Origin: Phycisphaerae bacterium
GTDB lineage: Bacteria; Planctomycetota; Phycisphaerae; Phycisphaerales; SM1A02
Assembly: GCA_002702575.1 (NCBI GenBank)
Contig: PAAJ01000016.1
Coordinates: forward strand, 1 to 64,000
Direction: 5' to 3'
DNA length: 64,000 bases
Below are positions 1 through 64,000 of the stretch, in pieces. The notes beneath the pieces were generated by a model. The model saw nothing but the letters and a program-made list of their open reading frames with translations, was not told the origin of the DNA and made no database searches. Numbering within the stretch: position 1 is the first letter of the stretch; each line of letters begins with the position of its first letter. The position numbers and the translations under genes were made by a program.

Positions 1-2607
1 TCCATGATGACCGCAACCGCCTTTGTCGCAATCATCATCTTTGGAGGGATCCTGACATTCATCCTGCAGGCCGAGGCTGCCCTTCAACAGCAGAATGCGG
101 AGCAGGAACGTCTTGAAAGCCTCAGACAACAGGAATTGAGAGCAGTCGTCCAGGAAGAGGCCAGGCGTTCTGAAATCGTGAATGGATTTGTCGGCGACAT
201 GCTCGAGGACATCCACCTCTACCTGGCCGGCTCGGGCAACAAGGAGCTCATCCTTCGAATTCTCAACGAAGTAGACAATTCAAGATGGACGAGAGACTAC
301 AGCCTTGAAGCAGCCGAGATTCTCGGGATCATCGCCGATACGCTTCTGTCTCTTGGGGAGTATGCACAAGGCGAAAGGCATGCTTCGCGATCGCTTGAAA
401 TCCGTCGCGCTCTCCTTGGAGAAGACGATCGAGCAACACTGCAGTCCATGAACACCTTGAGCGAACTGCTCCTGAAACAGAAAAGGGATGAAGAAGCAGG
501 CGATCTTCTTGCGTCTCTTCTGGAGACCGCTCGCCGTGTGCTTGGAGACGAAGACATCATCACGCTTGAGGCCCTGAGCAACAAAGGCAGGCTGCTTAGA
601 CGCCATGAGAACTATGAGCAATCATTTTCCGCCTATGACGAAGCGCTCAAGACCAGCAGACGAGTGCTCGGTTCTGATCACGAATTCACCCTGATCTCGA
701 TTGTCCGGATGGCTCTTCTCCTCAAGAGTCTTGATCAGCTTGAAGAGTCCATGGCCCTGAACAGAGAAGCCAGACTGATCAGTCGTCGGATGAAGGGCCC
801 GGAACACCCAACAACACTTTCGATCATGAACAACATGGGCACTCTCTATGTTGAAAATCAAAGCTTCGAACTGGCCAGATCATTGTATGAAGAGACTCTT
901 CAGGCAAGCCGTCGTGTGAGAGGGGACGATCACCCAAGTACGCTCAACCTGTTCAACAACATGGGCCACGTGCTGACGAAGCTCGGAAAACACGATCAAG
1001 CGCTGCCTTACTACAAGGAAGCCTTGCAGGGGCGACGTAAGAGGCTTGGAGACGATGACCCGAGAACCCAATCTCTTGTCATAACCATCGGCACTCAATA
1101 TGCAAGACAACGCAGTTTCGAAGAATCAGAGCCCTACTTCGCCGAAGCCCTGGACATGAGCCTTCGAACGAATGGAGAGCGAGATCCTCAGACGATCATG
1201 CTCGTCGAAAGAATGGCTGATGTTCTCTACAAACAGTCTAAATATGAAGAATCAATTCCGTTCTATGAACAAGCCGTTGAAAACAAAAGACTGGTTTATG
1301 GAAACGATGACCCCAGCACACTTCTTGCCATCGCAAATCAAGCGAGAATGCTTGCCGATTACGGAGCTTACCAGAGCGCGATCGACCTCTATTCAGAGGC
1401 GATTGATATCAGCCGCCGAATCCATGGTTCTGATCATGGCCTAACCATTCGTTTGACCAACAGCATCGGCAACATCTACTTCAAGCTCTCCATGTATGAC
1501 GATTCCGCCAACTACCATACTGAAGCACTTTCAGCCAGCAGACGTACAAATGGCGAGCAACATATACAGACTGTTCGACTGGCTGGAACTACGGCAGAAT
1601 CGCTTTATATGAATGGCCAGCATGCCGAAGCACTGCCCCTTTTCCACGAAGCTCTGAAGGTAAGTCGTAGCCAGAATGGAGACGACCACGCTGAAACTCT
1701 AAGGCTGTTGAAACGCATCGCTTCTTCACTCTCGAATCAGGAAAAGTATCCAGAAGCACTTTCTTGTTACAGGGATGCACTCGCCACTTCACGTCGTATC
1801 AACGGCGACCAGGCTCTAGAGACCATACAACTGATCGGCCAAGTTGGCGTTCTGCTGCACAGAATGAACAGAAGCCGGGAAGCCAAGCCGTACTACCTTG
1901 AGGCTCTGGAACTCATTCGTCTGAATCTAGGCGAGGAAGCCATCACCACACTGGACACCGTCGATCCCATGGGAGTCTGGCACTATACGAGAGGTGAATA
2001 CACGGATTCGATACCGTTTCTGGAGGAAGCGCTTTTCAGACAGCGACAACGACTTGGCAACAGCCATCCAAGAACACTTGAATCCTTGCGGAACATGGGT
2101 TACATGTTCTATCGAGTCGGGATGCTTGAAAAATCATTGTCTTGTCTGAGTGAGGCCATCCAGATTCAACGAGTCGTACTTGGATCCGAGCATCCTTCCA
2201 CTCTCACTTCGATGACCAGGCTCGCTGACCTGCTTGCGAGTCAGGCCCGTAACGACGAAGCCTTGAACTATCGAGCTGAAGCGCTGAAGATCCAGCGACT
2301 TGTACTTGGCAATACGCATCCCAATACCGTCGATTCCATCGAAGCCATAGCGGACATTTACTTCCATCAGAAGGAGTTCGCAAAAGCACGATCCTTCCTT
2401 GTCGAAGCACTCGACAACAAGCGAGTTGAACTCGGCGAAGATCATCACGATCTGATCTGGACACTTGATTCTCTGACAAAAGTTCTCAACGCCTGGGACA
2501 AGACCGAACCCGACGCCGGCCATGATGTCGAAGCGGAGAAGTACCGCCAGATGCTGGAAGACCTCCGGGACGATAGCAACACCACTACGAGTCCCAGCAC
2601 GCCCTGA
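1..2607 (+). CDS. Membrane-anchored TPR repeat protein, 5' end probably outside window
   Basis: The frame is open to the window edge, so the ATG at base 4 may be internal and the gene may continue upstream. A hydrophobic segment (FVAIIIFGGILTFIL, residues about 7-22) is followed by a charged Q/E/R-rich, coiled-coil-like linker to about residue 60. After that come roughly 17 TPR units of about 42 residues of kinesin-light-chain type, carrying SRRxxGxDHPxT-like signatures. In Planctomycetes this TM-linker-TPR order is often the C-terminal half of a Ser/Thr protein kinase; here the kinase domain would lie upstream of the window (inference). No catalytic motif is visible in the part present. The TPRs probably serve protein-protein interaction. 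A hairpin follows the stop codon. Confidence 0.85.
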   Translation, partial: SMMTATAFVAIIIFGGILTFILQAEAALQQQNAEQERLESLRQQELRAVVQEEARRSEIVNGFVGDMLEDIHLYLAGSGNKELILRILNEVDNSRWTRDYSLEAAEILGIIADTLLSLGEYAQGERHASRSLEIRRALLGEDDRATLQSMNTLSELLLKQKRDEEAGDLLASLLETARRVLGDEDIITLEALSNKGRLLRRHENYEQSFSAYDEALKTSRRVLGSDHEFTLISIVRMALLLKSLDQLEESMALNREARLISRRMKGPEHPTTLSIMNNMGTLYVENQSFELARSLYEETLQASRRVRGDDHPSTLNLFNNMGHVLTKLGKHDQALPYYKEALQGRRKRLGDDDPRTQSLVITIGTQYARQRSFEESEPYFAEALDMSLRTNGERDPQTIMLVERMADVLYKQSKYEESIPFYEQAVENKRLVYGNDDPSTLLAIANQARMLADYGAYQSAIDLYSEAIDISRRIHGSDHGLTIRLTNSIGNIYFKLSMYDDSANYHTEALSASRRTNGEQHIQTVRLAGTTAESLYMNGQHAEALPLFHEALKVSRSQNGDDHAETLRLLKRIASSLSNQEKYPEALSCYRDALATSRRINGDQALETIQLIGQVGVLLHRMNRSREAKPYYLEALELIRLNLGEEAITTLDTVDPMGVWHYTRGEYTDSIPFLEEALFRQRQRLGNSHPRTLESLRNMGYMFYRVGMLEKSLSCLSEAIQIQRVVLGSEHPSTLTSMTRLADLLASQARNDEALNYRAEALKIQRLVLGNTHPNTVDSIEAIADIYFHQKEFAKARSFLVEALDNKRVELGEDHHDLIWTLDSLTKVLNAWDKTEPDAGHDVEAEKYRQMLEDLRDDSNTTTSPSTP

Positions 2608-2632
2608 ATACCTGAGACCCGGAACACAATGA

Positions 2633-2663
2633 GAGCCGGACTGCTACATCTGCAGACCGGCTC
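2633..2663 (+). terminator. Hairpin after TPR gene
   Basis: The arms GAGCCGG and CCGGCTC pair perfectly. After one A/A mismatch the inner arms CTGC and GCAG pair around a 7-nt loop. It starts 26 nt after the TPR stop and is followed by a weakly T-rich stretch (CTTGCTTCATT). It is probably a Rho-independent terminator, though the T-tract is poor. Confidence 0.45.
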
Positions 2664-2772
2664 CTTGCTTCATTGAATTCTCGAACTCTGTATGGACCTA
2701 ATCACATGGGACCCAGGCATCCATCAGGGCCAGTATGTCATCCGCATCGTCATTGCCATGACCTATGAAGAA

Positions 2773-2804
2773 CCAGCCGGGATCATCACGATGATCCCGG
2801 CTGG
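2773..2804 (-). terminator. Perfect 14-bp hairpin between convergent genes
   Basis: CCAGCCGGGATCAT and its exact reverse complement are separated by CACG. The hairpin lies 26 nt beyond the stop of the minus-strand dockerin gene and is followed on that strand by TTCTTCAT. Its strong GC-rich stem suits a terminator for the minus strand and could block read-through in both directions. Confidence 0.6.
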
Positions 2805-2829
2805 CCGAACAGCTTCAGGCTTGAATGGA

Positions 2830-3939
2830 CTACAGGGACGGTGGTGCCACCAACCCCGCCGTCGGGTTGCAAAAGCCCCAGGCACTGAGCAGCAGACTGA
2901 GGTCGCCCCCATCGACCAGCGCATCACAGTTCAGATCCGCGACCGAGTCCGTACTGCTCCATTCGACAAGCAGAAGCGCCAGATCCGCACCGTCGACCTT
3001 GCCATCGCCGTTCAGGTCGGCCTGGCAGGGCTTCAAGGCTGGTGCATACGCCGGTGTCGCGGTCTTCAATTGCAGCAGACAGGGCATCTCCGGAAACGAA
3101 GCTTCGCCACAGACGATCGGATCGAGCGGACTGATGATCCGATGTCGAAAGATCGGATCCACATCGGGTTCCTCGATGGCTTCGGTAGTCAGCGACATGA
3201 GAACCGTATCGACTCCAACCATCGCCGCCCAACCATCACCACAGATGTCTTCTCTCTCCGGCAGAGGATCCCCGGGTACGTTCACTGCGGTCAGTGAGAT
3301 TTGATCCAGATCCACAATCGGGAAGGCGACACCGCAGACCGGCTGAGCCACATCGGCGCCCCAGCACAATACGCTGAACTCGACGTCGTACAGAAACTCA
3401 TCCGGATTCGATCCCTCAGGCAGTGGCAGTGACAGCTGCGCCGTACACCAGCCACGGTTGGCATCCTGGAGTGCATCTTTGACGCTCATCCCAAGGAGCT
3501 GATGATCCCGGGAGGCTCGAACGATGTTGCCTTCACGGGCCTTGAGTTCGACCAACAGACCATAGAACCCCGTGACACCGGTAGATCGATAGTCGAACTG
3601 AAGCATGACGTGATCCAGGTCTCCACATTCCTCAAGCACGATGTCATGCTGAAGCAGCATCGGCTTCTGGTCAGGAAACGCATCCTCATTGCCGATCAGA
3701 CGATCAACCTCCATGCGGATGTAGGCACCACGACTGGTTTCCGGTTCACTCTCGATACCCACGAGAAACTCGAATGCATCGGAGATGTACTGGGTGTACT
3801 GCCATCCATCCTTGGAGGCCTCGGCAAAGCTTCCGTTGCGAATACCGTCATTGGGACCTGCGATGACATTCGTGGTACCGATGGCCAATGGAAAGACGAG
3901 AGCGCATGCAGACAACATTCGTGAGCGGTTCATAGACAT
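2830..3939 (-). CDS. Secreted dockerin-tailed protein of unknown function
   Basis: The start is moved 15 codons into the listed ORF because GGAGGAG precedes that ATG by 4 nt. About 24 residues (MSMNRSRMLSACALVFPLAIG..) form a Sec signal peptide. The middle (about residues 30-290) is probably a beta-sandwich, with stretches such as LDHVMLQFDYRSTG that resemble carbohydrate-binding modules; I recognise no catalytic motif. The C-terminus carries two EF-hand-like dockerin segments, DLNGDGKVDGADLALLL and DLNCDALVDGGDLSLLL, the second with weaker Ca2+ ligands, ending in SAWGFC. The protein is probably exported and attached to, or assembled at, the cell surface through the dockerin. It stands alone on its strand, with hairpins on both sides. 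Confidence 0.8.
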   Translation of the reverse strand: MSMNRSRMLSACALVFPLAIGTTNVIAGPNDGIRNGSFAEASKDGWQYTQYISDAFEFLVGIESEPETSRGAYIRMEVDRLIGNEDAFPDQKPMLLQHDIVLEECGDLDHVMLQFDYRSTGVTGFYGLLVELKAREGNIVRASRDHQLLGMSVKDALQDANRGWCTAQLSLPLPEGSNPDEFLYDVEFSVLCWGADVAQPVCGVAFPIVDLDQISLTAVNVPGDPLPEREDICGDGWAAMVGVDTVLMSLTTEAIEEPDVDPIFRHRIISPLDPIVCGEASFPEMPCLLQLKTATPAYAPALKPCQADLNGDGKVDGADLALLLVEWSSTDSVADLNCDALVDGGDLSLLLSAWGFCNPTAGLVAPPSL

Positions 3940-4002
3940 GATTCTCCTCCCGTGCGATTCAAATGATTGAATGCACGTCTTCATGACACGTTATGGATTT
4001 CA

Positions 4003-4021
4003 GGGGCTGCCCCGCAGCCCC
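4003..4021 (-). terminator. GC-rich hairpin
   Basis: GGGGCTGC and GCAGCCCC flank a 3-nt loop. It lies between the end of the minus-strand translation operon and the dockerin gene. There is no T-run, so it may be a back-up terminator or a structural element in the dockerin leader. Confidence 0.3.
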
Positions 4022-4075
4022 CCCGAGATCCCCCGCCGACTTCAAACTAACGAGACCGCTCTTCTTTCCAGCAGC

Positions 4076-4100
4076 AAAAATCCGAAGTGCATCACACTTC
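4076..4100 (-). terminator. Intrinsic terminator of the nusA-acyP-lipoprotein operon
   Basis: On the minus strand GAAGTG-TGATG-CACTTC is followed by GGATTTTTG, a short stem plus a run of five T. It lies about 40 nt after the stop of the last gene of the operon (4141). The GAAGTG arm can also pair with an upstream ACTTCAA element, giving competing folds. Confidence 0.5.
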
Positions 4101-4140
4101 AAACATCAATGAAAATTGAAGTCGAAAGCGTCCCGCGTTG

Positions 4141-4593
4141 TCAGGGCTGATCCGATTCAGCAGCAGCAGCAGCAGGCCTCGGTCCGCTGAGAAGCGAACG
4201 AACTTCCGAAAAGTAACGTTCCGCCTCGAACTGGAACTTGGTCGGCAGACTGAAGGCCCTGTTTCGGATCACCACGCCGGGTGGATCCCCCTGAACCAGC
4301 TCCACGGTGAAGATCCACGAGGCTTCCTGATGAAGCGGTTTGGTCATCGGCCGCTGAAGAACACGTTCAAGCAATCGATCGATCTCGATCACATGCGCGT
4401 CCTCATCGATCTCGACGAAGTTGTCCACAACCGTCCATCGCTTGGTGTAATGCGCCGTCTGGTAATCGGGCTGCTGCGCAACGGCCTTCATCGCCGTCCA
4501 GACCTGCTGGTCCGTCGACCCCGGAAATCGGGCCTGCATCGAACAACCCGTGGAGATCAGGACCGGAAGCAGCATGAGCAACAGGTGTTTCAT
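4141..4593 (-). CDS. Predicted lipoprotein of unknown function
   Basis: The start is set at the Met whose ATG overlaps the stop of the acylphosphatase gene by one base (TGATG); the upstream part of the listed ORF is out-of-frame acyP sequence. The product is 150 residues, beginning with a lipoprotein signal ending LISTGC, so lipidation at that Cys is expected. The mature part has mixed alpha/beta character with a central VDNFVEIDEDAHVIEIDRLLE stretch and an Ala-rich end. No family was recognised. It is the last gene of a translation-related operon and is probably translationally coupled to acyP. Envelope location is inferred from the lipobox only. Confidence 0.75.
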   Translation of the reverse strand: MKHLLLMLLPVLISTGCSMQARFPGSTDQQVWTAMKAVAQQPDYQTAHYTKRWTVVDNFVEIDEDAHVIEIDRLLERVLQRPMTKPLHQEASWIFTVELVQGDPPGVVIRNRAFSLPTKFQFEAERYFSEVRSLLSGPRPAAAAAESDQP

Positions 4594-4880
4594 CAGTCGT
4601 ACCGTACCTTGAAATCGCTGAACGACCCCGATGCCGCCGTCCGGCACTCGGTCGTCTCGACAATGTAACCGGCCATCGTCTCCTGGACCTCGAAAACAAA
4701 GGCCTTGATCACGTCTGGAGCACCCTCGACCACGCATTGGACAGTCCGATCCGGCTTGTTCATGACCCAACCGGTGACATCATGCCCCTCTGCGATTCGA
4801 TTCGTCGTATAGCGAAAGCCCACACCCTGGACAGTGCCCCGGAAGATGAATTCGCAGCGAACATGACCCGAATCCGACAC
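4593..4880 (-). CDS. acyP: Acylphosphatase
   Basis: The 95-residue product has the family fold signatures: GTVQGVGFR near the N-terminus, whose Arg binds the acyl phosphate, and GWVMNKPDRTVQCVVEG, whose Asn is the catalytic residue. It hydrolyses carboxyl-phosphate bonds such as those of acetyl-phosphate or 1,3-bisphosphoglycerate in the cytoplasm. The start codon is GTG, 5 nt after the yebC stop, and the stop overlaps the start of the downstream lipoprotein gene. Its length is typical of the family. Confidence 0.93.
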   Translation of the reverse strand: MSDSGHVRCEFIFRGTVQGVGFRYTTNRIAEGHDVTGWVMNKPDRTVQCVVEGAPDVIKAFVFEVQETMAGYIVETTECRTAASGSFSDFKVRYD

Positions 4881-4885
4881 GAGGA

Positions 4886-5638
4886 CTAACCATCCAGCGA
4901 GGCCATCACCTCGTCGGGAATATCGGCGTTCGTATAGACCTTCTGGACATCGTCATGATCCTCGAAGATCTCGACCAGAGTCATGACCTTGCGAGCGGTG
5001 TCCGCATCGCACTTGACCTGCAGGTCCGGAATCATCGTGATTTCAGCCGAAACCGTTTCGATATTCGCATCTTCGACCGCTTTGAGAACCGCGACGAACT
5101 CGGATGGTTCGCTGGTGATCTCCCAGCCGCCATCGCCTTCGGTGACATCCTCGGCACCGGCTTCCAACGCGAGTTCGACCAGCTGATCCTCCGTAGCCGC
5201 CGAGGCTTCGATCAGGATCACACCCTTGGTCTGGAAACCGAATGCCACGGCACCCGGCTTGGCAAGATTGCCACCGTGCTTCTCGAACGCATGTCGCAGA
5301 TCCGGAGCCGTACGTTGAACATTGTCCGTCAGGCAATCGATGATGATGGCGACGCCGTTCGCGCCGTACCCCTCGTAGCGAATCTCCTGAAAGACGGCAC
5401 CGCCCGAGCCTTCACCACTGGCCTTGGCAATCGCCTTCTGGATCGTATCCTTGGGCATGTTGACGCTCTTGGCGTCCAGAATCGCGTATCGAAGCGTGAG
5501 GTTGGTGTCCGGATCAGGTCCGCCATTCTTCACTGCGACCATGATGGCACGGCTGCACTTCGACCAGGCTTTGCCTTTGACGGCGTCCTGTCGTGCCTTG
5601 CGGTGCTTGATATTCGCCCATTTACTGTGACCGGCCAT
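4886..5638 (-). CDS. yebC: YebC/PmpR-family (TACO1-like) protein
   Basis: The 250-residue protein starts with the hallmark MAGHSKWANIKHRKARQD and matches the family along its length, with three domains and the FEKHGGNLAKPGAVAFGF motif in the middle. YebC-family members act either as DNA-binding regulators (PmpR) or as ribosome-associated factors that relieve stalling at proline-rich stretches. The position in a nusA-infB-rbfA operon favours the translation role (inference). It lies 22 nt after the TPR gene and 5 nt before acyP on the same strand. Confidence 0.96.
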   Translation of the reverse strand: MAGHSKWANIKHRKARQDAVKGKAWSKCSRAIMVAVKNGGPDPDTNLTLRYAILDAKSVNMPKDTIQKAIAKASGEGSGGAVFQEIRYEGYGANGVAIIIDCLTDNVQRTAPDLRHAFEKHGGNLAKPGAVAFGFQTKGVILIEASAATEDQLVELALEAGAEDVTEGDGGWEITSEPSEFVAVLKAVEDANIETVSAEITMIPDLQVKCDADTARKVMTLVEIFEDHDDVQKVYTNADIPDEVMASLDG

Positions 5639-5660
5639 CGCTCATGACTCCACTTGAGGT

Positions 5661-7202
5661 TCACCTTGATTCCAGATCGACCAACGGCTGTACCGGACAT
5701 GGTTCTCCGGTCTTCAGAGCCGCCAGCTTGGACTCCAGGTTCAGTTCCAGAGAACCGAATGCAAGATCATACAGTTCGTTCGGATCACGGATTCGACGCC
5801 CCCAGATGGTTCCCTGAATTTCCTGGTTCAGTCGAACGGCCTCCTGCCGGTGCCTTGGATCCAGAAGGATCGCCAGTGCCGACGTCCACGCATCACGGGC
5901 GTCATCCACACGGCCAACTCGGTAGAAGGCATCACCAAGATGATCGAGAATCTCCGGACTCGGTTGATCTGCAGTACGCCGATGGGCTTCCTCCAGAAGT
6001 GAGATGGCACCCGGGCCCTCATCATCATCCTCGAATCGGCCAAGGAGATACTGCAGCCAGCCATACGTATCGAGTATCGCCGGCTGTTCGGGCGCGTCAC
6101 GCCACGCCGTCCGGATCATCCTGATCACGTTCGAGTCCAACCGACCATTGACCATCTCGTAGTAGGCGAGATTGTTTCGAGCCATGACATTCATGGGTTC
6201 ATGCTCGAGCACGTCCTCATAAAGCCATGCCGCACCATCCCGATTTCCCATGTTGCTGTAGAGCATCGCAACCTGGAACAGCAGCTCTGCTGCTGCAGAG
6301 TCGCCGGTTGGCTGTGGAACGAGGATCTCGAGCGTCTTCTCGGGCATCTGATCAACGAGCGACGAAAGTTCGCTGCCGTCATCGAACAGGACCGCCACCC
6401 CTACTGCCATGTCGAAAAGATCGTTCCGCGTCTTCGGTTTCATCTGTGGAAGGTTGTAGAGAACAACCAACGCATCAAATGCGGAATGCTGGGAACCATC
6501 CGTCTGGAAGAGTGAAATCAGATCGAACCACTTGTCCTGCCCCATCTGATAACGAGATCGCCCGTTGATCATCGCATCGATGTCCCGGCGAAGAGATTGT
6601 CTCAAGGACTCGGCCGCCTGCGGCTCGTCAATCTGATACAGAAGCGATGCAAGCAAGGCTTCACCGCGCATCACCTTGTCCGGTCTTGGACGTGTCGACT
6701 TGAGCATGACATTCTTGCCGCCACCAAGTCTCCAGGACAGAAGCAGTGCGGCAGCCTGCTCCAGATCGTCGCGTTCTGCAGCCTCCAGTCCGAGGAAATA
6801 CTGGGCATCCACATCCTGAGGATTGATTCGACCGACCTGTTTCCATGCCTGTTCCGCATAGTCGGCACGCCCCAGACCCTCCCAGTAGAGGGCGACCATT
6901 CGCCAAGCGGCGCCGTTGTCCGGATCAAAGTTGGTCGCACTGGAAAGCATGCCGAGTCCAGCGGCATCCTGTCCACGAAGGAGCAGCTGTCGCGCTTCGA
7001 TGTACTCATGCAGACTTTGACGGGTATCAGGCCTGGACCAGATGCGATTGGCTACATCACCTTCACCGACAACATGGAGATCGCGGCGTTTCTGGACATC
7101 CTTGAGAAGATCCGTGAGCTGGTCGGAAGCTGCCGCAGCCATCTGGGATGAAAGAACCAGCATGACGAGACAGCAGACACAACGACGAATCAGATCACTC
7201 AC
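5661..7202 (-). CDS. Exported TPR protein
   Basis: The GTG start overlaps the stop of the preceding gene (GTGA). The first 25 residues (CVCCLVMLVLSSQMAAAA) form a signal peptide. The rest of the 513 residues is helical and TPR-like, for example WLYEDVLEHEPMNVMARNNLAYYEM and LDHLGDAFYRVGRVDDARDAW, consistent with a periplasmic scaffold. No enzymatic motif was seen. It is translationally coupled to the endonuclease III-like gene and followed by yebC. Its role in this operon is unknown; co-transcription with translation factors may only reflect operon read-through. Confidence 0.85.
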   Translation of the reverse strand: MSDLIRRCVCCLVMLVLSSQMAAAASDQLTDLLKDVQKRRDLHVVGEGDVANRIWSRPDTRQSLHEYIEARQLLLRGQDAAGLGMLSSATNFDPDNGAAWRMVALYWEGLGRADYAEQAWKQVGRINPQDVDAQYFLGLEAAERDDLEQAAALLLSWRLGGGKNVMLKSTRPRPDKVMRGEALLASLLYQIDEPQAAESLRQSLRRDIDAMINGRSRYQMGQDKWFDLISLFQTDGSQHSAFDALVVLYNLPQMKPKTRNDLFDMAVGVAVLFDDGSELSSLVDQMPEKTLEILVPQPTGDSAAAELLFQVAMLYSNMGNRDGAAWLYEDVLEHEPMNVMARNNLAYYEMVNGRLDSNVIRMIRTAWRDAPEQPAILDTYGWLQYLLGRFEDDDEGPGAISLLEEAHRRTADQPSPEILDHLGDAFYRVGRVDDARDAWTSALAILLDPRHRQEAVRLNQEIQGTIWGRRIRDPNELYDLAFGSLELNLESKLAALKTGEPCPVQPLVDLESR

Positions 7203-8362
7203 GCCTTCTTCTTCCTGGTCGCTGCCTTCTTCTTGGCCGGTGCCTTCTTGCGGGCAGGCGCCTTCTTCCTGGCCGGTGCCTTCTTCTTGGCCGGTGCCTT
7301 CTTCTTGGCCGGTGCCTTCTTCTTGGCTGGCGCCTTCTTCTTGGCCGGTGCCTTCTTCTTGGCAGCCGCCTTCTTCTTGGCCGGTGCCTTCTTCTTGGCA
7401 GCCGCCTTCTTCTTCACCGGTGCCTTCTTCTTGGCAGCCGCCTTCTTCTTCACCGGGGCCTTCTTCTTGGCTGGTGCCTTCTTCTTCACCGGGGCCTTCT
7501 TGGCTGCCGCCTTCTTCTTGGCCGGAGCCTTCTTCGCAGGCGCCTTCTTCACGGCAGCTTTCTTCGTCGCTGCCTTCTTGGCTGCAGCTTCCGCCTTCGC
7601 AGCCGCTTCTGCCTTGGCGGTCTTCTTGGCTTCCTTCTTGCGAGCCTCCGCTTCAGCAGCCTGAATGGCCTTGCGTTTCTCGGCTTCAAGCTTGGCTACC
7701 TGCTTCTTGCGATTCTGAGCATCCTGTTTCTGCTCGGCGAGAAGCTCCTTGGCCAGTCGAACGGATTCCTGATCAGCCCACTGCTGCAGACGCGCCGCGA
7801 CGTCGGGACTGTCATCGCTGCTGACCTGCCTCGACACCCAGGCATTCACTTCTGCAATGTCTGCCGATTCATCGATCGCACCCTTTTCCAGAAGCAAGCG
7901 TCGCATCTGATCATCGATCGGCACCCCCTGGACATCACAGGAATGCATCAACACGAATGACGAGACATACGGAACCATGCCATCCAAGGTCTCGACATAG
8001 TCGCGCGCTTCACGCTTCTTCATGTCGGCCAGCGAATCAAGGGACGTCTCATGCTCTCTGAGAAAGACCGCGTGCAACGCACTCTTGAGCCGCCTGGCAC
8101 GCTCGGTCTTCATGGCATCGTTGAACCCCGCCATCTCGACGATCTCAGAGGGCTTGCAGACCCTCAGATGATTCCAGTCAACCAGTCCATCACGGAGCTT
8201 GCGGCAACTTTCGAGCGCCTTCTCCGTGGTCGATTCCCATGCACAGAAGGCGAATGCCAGTACGGTCACCGGATCCTTCTCGGCAGGCAACACGGATTCC
8301 GCCGCCTTCAGCTTCTTCAAAACCGCCTTCAGCTTGGTGGCATGTTTCGTGGAGTTCTTCAC
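7199..8362 (-). CDS. Endonuclease III-like (HhH-GPD fold) protein with histone-H1-like Lys/Ala/Pro tail
   Basis: Residues about 10-185 follow the order of E. coli Nth: DPVTVLAFAFCAWEST matches its N-terminal helix, and LDGMVPYVSSFVLMHS..GVPIDDQ matches LPGVGRKTANVV..IAVDTH. The Asp corresponding to Nth D138 is present (IDDQ). The Schiff-base Lys (K120) is replaced by Tyr, the hairpin glycines are degenerate, and there is no C-terminal four-Cys iron-sulfur motif. Lyase activity is therefore unlikely; DNA binding or a monofunctional glycosylase remains possible. Residues about 215-387 are a charged helix followed by about 25 KKAPAKKKA-type units typical of histone H1-like DNA-binding tails. The GTG start overlaps the rbfA stop (GTGA), and the stop overlaps the next GTG. 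Confidence 0.8.
   Translation of the reverse strand: MKNSTKHATKLKAVLKKLKAAESVLPAEKDPVTVLAFAFCAWESTTEKALESCRKLRDGLVDWNHLRVCKPSEIVEMAGFNDAMKTERARRLKSALHAVFLREHETSLDSLADMKKREARDYVETLDGMVPYVSSFVLMHSCDVQGVPIDDQMRRLLLEKGAIDESADIAEVNAWVSRQVSSDDSPDVAARLQQWADQESVRLAKELLAEQKQDAQNRKKQVAKLEAEKRKAIQAAEAEARKKEAKKTAKAEAAAKAEAAAKKAATKKAAVKKAPAKKAPAKKKAAAKKAPVKKKAPAKKKAPVKKKAAAKKKAPVKKKAAAKKKAPAKKKAAAKKKAPAKKKAPAKKKAPAKKKAPAKKKAPARKKAPARKKAPAKKKAATRKKKA
7200..7560. repeat. 18-bp tandem repeat array encoding KKKAPA units
   Basis: On the plus strand GGTGCCTTCTTCTTGGCC and close variants recur head to tail about 18 times. They encode the KKKAPA/KKKAAA hexapeptides of the Lys-rich tail on the minus strand. The period keeps frame, so copy number can change by slippage without frameshift. 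The array creates spurious plus-strand ORFs (AGAFFL repeats). Confidence 0.85.
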
Positions 8363-8769
8363 GTCGTCTCGTCCTCGGTAGGTGTCTGATCAGCCTCATC
8401 GGGCTGCTTGTTGTTCTTCAGTGACTCTTCGCGACGCTTGGCTTCGTTGATGGCTGCCAGAACCTCGGCTTCGCGTTTCAGTGATTCATCGATCTTGTAC
8501 CGCAGTCGCGGCACGCGTCGCATTTCCAGTTTCTCTTTCAGCTCCCTGTGGATCCTTCCAGCAGCGTGCTTCAACCCCTTTTCGACAAGTCCACTCTTGC
8601 TCGCCGGCATGACCGAACACCAGACCGTTCCCTGACGTCCATCAGGACTGATCTCCACACGTGTCACGGTAATGACTCCACTGATCCGTGGGTCCGAAAG
8701 ACCCCTCGCGAAAACGTCCTGGACGCTTCGTTTCAGTACGGACTCGATCTGGGCGCGATGATGACCCAT
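8359..8769 (-). CDS. rbfA: Ribosome-binding factor A
   Basis: The 136-residue product matches RbfA: an N-terminal VLKRSVQDVFARGLSDPRI helix region, a KH-like core with ITVTRVEISPDG, and the C-terminal VPRLRYKIDESLKREAEV signature. The last 25 residues are an acidic extension (PDEADQTPTEDETT). RbfA assists late 30S subunit maturation around 16S helix 1. It follows infB by 24 nt, the classical gene order, and its stop overlaps the GTG of the next gene. Confidence 0.95.
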   Translation of the reverse strand: MGHHRAQIESVLKRSVQDVFARGLSDPRISGVITVTRVEISPDGRQGTVWCSVMPASKSGLVEKGLKHAAGRIHRELKEKLEMRRVPRLRYKIDESLKREAEVLAAINEAKRREESLKNNKQPDEADQTPTEDETT

Positions 8770-8793
8770 GTCTACTCTTGACGAACGAGGTCG

Positions 8794-11538
8794 TCACAGC
8801 GTTGGTGCAACCTCCTGGGACTTGTAGCACTCGAGCACATCGCCGACCTTGATGTCGTCATAGCCATCGATGAGCATGCCACATTCCTGTCCACTGCGGA
8901 CCTCCTTGGCATCGTCCTTGAACCGCTTCAGCTGTGACAGCTTGCGATCTGCCTCGATGACGATGTCCTCACGTGTCACACGAATAAGTGCGTTCCGCTC
9001 AATGGAACCATCCGTGACATAACAACCGGCAACCATGCCGACCTTCGAGATCTTGAAGACCTCCCGAACCTCGGCATGACCGATGACCTCGATGCGATGC
9101 TCCGGATCCAGAAGACCGACCATCGCTTTCTTCAGATCGTCACTGATGTCGTAGATCACGTCATACAAGCGGATATCGACACCAGCCTTCTCAGCGGCAC
9201 GACGGGCACCTGCCGATGTCGTGACATTGAAACCGATCACGATGGCACCGGAGGCCTCCGCCAGGGCGACATCGGACTCGTTGATACCGCCTACTGCCGT
9301 GTGCTTGACGGACACCGTGATGTCATCCGTGGAAAGCTTCTTCAAGGTGACATCGAGTGTCTCGACGGAACCCTGGACATCACCCTTGATGATGATGGGC
9401 AGTTCCTTCTGATCCGCACCTTCCAGCTTCTCGAAGATGTTGTCGAGCGTGACCTTCTCGCGGGACAGGGCCTTGTTTCGATCCGCTTCGATCCGTTCCT
9501 TGGAAGCCGTTTCAGCCTCACGGATGGATTTGACCACATAGAACTTGTCACCGGCGTCCGGAACCTCGTTCATGCCGGAGATGGCGACTGGCGTCGATGG
9601 AAGGGACGACTCGATACGTCGACCATGATCGTCGATCATGTCACGAACCCGGCCGTAGGCACGACCGAGAACGATGAAGGAACCTTTCTCGAGCTTGCCT
9701 TGCTGGACGAGAATGTTGGCGACGGCGCCTCGGCCTTCCTGCAACTGGGCTTCGAGGACGATTCCCTCGGCACGACCACCGAAATCGGCGGTCAGTTCGA
9801 GCAGCTGGGCCTGAAGATCCAGCACCTCGAGGAGATCCTGTACACCGTCTCCATTCGTGGCACTGGTCCTGACGACCTCGATGTCACCGCCCCACTCGAC
9901 CGGATTCAATTCATGTTCGGCCAGCTGACCGAGAATCCGCTGGATGTTGTTGTCCGTCGCCTCAGCCTTGTCGATCTTGTTCAGAGCGACCACGATCGGA
10001 ACACCAGCAGCCTTTGCGTGATTGATCGACTCGATGGTCTGGGGCATCACGCCGTCATCGGCAGCAACGACCAGTACGACGATGTCGGTCGCCTGCGCAC
10101 CACGAGCTCTCATGGCCGTGAATGCCTCGTGACCAGGGGTATCGATGAAGGTGATCAGCCGGTTTTCATCACCGAGTGTGACGGGCACCTGGAAGGCACT
10201 CGTAGCCTGAGTGATTCCACCCGCCTCGCCTTCGGCAACATTGGCATTTCTGATTCTGTCCAGCAGCGAGGTCTTGCCGTGATCGACATGACCGAGAATG
10301 GTGACCACGGGCGAACGGCCCTGTTCATCGACCATCTCACGATCAGCGAAATCCTGAGCAATCTGTTCCTCGGCGGTCTTCTGTTCGATGACCTCCAGCT
10401 CGATGCCGAATTCCATCATGGTCTCGATTGCCGACTCGCTGTCCAGCACGCTGTTGACCGTTGTCGTATGACCGGCCAGGAACAGTTTCTTGACGATGTC
10501 GGCAGCCTTGACGCCTGTCGCGGCACTGAGCTCCTTGATCGTGATCGGCTCAGTCACCTTGACGGCGCCGCCGGTCTCGGCAGCGGTCTTGGCACGCTGT
10601 CCGCCTGAACCATCCGTTCGCTTCTGGACATCACGTCTTGCGGCCTTGAAGAAACCACCCGCACGTGAAAGTCGTCGTTCACGCTCGAGAAGATCCTGTT
10701 GTCGCCAACTGCCCTGGCGACCCTGCTCTGGCGTGAGCGTTCCTCGGCCGGAACGACCCTCGGGACGAGATGAACTGCGACGCTTGTTTCTTCGGGACGG
10801 GCGACGGTCATCACCTGGTCCACCGTCCCCGGGTGGCATCATGTCCGGGCCACCGGCGGGTCCTCGAGCAGCGGGCGACCGAGATGGTCGCGGCTGCCGA
10901 ACGGGCTCCGGCTGCTCGACACGAATGACCTTGGGGCCTGCAAGCGTGGTCTTCACGGGCTGCTTCAATTGACGCCCTGCCGGCGTCACGACCTTCGGCT
11001 TCTCAGGTGCATTGGGAACCGCATCGGGAACCTTTTCAAGCTGAGGAAGATCGGGGCTGTCGGAATCTGGACTGGATCCATCATCATCCGTCTGTTCACT
11101 GACGCTTTCACTTGGGGGAACCATGTCACCAGTCGAGGTTGCGGGAGGCGTTGACGCCGCAACTTCGGGCACCGGTGGCACCGCGATCTCGGAAGGTGGA
11201 GCAATCGGTGGTGGCGGCGGAACCGATGGTGGTGGTTCTACCGGCGCTTCAACCGTTGGCTCGACCGGCTTGGCCTTTGGAGCTCGCCGCTTGGCACGAG
11301 CACGCGCTTTGTCCAGATCGACAGGTGCTGCCGTCTGAACGGCTGATCCACCATCGGCCTCGGCGGCGGATGAGAACCACTCGCGGATCGTGGCCGCAAG
11401 CCCTGCCGACAATGTCGACATGTGATTGGTTACCTGTGAGATCCCCTCATTGGAACACTTCGCGACAACGTCCTTCGACGTCACACCAAGTTCCTTGGCG
11501 ATCTGGTGAACCCTGATTGTGCCCGTTTTTTTCGCCAC
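8794..11538 (-). CDS. infB: Translation initiation factor IF-2
   Basis: The 914-residue GTPase brings fMet-tRNA to the 30S subunit. An IF2_N domain lies at the N-terminus ([18 protein letters not shown]). It is followed by a long Pro/Ala/Arg-rich low-complexity linker (about residues 70-310) and a second IF2_N-like unit ([18 protein letters not shown]). The G domain has GHVDHGKT (G1), DTPGHEAF (G3) and NKID (G4), and the beta-barrel and C-terminal tRNA-binding domains are complete. The start is GTG with a GGAGCAGGA ribosome binding site. It lies 75 nt after nusA in the classical nusA-infB-rbfA order. Confidence 0.98.
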
Positions 11539-11613
11539 GTCCTGCTCCCGGAAACCGTCGTCTCATGGACGCGGATCCGATTCAACGCTTCATGTGAATC
11601 ACGACTGCTTTGG

Positions 11614-13041
11614 TCAAGCCGTGTTCGAAGCGTCCTCCTCGTTCGTGTCTGATTCGCTTGCAGCCGAATCGACTGCATCCTCAACAGACTCCTCCGAGTC
11701 TGCAACTGGTTCCGATGCTTCCGTCACTGCCGGGGCCACCGGGCCTCCACCAAGAATGGCGTCAGCTGCAGCCTCTGCGGAAACGTCCTGCTCACCACCC
11801 GCCAGAACGGCATCGGCAGCGGCCATTTCTTCGGTGCGACGCTTCTCTTCCTCTTCCTTCTCACGCTGCTGCTGCTCGGCAACTTCCTTGGCTCGCTCTG
11901 CACAGACAGCCGCCACCGTGTTCGACAGGGCTTCGTCCATGCCGACCTCGGACTGAAGGACTTCGACACCGACTTCCTCGACATCGAAGACACTGATCAT
12001 GCCCAGTGCGCCCATGCGGTCCAGCATGGTGTCCTCGATACCTTCAATAGGTCGAACGGTGGACTCCAAAGTCTCCAGGCTCTTGGCGAACTCAGCGGGC
12101 GTCAGGATGTCGATATCCCAACCGGTCAGACGCGCTGCCAGTCTCACGTTCTGGCCACGACGACCGATGGCCAGTGAGAGCTGATCCTCGCGAACGATGA
12201 TGGTCGCTCTTCCAAGTTCGAAACAGAGGCTGACTTCCTCGACCTCCGCAGGCTTGAGTGCATTGGCGATCAGGATCTGACTGGATTCGTTCCAACGCAC
12301 GATGTCGATCTTCTCGCCACCGAGTTCATCGACGATGTTGCGGATACGACTGCCACGAACACCCACGCAGGCACCGACTGCATCCACCTTCGAATCGATG
12401 GATGACACCGCGATCTTGGTCCTGAATCCGGCTTCGCGGGCCATGGCCTTGATCTCGATGATGTGCTCCGACACTTCCGGAACCTCGGCCTCGAAGAGGC
12501 GGCGGATGAAATCGGGATGGCTCCTGGAGAGCACGATCTTCACCCGGCTTCCATCCTCGCGGACTTCCTTGATCAGACACCGGACTCGATCGCCCGGGTG
12601 GAACTGCTCGCCCTGGATCTGCTCCGAACGGGGCATGAAGCCCTCCGTCCGCTCGATCTGGACGACGAGTGCACCACCCTCATACCGGTGAGCCGTGCCG
12701 GTGAGCACTTCACCAACGCGCTTGGAGAACTCGTCCAGAATGCTGGCGCGTTCGTCTTCACGGAAACGCTGGATCATCACCTGCTTCGCGGTCTGGGCGG
12801 GGATCCTGCCAAGACTCGCGATGGGGATCTCGCTGAAATGACCTTCTTCATCCGCTCGCCACAGATGCATGTCACCGTTGAGCGGATCGATCTGACACCG
12901 GAATTCCTCGGCGTCCAGTGAATTGAAGTGCTTGCGTGCAGCACTGACCATGGCCTGCTCGAGGTCGTTGATCAGCAGCTCCCGTTCGATATTCCGATCA
13001 CGCGCGATGGCGTCAATGATTCGGATGGTCTCAGCGTTCAT
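11614..13041 (-). CDS. nusA: Transcription termination/antitermination factor NusA
   Basis: The start is set at MNAETIRIIDAIARD, 16 codons inside the ORF, because this matches the NusA N-terminus. The 475-residue product has the RNAP-binding N-domain, the S1 domain (about 130-200), and KH1 and KH2 with GVRGSRIRNIVDELGGEKIDIV and GRRGQNVRLAARLTGWDIDI. It ends with one helix-hairpin-helix-like segment (IEGIEDTMLDRMGALG) and an acidic, Ala-rich tail rather than full AR repeats. It is the first gene of the translation operon. No rimP is found between it and fliM. Confidence 0.97.
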   Translation of the reverse strand: MNAETIRIIDAIARDRNIERELLINDLEQAMVSAARKHFNSLDAEEFRCQIDPLNGDMHLWRADEEGHFSEIPIASLGRIPAQTAKQVMIQRFREDERASILDEFSKRVGEVLTGTAHRYEGGALVVQIERTEGFMPRSEQIQGEQFHPGDRVRCLIKEVREDGSRVKIVLSRSHPDFIRRLFEAEVPEVSEHIIEIKAMAREAGFRTKIAVSSIDSKVDAVGACVGVRGSRIRNIVDELGGEKIDIVRWNESSQILIANALKPAEVEEVSLCFELGRATIIVREDQLSLAIGRRGQNVRLAARLTGWDIDILTPAEFAKSLETLESTVRPIEGIEDTMLDRMGALGMISVFDVEEVGVEVLQSEVGMDEALSNTVAAVCAERAKEVAEQQQREKEEEEKRRTEEMAAADAVLAGGEQDVSAEAAADAILGGGPVAPAVTEASEPVADSEESVEDAVDSAASESDTNEEDASNTA

Positions 13042-13227
13042 GTTCGTTGCTCGTTCACCGCCTGGAAGCGGTCTGGAAAAGGCGGACAAGCCGCCGGAAT
13101 CGGTCCCGCGTGGTCTCCCTGGACGTCACAGGCCACGGGCAACATGCCGTTTCCGGCTGCCAGCCCGTGGCCCGCGGTTGCCCGGCAGCATCGTGCCTTC
13201 CGAGCGAACGTCGTGATGAACGCTCAC

Positions 13228-13344
13228 TCAGACCACGGTGCCACCTGAAATCAAGGCCACACGCGGACCATCTGAAATGTCGAGCCGACGGATGACATCA
13301 TCCGTCGCACCCACGTACACACCATGAAGCGTTTCACGCGTCAT
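13228..13344 (-). CDS. Possible small ORF (38 aa) in nusA leader
   Basis: This ATG-started ORF, too short for the ORF track, reads MTRETLHGVYVGATDDVIRRL..; AGAAG lies 6 nt upstream of its start. An in-frame stop sits just upstream, so it is not part of a longer gene. Its codon choice resembles the neighbours. No family was recognised. It could be a leader peptide or a chance ORF; the palindrome in its middle encodes ATDDVIRR. Confidence 0.3.
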   Translation of the reverse strand: MTRETLHGVYVGATDDVIRRLDISDGPRVALISGGTVV

Positions 13345-13450
13345 GATGTTCTTCTGAAAATGTCGCGGACTGGTTCACGGAGGAACTCCCGAAACACTGG
13401 TAGATACCCTGCACAACCGCCTTCAGCACACGCTGGGCGGCGTATTCCGT

Positions 13451-13479
13451 ACTGTATCCACGCCCCGAGTACCCCGCAA
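13451..13479 (-). promoter_or_regulatory. Candidate sigma-70-type promoter for nusA operon
   Basis: On the minus strand TTGCGG and TACAGT are separated by 17 nt. The -35 match is partial (3/6) and the -10 is 4/6. The box lies about 410 nt upstream of the nusA start, giving a long leader. Confidence 0.3.
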
Positions 13480-13534
13480 CCAAGCCAACGCCTGGGCAGA
13501 TCCATAAGCCGCTTTTTCACTGTCTGGAAGGGGT

Positions 13535-14548
13535 TCAGCGACTGGACGGGCTGTCTGGGCCCAATACCTGGACGGCCCGACGGCCAGCATGCTGTCCTTG
13601 AGCGGCCTTGAACTTCGAGCGACCCTCGACGCAGATGGTGGCCGGTGTCCTGGTCGACACACCCGTCAGAATCACATCTCCGGGTTGCATCGATCTCAAT
13701 TCACTCAGCGTGATGCTGGTCGAGGCCAGAACGGCTGACAACTCCACGGGCGCGTCCGAGAGGTGCTCGCGGACGGCAGGTGCGTGATGACTGCCACCAT
13801 CCAGAGGTTCGCCGGTTGCCGTCCAGGATCTCGTTCCAAGATCATCGATCAAGGTTTCAATCAGAGCGTATGGAAGGCAGAGGCTCAAAGATCCGCTTCC
13901 ACCAGCCAGACCGACTCTGAACCGAACCGCCAGAACGACTTCATTGGGAGACACGATCTGAGCGATCTGTGGGTTGGATTCGACGTTCTCGATCGTGAAA
14001 TTCACGGCACGAAGCCCGGACCATGCTTCATGCAGTGGCTGCATGGCCCGGTGAAACACCGAACGGGCCAGGCGGGTCTCGATGGAGGTCAACGCCCTGT
14101 CCGGCACGATCGAACCATTCACGTCCCCACCAAGCAGACGTTCAATCAATGGATAGAAGACCTGCTGAGACATCTCGAGGACAAGTCTTCCGCCAAGTTC
14201 CGGTGCACGAACCGTGGCGAAACAGGTCTGATGTCCCAGGCCGCTGATGTACTCGGCATAGGAGATCTGCTCTGCAGACTCGATTTCCATGTCGACGATC
14301 ATGCGGCTCATGCCGGTGAGCTGACCGCCATAGCTGCGAGCGAAGGTCTCATGAAGCGATTTGAGTGACCTCAGCTGGTCCTGACTGATACGTTCCGGAC
14401 GCTTGAAGTCATAGGGCCGGACCGGAGGGGCCGCTGGGGAGTCACCTGCAAGGGTGTACAGAGCACCGCCGGAATCAGAATCCGTCGACGGATGTCGTGT
14501 CGAAATACCTTCTGGCTCAAACCCTTGATGGTTGTGAGATCGGGTCAT
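13535..14548 (-). CDS. fliM: Flagellar motor switch protein FliM-like
   Basis: The signature YDFKRPERISQDQLRSLKSLHETFAR is typical FliM. The middle CheC-like domain (about residues 90-240, with LGGDVNGSIVPDRALTSIE) and a C-terminal SpoA domain (about 260-330) are complete, and the length (337) is normal. FliM forms the C-ring that sets rotation direction and binds CheY-P. Oddly, the conserved extreme N-terminal CheY-binding motif (LSQxEIDxLL) is missing and replaced by a polar, Ser/Gly-rich stretch. No other flagellar gene is in the window. A divergent dsbD lies upstream. Confidence 0.88.
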   Translation of the reverse strand: MTRSHNHQGFEPEGISTRHPSTDSDSGGALYTLAGDSPAAPPVRPYDFKRPERISQDQLRSLKSLHETFARSYGGQLTGMSRMIVDMEIESAEQISYAEYISGLGHQTCFATVRAPELGGRLVLEMSQQVFYPLIERLLGGDVNGSIVPDRALTSIETRLARSVFHRAMQPLHEAWSGLRAVNFTIENVESNPQIAQIVSPNEVVLAVRFRVGLAGGSGSLSLCLPYALIETLIDDLGTRSWTATGEPLDGGSHHAPAVREHLSDAPVELSAVLASTSITLSELRSMQPGDVILTGVSTRTPATICVEGRSKFKAAQGQHAGRRAVQVLGPDSPSSR

Positions 14549-14719
14549 GAGGCTGACTGGCTCCGTTGGGGCCCCCTTGCGGACCTATTTCATACCACTG
14601 CAGATCACCGCGGCGGTATGCTTCTGTTTATCGGAAGGCATGGGAAGCCCGCTTGAGTCAGGCTCCATTCCGGACGATTCCCACCCCTGGACCCTCAGGT
14701 GACTGGATTGCCCCCAATC

Positions 14720-16837
14720 ATGCTCACAACACTCCTTTTGACCATTCTGAGCCTTCTTGGACCCGGAGATGACTTCAAATTGCCGGGTCTTGGCCTGCCC
14801 CAGATTCCCGTCCCGGGTGCCGCTGCCGAGGAGATCTTCAATGACTCTCGAGATCGGGTGAGCGTCGAGGTTCTCACCGATCGCACCCGAGCCGTCCCCG
14901 GTGAGCAGCTCGTTCTGGCGGTGATCTTCGACCATGATCCCGGCTGGCATATCCATACCAATGATCCGGTTGTTCCCCCTGAATTGGGCGAACCCTCCGA
15001 CTACATCAAGACCGAGCTGATCTTCGAACCTCTTGATGGACCCATCCAGGTTCATCCTCAGTTCACCCAATGGCCGGAGGTGCACGACATCCAGGTCTCG
15101 TTCACCGGGAGCCCGGTGAGCTATGGCGTCTTTGAAGGCAAGGCCATTGCCTATGTACCACTGACGATTTCCAAAGAAGCACCACTTGGACCAGCCAGCC
15201 TTACGGTCAAACCGGTCTTTCAGGTGTGCGATGACACGAGTTGCCTGATGCCGACACCGGGGCCCGGCGGCTATGGCTGGGATGACTACAGCGGACTCAC
15301 GGTCACTGTCGAAATCGTTTCCGAGGACGCCATCAAGGCAGATCCCGACCCCCCCGCCCATCCCGACATCTTCGAAGACTTCGATGCGGATGCCGTTGGA
15401 CCTCTCAACCCGCCATCAGGATCTCGATCATCAGACGGATCCCGATCCTCGAGTTCGATCAATACGACTGAAGCCACCCCCGAGGAGACCGCTGAGTTCG
15501 AGGATGAAACGGCATCCTTCTTTGGACTGAAGGTGCCCAAGACCGGAGGCTTTCTCGGCGGCCTCATCCTGATTCTGCTCGGCATTCTCGGCGGATTCAT
15601 TCTCAATCTGACGCCATGCGTATTGCCGGTGATCCCGATCAAGATCATGACGCTCTCGCAGCACGCCGGTACGCCCGGTCGGGCCTTCTCGCTGGGACTG
15701 TGGATGGCGTTGGGTGTCTTCGCCTTCTGGCTGGTCATCGGTCTGCCGGCCGTGCTCTTCGCCTCCTTTGCAGACCCCTCCATGATCTTCGGAATCTGGT
15801 GGGTGACATTCGGTATCGGTCTCCTCATCGGAATCATGGGGATCGGCATCATGGGTCTCTTCACCCTGTCGCTTCCACAGTCGACCTACATGATCAATCC
15901 GAAAGCCGACAACGCCTGGGGCTCGTTCCTCTTTGGTGTCATGACGGCGGTGCTTGGCCTGCCCTGCTTTGGATTCATCGCCGGCGCCTTGTTCGCCAGT
16001 GCAGCAACACTGCCCCCGTTCGTCACCATCCTGATCTTCGGATCCATCGGCATCGGCATGGGCGCGCCCTATCTGCTGCTGGCGGCGTATCCAAAACTGG
16101 TTGAACGCATTCCCCGGACCGGTCCGGCAAGTGATCTGGTGAAGCAGGTCATGGGCCTTCTGCTGCTGGCTGCGGCGGCGTACTTCATCGGCTCCGGTCT
16201 GATCGGTCTGGTCGCTGAACAACCATGGATGGCCAAACTGCTCCACTGGTGGGCCATCGCCATCGCCCTCATTCTCGCAGGCGGATGGCTGTGTCTGCGC
16301 ACCTTCCAGATCACGTCGCATGCCGGTCACCGCATCATCTGGACACTCGTCGCCCTCATCCTCGCCGCGATTCCGACGATCTATGCCATCGGGGCCACTG
16401 AAAAGGCACGGAACACCTGGCAGGTTCTTGAAGAAGCCCGATTGAAATCTGCAGGCGCCTACCTCACCACGGTGTGGAATCCATACGACCCGATCACATT
16501 CGAGGCGGCCCGGGAAGACGGCAAGATCATCGTGGTCGACTTCACCGCCGAGTGGTGCATCAACTGCAAGGCGCTCAAGGCGACGGTGCTCGATCAGGAT
16601 CCGGTCAAGCAACGACTCGCAGAGGACGATCGAATCGTGATGTTCACCGCTGACAACACTTCCCGTACTGCCTACGGATGGGAACTCATGAGGGAAATCG
16701 GTCAGACCGGCATTCCACTGCTCGCGATCTGGAGTCCTGATGATCCCTTCACGGAACCCTGGCAGTCCACCGCGTACACCTCTCAACAGGTGATGGAAGC
16801 ACTGGATGAAGCCGAAGGCGAACTGGACGCACCCTGA
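14720..16837 (+). CDS. dsbD: Thiol:disulfide interchange protein DsbD
   Basis: The 705-residue protein transfers electrons from cytoplasmic thioredoxin to periplasmic targets. It has a signal peptide, then an N-terminal DsbD-alpha domain with the Cys pair VCDDTSC (about 175-180). A multi-TM core follows, with redox cysteines in NLTPCVLPVIP and GLPCFG, and then a C-terminal thioredoxin domain with AEWCINCKAL. A Ser/Glu-rich spacer of about 60 residues separates the alpha domain from the membrane core. The ATG at 14720 is preferred because it places the hydrophobic signal at the N-terminus; a GTG at 14699 is the alternative. It converges on the O-antigen ligase-like gene with a 16-bp gap. Confidence 0.95.
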   Translation: MLTTLLLTILSLLGPGDDFKLPGLGLPQIPVPGAAAEEIFNDSRDRVSVEVLTDRTRAVPGEQLVLAVIFDHDPGWHIHTNDPVVPPELGEPSDYIKTELIFEPLDGPIQVHPQFTQWPEVHDIQVSFTGSPVSYGVFEGKAIAYVPLTISKEAPLGPASLTVKPVFQVCDDTSCLMPTPGPGGYGWDDYSGLTVTVEIVSEDAIKADPDPPAHPDIFEDFDADAVGPLNPPSGSRSSDGSRSSSSINTTEATPEETAEFEDETASFFGLKVPKTGGFLGGLILILLGILGGFILNLTPCVLPVIPIKIMTLSQHAGTPGRAFSLGLWMALGVFAFWLVIGLPAVLFASFADPSMIFGIWWVTFGIGLLIGIMGIGIMGLFTLSLPQSTYMINPKADNAWGSFLFGVMTAVLGLPCFGFIAGALFASAATLPPFVTILIFGSIGIGMGAPYLLLAAYPKLVERIPRTGPASDLVKQVMGLLLLAAAAYFIGSGLIGLVAEQPWMAKLLHWWAIAIALILAGGWLCLRTFQITSHAGHRIIWTLVALILAAIPTIYAIGATEKARNTWQVLEEARLKSAGAYLTTVWNPYDPITFEAAREDGKIIVVDFTAEWCINCKALKATVLDQDPVKQRLAEDDRIVMFTADNTSRTAYGWELMREIGQTGIPLLAIWSPDDPFTEPWQSTAYTSQQVMEALDEAEGELDAP

Positions 16838-16853
16838 CACCGCATGACTGCGA

Positions 16854-19094
16854 TCAATCAGGCGTTCCGCTCATCCGAAAGTCGGATACCCGCTGTTCGA
16901 TGTCAACTCGATCACGATCGGTGAGTCGTCGCATGGAATCGATTTCTCTCGCTGCATCAATGGCGAGGACACGTTCATAGACGGCGATCGACCTGTCCTG
17001 CTCACCGCGTTCCCAGAGCACATCAGCGAGATGCCGCTGGGACCACAGACCGACGGGATCCAGTTCCGAGACGGCAACGGCAACGGGCAACGCACGTGAC
17101 AGTCCAGCCGGTTCTCCATTTGAGAGCAACGCACTGATCACGATGTGCCCGGCCTCCACGGAACCGGTCCGCTCGAACACGTCCATGCTGATGTCAACGA
17201 CCTGCTCACCTGCCGCATCGATATCGGAAGATGGTGCCGGCTGATCGAGCGCACTCGACATCACCATGCCATCGAGCAGTTGATCCGCCGCTGCCAATCG
17301 CAAACGATCATCATCACGGATACGGGCCGCTTCCAAGAGTCCCTCTGCGGCACTGCGGCGTTGCATGAGAACGTCACGCCCGTCGGCAAGACCACTTGAT
17401 TCGTGAAGTGACCAGCCCAGATCGGAGACGATGCGATCCGTCTTGGCAGCGGGCAGATAGCCGATCACGAAGAGCATTCCGGCGAGACAGACGCATGCTG
17501 CAAAAGCCACTCCAGCCCAGGCCCTCGCGATGTGACGTCCTTCATGGCCAGGACGACCCACGGGTGCCGAGATCCCCAGCATCGCGAGAATCCAGGGCAC
17601 CGTCGTCGCCTGCTCGATACTCATCTCGACCTGCGCATGGACAACGAGAACGACCGCAGCCACCCAGGCGCCGATCCGCATGCCTGTTGCAATCTGTCGC
17701 CAGAGCGAAGCCAGCAGGATCGCCATGACAAGGAAGAGCGCCCAGCCGATGACATGAACCATGACGGCTGAGCCGCCGAGATACCGGATTTCACTGGCGG
17801 ACATCAGACCCGACACGATCGTCAGCACAGCGATGCCCAGAACCCAGGATCGCAGCGACAGACCCCATGAGGCTTCAGCTGTTCCCGTTTCCTCGAGTCT
17901 TCGTGGACCCCACATCAGAGTCGCGACGACCAATGCCATCCATGACAGGGACAGGACTCCGACGGTGGCGATCCAGTCCCATGGCATGGAATGAGGCGAC
18001 ACGATTTCCTCCGGGCTTCCCGCATCGCGAACCTGAAGCCACGCTGCCTGAAAACCGGAAGGACCGACACCACGCCAGGGTGACTCCAGGAAGATCTGGG
18101 CCGCACCACTGACATAGCCGCTTCGCACGATGAAACTGCGAATACCCGGCAGCTCGCCGATCAGGCTTCCCAATGGGGCCGCAAGCAGTGCCAGTACGAC
18201 CAGTGCCACCGCCACCCAACCGCCGACTCGTTGCCAACCGGACAGGAACAGACATGCCGATGCCATGCACAAGCCAAGCAACATCACGACCCAACCACCG
18301 ATCGATTCCGTCGCGATCACGATGCAGATCATGGACAAGCTGATCAATGCACACAGTCCCGAAAGACCGGATGTCATCTTCTTGCGGACGGTCAGAACGG
18401 TGATGGCGAACCAGGCGCTCGCGCCGGCAGCCATGACACTGGCCAGCAGATTCGTGCTGGAGAACCAACCGGTCGGCACGGCGTTCCGGAGCCTTCTCTC
18501 GAACACTCGAGCAGCGGATGAGCCCGGCTCGATGCCCAGCATGGCGAACTCCTCGGCGCGATTCGCATCGAAGTAGGCGATGGTGGCGGGGATGTCCCAG
18601 GCAACCTGGACAATCGACTTGATGACGAGCGGCGCCAGCCCCGCAAGAAGAATGCACAGTCCGACGGCTCGGATCCAGTCCATTCGGGCGCCGTGTGCAA
18701 GTGCGACCGCCGCGAGGGCGGACGAGAACCAGAGGCTGCCCTGCTCCAGGTCGGCCGGGTCGTTCCAGCCATGCCACAGAAGGACTGGAACGGGAAGGGC
18801 TGCGAGCAGCAGGACCCACCACGAGGCACCCTGACCACGAACGAATTGACCACCCAGAATCAAACCTGCGCCGATGAGCATCAGGATGTCGAATCCAAAT
18901 CGAGCCGATGGAAGAAGGCCGATCGCAGGATGATCGATCGACGTCGGGTCGACATCGAACCAGGGCATCTCGATCGCCGCAGTCATCAGACGAATGACGA
19001 CAGATGAAACGATCAAGGCGGTTCCAATCAGGATCGCACAGGATCCTGCCGACCATCCGCCTTGCCGTTGTTCCAGGTTGGAAGCGTCAATCAT
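16854..19094 (-). CDS. O-antigen ligase/polymerase (Wzy/WaaL)-like membrane protein
   Basis: The start is at MIDASNLEQRQGG, which overlaps the stop of the upstream WecA-like gene by 8 nt; the first 77 residues of the listed ORF read through that gene. The 746-residue product has about 12 hydrophobic segments and a large loop with RNAVPTGWFSSTNLLASV followed later by SPWRGVGPSGFQAAW. This arrangement is typical of O-antigen ligase-domain proteins, which join or polymerise undecaprenyl-linked glycans at the outer face of the inner membrane. The last about 150 residues are soluble and TPR-like. Coupling to the WecA-like gene supports a role in surface polysaccharide assembly. Confidence 0.8.
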   Translation of the reverse strand: MIDASNLEQRQGGWSAGSCAILIGTALIVSSVVIRLMTAAIEMPWFDVDPTSIDHPAIGLLPSARFGFDILMLIGAGLILGGQFVRGQGASWWVLLLAALPVPVLLWHGWNDPADLEQGSLWFSSALAAVALAHGARMDWIRAVGLCILLAGLAPLVIKSIVQVAWDIPATIAYFDANRAEEFAMLGIEPGSSAARVFERRLRNAVPTGWFSSTNLLASVMAAGASAWFAITVLTVRKKMTSGLSGLCALISLSMICIVIATESIGGWVVMLLGLCMASACLFLSGWQRVGGWVAVALVVLALLAAPLGSLIGELPGIRSFIVRSGYVSGAAQIFLESPWRGVGPSGFQAAWLQVRDAGSPEEIVSPHSMPWDWIATVGVLSLSWMALVVATLMWGPRRLEETGTAEASWGLSLRSWVLGIAVLTIVSGLMSASEIRYLGGSAVMVHVIGWALFLVMAILLASLWRQIATGMRIGAWVAAVVLVVHAQVEMSIEQATTVPWILAMLGISAPVGRPGHEGRHIARAWAGVAFAACVCLAGMLFVIGYLPAAKTDRIVSDLGWSLHESSGLADGRDVLMQRRSAAEGLLEAARIRDDDRLRLAAADQLLDGMVMSSALDQPAPSSDIDAAGEQVVDISMDVFERTGSVEAGHIVISALLSNGEPAGLSRALPVAVAVSELDPVGLWSQRHLADVLWERGEQDRSIAVYERVLAIDAAREIDSMRRLTDRDRVDIEQRVSDFRMSGTPD

Positions 19095-20226
19095 CGTTCT
19101 GGTCCTGAACAGCGCGACGGGATGCATGCTCGAGCACTCCGAGGAGCAGAAGCACGAGCAGGACCTGGACGCCGACCAGGATCGCCTGCCATGGGGCGAG
19201 ATGGGCCAGTGAGACACCTGCGATTCCAGTGACCGCGGCAATGCACCAGATGACACCGACCGCACCTCGGGATGAAAGACCGCGTGCGACCAGCCGATGT
19301 GAATAGTGCTGTTGATCTCCGACAAAGGGACTTCGCCCCTGTTTCAATCTCAGCAGACTGACGGTCACCAGGTCGTAGAGCGGAACCGCGAGGATCGCCA
19401 ACGGCATGAAGATGCCGTACCACCCGCTGCCCATTCCCGTGCCCTGTTCGGCAGGGTTGTAGAACGTCGTGCGTGCGATGAGCACGGCCAGAGCGAAGCC
19501 GATCACGAGGGATCCGCCATCGCCCATGAAGATCCTGGCTGGAGCCACGTTGAAGACCAGGAAGCCAAGCAGCGATCCGATCAACACCGCCAGCGATGCC
19601 GCAATGAACCATTGATCATTCAGCAACGCCGCCGCCATCAGGAACCCCGCTGCGATCGCGGAAACGCCACCGGCAAGACCGTCCATGTTGTCCATGAAGT
19701 TGATGGCGTTCGTCACAAGCACGATCCAGAACACCGTGAGGATCACGCTTGGAACCGGTCCGATGCCCAGTGGTTCATCGATGACCTTCAGCAGTCGGAT
19801 ATCGAACCAGATCGCCAGGATCGTCGCCAGGGCGATCTGTACAAGCAGCTTCAACCATGGCCCGAGACCTCTTCGATCATCCAGTACACCGACGACATGG
19901 ATGATCAGCAGACTGAGCGCGAAGGCGATCACGGTCGGCATCGTGCCGGCCAGTCTGTCTTCGTATGCCGACAGATCAGGAACGATCGAGAGAAGACCAT
20001 CCCACGCGAAGCACACACAGAACGCCCCGACCAGCAAGGAAAGGATCAGGGGCCATGCGATGGCGATACCACCGATGTTGGGGATATTGCGAATGACCTT
20101 GTCATGGCCGGATGAACCTGGCGAATCCATGGCGCCGACACCACGTCCGATCCGGATGAGCAGTGCAGTCAGGATCACGCTCACGAAGAACGCTACGGGC
20201 ACCAGCAGAACCACGGGCCAGACCAT
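19087..20226 (-). CDS. WecA/TagO-type undecaprenyl-phosphate sugar-1-phosphate transferase
   Basis: The 379-residue, polytopic protein belongs to the MraY/WecA superfamily. It shows the motifs NAINFMDNMDGLAGG (catalytic Asp/Asn), FNVAPARIFMGDGGSLVIGF, and the substrate loop GDQQHYSHRLVARG, close to the HIS motif of WecA/TagO rather than MraY. It would transfer a HexNAc-1-phosphate from UDP-sugar to undecaprenyl phosphate, starting a surface glycan. The O-antigen ligase-like gene overlaps its 3' end, and a WecA-Wzy/ligase pair makes sense. A TACCAT box lies 6 nt before the ATG and no ribosome binding site is seen. Confidence 0.88.
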   Translation of the reverse strand: MVWPVVLLVPVAFFVSVILTALLIRIGRGVGAMDSPGSSGHDKVIRNIPNIGGIAIAWPLILSLLVGAFCVCFAWDGLLSIVPDLSAYEDRLAGTMPTVIAFALSLLIIHVVGVLDDRRGLGPWLKLLVQIALATILAIWFDIRLLKVIDEPLGIGPVPSVILTVFWIVLVTNAINFMDNMDGLAGGVSAIAAGFLMAAALLNDQWFIAASLAVLIGSLLGFLVFNVAPARIFMGDGGSLVIGFALAVLIARTTFYNPAEQGTGMGSGWYGIFMPLAILAVPLYDLVTVSLLRLKQGRSPFVGDQQHYSHRLVARGLSSRGAVGVIWCIAAVTGIAGVSLAHLAPWQAILVGVQVLLVLLLLGVLEHASRRAVQDQNDD

Positions 20227-20232
20227 GCATCC

Positions 20233-20238
20233 ATGGTA
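20233..20238 (-). promoter_or_regulatory. Candidate -10 box of a leaderless WecA-like transcript
   Basis: TACCAT on the minus strand ends 6 nt before the ATG at 20226. ATGACA lies upstream but at a long 19-nt spacing. Transcription would start at or next to the ATG. Confidence 0.4.
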
Positions 20239-20273
20239 CCGACCGAACCCTTGATCATGTCATCCGAATGCCA

Positions 20274-20900
20274 TCAGGCTTTCGAAGAGGAATCCTGGTC
20301 TTGTTCCCAGTCCCCGGAAGGGACCATGAGGCTCGGATCCACCACATGCGTCGGATTGGTGATGATCGCTTCGAGCGTCTCCTCGGGCGTCTCATGATGA
20401 TGCAGATAGCCCATGACACCCCTGCTGATGAACTTGTTGGAGATCCCGTCCTCCAGCAGATTCACGAGGACATCCAATGCACCATTCACATTCACGAGGC
20501 CAATGGGCTTCTCATGATGGCCCAGCACTCGACCCACGAAGGCATCGAAGAACTCCTCGTAGGTGCCAAGACCACCGGGCATGACGATCACGGCGTCACC
20601 CTGGTCGATCAGGGCTTTCTTGCGCTCGGCGAGCGTCTCCATGACCAGAAGCTCATCGCAGTCGGGGTGTGCCTGTTCCAGTTCGACGAACTGCCTGGTC
20701 GTGATTCCGATGGTCTTCGCACCAGCGGCCTGCGCGCCTTCGAAGAGCGTTCCCATCAAGCCCACGCTGCCGCCTCCGAAGACAAGCGACAAGCCGCGTC
20801 TGCCAAGCAGCGTTCCCATCTCTCGGGCCGCATCCATGAAGACGGCATCGGCCCGTGTCGAAGAACTGCAGAAGACGGTGACTGACTTGATCGTACTCAT
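20274..20900 (-). CDS. LOG-family nucleotide phosphoribohydrolase (TIGR00730)
   Basis: The 208-residue product has the family motif PGGLGTYEEFFDAF and the Rossmann-like VTVFCSSST and GGGSVGLMG segments. LOG proteins hydrolyse (cytokinin) nucleoside 5'-monophosphates to base plus ribose-5-phosphate, and bacterial members often act on AMP-like nucleotides. The gene diverges from lpxI with 62 bp between starts. The start is not preceded by a ribosome binding site; a TAGGCT box lies 6 nt upstream. Confidence 0.93.
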   Translation of the reverse strand: MSTIKSVTVFCSSSTRADAVFMDAAREMGTLLGRRGLSLVFGGGSVGLMGTLFEGAQAAGAKTIGITTRQFVELEQAHPDCDELLVMETLAERKKALIDQGDAVIVMPGGLGTYEEFFDAFVGRVLGHHEKPIGLVNVNGALDVLVNLLEDGISNKFISRGVMGYLHHHETPEETLEAIITNPTHVVDPSLMVPSGDWEQDQDSSSKA

Positions 20901-20906
20901 CCCTAC

Positions 20907-20912
20907 AGCCTA
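20907..20912 (-). promoter_or_regulatory. Candidate -10 box of leaderless LOG gene
   Basis: TAGGCT on the minus strand, then GTAGGG, then the ATG at 20900. No convincing -35 is present. Confidence 0.35.
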
Positions 20913-20950
20913 GCAGGGCACTCCTTCAGCCTGCCGCGGCGACACCCTCA

Positions 20951-20956
20951 TACAAT
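20951..20956 (+). promoter_or_regulatory. Candidate -10 box of leaderless lpxI
   Basis: TACAAT (5/6 match to the consensus) is followed by GGAACC and the GTG start at 20963, so +1 would fall on the start codon. No clear -35 is seen. Confidence 0.45.
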
Positions 20957-20962
20957 GGAACC

Positions 20963-21811
20963 GTGCAAAGCCAGGGACCCATCGGACTGATTGCAGGTGA
21001 GGGCCGACTTCCGGTCATCGTCGCCGAAGGCATGCGACAGGCTGGCCGTGAGGTCATGTGTGTCGCCTTTCGCGGCCATGCGGATTCCATGCTTGCTGCA
21101 CACTGTGATCGATACCGGACGGTCGGTCTCTACCGAATGGGCCAGTGGCTTCGGACATTGAGACGATGGGGCGCCTCCGAAGCCGTCATGGTCGGTCGGG
21201 TCTCCAAGGCCCGCATGCACGACCCGTTCCGGCTTGTCCGGGAAATCCCGGACATCCGAACCGCCCTGCTCTGGTATCGTCGACTTCGACACGATCGCCG
21301 GAACGCGACGGTCCTTGCAGCCGTTGCGGAAGAACTGGCGCGTGGAGGTGTTGACTTGCTGGATTCCACGACATTCATCGAACAGCACATGGCGGACGAT
21401 GGTGTTCTCGGCAACGTGCAGCCAACGGATCTGCAGAAGGCGGACATTGCGCTTGGCTGGCCACTGCTGGAGCAGACCGTGGAAATGGACATCGGGCAAT
21501 CCATGGCGCTACGCGAAGGTGATGTCATCGCCGTCGAAGCACTCGAGGGAACGACCGGCATGATCAGTCGTGCGGGTCAGCTCTGTCGGCGGAGTGGCTG
21601 GACACTCCTGAAGACTGCCAGCAATCATCATGATCGAAGATCCGACGTACCGACCATCGGTGTCCAGACCATCGAAGAACTGTCTGCAGCTGGTGCGGGT
21701 TGCGTCGCCATTGGATCCGGACGGGTCATCCTGATCGATCGACCAGCCGTCCTGGCGGCTGCAGACAAGGCGTCCATCGCGGTCGTCGGTGTTCCGGCAT
21801 CCGAGCGCTGA
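20963..21811 (+). CDS. lpxI: UDP-2,3-diacylglucosamine pyrophosphatase LpxI
   Basis: The N-terminus GPIGLIAGEGRLPVIVAEGMRQAG and the MVGRVSKARMHDPF segment are typical of LpxI (DUF1009). LpxI replaces LpxH in many diderms and cleaves UDP-diacyl-GlcN to lipid X in lipid A synthesis at the inner membrane. The length (282) is normal. The C-terminal half has the LVGVQTIEEL-like motif seen as IGVQTIEEL. The start is GTG with no ribosome binding site but a TACAAT box 6 nt upstream. tlyA begins 5 nt after its stop. Confidence 0.93.
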   Translation: MQSQGPIGLIAGEGRLPVIVAEGMRQAGREVMCVAFRGHADSMLAAHCDRYRTVGLYRMGQWLRTLRRWGASEAVMVGRVSKARMHDPFRLVREIPDIRTALLWYRRLRHDRRNATVLAAVAEELARGGVDLLDSTTFIEQHMADDGVLGNVQPTDLQKADIALGWPLLEQTVEMDIGQSMALREGDVIAVEALEGTTGMISRAGQLCRRSGWTLLKTASNHHDRRSDVPTIGVQTIEELSAAGAGCVAIGSGRVILIDRPAVLAAADKASIAVVGVPASER

Positions 21812-21816
21812 TTCCC

Positions 21817-22434
21817 ATGCCCGATGATCAGAAGCCTCAGGGCAAGAGATGGGTTTCACGCGCCGGCGAGAAGATGGATCACGCCCTGACGACCTTCGGA
21901 CTGGATGTGACCGGCATGCGGTGTGCGGACTTCGGATGCAGCACCGGTGGCTTCACGGACTGCCTCCTGCAACGAGGTGCGGCCAGTGTCATCGCCGTGG
22001 ATACCGGTTATGGCGTGCTCGACTGGTCACTGAGACAAGATGATCGGGTGGATGTCCGGGAGCGTTCGAATGTCCTGCATGCCACCCCACCGGAGGACCC
22101 CGTCGACCTTGTGGTCATCGATGTCGGCTGGACACCCCAGGCGCGAGTCCTCCCGGTCGCCGCGAACTGGATCGGACCGGGCGGTCGCGTGATCTCCCTC
22201 ATCAAACCCCACTACGAGCGTTCCGCCGAGACACGGGGCCGAGGCCCCGTTCGACTCGAGGATGAGGATGCCCGGTTGGCCTTTGAGGAGACCCTGTCGA
22301 GGATGCCCGGACTCGGCTGGGAAGTACTTGCCCACACCCCCTCCCCAATTCGCGGGGCCAAGAGTGGGAAGGGTCGAAAAGGCGGCGGAAATCTCGAGTT
22401 TCTGGCCATGATCCAGCCCTTTTCAGGAAGCTGA
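21817..22434 (+). CDS. tlyA: TlyA-family rRNA 2'-O-methyltransferase lacking the S4 domain
   Basis: The start is set at MPDDQKPQGKRWVSRAG, 5 nt after lpxI; the listed ORF extends back into lpxI. The 205-residue product has the FtsJ/TlyA core: VSRAGEKMDHALTTFGLDVTG, the SAM-binding DFGCSTGGFTDCLLQRGA, and AVDTGYGVLDWSLRQDDRV. TlyA proteins methylate 16S C1409 and/or 23S C1920. The usual roughly 60-residue S4 RNA-binding domain at the N-terminus is absent, so only the catalytic domain is encoded. It belongs to the lpxI-tlyA unit upstream of gyrA. Confidence 0.9.
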   Translation: MPDDQKPQGKRWVSRAGEKMDHALTTFGLDVTGMRCADFGCSTGGFTDCLLQRGAASVIAVDTGYGVLDWSLRQDDRVDVRERSNVLHATPPEDPVDLVVIDVGWTPQARVLPVAANWIGPGGRVISLIKPHYERSAETRGRGPVRLEDEDARLAFEETLSRMPGLGWEVLAHTPSPIRGAKSGKGRKGGGNLEFLAMIQPFSGS

Positions 22435-22591
22435 TCCACTGGCTTTTTCGTGGGCTGCAAAGCCGCGTGAGAACCCTCGCGGAAGGCCTCTTTCAGGTAG
22501 AATGACCAGTCCGGAATCGGACGCGGTTCGGCTTGTTCGGACCCCCGTCTGAGAACTGGATTTCCATGGAAGATTCGAGACCACACACACG

Positions 22592-25225
22592 ATGACTGAT
22601 CGCGACATGCCAATGGATGATGCCCAGTCACCCGACCCTTCGACCAATGGTCATGGGCACGTGATCGAGCAGCAGATCGATCGGGAACTGCATGACAGTT
22701 ACCTGACCTATGCCATGTCCACCATCATGGACAGGGCGTTGCCCGATGTCCGCGACGGCATGAAACCTTCACAACGTCGCATCATGGTCGCGATGAACGA
22801 TCTGAATCTGTCGCCTGGTCGCAAGCATCGTAAATGCGCGAAGATCGCCGGCGACACCTCCGGCAACTATCACCCCCACGGCGAGTCCGTCATCTATCCG
22901 ACCCTGGTCAATCTTGGACAGGACTGGAAGATGCGCGCGATGCTCGTGGACAAGCAGGGCAACTTCGGATCCATCGATGGTGATCCACCGGCTGCCATGC
23001 GATACACGGAAGCTCGCCTGACGCCGGTTGCCGTGGAGATGCTGGACGACCTCAAGCTCGACACGGTCGATTTCGTCGCCAACTACGACGAGACCAGGAC
23101 AGAACCAACGGTTCTGCCAGGCCGGTTCCCGAATCTTCTGGTCAATGGATCCAACGGCATCGCAGTCGGCATGGCCTGCTCGATGCCGCCACACAATCCA
23201 ACGGAAGTCTGCGACGCGATCATCGCGATGATCGACGAACCCGATATCGAAATCGAAAAGCTTCTGGAAATCATGCCGGGGCCGGACTTCCCAACCGGAG
23301 GTGTCATCGTCGGCCGCTCCGGAATCGCACAAGCCGCCGTCAACGGACGAGGTCGTGTCCGAGTTCGCGGTCGTGTGACCCACGAGACAGTCGGCAAGCG
23401 TGAAGCCATCGTCATCAACGAGATCCCATACCAGGTCGTTCAGAACAATCTGATCGACAAGATGGTCGACGCGACGAAATCAGGTCGAATCGAAGGCATC
23501 TCGGACATCAAGAACCTGTCGGGCAAGTCCCACCGGACCCGTATCGTCGTCTACCTCAAGAAAGGTGCCGATCCTGATGTGGTCGAGAAACAGCTGTACC
23601 GGCATACACCGCTGCAGACGACCTATTCGATCATCAACATCGCACTGGATCGAAACAGACCGCGGACACTCGGCCTCAAGCCACTGATCCGCTGCTACAT
23701 CGATCACCGCCGAAACGTGATTCGCCGGCGGACGGAATACCTGCTTCGCGAAGCCCGTAAACAGGCCCACAAACTGGAAGGTCTGATTCTGGCAGTCTGC
23801 GATGTGGACGACGTGATCAAGCTGATCCGTGCCAGCAGAACTCGGGAGGAAGCCATCCAGTCCCTGATGGACAGAGCCTTCCAGATCGCGTCCTCCCATG
23901 AGTATGCACCGCAGGTACCCGCAGCGCTCCTCGAACGCTCACAGCAAGGTGATGGCATCACGCTCACGCGTGTTCAGGCCGAAGCCATTGGTGCCCTGCG
24001 GCTCATTCAGCTCGTCGGACTTGAAATCGAGAAACTGACAGCCGAGTACACGTCCCTGCTTGAGCAGATCGAAGAATACGAGTCCATCCTCAACAGCGAG
24101 GAACGAGTCCTTCATCTGATCCGTGAGGATTGCATCTCCATTCGAGATCGATTCGGATCGCCTCGCAAGACGGCCATCGAGGAGGGTGAAGACGACGGCT
24201 TCGACATGGCCGAGCTGATTACGGAACACGATGTCGTCGTCACCATCTCCCATGAGGGATACATCAAGCGTGTACCGCTCGAGACGTATCGCGAACAGGG
24301 TCGTGGAGGCCGAGGCATCAAGGGCGCGGGAACTCGCGATGAGGATTTCATCGAGCACCTGTTCTCCTCCTCCAGCCATGACGACCTTCTCTGCTTCACG
24401 GACACGGGCCGCGTGTTCAAGCTCAAGGTCTGGCAGGTCCCGGAAATGTCGCGGACCAGTCGTGGCCGAGCCATCGTCAACCTCCTTCGACTGAAGGACG
24501 GCGAACGAGTCGTGGCGTTCCTGAGTATCAAGGACTTCGAGAAGGGCGAGAACTTCCTCTTCTTCGCCACGGCAAGTGGTCGAGTCAAGCGGACGGCCCT
24601 GAGCGACTACAGGAACGTGAATGTTGCAGGGATCAACGCAATCAATCTTCGTGACGGTGATCGCCTGATCGGCATCGTCCACACAGACGGCAGCGACCAT
24701 GTCCTGCTGGCAACCGCCGAAGGCATGTCCATCCGATTCGATGAAAATGACGCTCGCGTCATGGGACGCGCCGCATCGGGCGTCAAGGGAATCGACCTGG
24801 CGAAGGACGACGAGGTCGTCGGCCTCGTTCGTGTGATCGACGACGCCGACCTGCTGACCGTGACCGAAAACGGCTACGGAAAGCGAACCGCCATGGAGGA
24901 GTACCTCGTCCGTTCGGAGGGTGGCGCAGTTCGACCACAGAGCCGAGGCGGCAAGGGACGCCGCGACATCCGCACCACGGAACGAAACGGCAAGGTCGTT
25001 TCCATCCGGTGCCTTGAATTCGGTGAATCCGTGATCCTGGTCAGCATCGGTGGCATGCTCGTCAGAATTCCTGGCGACTCCATCAGTCAAATCGGTCGAA
25101 ACACCATGGGTGTCCGACTGGTCAACCTGAAGGCCGGAGATACGGTCGTAGCCACCGCCAAGGCCCAGGAAGGCGACGAGTCCTCCGAAACGGAGGTCCC
25201 GAGCGAGCAGACCGAACACGCCTGA
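22592..25225 (+). CDS. gyrA: DNA gyrase subunit A
   Basis: The 877-residue protein has the breakage-reunion domain with catalytic Tyr in [14 protein letters not shown], the quinolone region [18 protein letters not shown], and six C-terminal beta-pinwheel repeats. The GyrA-box-like [10 protein letters not shown] supports gyrase rather than topoisomerase IV. In the quinolone region the position equivalent to E. coli D87 is Pro and D82 is Glu, while S83 is Ser. The C-terminus ends in an acidic tail. A TAGAAT box lies at 22498-22503, about 88 nt upstream, as a possible -10. No gyrB is nearby. Confidence 0.97.
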
Positions 25226-25290
25226 CACACCATGTCGGGTAGGATGAATGAGCACCACCCGCACGGGAACGCACTAGAGGGAGAGTCATC

Positions 25291-25647
25291 ATGGCCCTGA
25301 ATTCATGGTCCGACACGATTGTCATCGCAGAGCTGAATGATGAGCCCATGTTCTCTGAGGACATGGATAATCTTCTTCAGCGACTTCGAACACTCCGCGA
25401 TGCCAAGGAAGAGGTTCCTGATGTCATCGTGGATCTCCAGAATGTCGCAACGGTGAATTCCTCGAATCTCGCAGCGCTGCTCACGGCACGTGAACTGCTT
25501 GAGAAGGCGGAGCCCAAGCATCGCCTGATCATCTGCAGCGTGAGTGACGGAATCTGGACCGCACTGCTGGCGACCGGACTGGACCGCATCTTCACCTTCA
25601 GCGAAAACGTGACCACGGCATTGGCGACGCTTCAGCTGGATCTCTAG
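25291..25647 (+). CDS. STAS-domain protein (anti-sigma-factor antagonist-like)
   Basis: The 118-residue product has the SpoIIAA-like STAS fold order. The conserved loop reads VATVNSSNLAALL, placing a Ser where SpoIIAA is phosphorylated (DSSGL), although the preceding Asp is Asn here. The RLIICSVSDGIWTALLATGLDRIFTF end is typical. It may act in partner switching with an anti-sigma kinase encoded elsewhere. A strong AGAGGGAGAG ribosome binding site precedes the ATG. It sits 65 nt after gyrA and 17 nt before exbD, suggesting co-transcription with exbD-tonB. Confidence 0.85.
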   Translation: MALNSWSDTIVIAELNDEPMFSEDMDNLLQRLRTLRDAKEEVPDVIVDLQNVATVNSSNLAALLTARELLEKAEPKHRLIICSVSDGIWTALLATGLDRIFTFSENVTTALATLQLDL

Positions 25648-25664
25648 TCGGCACGAGGCACTTC

Positions 25665-26102
25665 ATGCTCAGACTTCGTCGGGAAGAACTCGAACCACGC
25701 ATCGAACTGATGCCCCTGATCGACGTGATCTTCCTGATCCTGACGTTCTTCATCTATGCCATGGTCCTCATGGTCCGTGTCGATGTTCTGCCCGTCCCGC
25801 TTGAAACCTACGCATCATCCGACGAGCCCAAGAGCACTCCTGCCGTGGGCATCACACTGAGACTGGATGGGTCCATCTATGTCGGACACGATGAAGTTGG
25901 ACTGAACAACGTCCTTCAGTCCGTCCAGCAGGTCCTCGAGGACGAGCCTGGAACCATCGTCTACCTCGTCATGGAGGATGGCAACGGCACGGTTGACCGT
26001 GGACCGATCCTGACGGGGCTGTGGGACAGTCTTCATCTCGCAGGCATTGATATCCAGCTGGTCGGCCAGGATCGTGAAGGCCTGGAGCCACCGAATCCAT
26101 GA
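25665..26102 (+). CDS. exbD: ExbD/TolR-family biopolymer transport protein
   Basis: The 145-residue protein has a short cytoplasmic N-terminus, one TM helix with the essential Asp (MPLIDVIFLILTFFIYAMV), and a periplasmic domain with typical LRLDGSIYVGHDEV and VYLVMEDGNGTVDRG segments. ExbD with ExbB uses the proton gradient to energise TonB. The stop overlaps the tonB ATG (ATGA), so translation is coupled. No ExbB/MotA-type partner gene is found in the window. Confidence 0.93.
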   Translation: MLRLRREELEPRIELMPLIDVIFLILTFFIYAMVLMVRVDVLPVPLETYASSDEPKSTPAVGITLRLDGSIYVGHDEVGLNNVLQSVQQVLEDEPGTIVYLVMEDGNGTVDRGPILTGLWDSLHLAGIDIQLVGQDREGLEPPNP

Positions 26103-27349
26103 TGACCCGGGAGCGTTACATCATCTGGATTGCGCTCGTGGCATCCATCGGGATTCATCTCTTCATCCTGTTGCCTGGACTCGTCGAGGCATCCACGGCA
26201 GCGAAGCGTGTTGAAGAAGACACCGCGGTCGTGAACAAGTCGGAGTTCAAGCGGGAAGAAGAGGAAGAAGAAAAGCTGGAGCTCGGTATCGACGAGTCGG
26301 AAGCCTCCACGCTGACCTGGATCGGCTACAAGGAATATCAGGAACACATGGCACGGCTCGCCGAGGTGGAGCAGGCTGAACTGCAGGCTGGCGCCGCCAT
26401 GCCTGTCTCCGGCGGTGCGCCTCCGGCACCCGAGGTTCCTCAGGTCACGCCTCAGCAACCCACGGAGCCGACCACCCAGACACAGGAGCCTTCGCCTGAA
26501 GCAGCAATGGAACCTGCCCAGGATCAGGAGATCGCTTCAAACGCACAGCCACAGGATGCGACACCCGCCCCTCAGGCCAGTCCGGAATCATCAACGCCCA
26601 GTGAAGCACCCCCGCCACCGGGCGGCCTGAAGAAGTTGCCCGAGGGCCCCGCCCCACCCGGTGAAACAACCAACCCTGAAACAGGCATCGAGACACCAAA
26701 GCCGGCAGAAACCCTTCCGGAATCACAGGATCAGAAACCAACGGATCCGGTCCAGAATCCACAGGATGCACAGAAGCCGGCATCCGACGAGCAGGCCCCG
26801 AAGCCACAGTCGCCACCCGAGCAGACCAAGCCGGACAAGACGACGCCCGAGCAGCCCAAGCCACCGACGGAACCCACGCCACCGGTACAACCAACTCAGC
26901 CCGGCCCTGGCGGTACGGCCGGTGACGGTCCACCAGCACCGGATTCAATGCCTGCACGAGATGAAACGGAGCAGGACCTTCCTCCAGTTCCGGATGCGGC
27001 GAAATCGGATTCCCAAGCCACATCGACCGTCAAGGTCCCGATGAAGGATTGGAAGAAAGGCAAGCCACTGGCAGCTCATGGCCTCCGACTCTTTCCACGC
27101 CGCCCGACTTTCACAGCCTTGCAGGGTGTCACGAATGGTGGCAGCAAGAACATTCTTGTTCGATTCGAGTTCGCGAGCAACGGCAAGCCTGCCAAGGTCA
27201 CCCTGGTCAGAGGATCCGGCAATCCTTCACTGGATCGCCTGTTCAAGGCAAGCTTCTACCAGTGGCGAGCCAGCGGCAAGCAGCTCTCGAAGCTGAAGAA
27301 GAAGGAATATGTTCCGATTCAGCTGGAAATCATCCTGACGGTGAACTGA
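26099..27349 (+). CDS. tonB: TonB-family energy transducer
   Basis: The N-terminal TM helix contains SIGIH, matching the essential SxxxH motif of E. coli TonB (S16/H20). After an acidic stretch (EEEEEEKLEL) comes a Pro/Gln/Lys-rich spacer of about 200 residues (about 110-310) able to cross the periplasm. The last about 90 residues form the TonB C-terminal domain (VRFEFASNGKPAKVTLVRGSG..LDRLFKASFYQWRASG). The 416-residue length is long for TonB because of the spacer. It follows exbD with a 4-nt overlap, and its 3' end overlaps surE on the opposite strand by 20 bp. Confidence 0.92.
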   Translation: MMTRERYIIWIALVASIGIHLFILLPGLVEASTAAKRVEEDTAVVNKSEFKREEEEEEKLELGIDESEASTLTWIGYKEYQEHMARLAEVEQAELQAGAAMPVSGGAPPAPEVPQVTPQQPTEPTTQTQEPSPEAAMEPAQDQEIASNAQPQDATPAPQASPESSTPSEAPPPPGGLKKLPEGPAPPGETTNPETGIETPKPAETLPESQDQKPTDPVQNPQDAQKPASDEQAPKPQSPPEQTKPDKTTPEQPKPPTEPTPPVQPTQPGPGGTAGDGPPAPDSMPARDETEQDLPPVPDAAKSDSQATSTVKVPMKDWKKGKPLAAHGLRLFPRRPTFTALQGVTNGGSKNILVRFEFASNGKPAKVTLVRGSGNPSLDRLFKASFYQWRASGKQLSKLKKKEYVPIQLEIILTVN

Positions 27350-28142
27350 CCACGGGATTCTGGAACTTCTCACGCCACGTCTGCATGCGAGCCTCGTCGG
27401 TCATGACGTAGCTCAACGGTGTCACGCTCGCATGACCATCCAGAACCGCCTCGACATCCGAACCAGGAGCGGTCTTCGCGAAGGTCAAGCCGGTACCCGC
27501 AGCCCAGTAGTAAACCTGACCGTAGGGACTCGTCCGTCGCTCGTAGGCCTCTTCCAACGGAGCGCTGTTCATGCCGACCACACGGACCTCGGGCATGGGC
27601 TGATCGGCCAACTCCGTCTTTGGAATATTGATGTTCACGACTTCGTGAGGATCGAGCGTTCTCTCCAGCACACGATCAATGATCGCCCGCCCGATTTCCG
27701 CAGCCCGATCCCACTGCGTGCGTTTACGATCTCTGAGCAGCAGACTCACGGCAATCGACGGAACACCGAGAAATGCCGATTCGATCGCCGCGGCCACCGT
27801 ACCCGAATAGATCACGTTGATCCCGATGTTGGCGCCGCTGTTCATTCCACTGATTGTGAGATCAGGACGACTGCCTTCACCAAACCGGTCTTCCCAGAGC
27901 TCACGCATGGCGAGCTTCACACAGTCCGCAGGTCGTCCGTCCACTGCGATTCCCCTGACGCCCGGCATCATCTCGACTTCGGTGACCATCAGGGGTTCCG
28001 TATAGGTAATGCCATGACTCGTCGCGGACTGAACCGTCTTGGGCGCGATCACGACGATCTCCCCGAGGCCTTGAATCGCCTTGTACAGCGCACGAATCCC
28101 CGGAGCCATGATGCCGTCATCGTTCGTCAACAGGATGCGCAT
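27330..28142 (-). CDS. surE: 5'/3'-nucleotidase SurE
   Basis: The start is set at MRILLTNDDGIMAPGI, the canonical SurE N-terminus with metal-binding Asp-Asp; the listed ORF is 19 codons longer. ISGMNSGANIGINVIYSGTVAAA supplies the other metal/phosphate ligands. SurE dephosphorylates nucleoside monophosphates and short polyphosphates. The product is 270 residues, normal length. It lies 20 nt after the glycosyltransferase stop on the same strand, so the two may be co-transcribed. Confidence 0.96.
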   Translation of the reverse strand: MRILLTNDDGIMAPGIRALYKAIQGLGEIVVIAPKTVQSATSHGITYTEPLMVTEVEMMPGVRGIAVDGRPADCVKLAMRELWEDRFGEGSRPDLTISGMNSGANIGINVIYSGTVAAAIESAFLGVPSIAVSLLLRDRKRTQWDRAAEIGRAIIDRVLERTLDPHEVVNINIPKTELADQPMPEVRVVGMNSAPLEEAYERRTSPYGQVYYWAAGTGLTFAKTAPGSDVEAVLDGHASVTPLSYVMTDEARMQTWREKFQNPVVSSPSG

Positions 28143-28162
28143 AGCGTTGATTCCTTGCTTCT

Positions 28163-29362
28163 TCAGCGAGCTTCCAATACGTACGAGCGACCACCCCATG
28201 TGACCGGCTCACCACGCTGCAGGACCTTGGCGCCATCTCTGAGGATGCGGGCCAGATCCTCGCAACCAAGGGGAAATCGCCAGACATCCCACGGGGTCTG
28301 GTTGAAGGTTCGATAGATCGCGGCCAGCACACCAAGCTGCGTCAGCAGTGCAAGCATCGAGACGATCAGAACCGTCAGGCCGGATGCCGGTTCGCCCAGC
28401 GACCAGGTCACAGCACCGACTCCGATGCCCAGCAGGCAGCCCAGTGGCCCCATGAGACCAAGCAGTCTCATGCGAAACGCCCAACGTTTCATCCGATCTG
28501 GTTTGCGACGGCACGACTCGATGAAGATCCGCTGCCAGCCTCGTCGAAACGCCGTCGAGGATGAATACATGGAGCACACGAGCATGCCGTCGGAGCTCCT
28601 CAGGTGGACTCGTCCGCCTTCGGATTCGACTCGACGCGCGAACGCGATGTCCTCCAGAAGATCATCCCGGACGGCTTCATGTCCACCGATCTTCTCATAC
28701 CACTCTCGATCAAAGAGCATGAACTGACCATTTGCAAAGGGTCTCGAGTCCGTCTCCCTGTTCACTCGATCAGGTGGATAGAGCGTCAACAGCAACATGG
28801 ACGCCACAGTCTGGGTCCGTCGTTCATAGATCGCGTCCGTCGTCAGTTTCGACAACAGACTCAGCATCGAAGACTGCTTCGCTCTGGCCGAATTCACAGC
28901 CGATCGGATCAGTTCCGGAGCGGAGAAGGTGTCCGCATCCATGAAGATCAGGTAGCGACCACACGCTCCAGCCGCACCCAGTCTTGCCGCATTGCACTTC
29001 CCTGCCCAGGAGTCCGGACAGTCGTGATTCTCGATGATCCGGACCCGATCATCGCCACGACTGGCCTCACGCAGAATGCTGACCGTTTCATCGGTACAGC
29101 GATCCGCCACGAAGATGATCTCGAGATTGGGCCAGTTCTGAGCCATCAGACTTCGAACACAACGGTCGATGATCCTGGCCTCATTGTGAGCAGGAACGAT
29201 GATGGACACCATCTCTTCGTCGATCTCATCATCATGGTGCTGCTGGATCCCCAGGCCCGTTCCCAGCGCTCGATTCAGCCGCCAACCAACCACGGCCCAT
29301 ACCGCAAGGGTGAGCAGTGAAATGACAAGTGCAATCCAGCAAAGCACCATCAGAGCGATCAT
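28163..29362 (-). CDS. Membrane-bound family 2 glycosyltransferase (HpnB/CrtQ-like)
   Basis: The 399-residue product has an N-terminal TM helix, a GT2 domain (VSIIVPAHNEARIIDRCVRSL, FVADRCTDET, IFMDADTF, and LLEDIAFARRV with an ED acceptor motif) and two or three C-terminal TM helices. The WAGKCNAARLGAAGA segment resembles hopene-associated HpnB and carotenoid CrtQ enzymes. Lipid-linked sugar transfer is likely, and a hopanoid substrate is possible because a squalene-hopene cyclase lies 9 kb away (inference). The ATG at 29362 is chosen over the ORF-track TTG because a TACACT box lies 6 nt upstream. Confidence 0.85.
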   Translation of the reverse strand: MIALMVLCWIALVISLLTLAVWAVVGWRLNRALGTGLGIQQHHDDEIDEEMVSIIVPAHNEARIIDRCVRSLMAQNWPNLEIIFVADRCTDETVSILREASRGDDRVRIIENHDCPDSWAGKCNAARLGAAGACGRYLIFMDADTFSAPELIRSAVNSARAKQSSMLSLLSKLTTDAIYERRTQTVASMLLLTLYPPDRVNRETDSRPFANGQFMLFDREWYEKIGGHEAVRDDLLEDIAFARRVESEGGRVHLRSSDGMLVCSMYSSSTAFRRGWQRIFIESCRRKPDRMKRWAFRMRLLGLMGPLGCLLGIGVGAVTWSLGEPASGLTVLIVSMLALLTQLGVLAAIYRTFNQTPWDVWRFPLGCEDLARILRDGAKVLQRGEPVTWGGRSYVLEAR

Positions 29363-29368
29363 TCTCGA

Positions 29369-29374
29369 AGTGTA
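29369..29374 (-). promoter_or_regulatory. Candidate -10 box of leaderless glycosyltransferase
   Basis: TACACT on the minus strand ends 6 nt before the ATG at 29362. No ribosome binding site is visible. TTGTCG lies upstream at a short 15-nt spacing. Confidence 0.4.
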
Positions 29375-29441
29375 GCGAAAACGGCATGTCGACAAGGATC
29401 GATCCCATCCTGCGTCCCTTCCAGCGCCACCATGGGATCGT

Positions 29442-29447
29442 TAGACT
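29442..29447 (+). promoter_or_regulatory. Candidate -10 box of leaderless nnrE
   Basis: TAGACT is followed by 5 nt and the ATG at 29453. If used, it excludes the upstream ATG at 29432 as the start. Confidence 0.35.
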
Positions 29448-29452
29448 TCGGC

Positions 29453-30130
29453 ATGAACGAATCCAGCAGAACAAACGCACCTCTGATCTTCGACCGCGCG
29501 GGTATTCGAGAAGTGGATCGACGTGCCATCGAAGTTCATGGAATGAACGGACTTGTTCTGATGGAGAATGCGGCCGTCGGTGCTTCGAGGATCGCGTTCG
29601 ATTATCTCAAGGGAACACGCGTCGTCATCGCATGCGGCTCGGGAAACAACGGTGGCGACGGATACGCCATGGCACGGCATCTTCACAATGGCGGTGTCGA
29701 TGTCCGGATCCTGGCGTGTTCTCAACCACGACAGGATTCCGATGCCTGGCAGAATGCACGAATCGCACACACCATGGATCTGCCCATCGAAGAAGATCTT
29801 GATGTGCTCTCACAGGCCGATCTTGTCATCGATGCGCTTCTGGGCACCGGATTGGATCGACCGGTGAAGGATCGATATCTGGACTGCATCGAACGAATCA
29901 ACAGCATGCCGACGACGACTTTGTCGATCGACATCCCATCCGGTCTCGATGCCGATACGGGACGCCCCCTTGGTACCGCCATGCGAGCGACGGCAACCGC
30001 CACGTTCGTCGGATGGAAATCAGGTTTCCTGCAGGACACTGCCAAGGCCTTTACAGGCTCGATCCACGTGGTCGACATCGGGGTCCCGGCAGCCCTGGCA
30101 ACCGCCCTGTGCCTGCCTCAGCCCGAATGA
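29453..30130 (+). CDS. nnrE: NAD(P)H-hydrate epimerase
   Basis: The 225-residue YjeF N-terminal domain has IREVDRRAIEVHGMNGLVLMENA, the phosphate loop CGSGNNGGDGYAMAR and LSIDIPSGLDADTG. It epimerises damaged R-NAD(P)HX to the S form for repair. The ADP-dependent dehydratase half (NnrD), often fused, is absent, so it must be a separate gene. The ATG at 29453 is chosen on the TAGACT box; 29432 is the alternative. It diverges from the glycosyltransferase and precedes the Lol-type permease by 36 nt. Confidence 0.92.
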   Translation: MNESSRTNAPLIFDRAGIREVDRRAIEVHGMNGLVLMENAAVGASRIAFDYLKGTRVVIACGSGNNGGDGYAMARHLHNGGVDVRILACSQPRQDSDAWQNARIAHTMDLPIEEDLDVLSQADLVIDALLGTGLDRPVKDRYLDCIERINSMPTTTLSIDIPSGLDADTGRPLGTAMRATATATFVGWKSGFLQDTAKAFTGSIHVVDIGVPAALATALCLPQPE

Positions 30131-30151
30131 TGGCGGAAAATCTCCAGCGGC

Positions 30152-30157
30152 TATCAT
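30152..30157 (+). promoter_or_regulatory. Candidate -10 box upstream of ABC permease
   Basis: TATCAT lies 9 nt before the GTG at 30167, in the gap after nnrE. A very short 5' leader would result. Confidence 0.35.
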
Positions 30158-30166
30158 TCGCATCTC

Positions 30167-32053
30167 GTGTATCACTTCCTTCTCACCAGTCGTTACCTGA
30201 CGAGCAGGATCATTCCCCTGCTGGCGATCGCAGCCGTCGCATTGTGCGTGGCACTGGTCATCGTCGTCGTCTCGGTGATGACCGGTTTCCTCGACATGAT
30301 CCGCGACTCGGGTCGTACCCTGATGGGCGACGTGATGATCTCCTACCCGGTGAACGGAATCCCCTGGTACGACGATCTCATCGAGGAAGTCGAAGCCATG
30401 CCGGAAGTCGTAGCGGCAGCCCCCATGGTCGAGACCATCGGTGTATTGCGGATGCCGTATCCACGTGGGGCCGTCAAGGAACCCAAGATGGTTCAGATCT
30501 GGGGCGTGGACCCCGAACGCTTCGCCAAGGTCACGACATTCGCCGATACGCTCATGTGGCCGGAAGTTCCCGAAGTAGCGCGTTATCAGGTCTCGCATGA
30601 CCAGGCCTATGGCCCGATCATCGAGACCTTCGACCGTGCTCAGAGGATTGCCATTCTCCGTGCATCCGACTGGACGAATACCGAAGGCATGAGTGATTCC
30701 CAGGTTGCCGACATGGGAAGCGCGTTGACTCTTCCCGAGTGGTATGAGCACATGCGTCACCTGATGCTGAACAAGGGCCGGGCACTGCCCGACATCCTTC
30801 GGGATGATCAGCGGCTCGAGATGCAGAAGGTCATTGCCATGGAGCAGGCAGGTGATCTTCCGGTCGATCTCGATGTGACGACCGAGGGCCTCACCATGAC
30901 CCGGGACGGACGCCCGGGCATCGTCGCTGGCATCCATGTTTCGGATGCCAACTACCGGGACAGCAATGGCAACTACCAGATCGGTGGAAACGGACACTGG
31001 TGGCTGCCGCGATATGAAGGTGCGCTGACCACCATTCCGGTGGATGCTTCCGGCGGGACGCTGGAGCCTGAAACCGAGCTGATGCCATTCGTGAACGAGT
31101 TTTCCAGTGGTGTCTTTGCGGTCGATGAGATCCGGGTGATGATTCCACTTGATGTCGCCCAGCGAATGATGCATCTGGATGCCGCCGAAATCGTGGATGA
31201 ACTGGATCCGATGAAGGTCGTCGGTGAGGAACCGGCACGAGCCACCATGATTCTCGTACGCGGCCAGGACGATGTGGATCCGCTCACGCTGAGAGAGCTT
31301 GTACGAGCCGCCTATCAGAGATTCGCGGATGGAATCCTGGAGGATCGTCCCGGAAGCGTCAGACCTCCGATCGAGGGCATCAATCCGAGCCTGCGCATTC
31401 TCACATGGGAAGAGCAGAACGCGGCGTTCATCGGACCTGTTGAGAAGGAACGCGAATTGATGCGGACCCTCTTCTCAATCGTCTATGTCGTCTGCGCCGC
31501 GCTGGTCCTCGCGATCTTCTGGGCGATCGTCCATGAAAAGACCCGGGATATCGGCATCCTCCGAAGCATCGGTGCCTCTCGCCCCGGAATCGTCTGGATC
31601 TTCCTGCTGTATGGATTGGTCGTCGGCATCATCGGGTCGATTCTTGGATTTGGACTGGGCTGGCTGATCACCGTCAATGTCAACGGCATTCATGATCTCC
31701 TCGCCCAGCCTCCCGACTGGCTGGCCTGGACGCTGACGGCAGTCACCGGAATCATGGTGCTCTGGACAGTCATCAAGCTCTTCAGCGGAAGAATCCTGCC
31801 CGTCATGCTCGGAATCATGATCTCCGGCATCCTTGGTCTGCTCACTGCCCTCGTCTTCATCCTGGATGCACAGGGTGGTGTGGTCATCTGGGATCCGGCG
31901 GTCTACTACTTCAGCGAGGTACCCAACACCATCGATCTTCCCTCGGCGATCATCACCATGATCGGTGCCGTGATCTTCAGTCTGATCGGTGCCGCGATTC
32001 CAGCCGCACGTGCCGCCGATATCGATCCAGTCAAGGCGCTTCGATATGAGTGA
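30167..32053 (+). CDS. ABC transporter permease of LolC/LolE (FtsX) type
   Basis: The 628-residue protein begins YHFLLTSRYLTSRIIPLLAIAAVALCVALVIVVVSVMTGF, an N-terminal FtsX-type TM helix. A large periplasmic domain (about 50-430) follows, then three or more C-terminal TM helices (ILRSIGASRPGIVWIFLLYGLVVGIIG) and the terminal AIPAARAADIDPVKALRYE signature. Such permeases extract lipoproteins or other lipids from the inner membrane. The family usually has about 400 residues; this one has an enlarged periplasmic domain and an extra hydrophobic hairpin near 560-600. The GTG start is used. Its stop overlaps the ATPase gene by 8 nt. Confidence 0.88.
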   Translation: MYHFLLTSRYLTSRIIPLLAIAAVALCVALVIVVVSVMTGFLDMIRDSGRTLMGDVMISYPVNGIPWYDDLIEEVEAMPEVVAAAPMVETIGVLRMPYPRGAVKEPKMVQIWGVDPERFAKVTTFADTLMWPEVPEVARYQVSHDQAYGPIIETFDRAQRIAILRASDWTNTEGMSDSQVADMGSALTLPEWYEHMRHLMLNKGRALPDILRDDQRLEMQKVIAMEQAGDLPVDLDVTTEGLTMTRDGRPGIVAGIHVSDANYRDSNGNYQIGGNGHWWLPRYEGALTTIPVDASGGTLEPETELMPFVNEFSSGVFAVDEIRVMIPLDVAQRMMHLDAAEIVDELDPMKVVGEEPARATMILVRGQDDVDPLTLRELVRAAYQRFADGILEDRPGSVRPPIEGINPSLRILTWEEQNAAFIGPVEKERELMRTLFSIVYVVCAALVLAIFWAIVHEKTRDIGILRSIGASRPGIVWIFLLYGLVVGIIGSILGFGLGWLITVNVNGIHDLLAQPPDWLAWTLTAVTGIMVLWTVIKLFSGRILPVMLGIMISGILGLLTALVFILDAQGGVVIWDPAVYYFSEVPNTIDLPSAIITMIGAVIFSLIGAAIPAARAADIDPVKALRYE

Positions 32054-32756
32054 ACAGCCAAACACTCCACTGCTCGAAGCGATCGACCTGCGAAAGACCT
32101 ATCGCATGGGCTCCGTGGACGTTCCCGTCCTCCGGGGAAGCTCGATGAAGCTCCTTCCCGGGGAATGGGTCGCCGTTCTGGGATCCAGTGGATCGGGCAA
32201 GAGCACCCTGCTTCATCTGCTCGGCGGCCTGGACACACCGGATCGCGATGGTGGAGAAGTTCTCTACAAGGGGAAGACGATCTCCAAGCTCGCTCGAGGT
32301 GCGAGGAATCGTTATCGAAACCGTGAAGTTGGACTCGTCTTCCAGTTCTATCACCTGCTGCCGGAACTCACCGTCCTCGAGAACACCCTGCTTCCGGGAC
32401 TCGTGGGAAGTGGCGTTCGAGTGGACCGTGAACGGGCCCGCGAACTGCTGAGTACGTTCGGACTCGATCATCGACTGACTCACAGACCCCGCGAACTCTC
32501 CGGTGGTGAACGTCAACGCGTCGCGATTGCACGGGCCCTGCTCAATCAACCGGAAGTTCTGCTGGCCGATGAACCGACCGGCAACCTCGATGAACAGACG
32601 GGTTCAGAGATTCTCGACTTGCTGAAGAAGGAACACCAGGCCGGTCTGAGCATCGTCATGGTGACCCATGATCGTGCCATCGCCGAGATGGCCGATCGAG
32701 TCGTGGTGCTGCATCACGGTCAGGTCGAACAGGATCAGTCATTCAGCATCCAGTAG
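32046..32756 (+). CDS. lolD: ABC transporter ATP-binding protein, LolD type
   Basis: The start is at MSEQPNTPLLEAIDLRKTY, overlapping the permease stop by 8 nt; the longer ORF reads through the permease. The 236-residue ATPase has Walker A GSSGSGKST, signature LSGGERQRVAIARAL, Walker B VLLADEPTGNLD and the H-loop MVTHD. The NLDEQTG context is typical of LolD/MacB-class ATPases. It pairs with the upstream FtsX-type permease. Its 3' end overlaps the opposite-strand peptidase-like gene by 22 bp. Confidence 0.92.
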   Translation: MSEQPNTPLLEAIDLRKTYRMGSVDVPVLRGSSMKLLPGEWVAVLGSSGSGKSTLLHLLGGLDTPDRDGGEVLYKGKTISKLARGARNRYRNREVGLVFQFYHLLPELTVLENTLLPGLVGSGVRVDRERARELLSTFGLDHRLTHRPRELSGGERQRVAIARALLNQPEVLLADEPTGNLDEQTGSEILDLLKKEHQAGLSIVMVTHDRAIAEMADRVVVLHHGQVEQDQSFSIQ

Positions 32757-34090
32757 CGCAGGTGCCTGGCCATCGACTCCGAGGGCATCACACCCATCGC
32801 CTCCTTGTAGGCATCCTCGACCTGTTCCCCACGCTTGATCCGTCGAATCCAGTCGGCAATCTGCGATGGCTGTTCTTCGAGCAACCGTGCGACGACCAGA
32901 CCGGCTGCCGCCGTATCGACGCCATCCAGAGTCCAGTGACCCGGCGCATACGGGCGTGACAGAAGGGACTCGGCCACCCCTGGTTGCCTCAGATAGGCGA
33001 TGGCTTCAGCCCGCCATGGCTGTTGCGAGGGTGAACTACGCCACCACGCAAAGGCATGCGCCAGCCCTTCGTTGAACCATGCCGGTGGACGACGTGGTGA
33101 CGACATCCGATGCATCCAGGCATGGACCAGTTGATGTCGAAGCGCCGGCATGACCGATGTGATGTCCGCGCCATCGACCGTCATGACCAGATCCGATCGG
33201 GTTGGTCCGACAGGTTCGTAACTGACGGGTTCAATCGGACGGCCGAAGACCGTCCTGACCACCTGCTCATGATTCCCTGACTGGGAACACACGAGGATCG
33301 CCAGACGGGGCGCGAAGATGCGTTCATCGGATTCCAGACCGAAGAGTTCGTTCAACTCCCGAAACAGATCATCTGCCTGCAGCCCAATCGACATCAGATC
33401 GCCTCGGGGCTGATCACTGGCAAGCAACGCATGACGCGATTTTCGAAAACGTCGCATGCCTGCCTGTGTCGCACCCGGATCGCCCGCGATGTCATCGAGT
33501 CGCTGGTTCAACCAGCCTTCCAGATCACTGGATCGACGGAGTTCCTCCGCCTGATCATCGTCCGGCCATGGATCGGAATTCCACTGCCAGGCCTCTGGGC
33601 CCAACTGACGACGCACCGCCGCGGCTTCCCTGGAGAGTCGCGCTTCACGTGCCTCGATCCAGTCCACAACTTCGGATTGAAGTTGCGTGATCCTCTCCTC
33701 ACCATCAGGCAGACGACGGGTCGCCTCTGCCAAGAATCGGGCGGCCATCCTGCGGTCCTCCTGATCAGCTTCCGGATGAATCAGGAGAACCCAGGCCGCA
33801 TCCAACCAGTCCTCACCACGATCCCGTCTCATCACCTTCAGCCAGAGCTTCCCGGCCTCTCTGGGCCGGATGGACTCCCAGGGAACCAGGCCCTCTCGAG
33901 TATGGATGCCGGATCGATCCAGCCTCAGGGCCTCAAGTCTCAGGGGCGATCGATCCACGGAGACCACTCGAACAGCCCTCGGGGGGTCGAAGATCACATC
34001 TCCTTGGCCGAAAGTCGCCATCAAGGCGATCATCAGGGCCTGAAATGCCGTATTGAGAGATATGGACGAGATCGAGTTCACGTGGACCAT
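32735..34090 (-). CDS. Exported peptidase-MA-like protein with degenerate HQxxH site
   Basis: Only the last 451 residues of the 1034-residue listed ORF are real; the rest is antisense to clpC. The start at 34090 has AGGAA just upstream and gives a hydrophobic signal (FQALMIALMATFG). The N-terminal half is a helical region with DPPRAVRVVSVDRSP. The C-terminal half has RHQLVHAWMHR followed by PAWFNEGLAHAFAWW, the layout of gluzincin peptidase-MA domains (HExxH..NEGLA). The catalytic Glu of HExxH is Gln (codon CAA), so it may be a non-hydrolytic pseudopeptidase that still binds metal. Its function is unknown. Confidence 0.8.
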   Translation of the reverse strand: MVHVNSISSISLNTAFQALMIALMATFGQGDVIFDPPRAVRVVSVDRSPLRLEALRLDRSGIHTREGLVPWESIRPREAGKLWLKVMRRDRGEDWLDAAWVLLIHPEADQEDRRMAARFLAEATRRLPDGEERITQLQSEVVDWIEAREARLSREAAAVRRQLGPEAWQWNSDPWPDDDQAEELRRSSDLEGWLNQRLDDIAGDPGATQAGMRRFRKSRHALLASDQPRGDLMSIGLQADDLFRELNELFGLESDERIFAPRLAILVCSQSGNHEQVVRTVFGRPIEPVSYEPVGPTRSDLVMTVDGADITSVMPALRHQLVHAWMHRMSSPRRPPAWFNEGLAHAFAWWRSSPSQQPWRAEAIAYLRQPGVAESLLSRPYAPGHWTLDGVDTAAAGLVVARLLEEQPSQIADWIRRIKRGEQVEDAYKEAMGVMPSESMARHLRYWMLND

Positions 34091-34240
34091 TTCCTGACCG
34101 ATGACACCCTGCGACCGGTCCGCTGCCGGCCCCCATGGGCACCCTAGCACCCGGAACGTGTCGCGGGATGGTGCTTTGGCGGATACCCTGATGAAACTCG
34201 ACGGCGAGCAGCCGTTCAAACAGGAACCTGGAGATTCGAG

Positions 34241-36766
34241 ATGTTCGAGCGATTGACGGATCGTGCCCGCAAAGTGATGGCCCTGGCCAATCAGGAAGCC
34301 CAACGATTCAACCATGAGTACATCGGGACCGAGCACATACTCCTTGGCCTCGTCAAGGAAGGCTCCGGAGTCGGTGCCAATGTTCTCAAGAACCTCGACA
34401 TCGACCTCCGCAAGGTCCGCCTCGAAGTCGAGAAGCTCGTCAAGTCCGGTCCCGAGATGGTCACCATGGGCAAGCTGCCCCAGACGCCTCGTGCCAAGAA
34501 GGTTCTTGAATACGCCATCGAGGAAGCCAGGAATCTCAATCACAACTATGTCGGCACCGAGCATCTTCTGCTTGGACTGCTGCGTGAACAGGACGGTGTC
34601 GCTGCTCAGGTACTCATGAACCTCGGCGTCAAGCTGGAAGAGGTTCGAGAGGAAGTGCTCAATCTTCTGGGTGCCGGTGTCGAGTCCGAAGAAACCGAGG
34701 AAGCCGGAGATCCTGTCTCCGCTGAAAGCGGCAGCGCACCGCGTCGAGGCAAGAGCAAGACGCCTGCACTGGACAGCTTCGGTCGTGATCTGACCGAGCT
34801 GGCTCGCAACGGTGAACTCGATCCGGTGATCGGTCGCCATGATGAGATCGAACGACTCGTCCAGATCCTCTGTCGTCGAACAAAGAACAATCCCGTCCTC
34901 CTTGGAGAGGCCGGCGTCGGCAAGACCGCCATCGTCGAAGGACTTGCCCAGCGGATCATCAACAAGGATGTCCCGGACCTCCTGCATGATCAGCGAGTCG
35001 TGGTCCTCGACCTCGCCATGATGGTGGCCGGAACGAAATACCGCGGTCAGTTCGAAGAACGCATCAAGGCCGTGATGAACGAGGTTCGCAGAGCTCGCAA
35101 CGTCATCCTCTTCATCGACGAGCTCCACACACTGGTCGGTGCCGGTGGTGCCGAAGGTGCCATCGATGCATCCAACGTTCTGAAGCCCGCCCTCTCGCGT
35201 GGTGAGATCCAGTGCATCGGTGCAACGACCTTCGATGAGTACCGCAAGTACATCGAGAAGGACTCCGCCCTGGAACGCCGTTTCCAGAGCATTGCCGTCG
35301 AGCCTCCGAATCCGGAACAGACCGTCGAGATTCTCAAGGGACTCCGTGGTCGTTACGAGGAACATCACCGCGTGACGATCACCAATGAAGCTGTTGAAGC
35401 AGCCGTTGAGCTTTCCAGTCGCTACATGCCGGACCGGGTCCAGCCTGACAAGGCCCTCGACATCATCGACGAGGCCGGTGCACGTGTCCGTTTGAGCTCC
35501 ATGACCAAGCCACCGGATCTTGCGGAACTTGAATCCCGCATCGAGATGCTCGGCATCGAGAAGGAGGGCGCCGTCAAGGCGGCCGACTACGAGAAGGCTG
35601 CTGATCTTCGGGATCAGGCGGAGAAACTTCGTGCCGAGAAGGACAAGGTCCAGAAGGACTGGCGGGATCAGATGAGTGAGACCGCCGGCGAGGTGAACGA
35701 GGAAGTCATCGCGGAAGTGGTTTCGAAGATCACGGGCGTGCCTTTGACGAGACTCGAGGAAGCCGAGTCGGCCAGACTCCTCCAGCTCGAAGAAGAGCTC
35801 CATCGCATGGTCATCAGCCAGCATGAAGCCGTCAAACATGTTTCAAAGTCCATCCGAAAGGCCCGCAGTGGCCTCAAGGATCCGAATCGACCCATGGGTT
35901 GCTTCCTGTTCGTCGGACCTTCGGGCGTCGGCAAGACGCTCCTGGCCAAGGCGCTCAGCGAGTTCATGTTCGGCAATCAGGATGCCATGGTCTATCTCGA
36001 CATGTCCGAGTACATGGAGAAGCACACCGTCTCACGTCTCGTCGGCGCCCCTCCCGGCTACGTCGGGTACGAAGAGGGTGGACAGTTGACCGAGCAGATC
36101 CGTCGACGTCCCTATGCCGTGGTCCTGCTCGATGAGGTCGAGAAGGCTCACCCGGACGTCTTCAACATGCTGCTCCAGATCATGGAGGAAGGTCGACTGA
36201 CCGATTCCTTCGGCCGTCGTGTCGACTTCAAGAACACCATCCTGATCATGACATCGAACATCGGTGCCGATCTGATCAAGGGCGGACAGTCGTTCGGATT
36301 CGGCAAGCGTGGTGATGTCATGCCTTATGACAAGATCCAGGACGCGCTGAAGTCCGAGGTCGAGAAGTTCTTCCGTCCGGAATTCATCAACCGACTCGAT
36401 GACACCGTCATCTTCCAGCCACTGGTCAAGGATGATCTCTACGGCATCATCGATCTTGAACTGGAGAAGGTCTGTGAACGAATGCGGGCCAAGGGCATGG
36501 AACTTGTGCTCGACGACAAGGCCAAGGATTTCATCATCGAGAAGGGCTACAACCCTGATTTCGGTGCCAGGCCACTGCGTCGTGCGATCAGTACTCACAT
36601 CGAGGACCCACTCGCAGAAGCGTTGCTTTCAGGCGAGTACCACAGTGGTCTCAAGATCGTGGTGACTCATGTAGAAAATGCCACTGAACTGGCCATGAAT
36701 TCAGAGAAAATGCCTGAACCAGCCGCCGAAGAACCGGCCGATACCGTCACGGAATCAAGCAGTTGA
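34241..36766 (+). CDS. clpC: ATP-dependent Clp protease ATP-binding subunit ClpC
   Basis: The 841-residue Hsp100 unfoldase has two N-terminal Clp_N repeats (about 1-145), an AAA+ D1 with GEAGVGKTA and a coiled-coil M domain with a UVR-like motif ([16 protein letters not shown]). The AAA+ D2 has [14 protein letters not shown] and is followed by a ClpB-D2-small C-terminal domain. It feeds substrates to ClpP, which is not in the window. The ATG has a GGAG site 9 nt upstream. A 1.7-kb antisense frame over its 5' half stays open by composition only. It converges on a lipoprotein gene 6 nt away. Confidence 0.97.
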
Positions 36767-36772
36767 TGAACG

Positions 36773-37399
36773 TCAGCGGATCGTGTGCAGCTTCAGCTCG
36801 CGATCTTCGCTGACGATCACGACTTCCTTGAACTTGAACTCCGGACGAAGTCGCTGGCAGAGAAAGCAGTAGACGGTTCCGTCGTCACCGGTCTCGATGA
36901 TGACTTCGTTGAAGGTCTGACCCACCACCATGCGATTGAGCAGCGCGGCCATGTCCCGGCGGTGCTTGCGAAGATCCTTTTCATAGGCCTCGAACCCGTC
37001 CTCCTGCGACTCATAGAAGGAACGGGTGGATGAAGACAGCATCTGATCCCAGAGCAGGTCGTATTCGTTGTTCCTGAAACAGGCCAGGGCATTCACGAGG
37101 ACATGCCTGGGTGTCTTGGCCCGCAGCGTCACGGTTCCATCATCAGCCTCTTCGCGGATCCTGAAGACCTCCCCACCGATACGCTCCTCCATGGAATCCG
37201 GCGCGATCCGTTCGGGTTCAAGCCAGCGGATCTCCACACCGTCCTGCGTTGTTCCATTCTTGAAGCTCGAAGTCGTCATCTGATCGTAATAGGACGGTTT
37301 GGTCCTGTATTCGATGACATAGGGCTTGCAGCCGCCGGCCATGATGCCGGACACGGCCACGAGCAGAGACCATCGAATCTGTTGCGGAAAACGACGCAT
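36773..37399 (-). CDS. Predicted lipoprotein of unknown function
   Basis: The 208 residues begin with a lipoprotein signal (WSLLVAVSGIMAGGC). The mature part shows alpha/beta character with RAKTPRHVLVNALACFRNNEYDLLWDQML and ends KFKEVVIVSEDRELKLHTIR, giving the impression of a small NTF2-like or SnoaL-like domain. I do not recognise a named family. It diverges from the RluA-type gene, and both share a symmetric TAGCATA/TATGCTA element. It converges on clpC with a 6-nt gap. Confidence 0.78.
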   Translation of the reverse strand: MRRFPQQIRWSLLVAVSGIMAGGCKPYVIEYRTKPSYYDQMTTSSFKNGTTQDGVEIRWLEPERIAPDSMEERIGGEVFRIREEADDGTVTLRAKTPRHVLVNALACFRNNEYDLLWDQMLSSSTRSFYESQEDGFEAYEKDLRKHRRDMAALLNRMVVGQTFNEVIIETGDDGTVYCFLCQRLRPEFKFKEVVIVSEDRELKLHTIR

Positions 37400-37407
37400 G
37401 TTCCAGC

Positions 37408-37414
37408 TATGCTA
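37408..37414. promoter_or_regulatory. Symmetric bidirectional -10 candidate (TATGCTA)
   Basis: Read on the plus strand TATGCT lies 11 nt before the pseudouridine synthase ATG (37425). Read on the minus strand TAGCAT lies 9 nt before the lipoprotein ATG (37399). The 25-bp gap leaves no room for two separate -10 elements. Confidence 0.4.
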
Positions 37415-37424
37415 CTCCGCCGAC

Positions 37425-38069
37425 ATGATCAACGAACCAAGCCATGAATGCCCGCCGACGATCTTCGCGGACAATCGAATGATCATCTTCGAGAAGCCCA
37501 CGGGACTGCTCTCCGTACCGGGAATCGGCCCTGAAAAGGCGGATTGTCTCGCCGCCAGGGCGGAGCGGGCGTATCCGGGAGCACGCATCGTCCATCGACT
37601 GGATCGAGACACCTCCGGACTGATCGTCATGGCGCGAGATGCGGATGCTCATCGCGAACTCAGCAGACAGTTCCAGGATCGCGAAGTCGACAAGAACTAC
37701 GAAGCCGTCGTGGGTGGTCTCGTCGCAATCGACGAGGGCACCATCGATGCCCCCATCCGAAAGGACATGGACAATCCTCCGCGGCAGCTGATCGATGACG
37801 TTCACGGCCGGCCGTCCGTCACGCACTGGGAAGTCATCGAACGGCAGGGCGATCGGACGAGATTGAAACTGCATCCGATCACTGGGCGGTCACATCAGTT
37901 GAGACTGCATCTGCTGAGCATCGGCCATCCGATTCTCGGAGACGATCTGTATGCACCGGAAGATCTTCGGGATGCGGCAACCAGACTCATGTTGCATGCC
38001 ACTCTGCTGGGGTTGAAGCATCCGACCGACGGCAAGCTGCTGGTGTTCGAGAGCCCCTGTCCGTTCTGA
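37425..38069 (+). CDS. RluA-family pseudouridine synthase
   Basis: The start is set at MINEPSHECPPTIF, 33 codons inside the ORF, because the upstream part overlaps the divergent lipoprotein start. The 214-residue product has RIVHRLDRDTSGLIVMA with the catalytic Asp, VDKNYEAVVGG, and the C-terminal GRSHQLRLHLLSIGHPILGD. No S4 domain is present, as in RluA/TruC-like short members. It isomerises uridine in rRNA or tRNA; the target site cannot be predicted from sequence. It ends 3 nt from the squalene-hopene cyclase stop. Confidence 0.93.
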   Translation: MINEPSHECPPTIFADNRMIIFEKPTGLLSVPGIGPEKADCLAARAERAYPGARIVHRLDRDTSGLIVMARDADAHRELSRQFQDREVDKNYEAVVGGLVAIDEGTIDAPIRKDMDNPPRQLIDDVHGRPSVTHWEVIERQGDRTRLKLHPITGRSHQLRLHLLSIGHPILGDDLYAPEDLRDAATRLMLHATLLGLKHPTDGKLLVFESPCPF

Positions 38070-38072
38070 GAC

Positions 38073-40130
38073 TCAGTCCGTCACAGATTCGATCTTGGGT
38101 CGCATCCGCTGGACGGGTTCGACACCGGTACTCGATTCGGGAGTGTCACGGAGAACACGGGCGAGTGCCATCACCGGGAAATACAGGCGATACAGGTGAT
38201 ATCTCAGATAGAACACTTTCGGGAAGCCTGTGCCTGTGAACCAGGGTTCCGCCCACGAACCAGCCGGATCACCGTCCGGATTGATCACGGGATCGCTGGC
38301 CTCTGCATCCGACAGCTGCGTCTCGACCAGCCATTCAAGCGCGGCGAGCACGCTGGGATCCTCCGAGCCATAGATGGCATGCAGCGTCATGGCTGCCCAT
38401 GCCGTCTGGGAAGCCGTTGACGGACCGATTCCCTTGAGCGATGGATCCATGTAGGAATCCGCCGACTCGCCGAAGGAACCGTCCGGCTTCTGGACGCTTT
38501 TCAACCACGCACCTGCCCGCTGCACCCAATCCTCGTCGGTACTGACACCACAGCGAATCGGGCCGACGAGTGCCTGCCAGGTTCCGTAGATGTAGTTCAC
38601 ACCCCAACGACCGAACCAGGGGCCAGCCGGATCCTGAGTTCGTCGGACATACTCGACCGCTTTTTGAACCTGCGGATGCTCGATGGTGTAGCCGTACCAC
38701 GAAAGACATTCCAGGCAGCGACCCGTGATGTCCGAACAGGATGGATCCTGCATGGCATTGTGATCGGCGAAGGGGACGTATTCGAGGATCTGACGATGCG
38801 TCGTCTTGTCGAAGGCGGCCCAGCCACCATCATCATTCTGCATGGACAGCATCCACTCGACGCCACGACGTCCGGCTGCACGGTTGCGATCACCACCGGC
38901 TCGATACAACGCCATCGAGACCATGGCGGTGTCATCCACATCCGGATACCAGGCGTTCGCGTATTCGAAGTACCAACCGGAAGCTTCCTCACTGGGCTGG
39001 ACGATGTCCGACCAGTCACCCTTGAACCGGCATTCCTTGCCGCGAAGCCACTCGGTTGCCGCTCGTACGGAGGGATCTCCCTCATCAAGGCCTGCTTCCG
39101 TCAAGGAGTAGAGCGCGATGCCCGTGTCCCAGACCGGACTCAGGCAAGGCTGGATCTTGATCGACTTGCCGCCCGGACGCTCCAGGAAGAAGTCATCCAG
39201 ATCCCGTTCGGCACGTTGGCGAACTTCATGATCCCGCGACCATCCCATGGCATTCAACGCCACCTGAAAATAGACCATCGCGGGAAAGATGGCGCCCAGA
39301 CCTTCCGTCGGTGCAGGTTCGTCCTGGGACGCCCGCTTGAGAATCCAACTGGTGCACTCACGCATGGCTTTTCGCCTGAATGGCGTACCACCCACGTGAT
39401 GCAGCGCTTTGAGGCTGCTGTCGATTCCCTTGAAGAACAGGCGCCAGAAAGTCGGCGCATTGTTTTCACAGGTCAGGCGTCTTCTCTCCCGCTGGTCGAT
39501 GAAGAGTTCATCAATACCCTTCTCAGGGCCAACCTTCCTGGTGGGCCTCAACGTCGTGACAATCGAGAGTGGGAGAATCATTGTCCTGGTCCAGGCACTG
39601 ATCTTCGTGAGATGGAAATAGAACCATCGTGGCAGGAAGATGATTTCCGGTGGAATCGACGGAACAGCGTTCCATGGAACCTGACCCAGGCTGGCAAGGT
39701 AGAACATGGTGAAGGTGTTGCACTTCTCGGCACCCCCACCCTCGAGGATGCAGTTGCGGGCCTTGACCATGTGAGGGGCTTCGGGATCGTCTCCCATCAA
39801 CTTGAGCGCGAAGTAGGCCTTGACCGTCGCACTGAGATCCATCCCCGCCTCGGGATACTGCCCCCATTCGCCAGACGTTCTCTGCTGGTCGCGAAGCCCT
39901 TGGGCAATCTGCTCCAGCCGTTCTCGACCACTCCCATCCACGAATGGCTGATCTTCCTGGCCGAGAATGAACTTCATCAGGAGATATTCGCTCTCCAGGA
40001 TCGAATCACCCTCGAGCTCGGCGCACCAGTGACCATCCGAATTCTGCAGATGTCGCAGCGCAGCGACACCACGAGCAAGCGATTTTCGAAATCGGCTGAT
40101 CGAACTCGTCTGTTCGTTGGTATCGGGCAT
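38073..40130 (-). CDS. shc: Squalene-hopene cyclase
   Basis: The start is set at MPDTNEQTSSISRF with a GGAAGGA site; the listed ORF is 50 codons longer. The 685-residue terpene cyclase has the catalytic DVDDTAM (DxDD) motif and several QW repeats such as QNDDGGWAAFD and VQKPDGSFGES. The N-terminal RGVAALRHLQNSDGHWCAELEGD and the WNAVPSIPPEIIFLPRWFYFHL segments are typical of SHC. It makes hopene/hopanol for membrane hopanoids. It is not in a hopanoid cluster here. The TACAAT -10 candidate at 40169-40174 gives a 38-nt leader. Confidence 0.96.
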   Translation of the reverse strand: MPDTNEQTSSISRFRKSLARGVAALRHLQNSDGHWCAELEGDSILESEYLLMKFILGQEDQPFVDGSGRERLEQIAQGLRDQQRTSGEWGQYPEAGMDLSATVKAYFALKLMGDDPEAPHMVKARNCILEGGGAEKCNTFTMFYLASLGQVPWNAVPSIPPEIIFLPRWFYFHLTKISAWTRTMILPLSIVTTLRPTRKVGPEKGIDELFIDQRERRRLTCENNAPTFWRLFFKGIDSSLKALHHVGGTPFRRKAMRECTSWILKRASQDEPAPTEGLGAIFPAMVYFQVALNAMGWSRDHEVRQRAERDLDDFFLERPGGKSIKIQPCLSPVWDTGIALYSLTEAGLDEGDPSVRAATEWLRGKECRFKGDWSDIVQPSEEASGWYFEYANAWYPDVDDTAMVSMALYRAGGDRNRAAGRRGVEWMLSMQNDDGGWAAFDKTTHRQILEYVPFADHNAMQDPSCSDITGRCLECLSWYGYTIEHPQVQKAVEYVRRTQDPAGPWFGRWGVNYIYGTWQALVGPIRCGVSTDEDWVQRAGAWLKSVQKPDGSFGESADSYMDPSLKGIGPSTASQTAWAAMTLHAIYGSEDPSVLAALEWLVETQLSDAEASDPVINPDGDPAGSWAEPWFTGTGFPKVFYLRYHLYRLYFPVMALARVLRDTPESSTGVEPVQRMRPKIESVTD

Positions 40131-40168
40131 GATGGTCCTTCCCCCCGGGCTTCTTCTGCGAAGGTGCC

Positions 40169-40174
40169 ATTGTA
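40169..40174 (-). promoter_or_regulatory. Candidate -10 box of shc
   Basis: TACAAT on the minus strand, about 38 nt upstream of the shc ATG, leaving a normal leader with a ribosome binding site. It contrasts with the leaderless pattern of the divergent FIST gene. Confidence 0.4.
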
Positions 40175-40200
40175 GCCACACGGGCATGCCACTTCGAGGG

Positions 40201-40206
40201 TAGCAT
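40201..40206 (+). promoter_or_regulatory. Candidate -10 box of leaderless FIST gene
   Basis: TAGCAT lies 7 nt before the ATG at 40214. No ribosome binding site is visible upstream of that ATG. Confidence 0.4.
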
Positions 40207-40213
40207 CGCTCGA

Positions 40214-41431
40214 ATGCTCTCCTGGTCGACATCCGATCCCGTTCCCGGTGGCTGGGCTGGTGCCTCGGCAACCAGCGCACACCCGGATACCGTCACGGCT
40301 GCCACCGAGGTGGCCGACACACTGCATGACCGGTTCGGAACCCAACCCGACCTGATGATCGCCTTCGGCAGTTTCCAGCATGTGGCGGCATTCACGGATG
40401 CCATGAACACCATTCGAAGAACGCTTCAGCCTCGTTGCCTTCTTGGAACGACCGCGGAATCCATCCTCGGTGATGATGTGGAACTCGACGGTGTCTCGGG
40501 TCTGACCGCCATGGCGTTACGACTTCCGGAAGTCCGGATCACACCCTGGCGAAGCACACCGACTCATCCCCTTCCCTTGTCGCGACCGGATGAACTGCCG
40601 GAACGTCTTGGTATCGAACATGACACCAAGTGCATGATCCTGCTTGCCGATCCGTTCACCACCCCCACCCATCGAACACTGCAGACCATCTCGAAATGCC
40701 CTGAAGACGGATCGCCCATACCGATTGTCGGCGGGCTTGCTTCCGGTGGCTCCCGGCCGGGTATCAATCGACTGGTTCTGGATGACACCTTCCAGACATC
40801 CGGTGCCGTCGGGGTCACCTTGAGCGGACGCCTTGAGTGTGATGTGATTGTTTCGCAGGGATGTCGCCCGGTCGGCAAGCCCATGGTCGTTACCGGTGTG
40901 AAGGATCAGCATGTGATCACCGAACTCGGTGGTGTGCCCGCCCTGGCCCAGCTGCAGTCCACGGCCCAGTCTCTGTCCAAGCAGGACCGCGATCTGCTCG
41001 AGAAGGGACTCTTGATCGGGCTTGTCGTTGATGAACATCGAAATCACTTCGGTCGAGGAGATTTTCTGGTTCGATCGGTGCTTGGTGCGAACCAGGCGGA
41101 TGGCAGCCTTTCGATCGGTGCGGTCATTCGCCCCGGGCAGACCATCCAGTTCCAGGTTCGTGATGCCCAAGCCGCTCATGAGGATCTGCAACTGCTCCTC
41201 GACGGGCAGCAATTGGCCGGCGATCCGCTTGCCGCCATGCTGGTGACCTGCAATGGTCGAGGCAAATCACTCTTCGGAACGCCTGGTCACGACATCGCCA
41301 TGACACGTCGCCGACTCAACGAGCCACCAATCGCAGGATTCTTCGCTGCGGGTGAACTGGGTCCCATCGGCGGTGAAAGTTATCTGCATGGTCACACTGC
41401 GGTCCTGACGGTGTTCCGGCCCGGTATGTGA
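40214..41431 (+). CDS. FIST N- and C-domain signalling/sensory protein
   Basis: The 405-residue protein fits the FIST family. The N-terminal FIST_N region has PDLMIAFGSFQH, LLGTTAESILGDDVELDG and PIVGGLASGG; the C-terminal FIST_C region has LLIGLVVDEHRNHFGRGDFLVRSVLG and CNGRGKSLFGTPGHDI. It ends with the conserved AGFFAAGELGPIGGESYLHGHTAVLTVF. FIST proteins are proposed to bind small ligands such as amino acids and often accompany signal transduction proteins. Here no output domain or kinase is adjacent. An ABC exporter follows 27 nt downstream and may be co-transcribed. Confidence 0.9.
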   Translation: MLSWSTSDPVPGGWAGASATSAHPDTVTAATEVADTLHDRFGTQPDLMIAFGSFQHVAAFTDAMNTIRRTLQPRCLLGTTAESILGDDVELDGVSGLTAMALRLPEVRITPWRSTPTHPLPLSRPDELPERLGIEHDTKCMILLADPFTTPTHRTLQTISKCPEDGSPIPIVGGLASGGSRPGINRLVLDDTFQTSGAVGVTLSGRLECDVIVSQGCRPVGKPMVVTGVKDQHVITELGGVPALAQLQSTAQSLSKQDRDLLEKGLLIGLVVDEHRNHFGRGDFLVRSVLGANQADGSLSIGAVIRPGQTIQFQVRDAQAAHEDLQLLLDGQQLAGDPLAAMLVTCNGRGKSLFGTPGHDIAMTRRRLNEPPIAGFFAAGELGPIGGESYLHGHTAVLTVFRPGM

Positions 41432-41458
41432 TTCCGTACTCCATCAAAGAACTTCATC

Positions 41459-43459
41459 GTGACCAAATCCTCCGAGACATCCCTGGAAACCGATCAGCCT
41501 CTGCAGAGAGGCTCCAGCAGCCTTCGATTCAAGAGGTACAAGAAATCGCATCGTGCGAAAATCAAGCAGCAACGCACGGATCGCACGTATGTGACTTTTC
41601 GCGGTACATCCCGCAGCATGAAGCGAACGCGTTCGGCGATCAGTCTGTTCCGCACATTTGTTTCCATGCTTGGTCGACGCCGCAGAACGCTTGTCTTCGC
41701 ACTGACGATTCTGTCGATCTCGACCATTCTGGCCCTGATCCCACCAGCTGCGACCAAACTGGTCATCGACTACGCCTTCACTGGTGATTCACTCCCAGCA
41801 AGCGTCTCGGCCTGGGTTCCCGATTCCTGGCAACTCGATGATCATCCAAAGCGACTGCTTCTGACCATCGCGATTGCCCTGGTCATCGTCGCCTTCGCAA
41901 GTGTGGCCTGTGGTCTGACCGGTCGATGGCAGGCCACCAAGGCCACCCGAACCCTCGCCGTCGCCTTGCGCAAGAAGGTCTTTGACCATGCCGTCAGGTT
42001 GCCCCTGAACCGGATCAGCGAACTTCGATCCGGCGGCGTCGCGAGTCTTCTTCGGGAAGATGCCGGCGGGATCGCCGAACTCATCTTCGGCATGATCTAC
42101 AACCCATGGCGAGCCATCATCCAGTTGGCCGGCATCCTCGTGATCCTGGCCTTCACCGACTGGCGATTGCTGCTGGGTGCGCTGGTGCTGCTTCCCATGG
42201 TCTGGTTCACACATCGGACCTGGATCGGTCGCATTCGACCGTTGTATCGAGACATCCGCGCACAACGCTCGAACATCGATGCGCATGCCACCGAAGTGTT
42301 CTCGGGGATGCGGGTCGTTCGGGCCTTCGGTCGTGATCGTTCCGAAACCTCACGATTCACATCCGGCAATCACATGCTGGCACGCCAGGAAATCCATGCG
42401 TGGTGGTGGTCGCGCATCACCGAGACGACATGGGCCCTGGCCATTCCGATTGCCAGTGCCGCCCTGCTCCTCTACGGAGGCACTCAGGTGCTCGAGGGCA
42501 CCATCACGATCGGTGATCTCGTCATGTTCCTGACCTACCTGGTCCTGCTGCTGGGTCCGATCGAAACACTGGCCTCCAGTGCGACGTCCTTCCAGACCAA
42601 TCTTGCCGGGCTCGATCGCGTGCTCGATCTGCTCGATGAACAGCGTGAGCTCCCGGATCGTGAACAGGCCCTTCAGCTTGACATGGCCAACGCTCAAGGT
42701 TGCATCGAGATCACGGATCTGGGCTTCACGTATCCGCGTGCGACCGAACCCGTCCTGCACGACATCAGCTTCACGGCACAACCCGGTCAACTGATCGCCT
42801 TCATCGGCGCTTCGGGTGCCGGCAAGACCACCTTGTGCAATCTGATTGCCCGCTTCTACGATCCGACTTTGGGTTCGATCCAGATTGATGGTGTCGACCT
42901 TCGCGACATCAGGCTGGACAGCTACCGCAATCTGATCGGCATCGTGGAACAGGATGTCTTTCTCTTCGATGGCACGATTCGGGACAACATCGCCTTTGGT
43001 CGTCGAGGCGCGAGTGATGCAGAGGTCCGGTCAGCAGCGGAAGCCGCCAATGCACTGGAGTTCATCGAGGACACGCCGCAAGGCTTCGACACGTTGATCG
43101 GCGAACGTGGTGTCCGGCTCTCCGGTGGCCAGCGACAGCGGCTGGCCATTGCCCGCGCGATCCTGGCCAATCCGCGGATCCTGATCCTGGATGAAGCGAC
43201 CAGCAACCTCGACACGCAAAGTGAACGACTGATCCAGTCATCGATCGATCAACTGCTCGAGAACCGCACGACCTTTGCCATTGCACATCGCCTCTCGACG
43301 ATTCGTCATGCGGATCTGATCATCGTTCTCGAAGGTGGCACCATCGTCGCCCAGGGCACCCATGACTCCCTGTTGGAATCGAACGATCACTATCGCGACA
43401 TGGTCGCGGCCCAGACGGCCAAGGCCGAACGCCCCGTTCCTTCAGTTTCTAAGGAGTAG
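41459..43459 (+). CDS. ABC exporter, fused permease-ATPase (MsbA/type 1 exporter class)
   Basis: The 666 residues start with an unusual basic N-terminus of about 70 residues (FKRYKKSHRAKIKQQRTDR). The six-helix exporter TM domain (about 75-370) follows. The ATPase has Walker A GASGAGKTT, signature LSGGQRQRLAIARAI, Walker B ILILDEATSNLD and the H-loop IAHRLST. Substrates of such half-transporters include lipid A-core and drugs; a dimer is expected. The start is GTG. It lies 27 nt after the FIST gene. The last codons overlap the dockerin-metalloprotease gene on the opposite strand by 11 bp. Confidence 0.92.
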   Translation: MTKSSETSLETDQPLQRGSSSLRFKRYKKSHRAKIKQQRTDRTYVTFRGTSRSMKRTRSAISLFRTFVSMLGRRRRTLVFALTILSISTILALIPPAATKLVIDYAFTGDSLPASVSAWVPDSWQLDDHPKRLLLTIAIALVIVAFASVACGLTGRWQATKATRTLAVALRKKVFDHAVRLPLNRISELRSGGVASLLREDAGGIAELIFGMIYNPWRAIIQLAGILVILAFTDWRLLLGALVLLPMVWFTHRTWIGRIRPLYRDIRAQRSNIDAHATEVFSGMRVVRAFGRDRSETSRFTSGNHMLARQEIHAWWWSRITETTWALAIPIASAALLLYGGTQVLEGTITIGDLVMFLTYLVLLLGPIETLASSATSFQTNLAGLDRVLDLLDEQRELPDREQALQLDMANAQGCIEITDLGFTYPRATEPVLHDISFTAQPGQLIAFIGASGAGKTTLCNLIARFYDPTLGSIQIDGVDLRDIRLDSYRNLIGIVEQDVFLFDGTIRDNIAFGRRGASDAEVRSAAEAANALEFIEDTPQGFDTLIGERGVRLSGGQRQRLAIARAILANPRILILDEATSNLDTQSERLIQSSIDQLLENRTTFAIAHRLSTIRHADLIIVLEGGTIVAQGTHDSLLESNDHYRDMVAAQTAKAERPVPSVSKE

Positions 43460-45350
43460 GCGCTTCTCGCTCGATCGTGACTCGATAGCCGTAGCGTTGA
43501 TAGCTTGAGAAGTGATCCGGAACCGAGACGATGACCAGATAGACTTCGCTTTGCGTGGCGGTGACATTCACCGTACCGCTGCCGTTGAGTGCATCGGTCA
43601 TGTCGATGGACGAGTAGACGGGACCGTCCTCACCCATGACGACGATTCGGCCCATGAAGCGCGACGCTGCGCCTTCAGTGCCGTTGGCATCCCCTTCGAT
43701 CGACATCGTGTACTGGGCAGCCTGACTGTTGTTGATGCGGATGACGTTGTAGGCCCAACCGCGGGGTGCCTGACAATCCGGATCCACCGGTGGTGAATCG
43801 ATGCACGGCTCGAAGGTCCACTGGTCGACGATGTCCACATCGTTGATCTCGGCGATGTAGGGATGGGCGTTCTCCGGATCACCGACCCATTTGGCTTCCG
43901 CAATGGCACGCTCCACCTGTTCCGGTGTCAGGTAGTCGAGTCCACCGGTGTTCCGTCCCGCCCAATCGGCGAACTTGGTTCGGAAGGCTTCAGCGCCGAT
44001 CTGCTGGGACAGGTAGGCCTGCGGACTCAGTTCCGTACCGGTGTAGAACCCGTTGGTGATGATGGCGGGATCGACACCAGCTTCCTTCTCGAGGTAGTAG
44101 AGAAGCGTGTGCATTCCGTACTGTCGCACCTGGTAGTACCAGTCCGTTGGATCACCCGGTGCTTCGTTGCTGAAGCTGTGCCAGAGCGCCAGTTGCGGAT
44201 TGGCCGTGATGGCGGCGGCTTCGATGAAGGCGTTCACATCACCGGGCATGTTGGAAGCGGCATACCACTGGGCACTGCTTTCGATGTACCACTGGCTGTC
44301 ACCGGCATAGGCGAATCCCGGTGAACTGGCCTGATACTGAAAGATGTGGAATCCCTCGTGGAAGGTGTTCGCCGGATCGGTGTTGAGGCCGGCGGGCAGC
44401 GTGAGGAAGGGCATGCCGTTGCTGTCGGTGCCCTGCCCGTTCACCCAACCTTCGGGGAAGTCGTCGTTGGCACCGTGATGCACGTAGATGTTGTAGAAGA
44501 AGCAGGATTCCGGATTGGGCGGGTCACGCATGCCCAGATTCAAGAGGCAATCATCACGGACCGCATTGAACTGCTCGAACATGATCGGCGCATCATCGGT
44601 GTGATCGAATTGCGGCGCCCACCAGATGGCGAAAATTCCATCGGTCACGACGACCGGTGGTTCCGGCAGTTCAAACGTGTTGTTGAGCACGTAGGACGTG
44701 GCGCACTGACCCCATTCGGAGATCACCAGAAGCATATCCAGCACGCCGACTGTGCAGTCGAAGTCAAGATCGCCTGTTCCACCTGGCTGACCCCAGTTTG
44801 CCAGGACGGCCAGGATGTCATCCGCGTTGACCTGGGTGTCGAGGTTGGTATCGGCCGGGCAGTCGCAGGGGTTTTCCTGTGGTTCGATGGAAAGCGTTGC
44901 CATTCCAGGGCCGCCTTCATCGACGGAGTAGCCACCGATGCGAAACAGATATTCGATTCCAGCGGTGGCGATGAAATCAACTTCGGAGTGATACACCTGA
45001 CATGATGGATCGTTCTCCGTATCACCGTTGCAGGCGAGATAGGTCAACGCGTCGCAGTCACACTGCAGGTTCGAGTAGACCATGATGCTGGTATCGAATG
45101 AACCTGGTGCGCAGGTCGAGAGCGTGATCAGCCCATCGACATCGGGTGTGTAGGACATCCAGATGTCGCGGCTCATCTCCCCCATGTAGACACAATTGCC
45201 TTCGACCGGCAGCGTGCCGTCTGCATGGTTGGATGTGTTGAAGATGCTGGACCCCGGCTGGATGGCGATGGCCGTATCACAGTCTTCGCCAGCGAGTCCG
45301 GTGGATGGGCTGCTCAAGAGGAGGGCCAGAATGGTCGCGATCAGGTTCAT
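43449..45350 (-). CDS. Secreted HExxH metallopeptidase-like protein with internal dockerin
   Basis: The 633 residues start with a signal peptide (MNLIATILALLLSSPSTGLAG). Residues about 22-155 form a Cys-containing pre-peptidase-like beta-sandwich (DCDTAIAIQPG.., IWMSYTPDVDG). About 160-215 is a two-segment dockerin-like unit (ADTNLDTQVNADDILAVLANWG, DLDFDCTVGVLDMLLVISEWGQC), unusual because it is internal. The region from about 330 has TFHEGFHIFQYQ (HExxH) and then WYIESSAQWYAAS with a candidate Glu ligand, suggesting a gluzincin. A C-terminal beta domain follows. It probably acts as an extracellular peptidase. A TATCGT box lies 11 nt upstream of the start. Confidence 0.8.
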   Translation of the reverse strand: MNLIATILALLLSSPSTGLAGEDCDTAIAIQPGSSIFNTSNHADGTLPVEGNCVYMGEMSRDIWMSYTPDVDGLITLSTCAPGSFDTSIMVYSNLQCDCDALTYLACNGDTENDPSCQVYHSEVDFIATAGIEYLFRIGGYSVDEGGPGMATLSIEPQENPCDCPADTNLDTQVNADDILAVLANWGQPGGTGDLDFDCTVGVLDMLLVISEWGQCATSYVLNNTFELPEPPVVVTDGIFAIWWAPQFDHTDDAPIMFEQFNAVRDDCLLNLGMRDPPNPESCFFYNIYVHHGANDDFPEGWVNGQGTDSNGMPFLTLPAGLNTDPANTFHEGFHIFQYQASSPGFAYAGDSQWYIESSAQWYAASNMPGDVNAFIEAAAITANPQLALWHSFSNEAPGDPTDWYYQVRQYGMHTLLYYLEKEAGVDPAIITNGFYTGTELSPQAYLSQQIGAEAFRTKFADWAGRNTGGLDYLTPEQVERAIAEAKWVGDPENAHPYIAEINDVDIVDQWTFEPCIDSPPVDPDCQAPRGWAYNVIRINNSQAAQYTMSIEGDANGTEGAASRFMGRIVVMGEDGPVYSSIDMTDALNGSGTVNVTATQSEVYLVIVSVPDHFSSYQRYGYRVTIEREAPTP

Positions 45351-45501
45351 GGGAGATCTTCACGATACCGCATGGACGGACCGGATCAGTCATCGTCTTG
45401 CCTGAAAAGCCAGGCATGATGGCCTACCGACGTCTGTGAACCACAAATACATGAGCGTGATTCAGATCAGAACGAAGTGAAATGGCCCTGAGAAATCCTA
45501 T

Positions 45502-46860
45502 TCAGGGGCAGGCACCAAAGGCACTGAGCAGGTTCAGAATGTCATCGACGTCGACATCGCCATCATTATCTGAATCCGAACTGCAGGGAGCCGGACAGTC
45601 GGCGCACGTTCCGCCTTCGGTCCAGCTGCCGCCGAGATCGGTGCAGGCCGATTCAGCGATGACCGTGCATCCGATCGTCACGCAGCACGCGCCGGTCGTG
45701 GCTGTGCTTGCACTGGAACTGAAGAAGTAGGCACTGCCGGTATAGTCGTTGGTTACCGGGGCCCCGATCACGCAGGTGTCACCGTCGATGGTGACGCTGC
45801 CGTAGTTGCCCTCGTAGTCACCGTTGATGAGTTCAGCGACCTGGCCCCAGGTTCCGCCGCTCTTGGTGAAGAGGTAGGCACTGCCGCTGCTGAAGATCGT
45901 ATCCGTGGCCCCGATCACGCAGGTGTCACCGTCGATGGCGACGCCGATGCCGAACTGGTAGTAACTGAATCCATCGGGGTCGGAGAGTTTCGCGGCCTGG
46001 CTCCAGGTACCGCCACTCTTGGTGAAGACGTAGGCACTACCGGTATAGGAGTTGGTTCCCAAGGCCCCGATCACGCAGGTGTCACCGTCGATGGCGACGC
46101 TGATGCCGAAGGTGTCACCACTTGCTGCATCCGAGGCAGTGAGTTCAGCGACCTGACTCCAGGTGCCGCCATTCTTGGTGAAGACGAAGGCACTGCCGGT
46201 TTCGGAGCTGGTTCCAGCGGCCCCGATCACGCAGGTGTCACCGTCGATAGCGACGCTGATGCCGAACTGGTCTTCGCTTGCTGCATCCGAGGCAGTGAGT
46301 TCCGCGACCTGACTCCAGGTGCCGCCGGTATTGGTAAAGATGTAGGCACTGCCGCTATAGGAGTTGGTTCCCGGGGCCCCGATCACGCAGGTGTCACCGT
46401 CGATGGCGACGCTGATGCCCAACTGGTCTCCGCTTGCTGCACCAGTGGCGGTGAGTGCCGCGACCTGACTCCAGGTGCCATTGGTACTGGTGAAGACGTA
46501 GGCACTGCCGGTTTCTGAGTTGGATCCAGGGGCACTGATCACGCAGGTGTCACCGTCGATGGCGACTCTGGTGCCGAACCGGTCGTAACTTGCTCCATCA
46601 GTGGCGGTGAGTTCCGCGACCTGGCTCCAGGTGCCATTGGTGTTGGTGAAGACGTATGCACTGCCGGTTTCGGAGTTGGTTCCCTGGGCCCCGATCAAGC
46701 AGGTGTCACCGTCGATGGCGACGCTGGAGCCGAAGTTGCCGCTATCGGGGGCGGTGAGTTCGTTGGAAAGATTGACGGGTAATGGAGCCCAGTCACCGAG
46801 TCCGGTTCCGGCGAAGCTCAGCGACGCAACGGTCGCCACGATGATGGTTCGAATAGTCAT
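45502..46860 (-). CDS. Secreted FG-GAP-like beta-propeller protein with Cys module and dockerin segment
   Basis: The start is at MTIRTIIVATVASLSFAG (signal peptide), preceded by GGGAGAGGG; the listed ORF is longer. Seven repeats of about 52 residues (SVAIDGDTCVIGAPGTNS..GSAYVFT..GTWSQVAEL) match the FG-GAP-like pattern and could close a seven-bladed propeller. They are followed by a Cys-rich module (GACCVTIGCTVIAESACTDLGGSW) and one dockerin-like segment (DSDNDGDVDVDDILNLLSAFGAC). It is probably exported and surface-associated. Repeat units are nearly identical at DNA level. A promoter candidate lies at 46898-46925. Confidence 0.88.
   Translation of the reverse strand: MTIRTIIVATVASLSFAGTGLGDWAPLPVNLSNELTAPDSGNFGSSVAIDGDTCLIGAQGTNSETGSAYVFTNTNGTWSQVAELTATDGASYDRFGTRVAIDGDTCVISAPGSNSETGSAYVFTSTNGTWSQVAALTATGAASGDQLGISVAIDGDTCVIGAPGTNSYSGSAYIFTNTGGTWSQVAELTASDAASEDQFGISVAIDGDTCVIGAAGTSSETGSAFVFTKNGGTWSQVAELTASDAASGDTFGISVAIDGDTCVIGALGTNSYTGSAYVFTKSGGTWSQAAKLSDPDGFSYYQFGIGVAIDGDTCVIGATDTIFSSGSAYLFTKSGGTWGQVAELINGDYEGNYGSVTIDGDTCVIGAPVTNDYTGSAYFFSSSASTATTGACCVTIGCTVIAESACTDLGGSWTEGGTCADCPAPCSSDSDNDGDVDVDDILNLLSAFGACP
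45766..46716. repeat. Seven tandem about 156-bp repeats coding the propeller blades
   Basis: The core GATCACGCAGGTGTCACCGT recurs near 45766, 45913, 46069, 46225, 46379, 46537 and 46693 (the last copy reads CAAGCAGG). The spacing is mostly 154-158 bp, 147 bp for the first interval. The high nucleotide identity suggests recent duplication or gene conversion. Confidence 0.85.
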
Positions 46861-46897
46861 GGATCCCTCTCCCACGGGCACCAGTGCCCAAGCCCCC

Positions 46898-46925
46898 ACT
46901 CTAGAAAACGCAGGGCTGGAATCAA
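46898..46925 (-). promoter_or_regulatory. Sigma-70-like promoter of FG-GAP gene
   Basis: TTGATT and TAGAGT on the minus strand are separated by 16 nt, about 38 nt upstream of the start. The leader contains an inverted repeat GGGCAC-CA-GTGCCC before the ribosome binding site. Confidence 0.45.
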
Positions 46926-46938
46926 TCACATTTCGTGA

Positions 46939-48081
46939 TCATGTGGTCTCAATGCGGTTTTCACCATCATCAACCGAAAAAAGATGAGCCTGTGACAGAT
47001 CAGCACGAAGGGAAGCCGAGTCACCTTCACGCAGTCCGGAACCCGACGCGATTCGGGCCGTCATTCTTCGGTGATCGTTTGCGAGGATCACATCGGTTCG
47101 ATCACCCAACTGCTCCACCACATCCGCTTCACCTGTGAACATGGCATCACCATCTGAGACAAGTTCCAGATGCTCGGGTCGGATTCCCAGCGTGACCCGT
47201 TGACCAACCGACAACGATGGCCAACGATCTTTTGGCAGTTGGATGCGTACATCCCCATCCGCCTTGAACATCACCCCATCTTCGATGACGCCTTCGATGA
47301 AGTTCATCTCGGGCGTACCGATGAACGACGCCACGAATCGGTTGGCCGGCTGTTCATACAACCGGGCTGGTGGCCCACACTGCTGCACGACGCCATCCTT
47401 CATGACCAGCAGACGATCACCCAGGGTCATCGCCTCTTCCTGATCATGCGTGACATGAACCATCGTCGCACCGAGCTGCCGATGCAAACGGCGCAGTTCG
47501 GTACGCATCTCACCGCGCAGTTTGGCATCCAGATTCGAGAGTGGTTCATCCAGGAGGAAGACGCTCGGGTCCCGGACGATCGCACGGCCCAGGGCCACCC
47601 GCTGGCGCTGTCCACCGGAGAGTTCACGTGGCCGACGTTCCAGGAGATCACTGAGACCCAGAACAGTTGCGGCGTCCTGGACACGCTTGCGAATCGAGGC
47701 GCGTTCCTCATGTCGCGATCGGCGGTAGCTGCCTGAGATCAACGAACGAAGCAGACTCGGGTACTGCCGTCGTCGCAACAGACCGAAGGACAGATTCTGC
47801 CCGACACTCATGTGGGGATAGAGTGCGTAATCCTGGAAGACCATCGCGATATCACGATCACGGGCGGCAAGATTGTTGACCTGCTTTCCATTGATGAACA
47901 GATTGCCGTCCGTAATGCTTTCCAGGCCGGCGATCATGCGCAGCGTCGTGCTCTTGCCGCAACCAGACGGACCGACCAGCACGATGAACTCGCCATCGGC
48001 AATCTCCAGTGAGACACCATCGACTGCCCGGACACCGCCCGGGTACGTCTTGCCGATCGTGTCGAGTCGTACATCTGCCAT
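46939..48081 (-). CDS. Sugar ABC transporter ATP-binding protein (MalK/UgpC type)
   Basis: The 380-residue ATPase has Walker A GPSGCGKST, Q-loop FQDYALYPHM, signature LSGGQRQRVALGRA, Walker B VFLLDEPLSNLD and H-loop HVTHD. A C-terminal MalK-type regulatory TOBE domain (LGIRPEHLEL) follows. Between the Q-loop and signature there is an extra basic insert of about 20 residues (RRRQYPSLLRSLISGSYRRS) absent from typical MalK. It lies 2 nt after the MalG-type permease, closing a minus-strand operon for sugar uptake. Confidence 0.94.
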   Translation of the reverse strand: MADVRLDTIGKTYPGGVRAVDGVSLEIADGEFIVLVGPSGCGKSTTLRMIAGLESITDGNLFINGKQVNNLAARDRDIAMVFQDYALYPHMSVGQNLSFGLLRRRQYPSLLRSLISGSYRRSRHEERASIRKRVQDAATVLGLSDLLERRPRELSGGQRQRVALGRAIVRDPSVFLLDEPLSNLDAKLRGEMRTELRRLHRQLGATMVHVTHDQEEAMTLGDRLLVMKDGVVQQCGPPARLYEQPANRFVASFIGTPEMNFIEGVIEDGVMFKADGDVRIQLPKDRWPSLSVGQRVTLGIRPEHLELVSDGDAMFTGEADVVEQLGDRTDVILANDHRRMTARIASGSGLREGDSASLRADLSQAHLFSVDDGENRIETT

Positions 48082-48083
48082 CG

Positions 48084-48947
48084 TCAGCCCTTCACCGCCC
48101 CAGCGCCGATGCCTTCCACGAAGGCACGCTGCGCTGCAAAGAATAGAACAACACAGGGAATCATGGTGACCACGCTCACCGCCATCAGCAGATGGACGTT
48201 ATCAAGCCCGCCGTACTGGTTCCGGAAGGAGTTCAGGGCCAGGGCCAGCGTGGACTGGTCATCGGAGTGCAGATAGATCAACGGTCCGAGGAAATCATTC
48301 CAGACGAAGATGAAGGTGAAGATCGCCGTGATGGCCGTCACCGGCTTGCACATCGGAAGAATGATGCGCCACCAGATACCCAGCATGCCGTACCCGTCGA
48401 TGCGGGCCGCTTCGATGAGCGACTCGGAGATCTGGGCAATGAACTGCCGGTACATGAAGATGAAGAAGGCACTGCCGAAGAAGGCGGGGATGACCAGCGG
48501 CAGAATCGTGTCGATCCAGCCCATCGAACGGAATACGAGGAACAATGGAATCATCGTCACCTGCGCCGGCAGCATCATGGTCGCCAGCATCAGAATGAAC
48601 AACGGTCCACGACCACGGAAGTTGATGCGCGCGAAGGCGAAACCGACCAGACTTGAAGAGAGAACCGTTCCGATCACGACCAGTACCGTGATCACGATCG
48701 AGTTTGCCAGCGCATCGAAGAAACCCTGCCAGGGCTCGGTACCGATCTGCTTGAGCGCCTCGGCATAGTTCGACCAGTGAATCTCCTCGGGCCAGACTGC
48801 AATGGAACCGCCCCCTTCGGCCGCAGCACCGGCGCGTTGCGGTGATTCCAGGGAGATGACCAGCATCCACCACAATGGAAACAGCATCGCCAGCGAACCG
48901 ATCGCCAAGGCCAGACCTGCGAAGAATCGTCCCGTCCAACGACCCAT
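48084..48947 (-). CDS. Sugar ABC transporter permease, MalG type
   Basis: The 287-residue protein has six predicted TM helices and the cytoplasmic EAA loop EAARIDGYGMLGIWWRIILP, which docks to the ATPase. The N-terminal TM and a periplasmic region with IHWSNYAEALKQIG are typical of carbohydrate CUT1 permeases. Its ATG overlaps the stop of the upstream fusion gene (TGATG), so the products are probably made in matched amounts. The substrate is likely alpha-glucan-derived oligosaccharide, judged from the divergent GH13-malQ-glgP operon (inference). Confidence 0.94.
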   Translation of the reverse strand: MGRWTGRFFAGLALAIGSLAMLFPLWWMLVISLESPQRAGAAAEGGGSIAVWPEEIHWSNYAEALKQIGTEPWQGFFDALANSIVITVLVVIGTVLSSSLVGFAFARINFRGRGPLFILMLATMMLPAQVTMIPLFLVFRSMGWIDTILPLVIPAFFGSAFFIFMYRQFIAQISESLIEAARIDGYGMLGIWWRIILPMCKPVTAITAIFTFIFVWNDFLGPLIYLHSDDQSTLALALNSFRNQYGGLDNVHLLMAVSVVTMIPCVVLFFAAQRAFVEGIGAGAVKG

Positions 48948-51334
48948 CAGCGCAACCCCTCGTAATGAACCATGCGAGCACTGCCGCGCAACGTCAACAT
49001 CGTCAGACCCAGAATGATCAACAACAGCAACCAGGCCATGGCCGAGGCATAGCCCATCTCGTAGAAATCAAAGGCCTGGTTGTAGAGATACAGAACATAG
49101 AAGCGAGTGTGATCGCCTGGTCCCCCGCCGGTCATCACGAACGCCTGCGTGAAGACCTGGAAGGAACCGATGAGTGACATGATCACGTTGAAGAGGATCA
49201 CCGGTGAAATCATCGGAAGCGTCACACTGAAGAAACGGCGAACAGGACCGGCTCGATCGATCTCGGCCGCTTCGTACAGTGACCGCGGAACATTCTGCAG
49301 ACCGGCGAGATAGATCATCATGCTGCCGCCGACCAGCCAGAGACTCATGATCGCGAAGGCCGGCGCGCCAAAGGCTTCGGCATCACGTACGAACCAGTCC
49401 GGTGGTTCCAGTCCCAATGGTGACAACACGGGATCGAGCATCACGTTCATCAGACCGTTCTCGGCGTTGAACACCCATCGAAACAGAACAGCCATGCCCA
49501 CGCCGGCCAGAATGCTCGGGAGATACCAGGCCGCTCGGAAAAACGAAACACCACGTACCTTCACATTCATCAGGACGGCACCGATCAACGCGACGATCTG
49601 ACCGATGGGAACGGCAAGCAACGCATAGACGGCCGTGACTTCCAGACTGCGCCAGAAAACGTCGTCGTGTCCAAGCAACTGGCTGTAGTTCGCCAGACCG
49701 ACGAAGTCCGCTTCATCAAGCGTGGTGATGCCACTCCATCGTGTGACAGACAACGCCAGGGAGAGCAGAATCGGAACCGCCATGAAGATCAGGAAACCAA
49801 TGACCCACGGTGAGACCAGCAACCAGCCGGATCGTTCTTCAACCATCTGGGCGGGATCAGGTCGATTGCGACGCAACATCCACCAGCCGATGGCCAATGC
49901 GATCAACAGCCCGATGATGAAGACACCGACAATCCACAGCCAGGGCATGCCGGGCAGTGATGGACTGGCCAACGGACTGGTGCGTTCCACGTTCCACCAG
50001 TCGCTTGCCTTCACGAGCGCCTCCTTGACCGGGAGGTCTCCGGTTCGCAGCGCCTGATCAAGTCGCTTGGCAACGGTGCCTTCCAATGCAGGGTTGGTCG
50101 ACCAGGGAACGACCCGTGCATAGTCGACGGGATCGATGAAATCGCGATCACGTGATGGTGGTGTCGCCGGATCGATGAAGGAATCACCTTCTGCCACCGT
50201 GCGATTGGTGGGAACAGCAAGACCGAGTTCGGCCTGCTCGGCCTGCGTAGTCGCACCCGTCAACCAGGACACCAGTTGCCAGGCTTCTTCCGGATGTTCC
50301 GTGCGCGATGAAATCGACCACGCCACCGTCGCAATCATGTTGGCAGACGTCTCGCCCCGCGGCAGCGGTGCGTAATCCCATTGGAAGTCCTCGATGGTTC
50401 GATAGGTCGGTACGACCCAGCGACCGAACGGTCCGGCAAAGCCAAGCTTCCCCCCGAGGAAACGGGAAGCCGGATTGGCCGTCTCCGAACGGCCGCTTGT
50501 CAGCGTGCGTTCTTCATCGTGCCGCCAACTGCGGATGCGATCCAGAACTTCAATGACACGCGGATCATCGGCTCGGATGTTTCCTTCAGCATCGATGAGA
50601 TCGACACCTTCCGTCCAGAGAACGGCCCGCACCATGGAAGCCCATGAAACGAATTCGGCACCGGTGCAGTCAGGAAGCGAACCGACCGCACGCGCCGAGT
50701 CGATGAAGTCGTCCCAGGTCCAGTCGGATGATGGCTCAGGTACACCCGCACGCTCAAGAAGGTCACGGTTGTAATAGAAACCAACGGTCGTGAAGTCCTT
50801 GGGGATGCCCCACAGCGAACCACTGCCGACTTGACCATCTTCGAAACGGAAGGCATCGACCGTCGATGGATAGAAGTCCTGCAGTTTGAAATCACCGGCG
50901 GTGCTGCTGGACGTACTCAGTTCATCAAGCGACAGCAGAAGACCGGCGTCGGCATAGGCTGCCAATCGCTCCGCACCGACGTAGAACACATCCGGCGGAT
51001 CTCCGGCAGCCATCATCGTCTGCAGCTTCGTATAGAAGGAACCAGCATCCCCGGGGTTCAAGCGAGTCACATGGATCGTCGGGTTCGCTTCCTCGAACCG
51101 CGCCAGGGCCCGATCGACGATGGCGTCTTCTGCCGGCCCCCCATCACCGGACCAGTGCATGACCACCAGTTCGGTCTTGCCACCCATGGCCTCGGAGCGA
51201 AAGATCTCCCGGACACCAACCCGTGCAAAGGCCCACGCCACCAGGGCCAGCGAGAGAACTAGCAGCACAGCTCGAGCCAACCGGCCGGCCAGGGCCTTGG
51301 GAGATGAACGTGAGTTGGTCCGTTCAGAGGACAT
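48947..51334 (-). CDS. Fusion of extracellular sugar-binding protein and MalF-type ABC permease
   Basis: The 795 residues combine two normally separate proteins. An N-terminal TM anchor (ARAVLLVLSLALVAWAF) is followed by a family-1 solute-binding protein (about 50-430) with MHWSGDGGPAEDAIVDRAL, GDPPDVFYVG and SLWGIPKDFTTVGFYYN. A second TM helix (WLWIVGVFIIGLLIALAIGWWML) leads into a MalF-like permease with EAA loop EAAEIDRAGPVRRFFSVTLP. The binding domain is thus tethered to its channel at fixed stoichiometry. No separate binding protein is found nearby. It is the first gene of the uptake operon and is divergent from the GH13 gene, with only 32 bp between starts. Confidence 0.92.
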   Translation of the reverse strand: MSSERTNSRSSPKALAGRLARAVLLVLSLALVAWAFARVGVREIFRSEAMGGKTELVVMHWSGDGGPAEDAIVDRALARFEEANPTIHVTRLNPGDAGSFYTKLQTMMAAGDPPDVFYVGAERLAAYADAGLLLSLDELSTSSSTAGDFKLQDFYPSTVDAFRFEDGQVGSGSLWGIPKDFTTVGFYYNRDLLERAGVPEPSSDWTWDDFIDSARAVGSLPDCTGAEFVSWASMVRAVLWTEGVDLIDAEGNIRADDPRVIEVLDRIRSWRHDEERTLTSGRSETANPASRFLGGKLGFAGPFGRWVVPTYRTIEDFQWDYAPLPRGETSANMIATVAWSISSRTEHPEEAWQLVSWLTGATTQAEQAELGLAVPTNRTVAEGDSFIDPATPPSRDRDFIDPVDYARVVPWSTNPALEGTVAKRLDQALRTGDLPVKEALVKASDWWNVERTSPLASPSLPGMPWLWIVGVFIIGLLIALAIGWWMLRRNRPDPAQMVEERSGWLLVSPWVIGFLIFMAVPILLSLALSVTRWSGITTLDEADFVGLANYSQLLGHDDVFWRSLEVTAVYALLAVPIGQIVALIGAVLMNVKVRGVSFFRAAWYLPSILAGVGMAVLFRWVFNAENGLMNVMLDPVLSPLGLEPPDWFVRDAEAFGAPAFAIMSLWLVGGSMMIYLAGLQNVPRSLYEAAEIDRAGPVRRFFSVTLPMISPVILFNVIMSLIGSFQVFTQAFVMTGGGPGDHTRFYVLYLYNQAFDFYEMGYASAMAWLLLLIILGLTMLTLRGSARMVHYEGLR

Positions 51335-51344
51335 GAATGAGGTG

Positions 51345-51354
51345 ATCGTATAGG
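51345..51354. promoter_or_regulatory. Overlapping divergent -10 candidates between uptake and amylase operons
   Basis: On the minus strand TACGAT lies 10 nt before the fusion-gene ATG (51334). On the plus strand TATAGG lies 12 nt before the amylase ATG (51367). The two hexamers overlap by 2 bp, so the two operons probably compete or share regulation. Confidence 0.35.
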
Positions 51355-51366
51355 GTGGATGGACTC

Positions 51367-53769
51367 ATGTTGCTGTCATTTGTCATTCTGTTGCTGTCCA
51401 TCTTCGACCCCGTGGAATCGACCTGGCCCCCTCCACTGGCCAAGGCCAGATCAACCCACCTCGTGCCGACCCAACTGCCTGCATCCTTCACGGGTCAGCG
51501 TGCCGAGGATGGCTCCTGGCAGCTGGATGTCCGGTTCGAACCGGCATCACCACTGCCAACAGGGTCCAAGGTCAACATCGCCGGCAGTTTCAATCACTGG
51601 AGCACATCGGCGACCCCCATGGTCCGACGGCGACCAGGACTCTGGCATGCTCGCCTGACGGTTCCGGATGGGACCCACTGGTACAAGTTCATCGTCAATC
51701 AGGAGAACTGGCTTCCGGATCCGCTCAACCGCGATACCGAACCCGACGGCTACGGTGGAGTCAATTCCGTCCTGCGACTGGGACCCGAAGCCAATCTGCG
51801 AGCGGATCTCGCCAGACTGGGTGATGGTCACATCGATGCGGCGGGACTGAAGCATGATCCGCTGCAACCACGCTATCTGCAACGAAGAGATTCCGACTCG
51901 TGGCGGATTCGCTTCTGCACACTGACTGGCGATGTCCAGTCGGTCAGCATCGCCAGCCCCGGAACACCGCCGATTCCGATGACGGCTATCCTCAGCAACG
52001 ACCGGGACCAGTGGTGGGAAGCTGTTGTTCCTGATCGTGGCGATGCCTTTCCATATACGTTCATTCTCCAGGACGGTGATACTCGAGAACGCCATCAAGA
52101 CATCCATGCCATGACTGATTCACAACAGATCCAATTCACGACGCCCGAATGGGCACGCGACGCCATCTGGTACCAGGTCATGATCGACCGGTTCCGTGAC
52201 GGCAATCCTGTCAACAATCCCGATCCCGTGAGGCCCTGGAATTCCGCCTGGTACGAGAGCAGTCCCTGGGAAGGCGCGGATGGACAGACGTTCTACGAGT
52301 ACTACGTCTTCTCCAGAATGTACGGCGGCGATATCCAGGGGCTCATGGAACAACTGGACTACCTGTCCGAACTCGGTGTCAATGCGCTGTATCTCAATCC
52401 GGTCTTCGAAGCGGACAGTCATCACAAGTACAACGCCACCAGCTACATCCACATCGACCAGGCATTCGGACAAGGCAGCGACTATCAGCAGGCCGAGGCA
52501 CAGGAAGATCTGCTTGATCCCTCGACATGGACGTGGAATGAAAGCGATCGCATCTTCCTGGACTTTCTCAAGGAAGCCCATGCCCGTGGATTCAAGGTCA
52601 TCATCGACGGCGTCTTCAACCATGTCGGTGTCGACCATCCTGCGTTCCGGGATGTTCTGGAGAATGGCGAGGACTCCAGGTTCACGGACTGGTTCTCGAT
52701 CACATCCTGGGAACCGTTCGAGTACGACTGCTGGGGCGGATTCAAGAGCCTCCCCGTCTTCCGCAAGAACGAGGAGCATGGCATTGCCTCTCAGGAAGTC
52801 CGCGATCACATCATGCAGGTCACGACCAGGTGGATGGATCCGGACGGCGATGGTGATCCCTCCGACGGTATCGATGGTTGGCGACTTGATGTTCCCAATG
52901 AAGTCCCGCTCGCCTTCTGGATCGAATGGCGAAAGCATGTCAAGTCGATCAATCCGGATGCCTACATCACCGGTGAGATCTGGAACCGCGCCGAACAATG
53001 GCTGGATGGACGTTCATTCGACGCCGTCATGAACTATCCATTCGCGGAGAACACGCTGGCCTGGATCGGCAACCGCAACGACAAGATCACACCGACCGAA
53101 CTTGACCGTCGACTGGCCGAGTTGCGACTGGCCTATCCCGAACCGGCCACCAATGTCCTTCAGAACCTGCTTGACAGCCATGACACGGATCGATTCGTCT
53201 CCAAGATCCACAACCCGGATCGGCCCTATGACCAGGGCAATCGCGAACAACAGGATTCCACCTACGACGGATCGAAGCCGCCCGCAGAGGCCTATCGCAA
53301 AGCGAGGCTCGCCGCCTTTGTCCAGCTCACCTACCTGGGCGCCCCCATGATCTATTACGGCGATGAAGTCGGCATGTGGGGATCCGATGATCCGAACAAC
53401 CGCAAACCGATGCCCTGGCCCGATCGAGGCCCCTACGAGGATGAAGGTTTCGAGTTCATGCCGGAGCATCTTGATTTCTATCGACGCGCCATCGCGCTTC
53501 GAAGAAGCTCACCCGCGCTCAGTCGAGGCGAGTTCCAGACGGTGCAGGTCCACGATGACAACGACACCTGGGCCTTCGTCAGAACGCTGGGCGATGAAGA
53601 GGTCCTGGTCGCAATCAATGCGTCGGATCGAGATGCGACCATCGACCTGCCAGATCTCGGAGATGGATGGACGCAGGTCTTCTCCGAACCGGCTGATACG
53701 GATGCCGGGGCACCGCCTCAACTGAAACTGCCGCCACTCGGGGCTGCAGCCTGGCGTCGGAATCAATGA
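51367..53769 (+). CDS. Exported GH13 alpha-amylase/neopullulanase-like enzyme
   Basis: The ATG at 51367 follows GGTGG and begins a signal peptide (MLLSFVILLLSIF); the GTG at 51355 is an alternative. About residues 50-145 are a CBM48/CBM20-like beta domain (KVNIAGSFNHWS) and about 150-255 a second N-terminal domain. The GH13 barrel has the nucleophile Asp in DGWRLDVPNE, acid/base Glu in ITGEIWN and the transition-state Asp in LLDSHDTDR. It ends with an all-beta C-domain. It would trim alpha-glucans, probably in the periplasm, as no dockerin is present. The stop overlaps the malQ start (ATGA). Confidence 0.93.
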   Translation: MLLSFVILLLSIFDPVESTWPPPLAKARSTHLVPTQLPASFTGQRAEDGSWQLDVRFEPASPLPTGSKVNIAGSFNHWSTSATPMVRRRPGLWHARLTVPDGTHWYKFIVNQENWLPDPLNRDTEPDGYGGVNSVLRLGPEANLRADLARLGDGHIDAAGLKHDPLQPRYLQRRDSDSWRIRFCTLTGDVQSVSIASPGTPPIPMTAILSNDRDQWWEAVVPDRGDAFPYTFILQDGDTRERHQDIHAMTDSQQIQFTTPEWARDAIWYQVMIDRFRDGNPVNNPDPVRPWNSAWYESSPWEGADGQTFYEYYVFSRMYGGDIQGLMEQLDYLSELGVNALYLNPVFEADSHHKYNATSYIHIDQAFGQGSDYQQAEAQEDLLDPSTWTWNESDRIFLDFLKEAHARGFKVIIDGVFNHVGVDHPAFRDVLENGEDSRFTDWFSITSWEPFEYDCWGGFKSLPVFRKNEEHGIASQEVRDHIMQVTTRWMDPDGDGDPSDGIDGWRLDVPNEVPLAFWIEWRKHVKSINPDAYITGEIWNRAEQWLDGRSFDAVMNYPFAENTLAWIGNRNDKITPTELDRRLAELRLAYPEPATNVLQNLLDSHDTDRFVSKIHNPDRPYDQGNREQQDSTYDGSKPPAEAYRKARLAAFVQLTYLGAPMIYYGDEVGMWGSDDPNNRKPMPWPDRGPYEDEGFEFMPEHLDFYRRAIALRRSSPALSRGEFQTVQVHDDNDTWAFVRTLGDEEVLVAINASDRDATIDLPDLGDGWTQVFSEPADTDAGAPPQLKLPPLGAAAWRRNQ

Positions 53770-55181
53770 GTCGACCGCATCCCCTCTTCACCAAACGGGC
53801 CGCGGGTGTGCTGATGCACCCCACATCCCTGTCCAAGGGACATGGGATCGGTGACATCGGACCCGGTGCGCGGCACTTCATGAACTGGATGTCCAAGGCC
53901 GGCCTGTCCCTGTGGCAGATGCTTCCCATCGGACCCATCGGCCGTGGCAACTCCCCCTACAGCGGCCGATCGGCTTTTGCTGGAGAGCCGCTGCTCATCA
54001 GTCTTGATGATCTGGCCGAAGACGGTCTGCTCACCAGACGATCGATCCGTTGCCCGGATGATCTGGCCACTGGGCGAACTCGATATGCGGCTGCCCGGCG
54101 TTTCAAGATGGCTCGGTTGAAAGATGCCTTTGATCAGTTTCGGCGGAGCAATCGCGCACGTTCGCGACGCTATCGGGATTTCGTCAAGGAGAATCGATAC
54201 TGGCTGGATGACTGGTGTCTCTTCGCAGGTGGCGATCCAGATGAACAGGTCTTCATCCAGTATGTCTTCGATTCCCAGTGGAAAGCTCTGCGGAAACATG
54301 CCAATGACCAGGGGATCCGACTGGTCGGCGATCTTCCGATCTTCATGGATTCGGACTCGGCGGATGTCACCCAGCACCCTGAACTCTTCGCACTTGACCG
54401 GTCCGGAAAGCCCAAGTGGCTGACCGGCGTACCGCCCGACAGCTTCAGTCGGAATGGACAGCTCTGGAACCATCCTCAATATCGATGGCCGGCGCATCGT
54501 GATGAAAACTGGCGGTGGTGGACAGCACGCTTCCGTCAGGCGCTCGATCGATTCGATGCGCTCCGGCTGGATCACTTCATCGGCTTCGTCAGGCTCTGGC
54601 ACGTTCCGGCTTCAGCCCGGACAGCACGCCATGGAACCTGGCGACCGACTCCAGGGCGGGACCTTCTTCAGACGCTCCGAAGACGCCTAGGACCCTTGCC
54701 CATCATTGCCGAGGATCTTGGTGCCAAGACCCCTGCCGTGGATCGACTTCGCGATGATTTCGGACTGCCGGGCATGAGGATTCTCCAATGGGCCTTCGGC
54801 AGCACGGAGAACGGAGATCTTCCCCACAACCATCCCGCACAGGCCGTGGTCTACCCCGGAACACACGACAATGAAACCGCTTCCGGGTGGGCACGGCAAC
54901 TCGATCCATCCAGCAAAAGGCGTTTCCAGGCCTATGCCGGTGAGGACCAGTCCCCACCGGAGGCGATGGTGCGTCTGGCGATGACGTCGCCGGCGACATG
55001 GGCGATCTGCATGACTCAGGATCTGCTGGACCTGCCGCCCGCAACCAGAATGAACCGTCCCGGAGTCGCCCGTGGCAACTGGACGTGGAGGCTCTCCGAA
55101 GGCACACTGTCGAACCTTCGAGCCAGATCCATCAGACGATTGGTCGAATCCAGTGGACGTCTTTCAGGAGCGAATTCGTGA
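53766..55181 (+). CDS. malQ: 4-alpha-glucanotransferase (GH77)
   Basis: The 471-residue protein has the GH77 catalytic residues: nucleophile Asp in RLDHFIGF, acid/base Glu in IIAEDLG, and stabiliser Asp in GTHDNET. The substrate loop region MLPIGPIGRGNSPYSGRSAFAG is also present. It disproportionates maltodextrins in the cytoplasm and so supplies longer chains to the phosphorylase. It lacks a signal peptide and extra N-terminal domains. It overlaps the preceding GH13 gene by 4 nt and its TGA overlaps the GTG of glgP, so the three genes are coupled. Confidence 0.96.
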   Translation: MSRPHPLFTKRAAGVLMHPTSLSKGHGIGDIGPGARHFMNWMSKAGLSLWQMLPIGPIGRGNSPYSGRSAFAGEPLLISLDDLAEDGLLTRRSIRCPDDLATGRTRYAAARRFKMARLKDAFDQFRRSNRARSRRYRDFVKENRYWLDDWCLFAGGDPDEQVFIQYVFDSQWKALRKHANDQGIRLVGDLPIFMDSDSADVTQHPELFALDRSGKPKWLTGVPPDSFSRNGQLWNHPQYRWPAHRDENWRWWTARFRQALDRFDALRLDHFIGFVRLWHVPASARTARHGTWRPTPGRDLLQTLRRRLGPLPIIAEDLGAKTPAVDRLRDDFGLPGMRILQWAFGSTENGDLPHNHPAQAVVYPGTHDNETASGWARQLDPSSKRRFQAYAGEDQSPPEAMVRLAMTSPATWAICMTQDLLDLPPATRMNRPGVARGNWTWRLSEGTLSNLRARSIRRLVESSGRLSGANS

Positions 55182-57322
55182 TCGAACGGAATGTGCCAGG
55201 TGAAGCAGCCAGAAGCAAGCTGGAAGATGATCCACGAGCCATCAGGCATCGGCTGAAGACCTTGTCGAAGGATCTCTGGTGGTCATGGAATGAAATCGGG
55301 CGTCGACCCTTCGCCATGCTCGATCCTGAGCTCTGGGAAACTGTCCGGTACAGCCCGTACAGACTCCTCCAGAAAGTCGATTCCAACAACTACGCCAGCC
55401 GTCTGGCCGAACCCTCTTTTCGCAAGGTCGCCGCCCGTGCGATTGTCGCGCACCATGAGTATCACAATCGACGCAGCTGGTACGAAGCCCAATCAGATCC
55501 CATGGATCCACCGCTTCGGATCGCCTACTTCTGCTCCGAGTATGCGATTCATGAAAGTCTTCCCCAATATGCGGGCGGACTCGGCGTGCTGGCAGGTGAT
55601 CATCTGAAATCGGCATCCGATCTCGGTCTCCCGCTGGTGGCCGTAGGACTGCTGTACCAGCATGGCTATTACAAGCAGGAATTCCGTGATGATGGCACGA
55701 CGCGTGTCATCTATCCCTCCTTCGATGCCGAGGCGATGCCCCTTGATGACACAGGCGTCAGATTGGACTGCCCTGTCGGTGATCGAACCGTTCGCGTGCG
55801 AGTCTGGGCCATGTCGATGGGTCGCGTACCGCTCTACCTGCTGGATGCCAATCTGCCGGGCAACAAACTTGAGGATCGTGCCCTGACCGCAAGCCTCTAC
55901 CAGGGCGATGACGACATTCGCCTGCAAAGGCAGGTGCTGCTGGGGGTCGGCGGCTATCGAGCGTTGAGACTCCTGGAGGAAGTGCCCACGGTCATCCATC
56001 TGAATGAAGGCCATGCCGCCTTCGCCGCAGTCGCGAAACTCTCCGAGCTCGTTCATGGCGGGATGAGCTACGAGGACGCGAAGCAGGCAGTCCGCTCCAG
56101 CACGGTGTTCACGACGCACACGCCGGTTCCAGCAGGCAATCAACGCTATGACGCCATCAAGTTGCGTGATGCGCTCAAGCCCGTCCTCGAACCCGCAGGA
56201 CTGGACCCCGAGATTCTCAACACACTTGGCCGTGAAGACCCTCATGACCAGAATGAAGCTCCATGCATGACCGTCCTGGCCCTGAGACTGGCCGAACGTG
56301 TGAATGGTGTATCTGAACTTCATGGCGCTGTTTCCCGGGAGATGTGGAAAAAGGCCTACGGTCAGGAGGATCCCGACCAGGTTCCCATCAAGCACATCAC
56401 CAATGGGGTCCACACCGGTACCTGGATGGCCCCCGTCGCAGAACGATTCTGGTCGGAAGCCATCGAATACGACAAGGCGCCTGGCCCGAAGAACCCCTGC
56501 TGGGCTCGAGCCCAAACCGTCGATCATCGTGCATTCTGGGAACTCCGATCATCGCTGAGAAGACGCCTGCTCTCCTTCGTCAGACGCAGGCTGGCATTCC
56601 AATCAAGGCGACGTGGTGAAAGCCCTGAACGTGTTGTTCGAAGTCGTCGCATGCTGCAGGACTCTGCATTGACCATCGGGTTTGCGCGCCGTTTCGCAAC
56701 CTACAAGCGAGCCACTCTGCTGTTCCATGATCTCGACCGGCTGGCAGGCATTCTGAGTCACGACGATCGTCCAGTTCAGGTGATCTTCGCCGGCAAGGCT
56801 CATCCGGCCGATGAAGGCGGGCAGGCTGTCGCACAGGAAATCCATGAACTGTGCAGAGAATCCCGATTTGATGGCAAGGTGGTCCTGCTCGAGAACTACG
56901 ACATCGAAATCGGACGTCGACTGACCTCAGGTTGCGATCTCTGGCTGAATACCCCAAGGCGTCCCTTCGAGGCCAGTGGAACCAGTGGCATGAAGCCGCC
57001 GCTTCATGGTGGAATCAACTGTTCGATTCCGGATGGCTGGTGGGTTGAAGCGGACGACGGCCACAATGGCTGGACCATCGGCGATGGATCACCGGCTGAG
57101 AACGAGCAGCTTCAGGATGAGCGTGACGCCAATCGGCTCTACGACCTGCTCGAACACGAGATCATCCCCGCCTTCTGGGATCGGGATGAGCAGGGCCTCC
57201 CACAGGCCTGGATCGAACGTGGCCTGCATACGGTGGCCACCATCCCGGAGTGGTTCAATACGGACCGAATGGTGGCTGAGTACCTTGAATGGGGCTACAA
57301 ACCCGCTTCGATTCAGGTCTGA
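55178..57322 (+). CDS. glgP: Alpha-glucan phosphorylase (GT35, short DUF3417-containing type)
   Basis: The start is revised to GTG 55178, which overlaps the malQ stop (GTGA) and has AGGAG 7 nt upstream; the ORF-track start lies 180 bp inside malQ. The 714 residues begin with the DUF3417 region (LKTLSKDLWWSWNEIGRRPF) and continue with IAYFCSEYAIHESLPQYAGGLGVLAGDHLKSASDLG. The PLP-binding Lys lies in EASGTSGMKPPLHGG. This compact class releases glucose-1-phosphate from glycogen or maltodextrin. With MalQ it completes cytoplasmic glucan breakdown. Confidence 0.95.
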   Translation: MIERNVPGEAARSKLEDDPRAIRHRLKTLSKDLWWSWNEIGRRPFAMLDPELWETVRYSPYRLLQKVDSNNYASRLAEPSFRKVAARAIVAHHEYHNRRSWYEAQSDPMDPPLRIAYFCSEYAIHESLPQYAGGLGVLAGDHLKSASDLGLPLVAVGLLYQHGYYKQEFRDDGTTRVIYPSFDAEAMPLDDTGVRLDCPVGDRTVRVRVWAMSMGRVPLYLLDANLPGNKLEDRALTASLYQGDDDIRLQRQVLLGVGGYRALRLLEEVPTVIHLNEGHAAFAAVAKLSELVHGGMSYEDAKQAVRSSTVFTTHTPVPAGNQRYDAIKLRDALKPVLEPAGLDPEILNTLGREDPHDQNEAPCMTVLALRLAERVNGVSELHGAVSREMWKKAYGQEDPDQVPIKHITNGVHTGTWMAPVAERFWSEAIEYDKAPGPKNPCWARAQTVDHRAFWELRSSLRRRLLSFVRRRLAFQSRRRGESPERVVRSRRMLQDSALTIGFARRFATYKRATLLFHDLDRLAGILSHDDRPVQVIFAGKAHPADEGGQAVAQEIHELCRESRFDGKVVLLENYDIEIGRRLTSGCDLWLNTPRRPFEASGTSGMKPPLHGGINCSIPDGWWVEADDGHNGWTIGDGSPAENEQLQDERDANRLYDLLEHEIIPAFWDRDEQGLPQAWIERGLHTVATIPEWFNTDRMVAEYLEWGYKPASIQV

Positions 57323-57369
57323 AACGGGTCTGATCCTTCAAAAAATAGACTTCATTGCCAATCTCCTGC

Positions 57370-57397
57370 TTGTGCCAGGCCCCCGTGAATCTACTAT
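57370..57397 (+). promoter_or_regulatory. Sigma-70-like promoter of secreted protein gene
   Basis: TTGTGC and TACTAT are separated by 16 nt. The ATG at 57460 lies about 62 nt downstream with a GAGAAGAGGAGAA ribosome binding site. The same TACTAT -10 is used by the next gene. Confidence 0.45.
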
Positions 57398-57459
57398 TAG
57401 GGGCTGAGAAACAATCTCAATGGTCGATTGTGAGACCTTGGAGAAGAGGAGAATTTGAG

Positions 57460-58569
57460 ATGTACATGCGTGCTCGTACTGTGATCGCAGGCCTTGTGGC
57501 CTTCTGTGCCACCACCGCGACAGCCTTTGGACAGGGCGTGCTTGATGGCAGCCTTGATGTGGACATGCCCGATCATTCCGCGCTTCAAGGTATCGCGACG
57601 AATTTCGGCAATAACGATTTCGGACAGCCTGGCTTCTGCAATGGATCCGAGCTCAACGCAGTTCACATCACCAAGCGAGACGGCTTCGTGGTGATCTTCC
57701 TGGCCGGCAATCTCGAGAGCAACTACAACAAACTGGATCTGTTCGTCGATGCACGTGATGGTGGCCAGAACCAGCTTGCCCACGACAATCCAGATGTGGA
57801 CTTCAACGGCCTGAATCGCATGGGCAACTCCAACGAGAACGCAACGGATGGCCTCAAGTTCGACGAAGGCTTTGAACCGGACATCTGGATCACCGTCACC
57901 TGCGGTGATGATGGCAACGGAGGCTTTGTGACCTACGGCACCTTCTCCGAGCTTCGCACGACAGCAAGCGAAGGAACCGGCTTCTACCTTGGCAGCGGAT
58001 CCTCCGGATCAGACGTCATCAACGGTGAAAACGGCATCCAGATCGCGATCGACAACTCGAATATCGATGGTGTCGGCAGTGGCATCGGAAGCAGCTGTGG
58101 TGATGATGTCAACACCGGTATCGAGATCGCGATCCCTGAATTCGCCATCGACTGGAATTTCGAAGGATTCCCGATCGACAACGTCAAGGTGATGGCATTC
58201 ATCAACGGCAACGGTCATGACTTCATCTCCAACCAGGTCATCCCCGGTATCCCCCCATCGGACAACCTCGGGGAACCCAGAGGAATCGATTTCGGGCTCA
58301 TCCCCGGTATTCAATATGCCTCTCTTGATGATGTGGTTACCGACTGCCCGAGTTACGCCTACGGCGCTTGCTGCCTTGGCGAAATCTGCACCTTTACGGA
58401 TCAAGAGAATTGCGAACTGGGTGGCGGTGATTACCAGGGCGACGACAGCTTCTGTGACGAAAGCACCTGCGCTGCACCGGATTGTGCCACCGATGTCAAT
58501 AGCGATGGCAAGACGGATGTCGACGATCTTCTGGAACTTCTGAGTGAGTTCGGGGAAATCTGCAACTGA
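57460..58569 (+). CDS. Secreted protein with GACC Cys module and dockerin segment
   Basis: The start is set at MYMRARTVIAGLVAFCATTATAFGQG, a signal peptide preceded by a strong purine-rich ribosome binding site; the listed ORF is 35 codons longer. The 369-residue product has a beta-rich region (about 25-290) with FVVIFLAGNLESNYNKLDLFVDARDGG, of no family I can name. Then come a Cys module GACCLGEICTFTDQENCELGGG (about 307-345) and one dockerin-like unit DVNSDGKTDVDDLLELLSEFGE ending in CN. It has its own promoter and follows glgP. Confidence 0.82.
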   Translation: MYMRARTVIAGLVAFCATTATAFGQGVLDGSLDVDMPDHSALQGIATNFGNNDFGQPGFCNGSELNAVHITKRDGFVVIFLAGNLESNYNKLDLFVDARDGGQNQLAHDNPDVDFNGLNRMGNSNENATDGLKFDEGFEPDIWITVTCGDDGNGGFVTYGTFSELRTTASEGTGFYLGSGSSGSDVINGENGIQIAIDNSNIDGVGSGIGSSCGDDVNTGIEIAIPEFAIDWNFEGFPIDNVKVMAFINGNGHDFISNQVIPGIPPSDNLGEPRGIDFGLIPGIQYASLDDVVTDCPSYAYGACCLGEICTFTDQENCELGGGDYQGDDSFCDESTCAAPDCATDVNSDGKTDVDDLLELLSEFGEICN

Positions 58570-58598
58570 TCCTGCCTGAAAAGCGGGTCATGAATGGA

Positions 58599-58627
58599 TA
58601 GACCGGTCTGGATCTGACCGCTACTAT
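58599..58627 (+). promoter_or_regulatory. Sigma-70-like promoter of secreted GH13 gene
   Basis: TAGACC and TACTAT are separated by 17 nt, about 60 nt upstream of the ATG. The spacing and the TACTAT box match the promoter of the preceding secreted gene. Confidence 0.45.
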
Positions 58628-58687
58628 CTCATGCACCCCTAGATGGGGCCATGAAATGGAGAATTCGTATACCGAGCTGAGCCAATC

Positions 58688-60751
58688 ATGATGCTTCCCC
58701 CATCAACACGTCCTCGACTCATCAATCCCGCCAAAGCTGTCTTTCTACTCAGTCTGTGCTTCGCACTGCTCTGTGGGCAGACCGCCTTGGCCGAGCCCTC
58801 CAGCCGACCCGGCATGGGCGCCGTTCCGTATTCGGATGGCGATGGTTCAGGTGTCACCTTCAGGGTCTGGGCCCCCAATGCGACGGCGGTCGGTGTTGCC
58901 GGAACCTTCAATCAATGGTCGCCATTTTCGAACCTGCTCGCTCCGGAAGGCGATGGCCACTTCTCACGTGATGTGCCTACCGCCGAAGCTGGCGATGGTT
59001 ACAAGTATGTGATCATCAATGGTTCGAACACGATCTGGAGAAATGATCCACGAGCCATGGATCTGACCAATTCCTCCGGTCATTCGATTGTCGTCGATCA
59101 TGATGCCTATGAATGGAGCGCCGAAGGGTATGTTCCGCCGATCTGGTCGGAGATGGTGATCTACGAAATGCATGTGGGCACTTTCGGACTTCAGCCCGGC
59201 CAATCCGTACCCGGCAATCTTGCAGGCGCCCTGGAGCATCTGGATCATCTCGAATCCCTTGGCGTCAACGTCATCGAACTGATGCCCATGTGCGAGTTCC
59301 CCGGTGACATTTCATGGGGCTACAACCCCTCGTACCCGTTCTCCGTCGAAAGCACCTATGGCGAGCCGGACGACCTGAAGGCCTTCGTGGATGCCTGCCA
59401 TGACCGGGACATCGCCGTCTTCGGCGACCTCGTCTACAACCACCTTGGTCCGACCGACATGGATCTGTGGCAATTCGACGGTTGGTCGGAGAACAACTAC
59501 GGCGGCATCTATTTCTACAACGACTACCGGGCCTACACGCCTTGGGGCGACACTCGGCCTGACTTCGGCCGCGGCGAAGTCCGTTCCTTTCTTCAGGACA
59601 ACCTCAAGATGTGGCTCAACGACTATCGCTTCGACGGTGTTCGAATCGATGGAACGCGATGGATCCGAACCCTTGGAACCAGTGGCGAAGAGATCCCGGA
59701 AGGCTGGTCGCTGCTCAGATGGTTCAATGACGAGGTCGATGCCACCACACCCTGGAAACTGATGGTCTCCGAAGACATGGATTCCAATCCGTGGATCACG
59801 AAATCAACTGGTGAAGGCGGTGCAGGATTCGACTCGCAGTGGGATCCCTGGTTCATCCACCCGATGCGGGAAGCCATGGTCACAGCCGCAGATGACGACC
59901 GCAACATGTTTGATGTCCAGAACTCGATTTCATATGCGTACAACGGCGCGCCTTTCCAGCGGGTGATCTACACCGAGTCGCACGATGAAGTAGCCAATGG
60001 TCGAAGTCGTGTACCGGAAGAGATCTGGCCGAACAATGCGGACAGTTGGTTCGCCAAGAAACGATCCACACTCGGCGCGGCCGTTCTGATGGCTTCTCCC
60101 GGTATTCCCATGCTCTTCCAGGGCCAGGAATTCCTGGAAGACGGTTGGTTCAACGATCAGGATCCAGTGGACTGGACGAAGGCCGAGACGTTCTCCGGAA
60201 TCCTCGACCTCTATACGGATCTGATCCACCTCCGAACCAATCGTGATGGACTGAGTGCCGGGCTCTCCGGGCCGAATCTGAATGTGTTCCATTTGAACAA
60301 TGAAGAGAAGGTCATTGCCTGGCACCGGTGGAATCAAGGCGGTGAAGGCGATGATGTCGTCATCGTGGCCAATTTCAGGAATCAGACCTGGGAGAATTAC
60401 CGCATTGGCCTGCCGAGAGGCGGTAAATGGAAAGTACGCTTCAACAGTGATGCCACTGTCTACGACGAAGACTACGACGGCCATCCCTCATGGGATGTCG
60501 AAGCGGAACCCGTCTCGTGGGACGGCCTCGGCTGGAGTGCAGAACTGTCCTTCGGCAAGTACACGGCTGTGATCCTGTCTCAGTCCCCTCCCTGCCTGGG
60601 TGATCTGAACAACAGTGGCGTCGTGGATGTCGATGATGTGCTCATGGTGATTTCAGGCTGGAACACCGATCAGGGCGATATCGATGGAGATGGCATGACT
60701 GGAGTGGAAGATCTTCTTCTTCTCCTCGAGCGGTATGGAGAATGCCCATGA
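58688..60751 (+). CDS. Secreted GH13 alpha-glucan-acting enzyme with CBM48 and dockerin
   Basis: The 687-residue protein has a signal peptide (AVFLLSLCFALLCGQTALA), a CBM48 domain (about 45-140; FRVWAPNATAVGVAGTFNQWSP) and a GH13 barrel of branching-enzyme/trehalohydrolase type (YEMHVGTFG, LGVNVIELMPM, SWGYNPSYPF). The catalytic residues are Asp in FDGVRIDGTRW, Glu in LMVSEDMD and Asp in TESHDEVANG. The C-terminus has a two-segment dockerin (DLNNSGVVDVDDVLMVISGW, DIDGDGMTGVEDLLLLLERYGEC). It likely acts on starch or glycogen outside the cell. The stop overlaps the next gene start. Confidence 0.93.
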   Translation: MMLPPSTRPRLINPAKAVFLLSLCFALLCGQTALAEPSSRPGMGAVPYSDGDGSGVTFRVWAPNATAVGVAGTFNQWSPFSNLLAPEGDGHFSRDVPTAEAGDGYKYVIINGSNTIWRNDPRAMDLTNSSGHSIVVDHDAYEWSAEGYVPPIWSEMVIYEMHVGTFGLQPGQSVPGNLAGALEHLDHLESLGVNVIELMPMCEFPGDISWGYNPSYPFSVESTYGEPDDLKAFVDACHDRDIAVFGDLVYNHLGPTDMDLWQFDGWSENNYGGIYFYNDYRAYTPWGDTRPDFGRGEVRSFLQDNLKMWLNDYRFDGVRIDGTRWIRTLGTSGEEIPEGWSLLRWFNDEVDATTPWKLMVSEDMDSNPWITKSTGEGGAGFDSQWDPWFIHPMREAMVTAADDDRNMFDVQNSISYAYNGAPFQRVIYTESHDEVANGRSRVPEEIWPNNADSWFAKKRSTLGAAVLMASPGIPMLFQGQEFLEDGWFNDQDPVDWTKAETFSGILDLYTDLIHLRTNRDGLSAGLSGPNLNVFHLNNEEKVIAWHRWNQGGEGDDVVIVANFRNQTWENYRIGLPRGGKWKVRFNSDATVYDEDYDGHPSWDVEAEPVSWDGLGWSAELSFGKYTAVILSQSPPCLGDLNNSGVVDVDDVLMVISGWNTDQGDIDGDGMTGVEDLLLLLERYGECP

Positions 60752-61662
60752 TGACCTTGAATGTGACGATCAGAAGAGGCTTCACCCTCATCGAACTCAT
60801 GGTCGTCATCGTCATCCTCGGCCTGGTCGCCTCCCTCCTCATCGTGACGGCTGGCTCCATCTCCTCCACGGCCAAGAGTTCCAAGGACAGCTCGAATCTG
60901 AGAGCGATCGCCAGAGCGAATGCCTCACATGCGATCGACAACAAGGAACGATTGTTCTCTCCACGAACGGAACCACACACGGGTACCGGCCCAGACAACC
61001 CCTCGTCCACAGTCGAACAGATTCGACGCATGTGGGTCCACGCTTTCAATGACAACGTCGACGATCTGGGCAACAGCCGAATCGAAATACAAGCGGCGCT
61101 GACCAAGGGAGCCGCCTGGGAGTACCTCGGCGATGCCACGGCCTACAAGTCTCCCTTGGATTCCACGGAGCGCATCCGCAGCTATTCCCTCAACGCCTTT
61201 ATCGGCGTTGATCGATGTGCCGATGAGTATCCTCAGATGTCCGGCGTCTTCGTACCCGCCTTCAATACCCGGTATCGAGTGGCGTGCCAGACTTCCGCGG
61301 ACATCCCGCAACCGGGAATGACGATCTGCGCCATCGGCGAGGTGGATTTCGGCCAGGCCGGCTATGCGGAGACTTCCAACATCAACGGCTGGCTGGTCTC
61401 TCCAAACCCGAACATGCCGATCTGGAAGGATACGCCTGCCCTCTGGAATGGGAACCGCGTCAACATCTCGCTCATGGACGGCTCGGTGGACACCATCGTG
61501 CTGCAACAGGCGGAACTCATTCGCAACAAGGTTGCTCAAACCGGCTCTTCGCACAACATCATGATCGGCGCGACCGACCAGGACAAGGTCGACTTCCAGG
61601 CCTTCAACAGCCGGCTCCTGCCGGGCGTGCTGAACTACCGCACCGCAGCCGATCAGGAATAG
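60748..61662 (+). CDS. Type II secretion/type IV pilin-like prepilin protein
   Basis: The ATG at 60748 is chosen because GGAG lies 7 nt upstream and it forms an ATGA overlap with the GH13 stop; the ORF-track ATG at 60742 is only 1 nt from that site. The N-terminus has the prepilin peptidase site RRGFTLIELMVVIVILGLVA. The 304-residue product continues with a beta-rich head and ISLMDGSVDTI, resembling the DG motif of planctomycete DUF1559-type pseudopilins, but without the usual upstream His. It may be a minor pseudopilin. Coupling to a secreted GH13 gene is notable. Confidence 0.9.
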   Translation: MMTLNVTIRRGFTLIELMVVIVILGLVASLLIVTAGSISSTAKSSKDSSNLRAIARANASHAIDNKERLFSPRTEPHTGTGPDNPSSTVEQIRRMWVHAFNDNVDDLGNSRIEIQAALTKGAAWEYLGDATAYKSPLDSTERIRSYSLNAFIGVDRCADEYPQMSGVFVPAFNTRYRVACQTSADIPQPGMTICAIGEVDFGQAGYAETSNINGWLVSPNPNMPIWKDTPALWNGNRVNISLMDGSVDTIVLQQAELIRNKVAQTGSSHNIMIGATDQDKVDFQAFNSRLLPGVLNYRTAADQE

Positions 61663-61683
61663 TCGACTCCAGTATCACCAAAG

Positions 61684-61715
61684 AAGAACACCCCTGTCTT
61701 CACAGGGGTGTTCTT
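61684..61715. terminator. Bidirectional intrinsic terminator
   Basis: A perfect 14-bp stem (AAGAACACCCCTGT and its complement) with a CTTC loop lies between the convergent pseudopilin and aminotransferase genes. TTCTT lies on the descending arm in both directions. This is the clearest terminator in the window. Confidence 0.85.
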
Positions 61716-61749
61716 GTTACATGAACTTGAATTCAATTCCGACTGGGGA

Positions 61750-63078
61750 TCAGACGGCGGCAACCCGCTTGGTAGCCGACTCGACGGCATTGAGCAGATG
61801 ATCCGATTCCTCGATCGTCATGACGAGGGGAAGTCGGAAACGCATCGACTGGGTCCCACAGGGGAGGACGATGACATTGTGATCGAACAGGTCACGCACC
61901 ATCTGGTCTCGTGCCTCAGGCGTCTCGAAACAGCATGCGATCAGTGAACCGACTCCGCGGACATTCTCGAATGCCTGGGTCGAACGTGCGATCTCCCGCA
62001 TGCCGTTGATGACATGATCACCGACCGTGAGGACGTGATCCGCCAGTCCATCCTGGACGATCAGCTCGATGTAGCGTCGACTGCGGACCATGTCGACCAG
62101 ATTGCCGCCCCAGGTGGAGTTGATACGACTGGATCGACGGAAGACGTTGTGTTCGATTTCATCGAGCCGGGATCCTGCATAGATGCCGCAGACCTGCGAC
62201 TTCTTGCCGAATGCGACGACGTCGGGTGCCACACCCTGGTGCTGCCAGAACCATGGCTTGCCGGAACCGAAGAAGCCGGATTGGACTTCGTCGTACAACA
62301 GCAGCGCATCGCAGTCATCCGCATACTGACGAAGACGTGCCATGAACTCGGGCCGGAAATGGTTGTCTCCACCTTCTCCCTGCATCGGTTCGATCAGAAT
62401 GCCCGCGATGCGGTTGACGCATGCAGGACAGGATCCGATGGCGGCCTCGATCTCGGCACAGGCTCGTGCTTCCTCGGCTTCGATGTCGTTGCAGACGTTT
62501 CCATCGTGATCAAATCGGCACGATGGATTGTGGATCCGTGGCCAGTTGAACTTGGGGAACAGCCCGACCTTGTCCGGCAGCGTGTTGGTGACACTCATGG
62601 TGTACCCCGTGCGACCGTGGAACGCCTGACGGAAGTGCATGATCATCAGATCATTGCAGTTGTCCTCGAAGTTGTTCCGACCAAGTCGCCTGGCTTTCCA
62701 GTCAAAGGCCGCCTTCATGGCATTCTCGACCGCAAGGCCTCCGCCGGCGATCCAGAAATGATGATTGAAGCCCTCAGGGGTCGCGTGTTCAGCGAATGCG
62801 TCGACGAACTGAGCCATCTCGACGGAGTAGAGATCCGCATTGGAAACATTGCACAACGACGCGAGCTTGAGCGTCTGAAGGTAGTCGGGGTCCATCATCC
62901 CGGGATGGTTGTATCCGAGGGGCATCGAGGCAAAGCAGGTGAACCCGTCGAGATAACGCTGGCCACTGGCGGCGTCATGGATCCAGACGCCTTCTGATCG
63001 CTCGAGGTCAACCACCAGTGGATAACCATCTACAAGCTGATGTCGAGCAAGTTCATCGAGAACCCTGTTGGGATTCAT
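61750..63078 (-). CDS. lat: L-lysine 6-aminotransferase
   Basis: The start is set at MNPNRVLDELARHQLVDGYP, with GGAG 7 nt upstream; the ORF-track start is 35 codons earlier. The 442-residue class III aminotransferase parallels mycobacterial Lat closely: FWIAGGGLAVENAMKAAFDWK, FRQAFHGRTGYTMSVTNT, EPMQGEGGDNHFRPEF, DEVQSGFFGSG and the PLP Lys in AFGKKSQVCGIYAG. It converts lysine plus 2-oxoglutarate to allysine and glutamate. A roughly 40-residue region (CRFDHDG..SCPAC) carries several extra Cys residues. It converges on the pseudopilin gene and diverges from the GspE/PilB gene. Confidence 0.93.
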   Translation of the reverse strand: MNPNRVLDELARHQLVDGYPLVVDLERSEGVWIHDAASGQRYLDGFTCFASMPLGYNHPGMMDPDYLQTLKLASLCNVSNADLYSVEMAQFVDAFAEHATPEGFNHHFWIAGGGLAVENAMKAAFDWKARRLGRNNFEDNCNDLMIMHFRQAFHGRTGYTMSVTNTLPDKVGLFPKFNWPRIHNPSCRFDHDGNVCNDIEAEEARACAEIEAAIGSCPACVNRIAGILIEPMQGEGGDNHFRPEFMARLRQYADDCDALLLYDEVQSGFFGSGKPWFWQHQGVAPDVVAFGKKSQVCGIYAGSRLDEIEHNVFRRSSRINSTWGGNLVDMVRSRRYIELIVQDGLADHVLTVGDHVINGMREIARSTQAFENVRGVGSLIACCFETPEARDQMVRDLFDHNVIVLPCGTQSMRFRLPLVMTIEESDHLLNAVESATKRVAAV

Positions 63079-63242
63079 GGCGGTCTCCGAAATGATGTCT
63101 GTACATGCCATGCTGGAGGTGGCATCGAACCTTTGAGCGTAGGGCCACGGAACCACTTCGGCAACCCCCCAGCCCCGTTTCATCGGGCAACTATCGATCT
63201 TGGGTTGATTCCCGTGCGGAATCGAGGGGCTGGAAGGCTAAG

Positions 63243-64000
63243 ATGGCTGCCATGGGGATTGGCCTCCTGCTCCAGGAACGTGGACTCGTCAGCCGTGATC
63301 AGCTTGACGAAGCCATCGAAACACAGACCAGAACGGGCGAACGGCTCGATCATGTTCTGGTCAGGCTCGGCTATGTCAGAAGCGAGGACGTCCTTCAGGC
63401 CATCGGCCAGCAGTTCTCGATGCCCATCGTGGACCTCTCCTCGGCGGAAGTCCCGCAGGAGATCCTCGAACTCCTGCCCTCGAGACTCGTCTTCAAGCAA
63501 CAGTGCGTGCCCATCGAGAGACAGGGCAAGACGCTCAGGGTCGCAACCTGTGATCCATTCGAGCTCACGGCGTTCGATGAACTTCGACTTCTGACGAACA
63601 TGGATATCGAGCTGGTACTTGCGGATGAAGCCGATCTTCGCAAGTTCATCCGGACGCATTACGGCGTGGCGGGCGATACGCTTGAAGCCCTTGGAGCCGG
63701 GCAGGAGAAGGCTGATGCCACCACGCAGATCTCCGAAGAAGCGCTTGATCAGGCCGAACAGGCGAGTGTCATTCGCCTGGTCAATGATCTGCTGATCGAA
63801 GCGGTTCGAGAGCGTGCCACGGACGTCCACATCGAGCCTTACGAGGGTTCGTTGGAAATCCGGTATCGAGTTGACGGCATCCTCGTCCAGGCCGGTGTGC
63901 CCGCCACCGTCAATCAATTCCGGAATGCCATCGTCAGCCGTCTCAAGATCATGGCGAATCTGAATGTGGCCGAGAAGCGGATTCCTCAGGATGGTCGAAT
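63243..64000 (+). CDS. GspE/PilB-type secretion or pilus ATPase, 3' end outside window
   Basis: This ORF is missing from the ORF track because it runs off the window without a stop. ATG 63243 follows GGAAGG by 5 nt. The first 252 residues have a T2SSE N-terminal domain (LLLQERGLVSRDQLDEAIETQ, QQFSMPIVDL, TCDPFELTAFDELRLLT). The start of the ATPase domain follows (ASVIRLVNDLLIEAVRERATDVHIEPYEG, IRYRVDGIL, SRLKIMANLNVAEKRIPQDGR). The Walker A motif would lie beyond the window. It is a hexameric motor for type II secretion or type IV pili and could serve the pseudopilin encoded 1.6 kb upstream. Confidence 0.95.
   Translation, partial: MAAMGIGLLLQERGLVSRDQLDEAIETQTRTGERLDHVLVRLGYVRSEDVLQAIGQQFSMPIVDLSSAEVPQEILELLPSRLVFKQQCVPIERQGKTLRVATCDPFELTAFDELRLLTNMDIELVLADEADLRKFIRTHYGVAGDTLEALGAGQEKADATTQISEEALDQAEQASVIRLVNDLLIEAVRERATDVHIEPYEGSLEIRYRVDGILVQAGVPATVNQFRNAIVSRLKIMANLNVAEKRIPQDGR

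Follow-up and report, generated by a model that had tools for sequence, protein, structure and literature searches.

The locus studied here raises the question of whether a CUT1 sugar importer can carry its receptor within one of its own permease chains. The window, the 64,000-nucleotide stretch of Phycisphaerae DNA that was analysed, contains on its minus strand a gene (positions 48947-51334), named malEF here, that starts with ATG and runs for 795 codons without an internal stop. Its product features in one chain an SBP_bac_1 domain (PF01547, residues 71-364, E 4.9e-35) and a BPD_transp_1 domain (residues 577-779, E 1.1e-11), both Pfam matches being well over the curated cut-offs. The receptor part also matches PF13416 (1.6e-28). 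The chain begins with a predicted transmembrane (TM) helix at residues ~17-41 (51212-51286, minus strand; hydropathy and model). It continues with a putative extracytoplasmic sugar-binding domain at residues ~54-445 (50000-51175, minus strand), assigned by Pfam, PDB sequence match and fold match. A second TM helix at residues ~465-489 (49868-49942, minus strand), seen in hydropathy and as helix 465-489 of the structural model, would lead the chain back to the cytoplasm. There follows a six-TM CUT1 permease core of UgpA/MalF type at residues ~503-793 (48956-49828, minus strand; Pfam/NCBIfam and PDB matches). This order of helix, binding domain, helix and permease in a single 795-residue polypeptide had been proposed by a sequence-only reading of the window and is confirmed by the open reading frame (ORF), Pfam, hydropathy and the AlphaFold model.

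Each half of the protein has well-characterized relatives. The best PDB sequence match of the binding domain, which is strongly conserved among homologues, is the arabino-oligosaccharide receptor AbnE (6rjy, E 6e-43), with Lmo0181 also near, while a fold search retrieved Lmo0181 (TM-score 0.85 on target), AbnE and several MalE-type receptors. The solved relatives of the permease half by sequence are the trehalose permease SugA (8ja7), 7cad and MalF (2r6g). None of the PDB matches listed is a solved chain matching both malEF domains. The permease carries an EAA loop, the ATPase-coupling motif LYEAAEIDRAGPVRRFFSVTLP (residues 686-707; 49214-49279, minus strand), whose E688, A689, D693 and P707 are invariant in homologue alignment A2. 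By every homology test made, malEF is thus classified as a component of a CUT1 importer, and the Pfam/NCBIfam family matches bear out the sugar-transporter nature attributed to it from the letters alone. The label of MalF-type permease given in the same reading holds for the role but not in detail: the permease half scores 8.5e-32 with UgpA versus 4.1e-20 with MalF (NCBIfam), and its six-TM core is UgpA-like and lacks the MalF P2 loop.

The genome of the window is a draft of 32 contigs, and an error of assembly or sequencing could in principle have joined two genes. This explanation can practically be dismissed, since dozens of independently assembled genomes encode the same architecture in one ORF, including the single-contig complete genomes CP036296 and CP054190. 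The frameshift or stop between the domains that had been feared is excluded by the same ORF in those independent genomes. There are 67 non-redundant full-length homologues fused in a single ORF, and those in alignment A1 are 32-81% identical to the window protein once near copies are removed. Both halves of malEF are under strong purifying selection. In comparison with the closest homologue, which shares 93% identity, the binding domain has a dN/dS of 0.044, the permease 0.039 and the linker 0.093, so that values are low across the junction, which also argues against an error.

A survey of taxonomic spread revealed a conserved planctomycete family. The fused ORF occurs in 75 of the 132 genomes of the window's family (60 of 104 when high-quality genomes are counted; 20 of 40 genera), and at E <= 1e-100 in 13 of the 294 genomes of an even Planctomycetota sample that includes other planctomycete families. 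Contamination or the oddity of a single genome was considered and ruled out by this phylum-wide search. The fused gene was not found at E <= 1e-100 in 57 of the 132 family genomes. It is also missing from a 95% complete genome (G004) of the same genus as the window, and the system is thus often lost or absent. Three records titled Bacteroidia, Chitinophaga and Limnohabitans (L034, L057 and L077) hold the planctomycete cluster at 52-57% identity; they are probably mislabelled or misbinned assemblies.

The hydropathy profile of malEF displays a TM segment at residues ~23-41 and another at 468-486, the binding domain between them having none; the helices of the permease follow. The AlphaFold model, for which 53 homologues were used (mean pLDDT 83, pTM 0.77), places one helix at residues 12-49 and another at 465-489, on either side of a bilobed alpha/beta domain, and shows the permease as helical. 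Basic residues precede the first TM segment and come after the second one, as expected for cytoplasmic ends. This distribution fits a chain with its amino terminus inside, the binding domain outside and the linker to the permease inside, and we infer this topology for the protein in vivo.

The helices that flank the binding domain could serve another purpose. A single polypeptide might be made and then cut by a periplasmic protease or by signal peptidase, yielding a free or N-anchored binding protein and a seven-TM permease that work as a conventional transporter. The amino terminal sequence could be recognised by signal peptidase, and the amino termini of the more distant fusions L107 and L109 resemble ordinary signal peptides. 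In the main clade, however, the first helix carries a conserved WAFARVxxR motif, with V39 found in 55 and R42 in all of 57 aligned rows. This is unlike a cleaved signal peptide and favours a helix that stays uncleaved and has its own function. On the amino side, a short tether of ~12 residues (10-25) separates the invariant Arg42 from the first strand in the main clade. The tether on the carboxyl side is also short, ~17 residues (14-20) between Trp447 and Trp465, and it is these two tryptophans that are conserved there rather than any cleavage motif. Processing of the chain is therefore unlikely, and the amino terminal helix of malEF is likely to be an uncleaved signal anchor. The window protein has no cysteine at all in its first 60 residues and by the lipobox test is not a lipoprotein receptor; a cysteine occurs in the amino terminal region of only 12 of 57 homologues, and no lipobox is conserved.

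Is the tethered domain the receptor of the system? No free CUT1-type binding protein was found in the genome of the window (the 32-contig draft), where only two other SBP_bac_1 matches occur, both of them weak. The first (G000:C11:96867-98618; 868-2619, plus strand, in locus L117) is SBP_bac_6-like and 583 amino acids long; it has a TM segment at its N-terminus and extends far at its C-terminal end. The second is a 342-codon frame on contig 30 that lies beside other permeases. By sequence neither resembles a CUT1 receptor. The receptor function thus very probably lies with the fused domain, which is tethered on both sides. The MalF P2 loop is a periplasmic docking domain for MalE. It provides a precedent for the domain being a docking scaffold or a low-affinity accessory while a separate free protein captures the sugar, and extra scaffolds of this kind are conceivable. 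Such a role is very unlikely here, given that the domain is a complete and strongly conserved binding protein that aligns end to end with oligosaccharide receptors in a genome lacking any other CUT1-type one.

The malG-like second permease is encoded immediately downstream (48084-48947, minus strand; Pfam/NCBIfam UgpE/MalG), its start codon sharing 1 nt with the malEF stop. PF00528 is matched by both permease chains, and their EAA residues are conserved in the alignments. After a 2-base gap comes a malK/ugpC-like ATPase gene (46939-48081, minus strand) whose product has OB and TOBE domains and matches PF00005, PF17912 and PF08402 over cut-off, as well as the UgpC model (442.2 versus a cut-off of 432). 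Both of these partners of malEF have complete motifs. CUT1 transporters of this kind are MalF/MalG heterodimers. Since malG has no binding protein domain and no free CUT1 receptor was found in the genome, presumably one receptor domain would be present per transporter, a 1:1 ratio, as the sequence-only reading had reasoned.

On the opposite strand diverge three genes of alpha-glucan metabolism. The first (51355-53769, plus strand; Pfam Alpha-amylase 4.4e-47) codes for a GH13 protein of amylase/neopullulanase type with an N-terminal CBM48-like domain and a hydrophobic signal sequence. It is followed by malQ, coding for a GH77 4-alpha-glucanotransferase (53766-55181, plus strand; Pfam 2.7e-138), and by an alpha-glucan phosphorylase gene (54998-57322, plus strand) whose product has DUF3417 and phosphorylase Pfam domains and whose true start is probably downstream of 54998. 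The start codons of malEF and of the amylase gene are ~20 to 30 bases apart (51334-51367). They are so close that both promoters, if present, overlap coding sequence, or one of the RNAs is leaderless; a sigma-70 promoter scan gave nothing over chance. Beyond the ATPase gene, the minus strand encodes two predicted secreted proteins (43449-45350 and 45502-46929), one with FG-GAP-like repeats. Both carry DxNxDGxVDxxDILxxLxxxG segments that are like dockerin/calcium-binding repeats.

This gene order was compared at 75 homologous loci, some of which are one genome reached twice and many of which end at contig edges. On the side of the fusion, malG is present at 75 of 75 loci and malK at 62; on the opposite strand are the amylase gene (63 of 75), malQ (50) and the phosphorylase gene (38). 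The conserved cluster supports a putative role in alpha-glucan uptake, and it is from gene neighbourhood alone that we infer maltodextrin as the substrate of the malEF importer. The permease and the ATPase are as similar to Ugp proteins as to Mal proteins, so the substrate could differ. An importer of the architecture described but with a different oligosaccharide as its substrate, say, or a glycerophosphodiester, finds support in the best sequence relative of the binding domain, an arabino-oligosaccharide receptor, and in UgpA, UgpE and UgpC being the best family models for the permeases and ATPase. It has a small but real chance of being correct; against it, UgpC-like ATPases serve many sugar systems, and the neighbourhood of amylase, malQ and alpha-glucan phosphorylase genes is conserved over many genera.

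The explanation of the locus that we consider likely is a CUT1 importer of MalFGK2 type in which the receptor and the larger permease subunit form one covalent chain. The first TM helix of this chain would act as a non-cleaved signal anchor with its amino terminus inside. The bilobed domain would be held in the periplasm, ~12 residues from the first helix and ~17 from the second, which would bring the chain inside ahead of the six-TM permease core. MalEF, MalG and two MalK subunits would then form a transporter with one receptor domain. Malto-oligosaccharides made by the exported amylase would be captured by the tethered domain, which would close and dock on the periplasmic face of MalEF/MalG, with sugar release coupled to ATP hydrolysis by MalK. 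Inside the cell, MalQ and the phosphorylase would process the imported sugar.

The fusion was also searched in other bacteria, using the fused alignment as query and scoring five candidates per genome. Among the matches listed for 201 Chloroflexota and 200 Bacillota genomes, all that span both domains hold at least one stop. When the DNA of the closest matches was read directly, the binding protein and the permease were separate ORFs. Candidates with open frames of 777-836 in Alicyclobacillus, and others in Bacillota or Chloroflexota, were rejected as fusions, those read being separate ORFs or having an upstream frame without a binding protein. No fused annotation was found on plasmids: of nine records with >80% query coverage at one place, six are annotated as two genes and the other three have no annotation under the match. 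As far as Chloroflexota, Bacillota and plasmids were sampled, the fusion appears specific to the planctomycete lineage.

Two unfused Bacillota CUT1 permeases, L152 (957-3305, plus strand) and L155 (1599-3110, plus strand), begin with an additional TM helix, which in the alignment corresponds to the second TM helix of malEF, from model position ~461. They share this helix with malEF but their binding protein is a separate ORF, and the seven-TM permease gene of L155 lies directly 3' of it. It is plausible that such an arrangement represents the stage immediately preceding fusion. In-frame joining of a secreted receptor and a seven-TM permease would yield exactly the topology observed.

Fusion appears to have occurred more than once. 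Two further chains of binding protein and CUT1 permease, L114 with 764 amino acids (1598-3892, minus strand, genome G049) and L147 with 970 (1382-4294, minus strand, genome G041), are ~28-30% identical to the window protein and come from another family of the same order. In G041 the fusion gene is followed by a malG gene whose product has a large insertion between the first helix and the core. The fusions L106 to L109 share 32-38% identity with the window protein. The permease tree unites the main family and L106 in one clade (97/97) and places L107/L109, L108, L114 and L147 elsewhere; a topology forcing all fusions together is rejected (p-AU 0.010), although the long branches of L114 and L147 call for caution here. 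A faster tree built from the receptor domain puts L108 and L114 among unfused receptors (99 and 97), apart from the main clade. The separate domain trees thus disagree with a single origin and support two or more independent receptor-permease fusions in Planctomycetota, probably no fewer than three.

No description of a CUT1 receptor-permease fusion was found in the open-access literature; automatic domain databases may well list the malEF architecture. The maltose importer is the textbook type I ABC importer, and its kinetics are described on the basis of a free receptor, present in excess, that docks and leaves again. A natural 1:1 tethered importer would offer a test of what receptor excess and dissociation contribute, and the tether would give a stable receptor-transporter complex for structural work. 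The repeated origin in one phylum also raises the question of what in planctomycete cell biology favours fusion. One speculation is an enlarged periplasm, which would dilute a free receptor.

The malEF system resembles MalEFGK2 of E. coli in having a receptor, MalF- and MalG-type permeases with EAA loops and a MalK with C-terminal OB/TOBE domains, and in its putative role in an alpha-glucan cluster. The two differ in that MalE is separate and soluble and MalF has a P2 loop, whereas malEF carries the receptor in the permease chain and has no P2. MalE is present in 30-50 fold excess (PMC9045158); in its unliganded form it associates with the outward-open transporter at about 79 nM, and it departs when maltose is plentiful (PMC3328499). 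A tethered receptor could neither leave nor be in excess, and its capture capacity and regulation are therefore predicted to differ. The six-TM core without P2, the UgpC model passed by the ATPase and the proximity of SugA and 7cad relate malEF to UgpABCE and LpqY-SugABC, whose receptors are nevertheless free or lipid-anchored. A separate receptor protein, a customary trait of CUT1 systems rather than one that defines them by homology, is lacking in the malEF system.

Receptors fused to permeases are already known in OpuA and GlnPQ; what appears to be new is such a fusion in CUT1. Like malEF, the glycine betaine importer OpuA (OTCN) has its receptor covalently linked to the permease (PMC11065425). 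There, the receptor is C-terminal on the permease, the binding protein and permease belong to other families and the substrate is an osmolyte. The OpuA permease is homodimeric, giving two receptors per transporter. The amino acid importer GlnPQ (PAO) is closer in order, its receptor domain or domains being N-terminal to the permease in one chain. Its permease is a homodimer with two or four receptor domains and an unrelated substrate class, and no additional TM helix pair is known to surround the receptor. Family matches of malEF are to SBP_bac_1/8 and Ugp/Mal-type permeases, not to OTCN or PAO families; the system would work like the fused-receptor importers but does not belong to the families of OpuA and GlnPQ. 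We lean slightly towards the view that Planctomycetota repeatedly abandoned the free CUT1 receptor for obligate 1:1 chains in which it is held between two TM helices. These would make up a third class of fused importers, with kinetics independent of receptor excess and dissociation and one receptor per heterodimeric transporter, compared to two in OpuA and two or four in GlnPQ.
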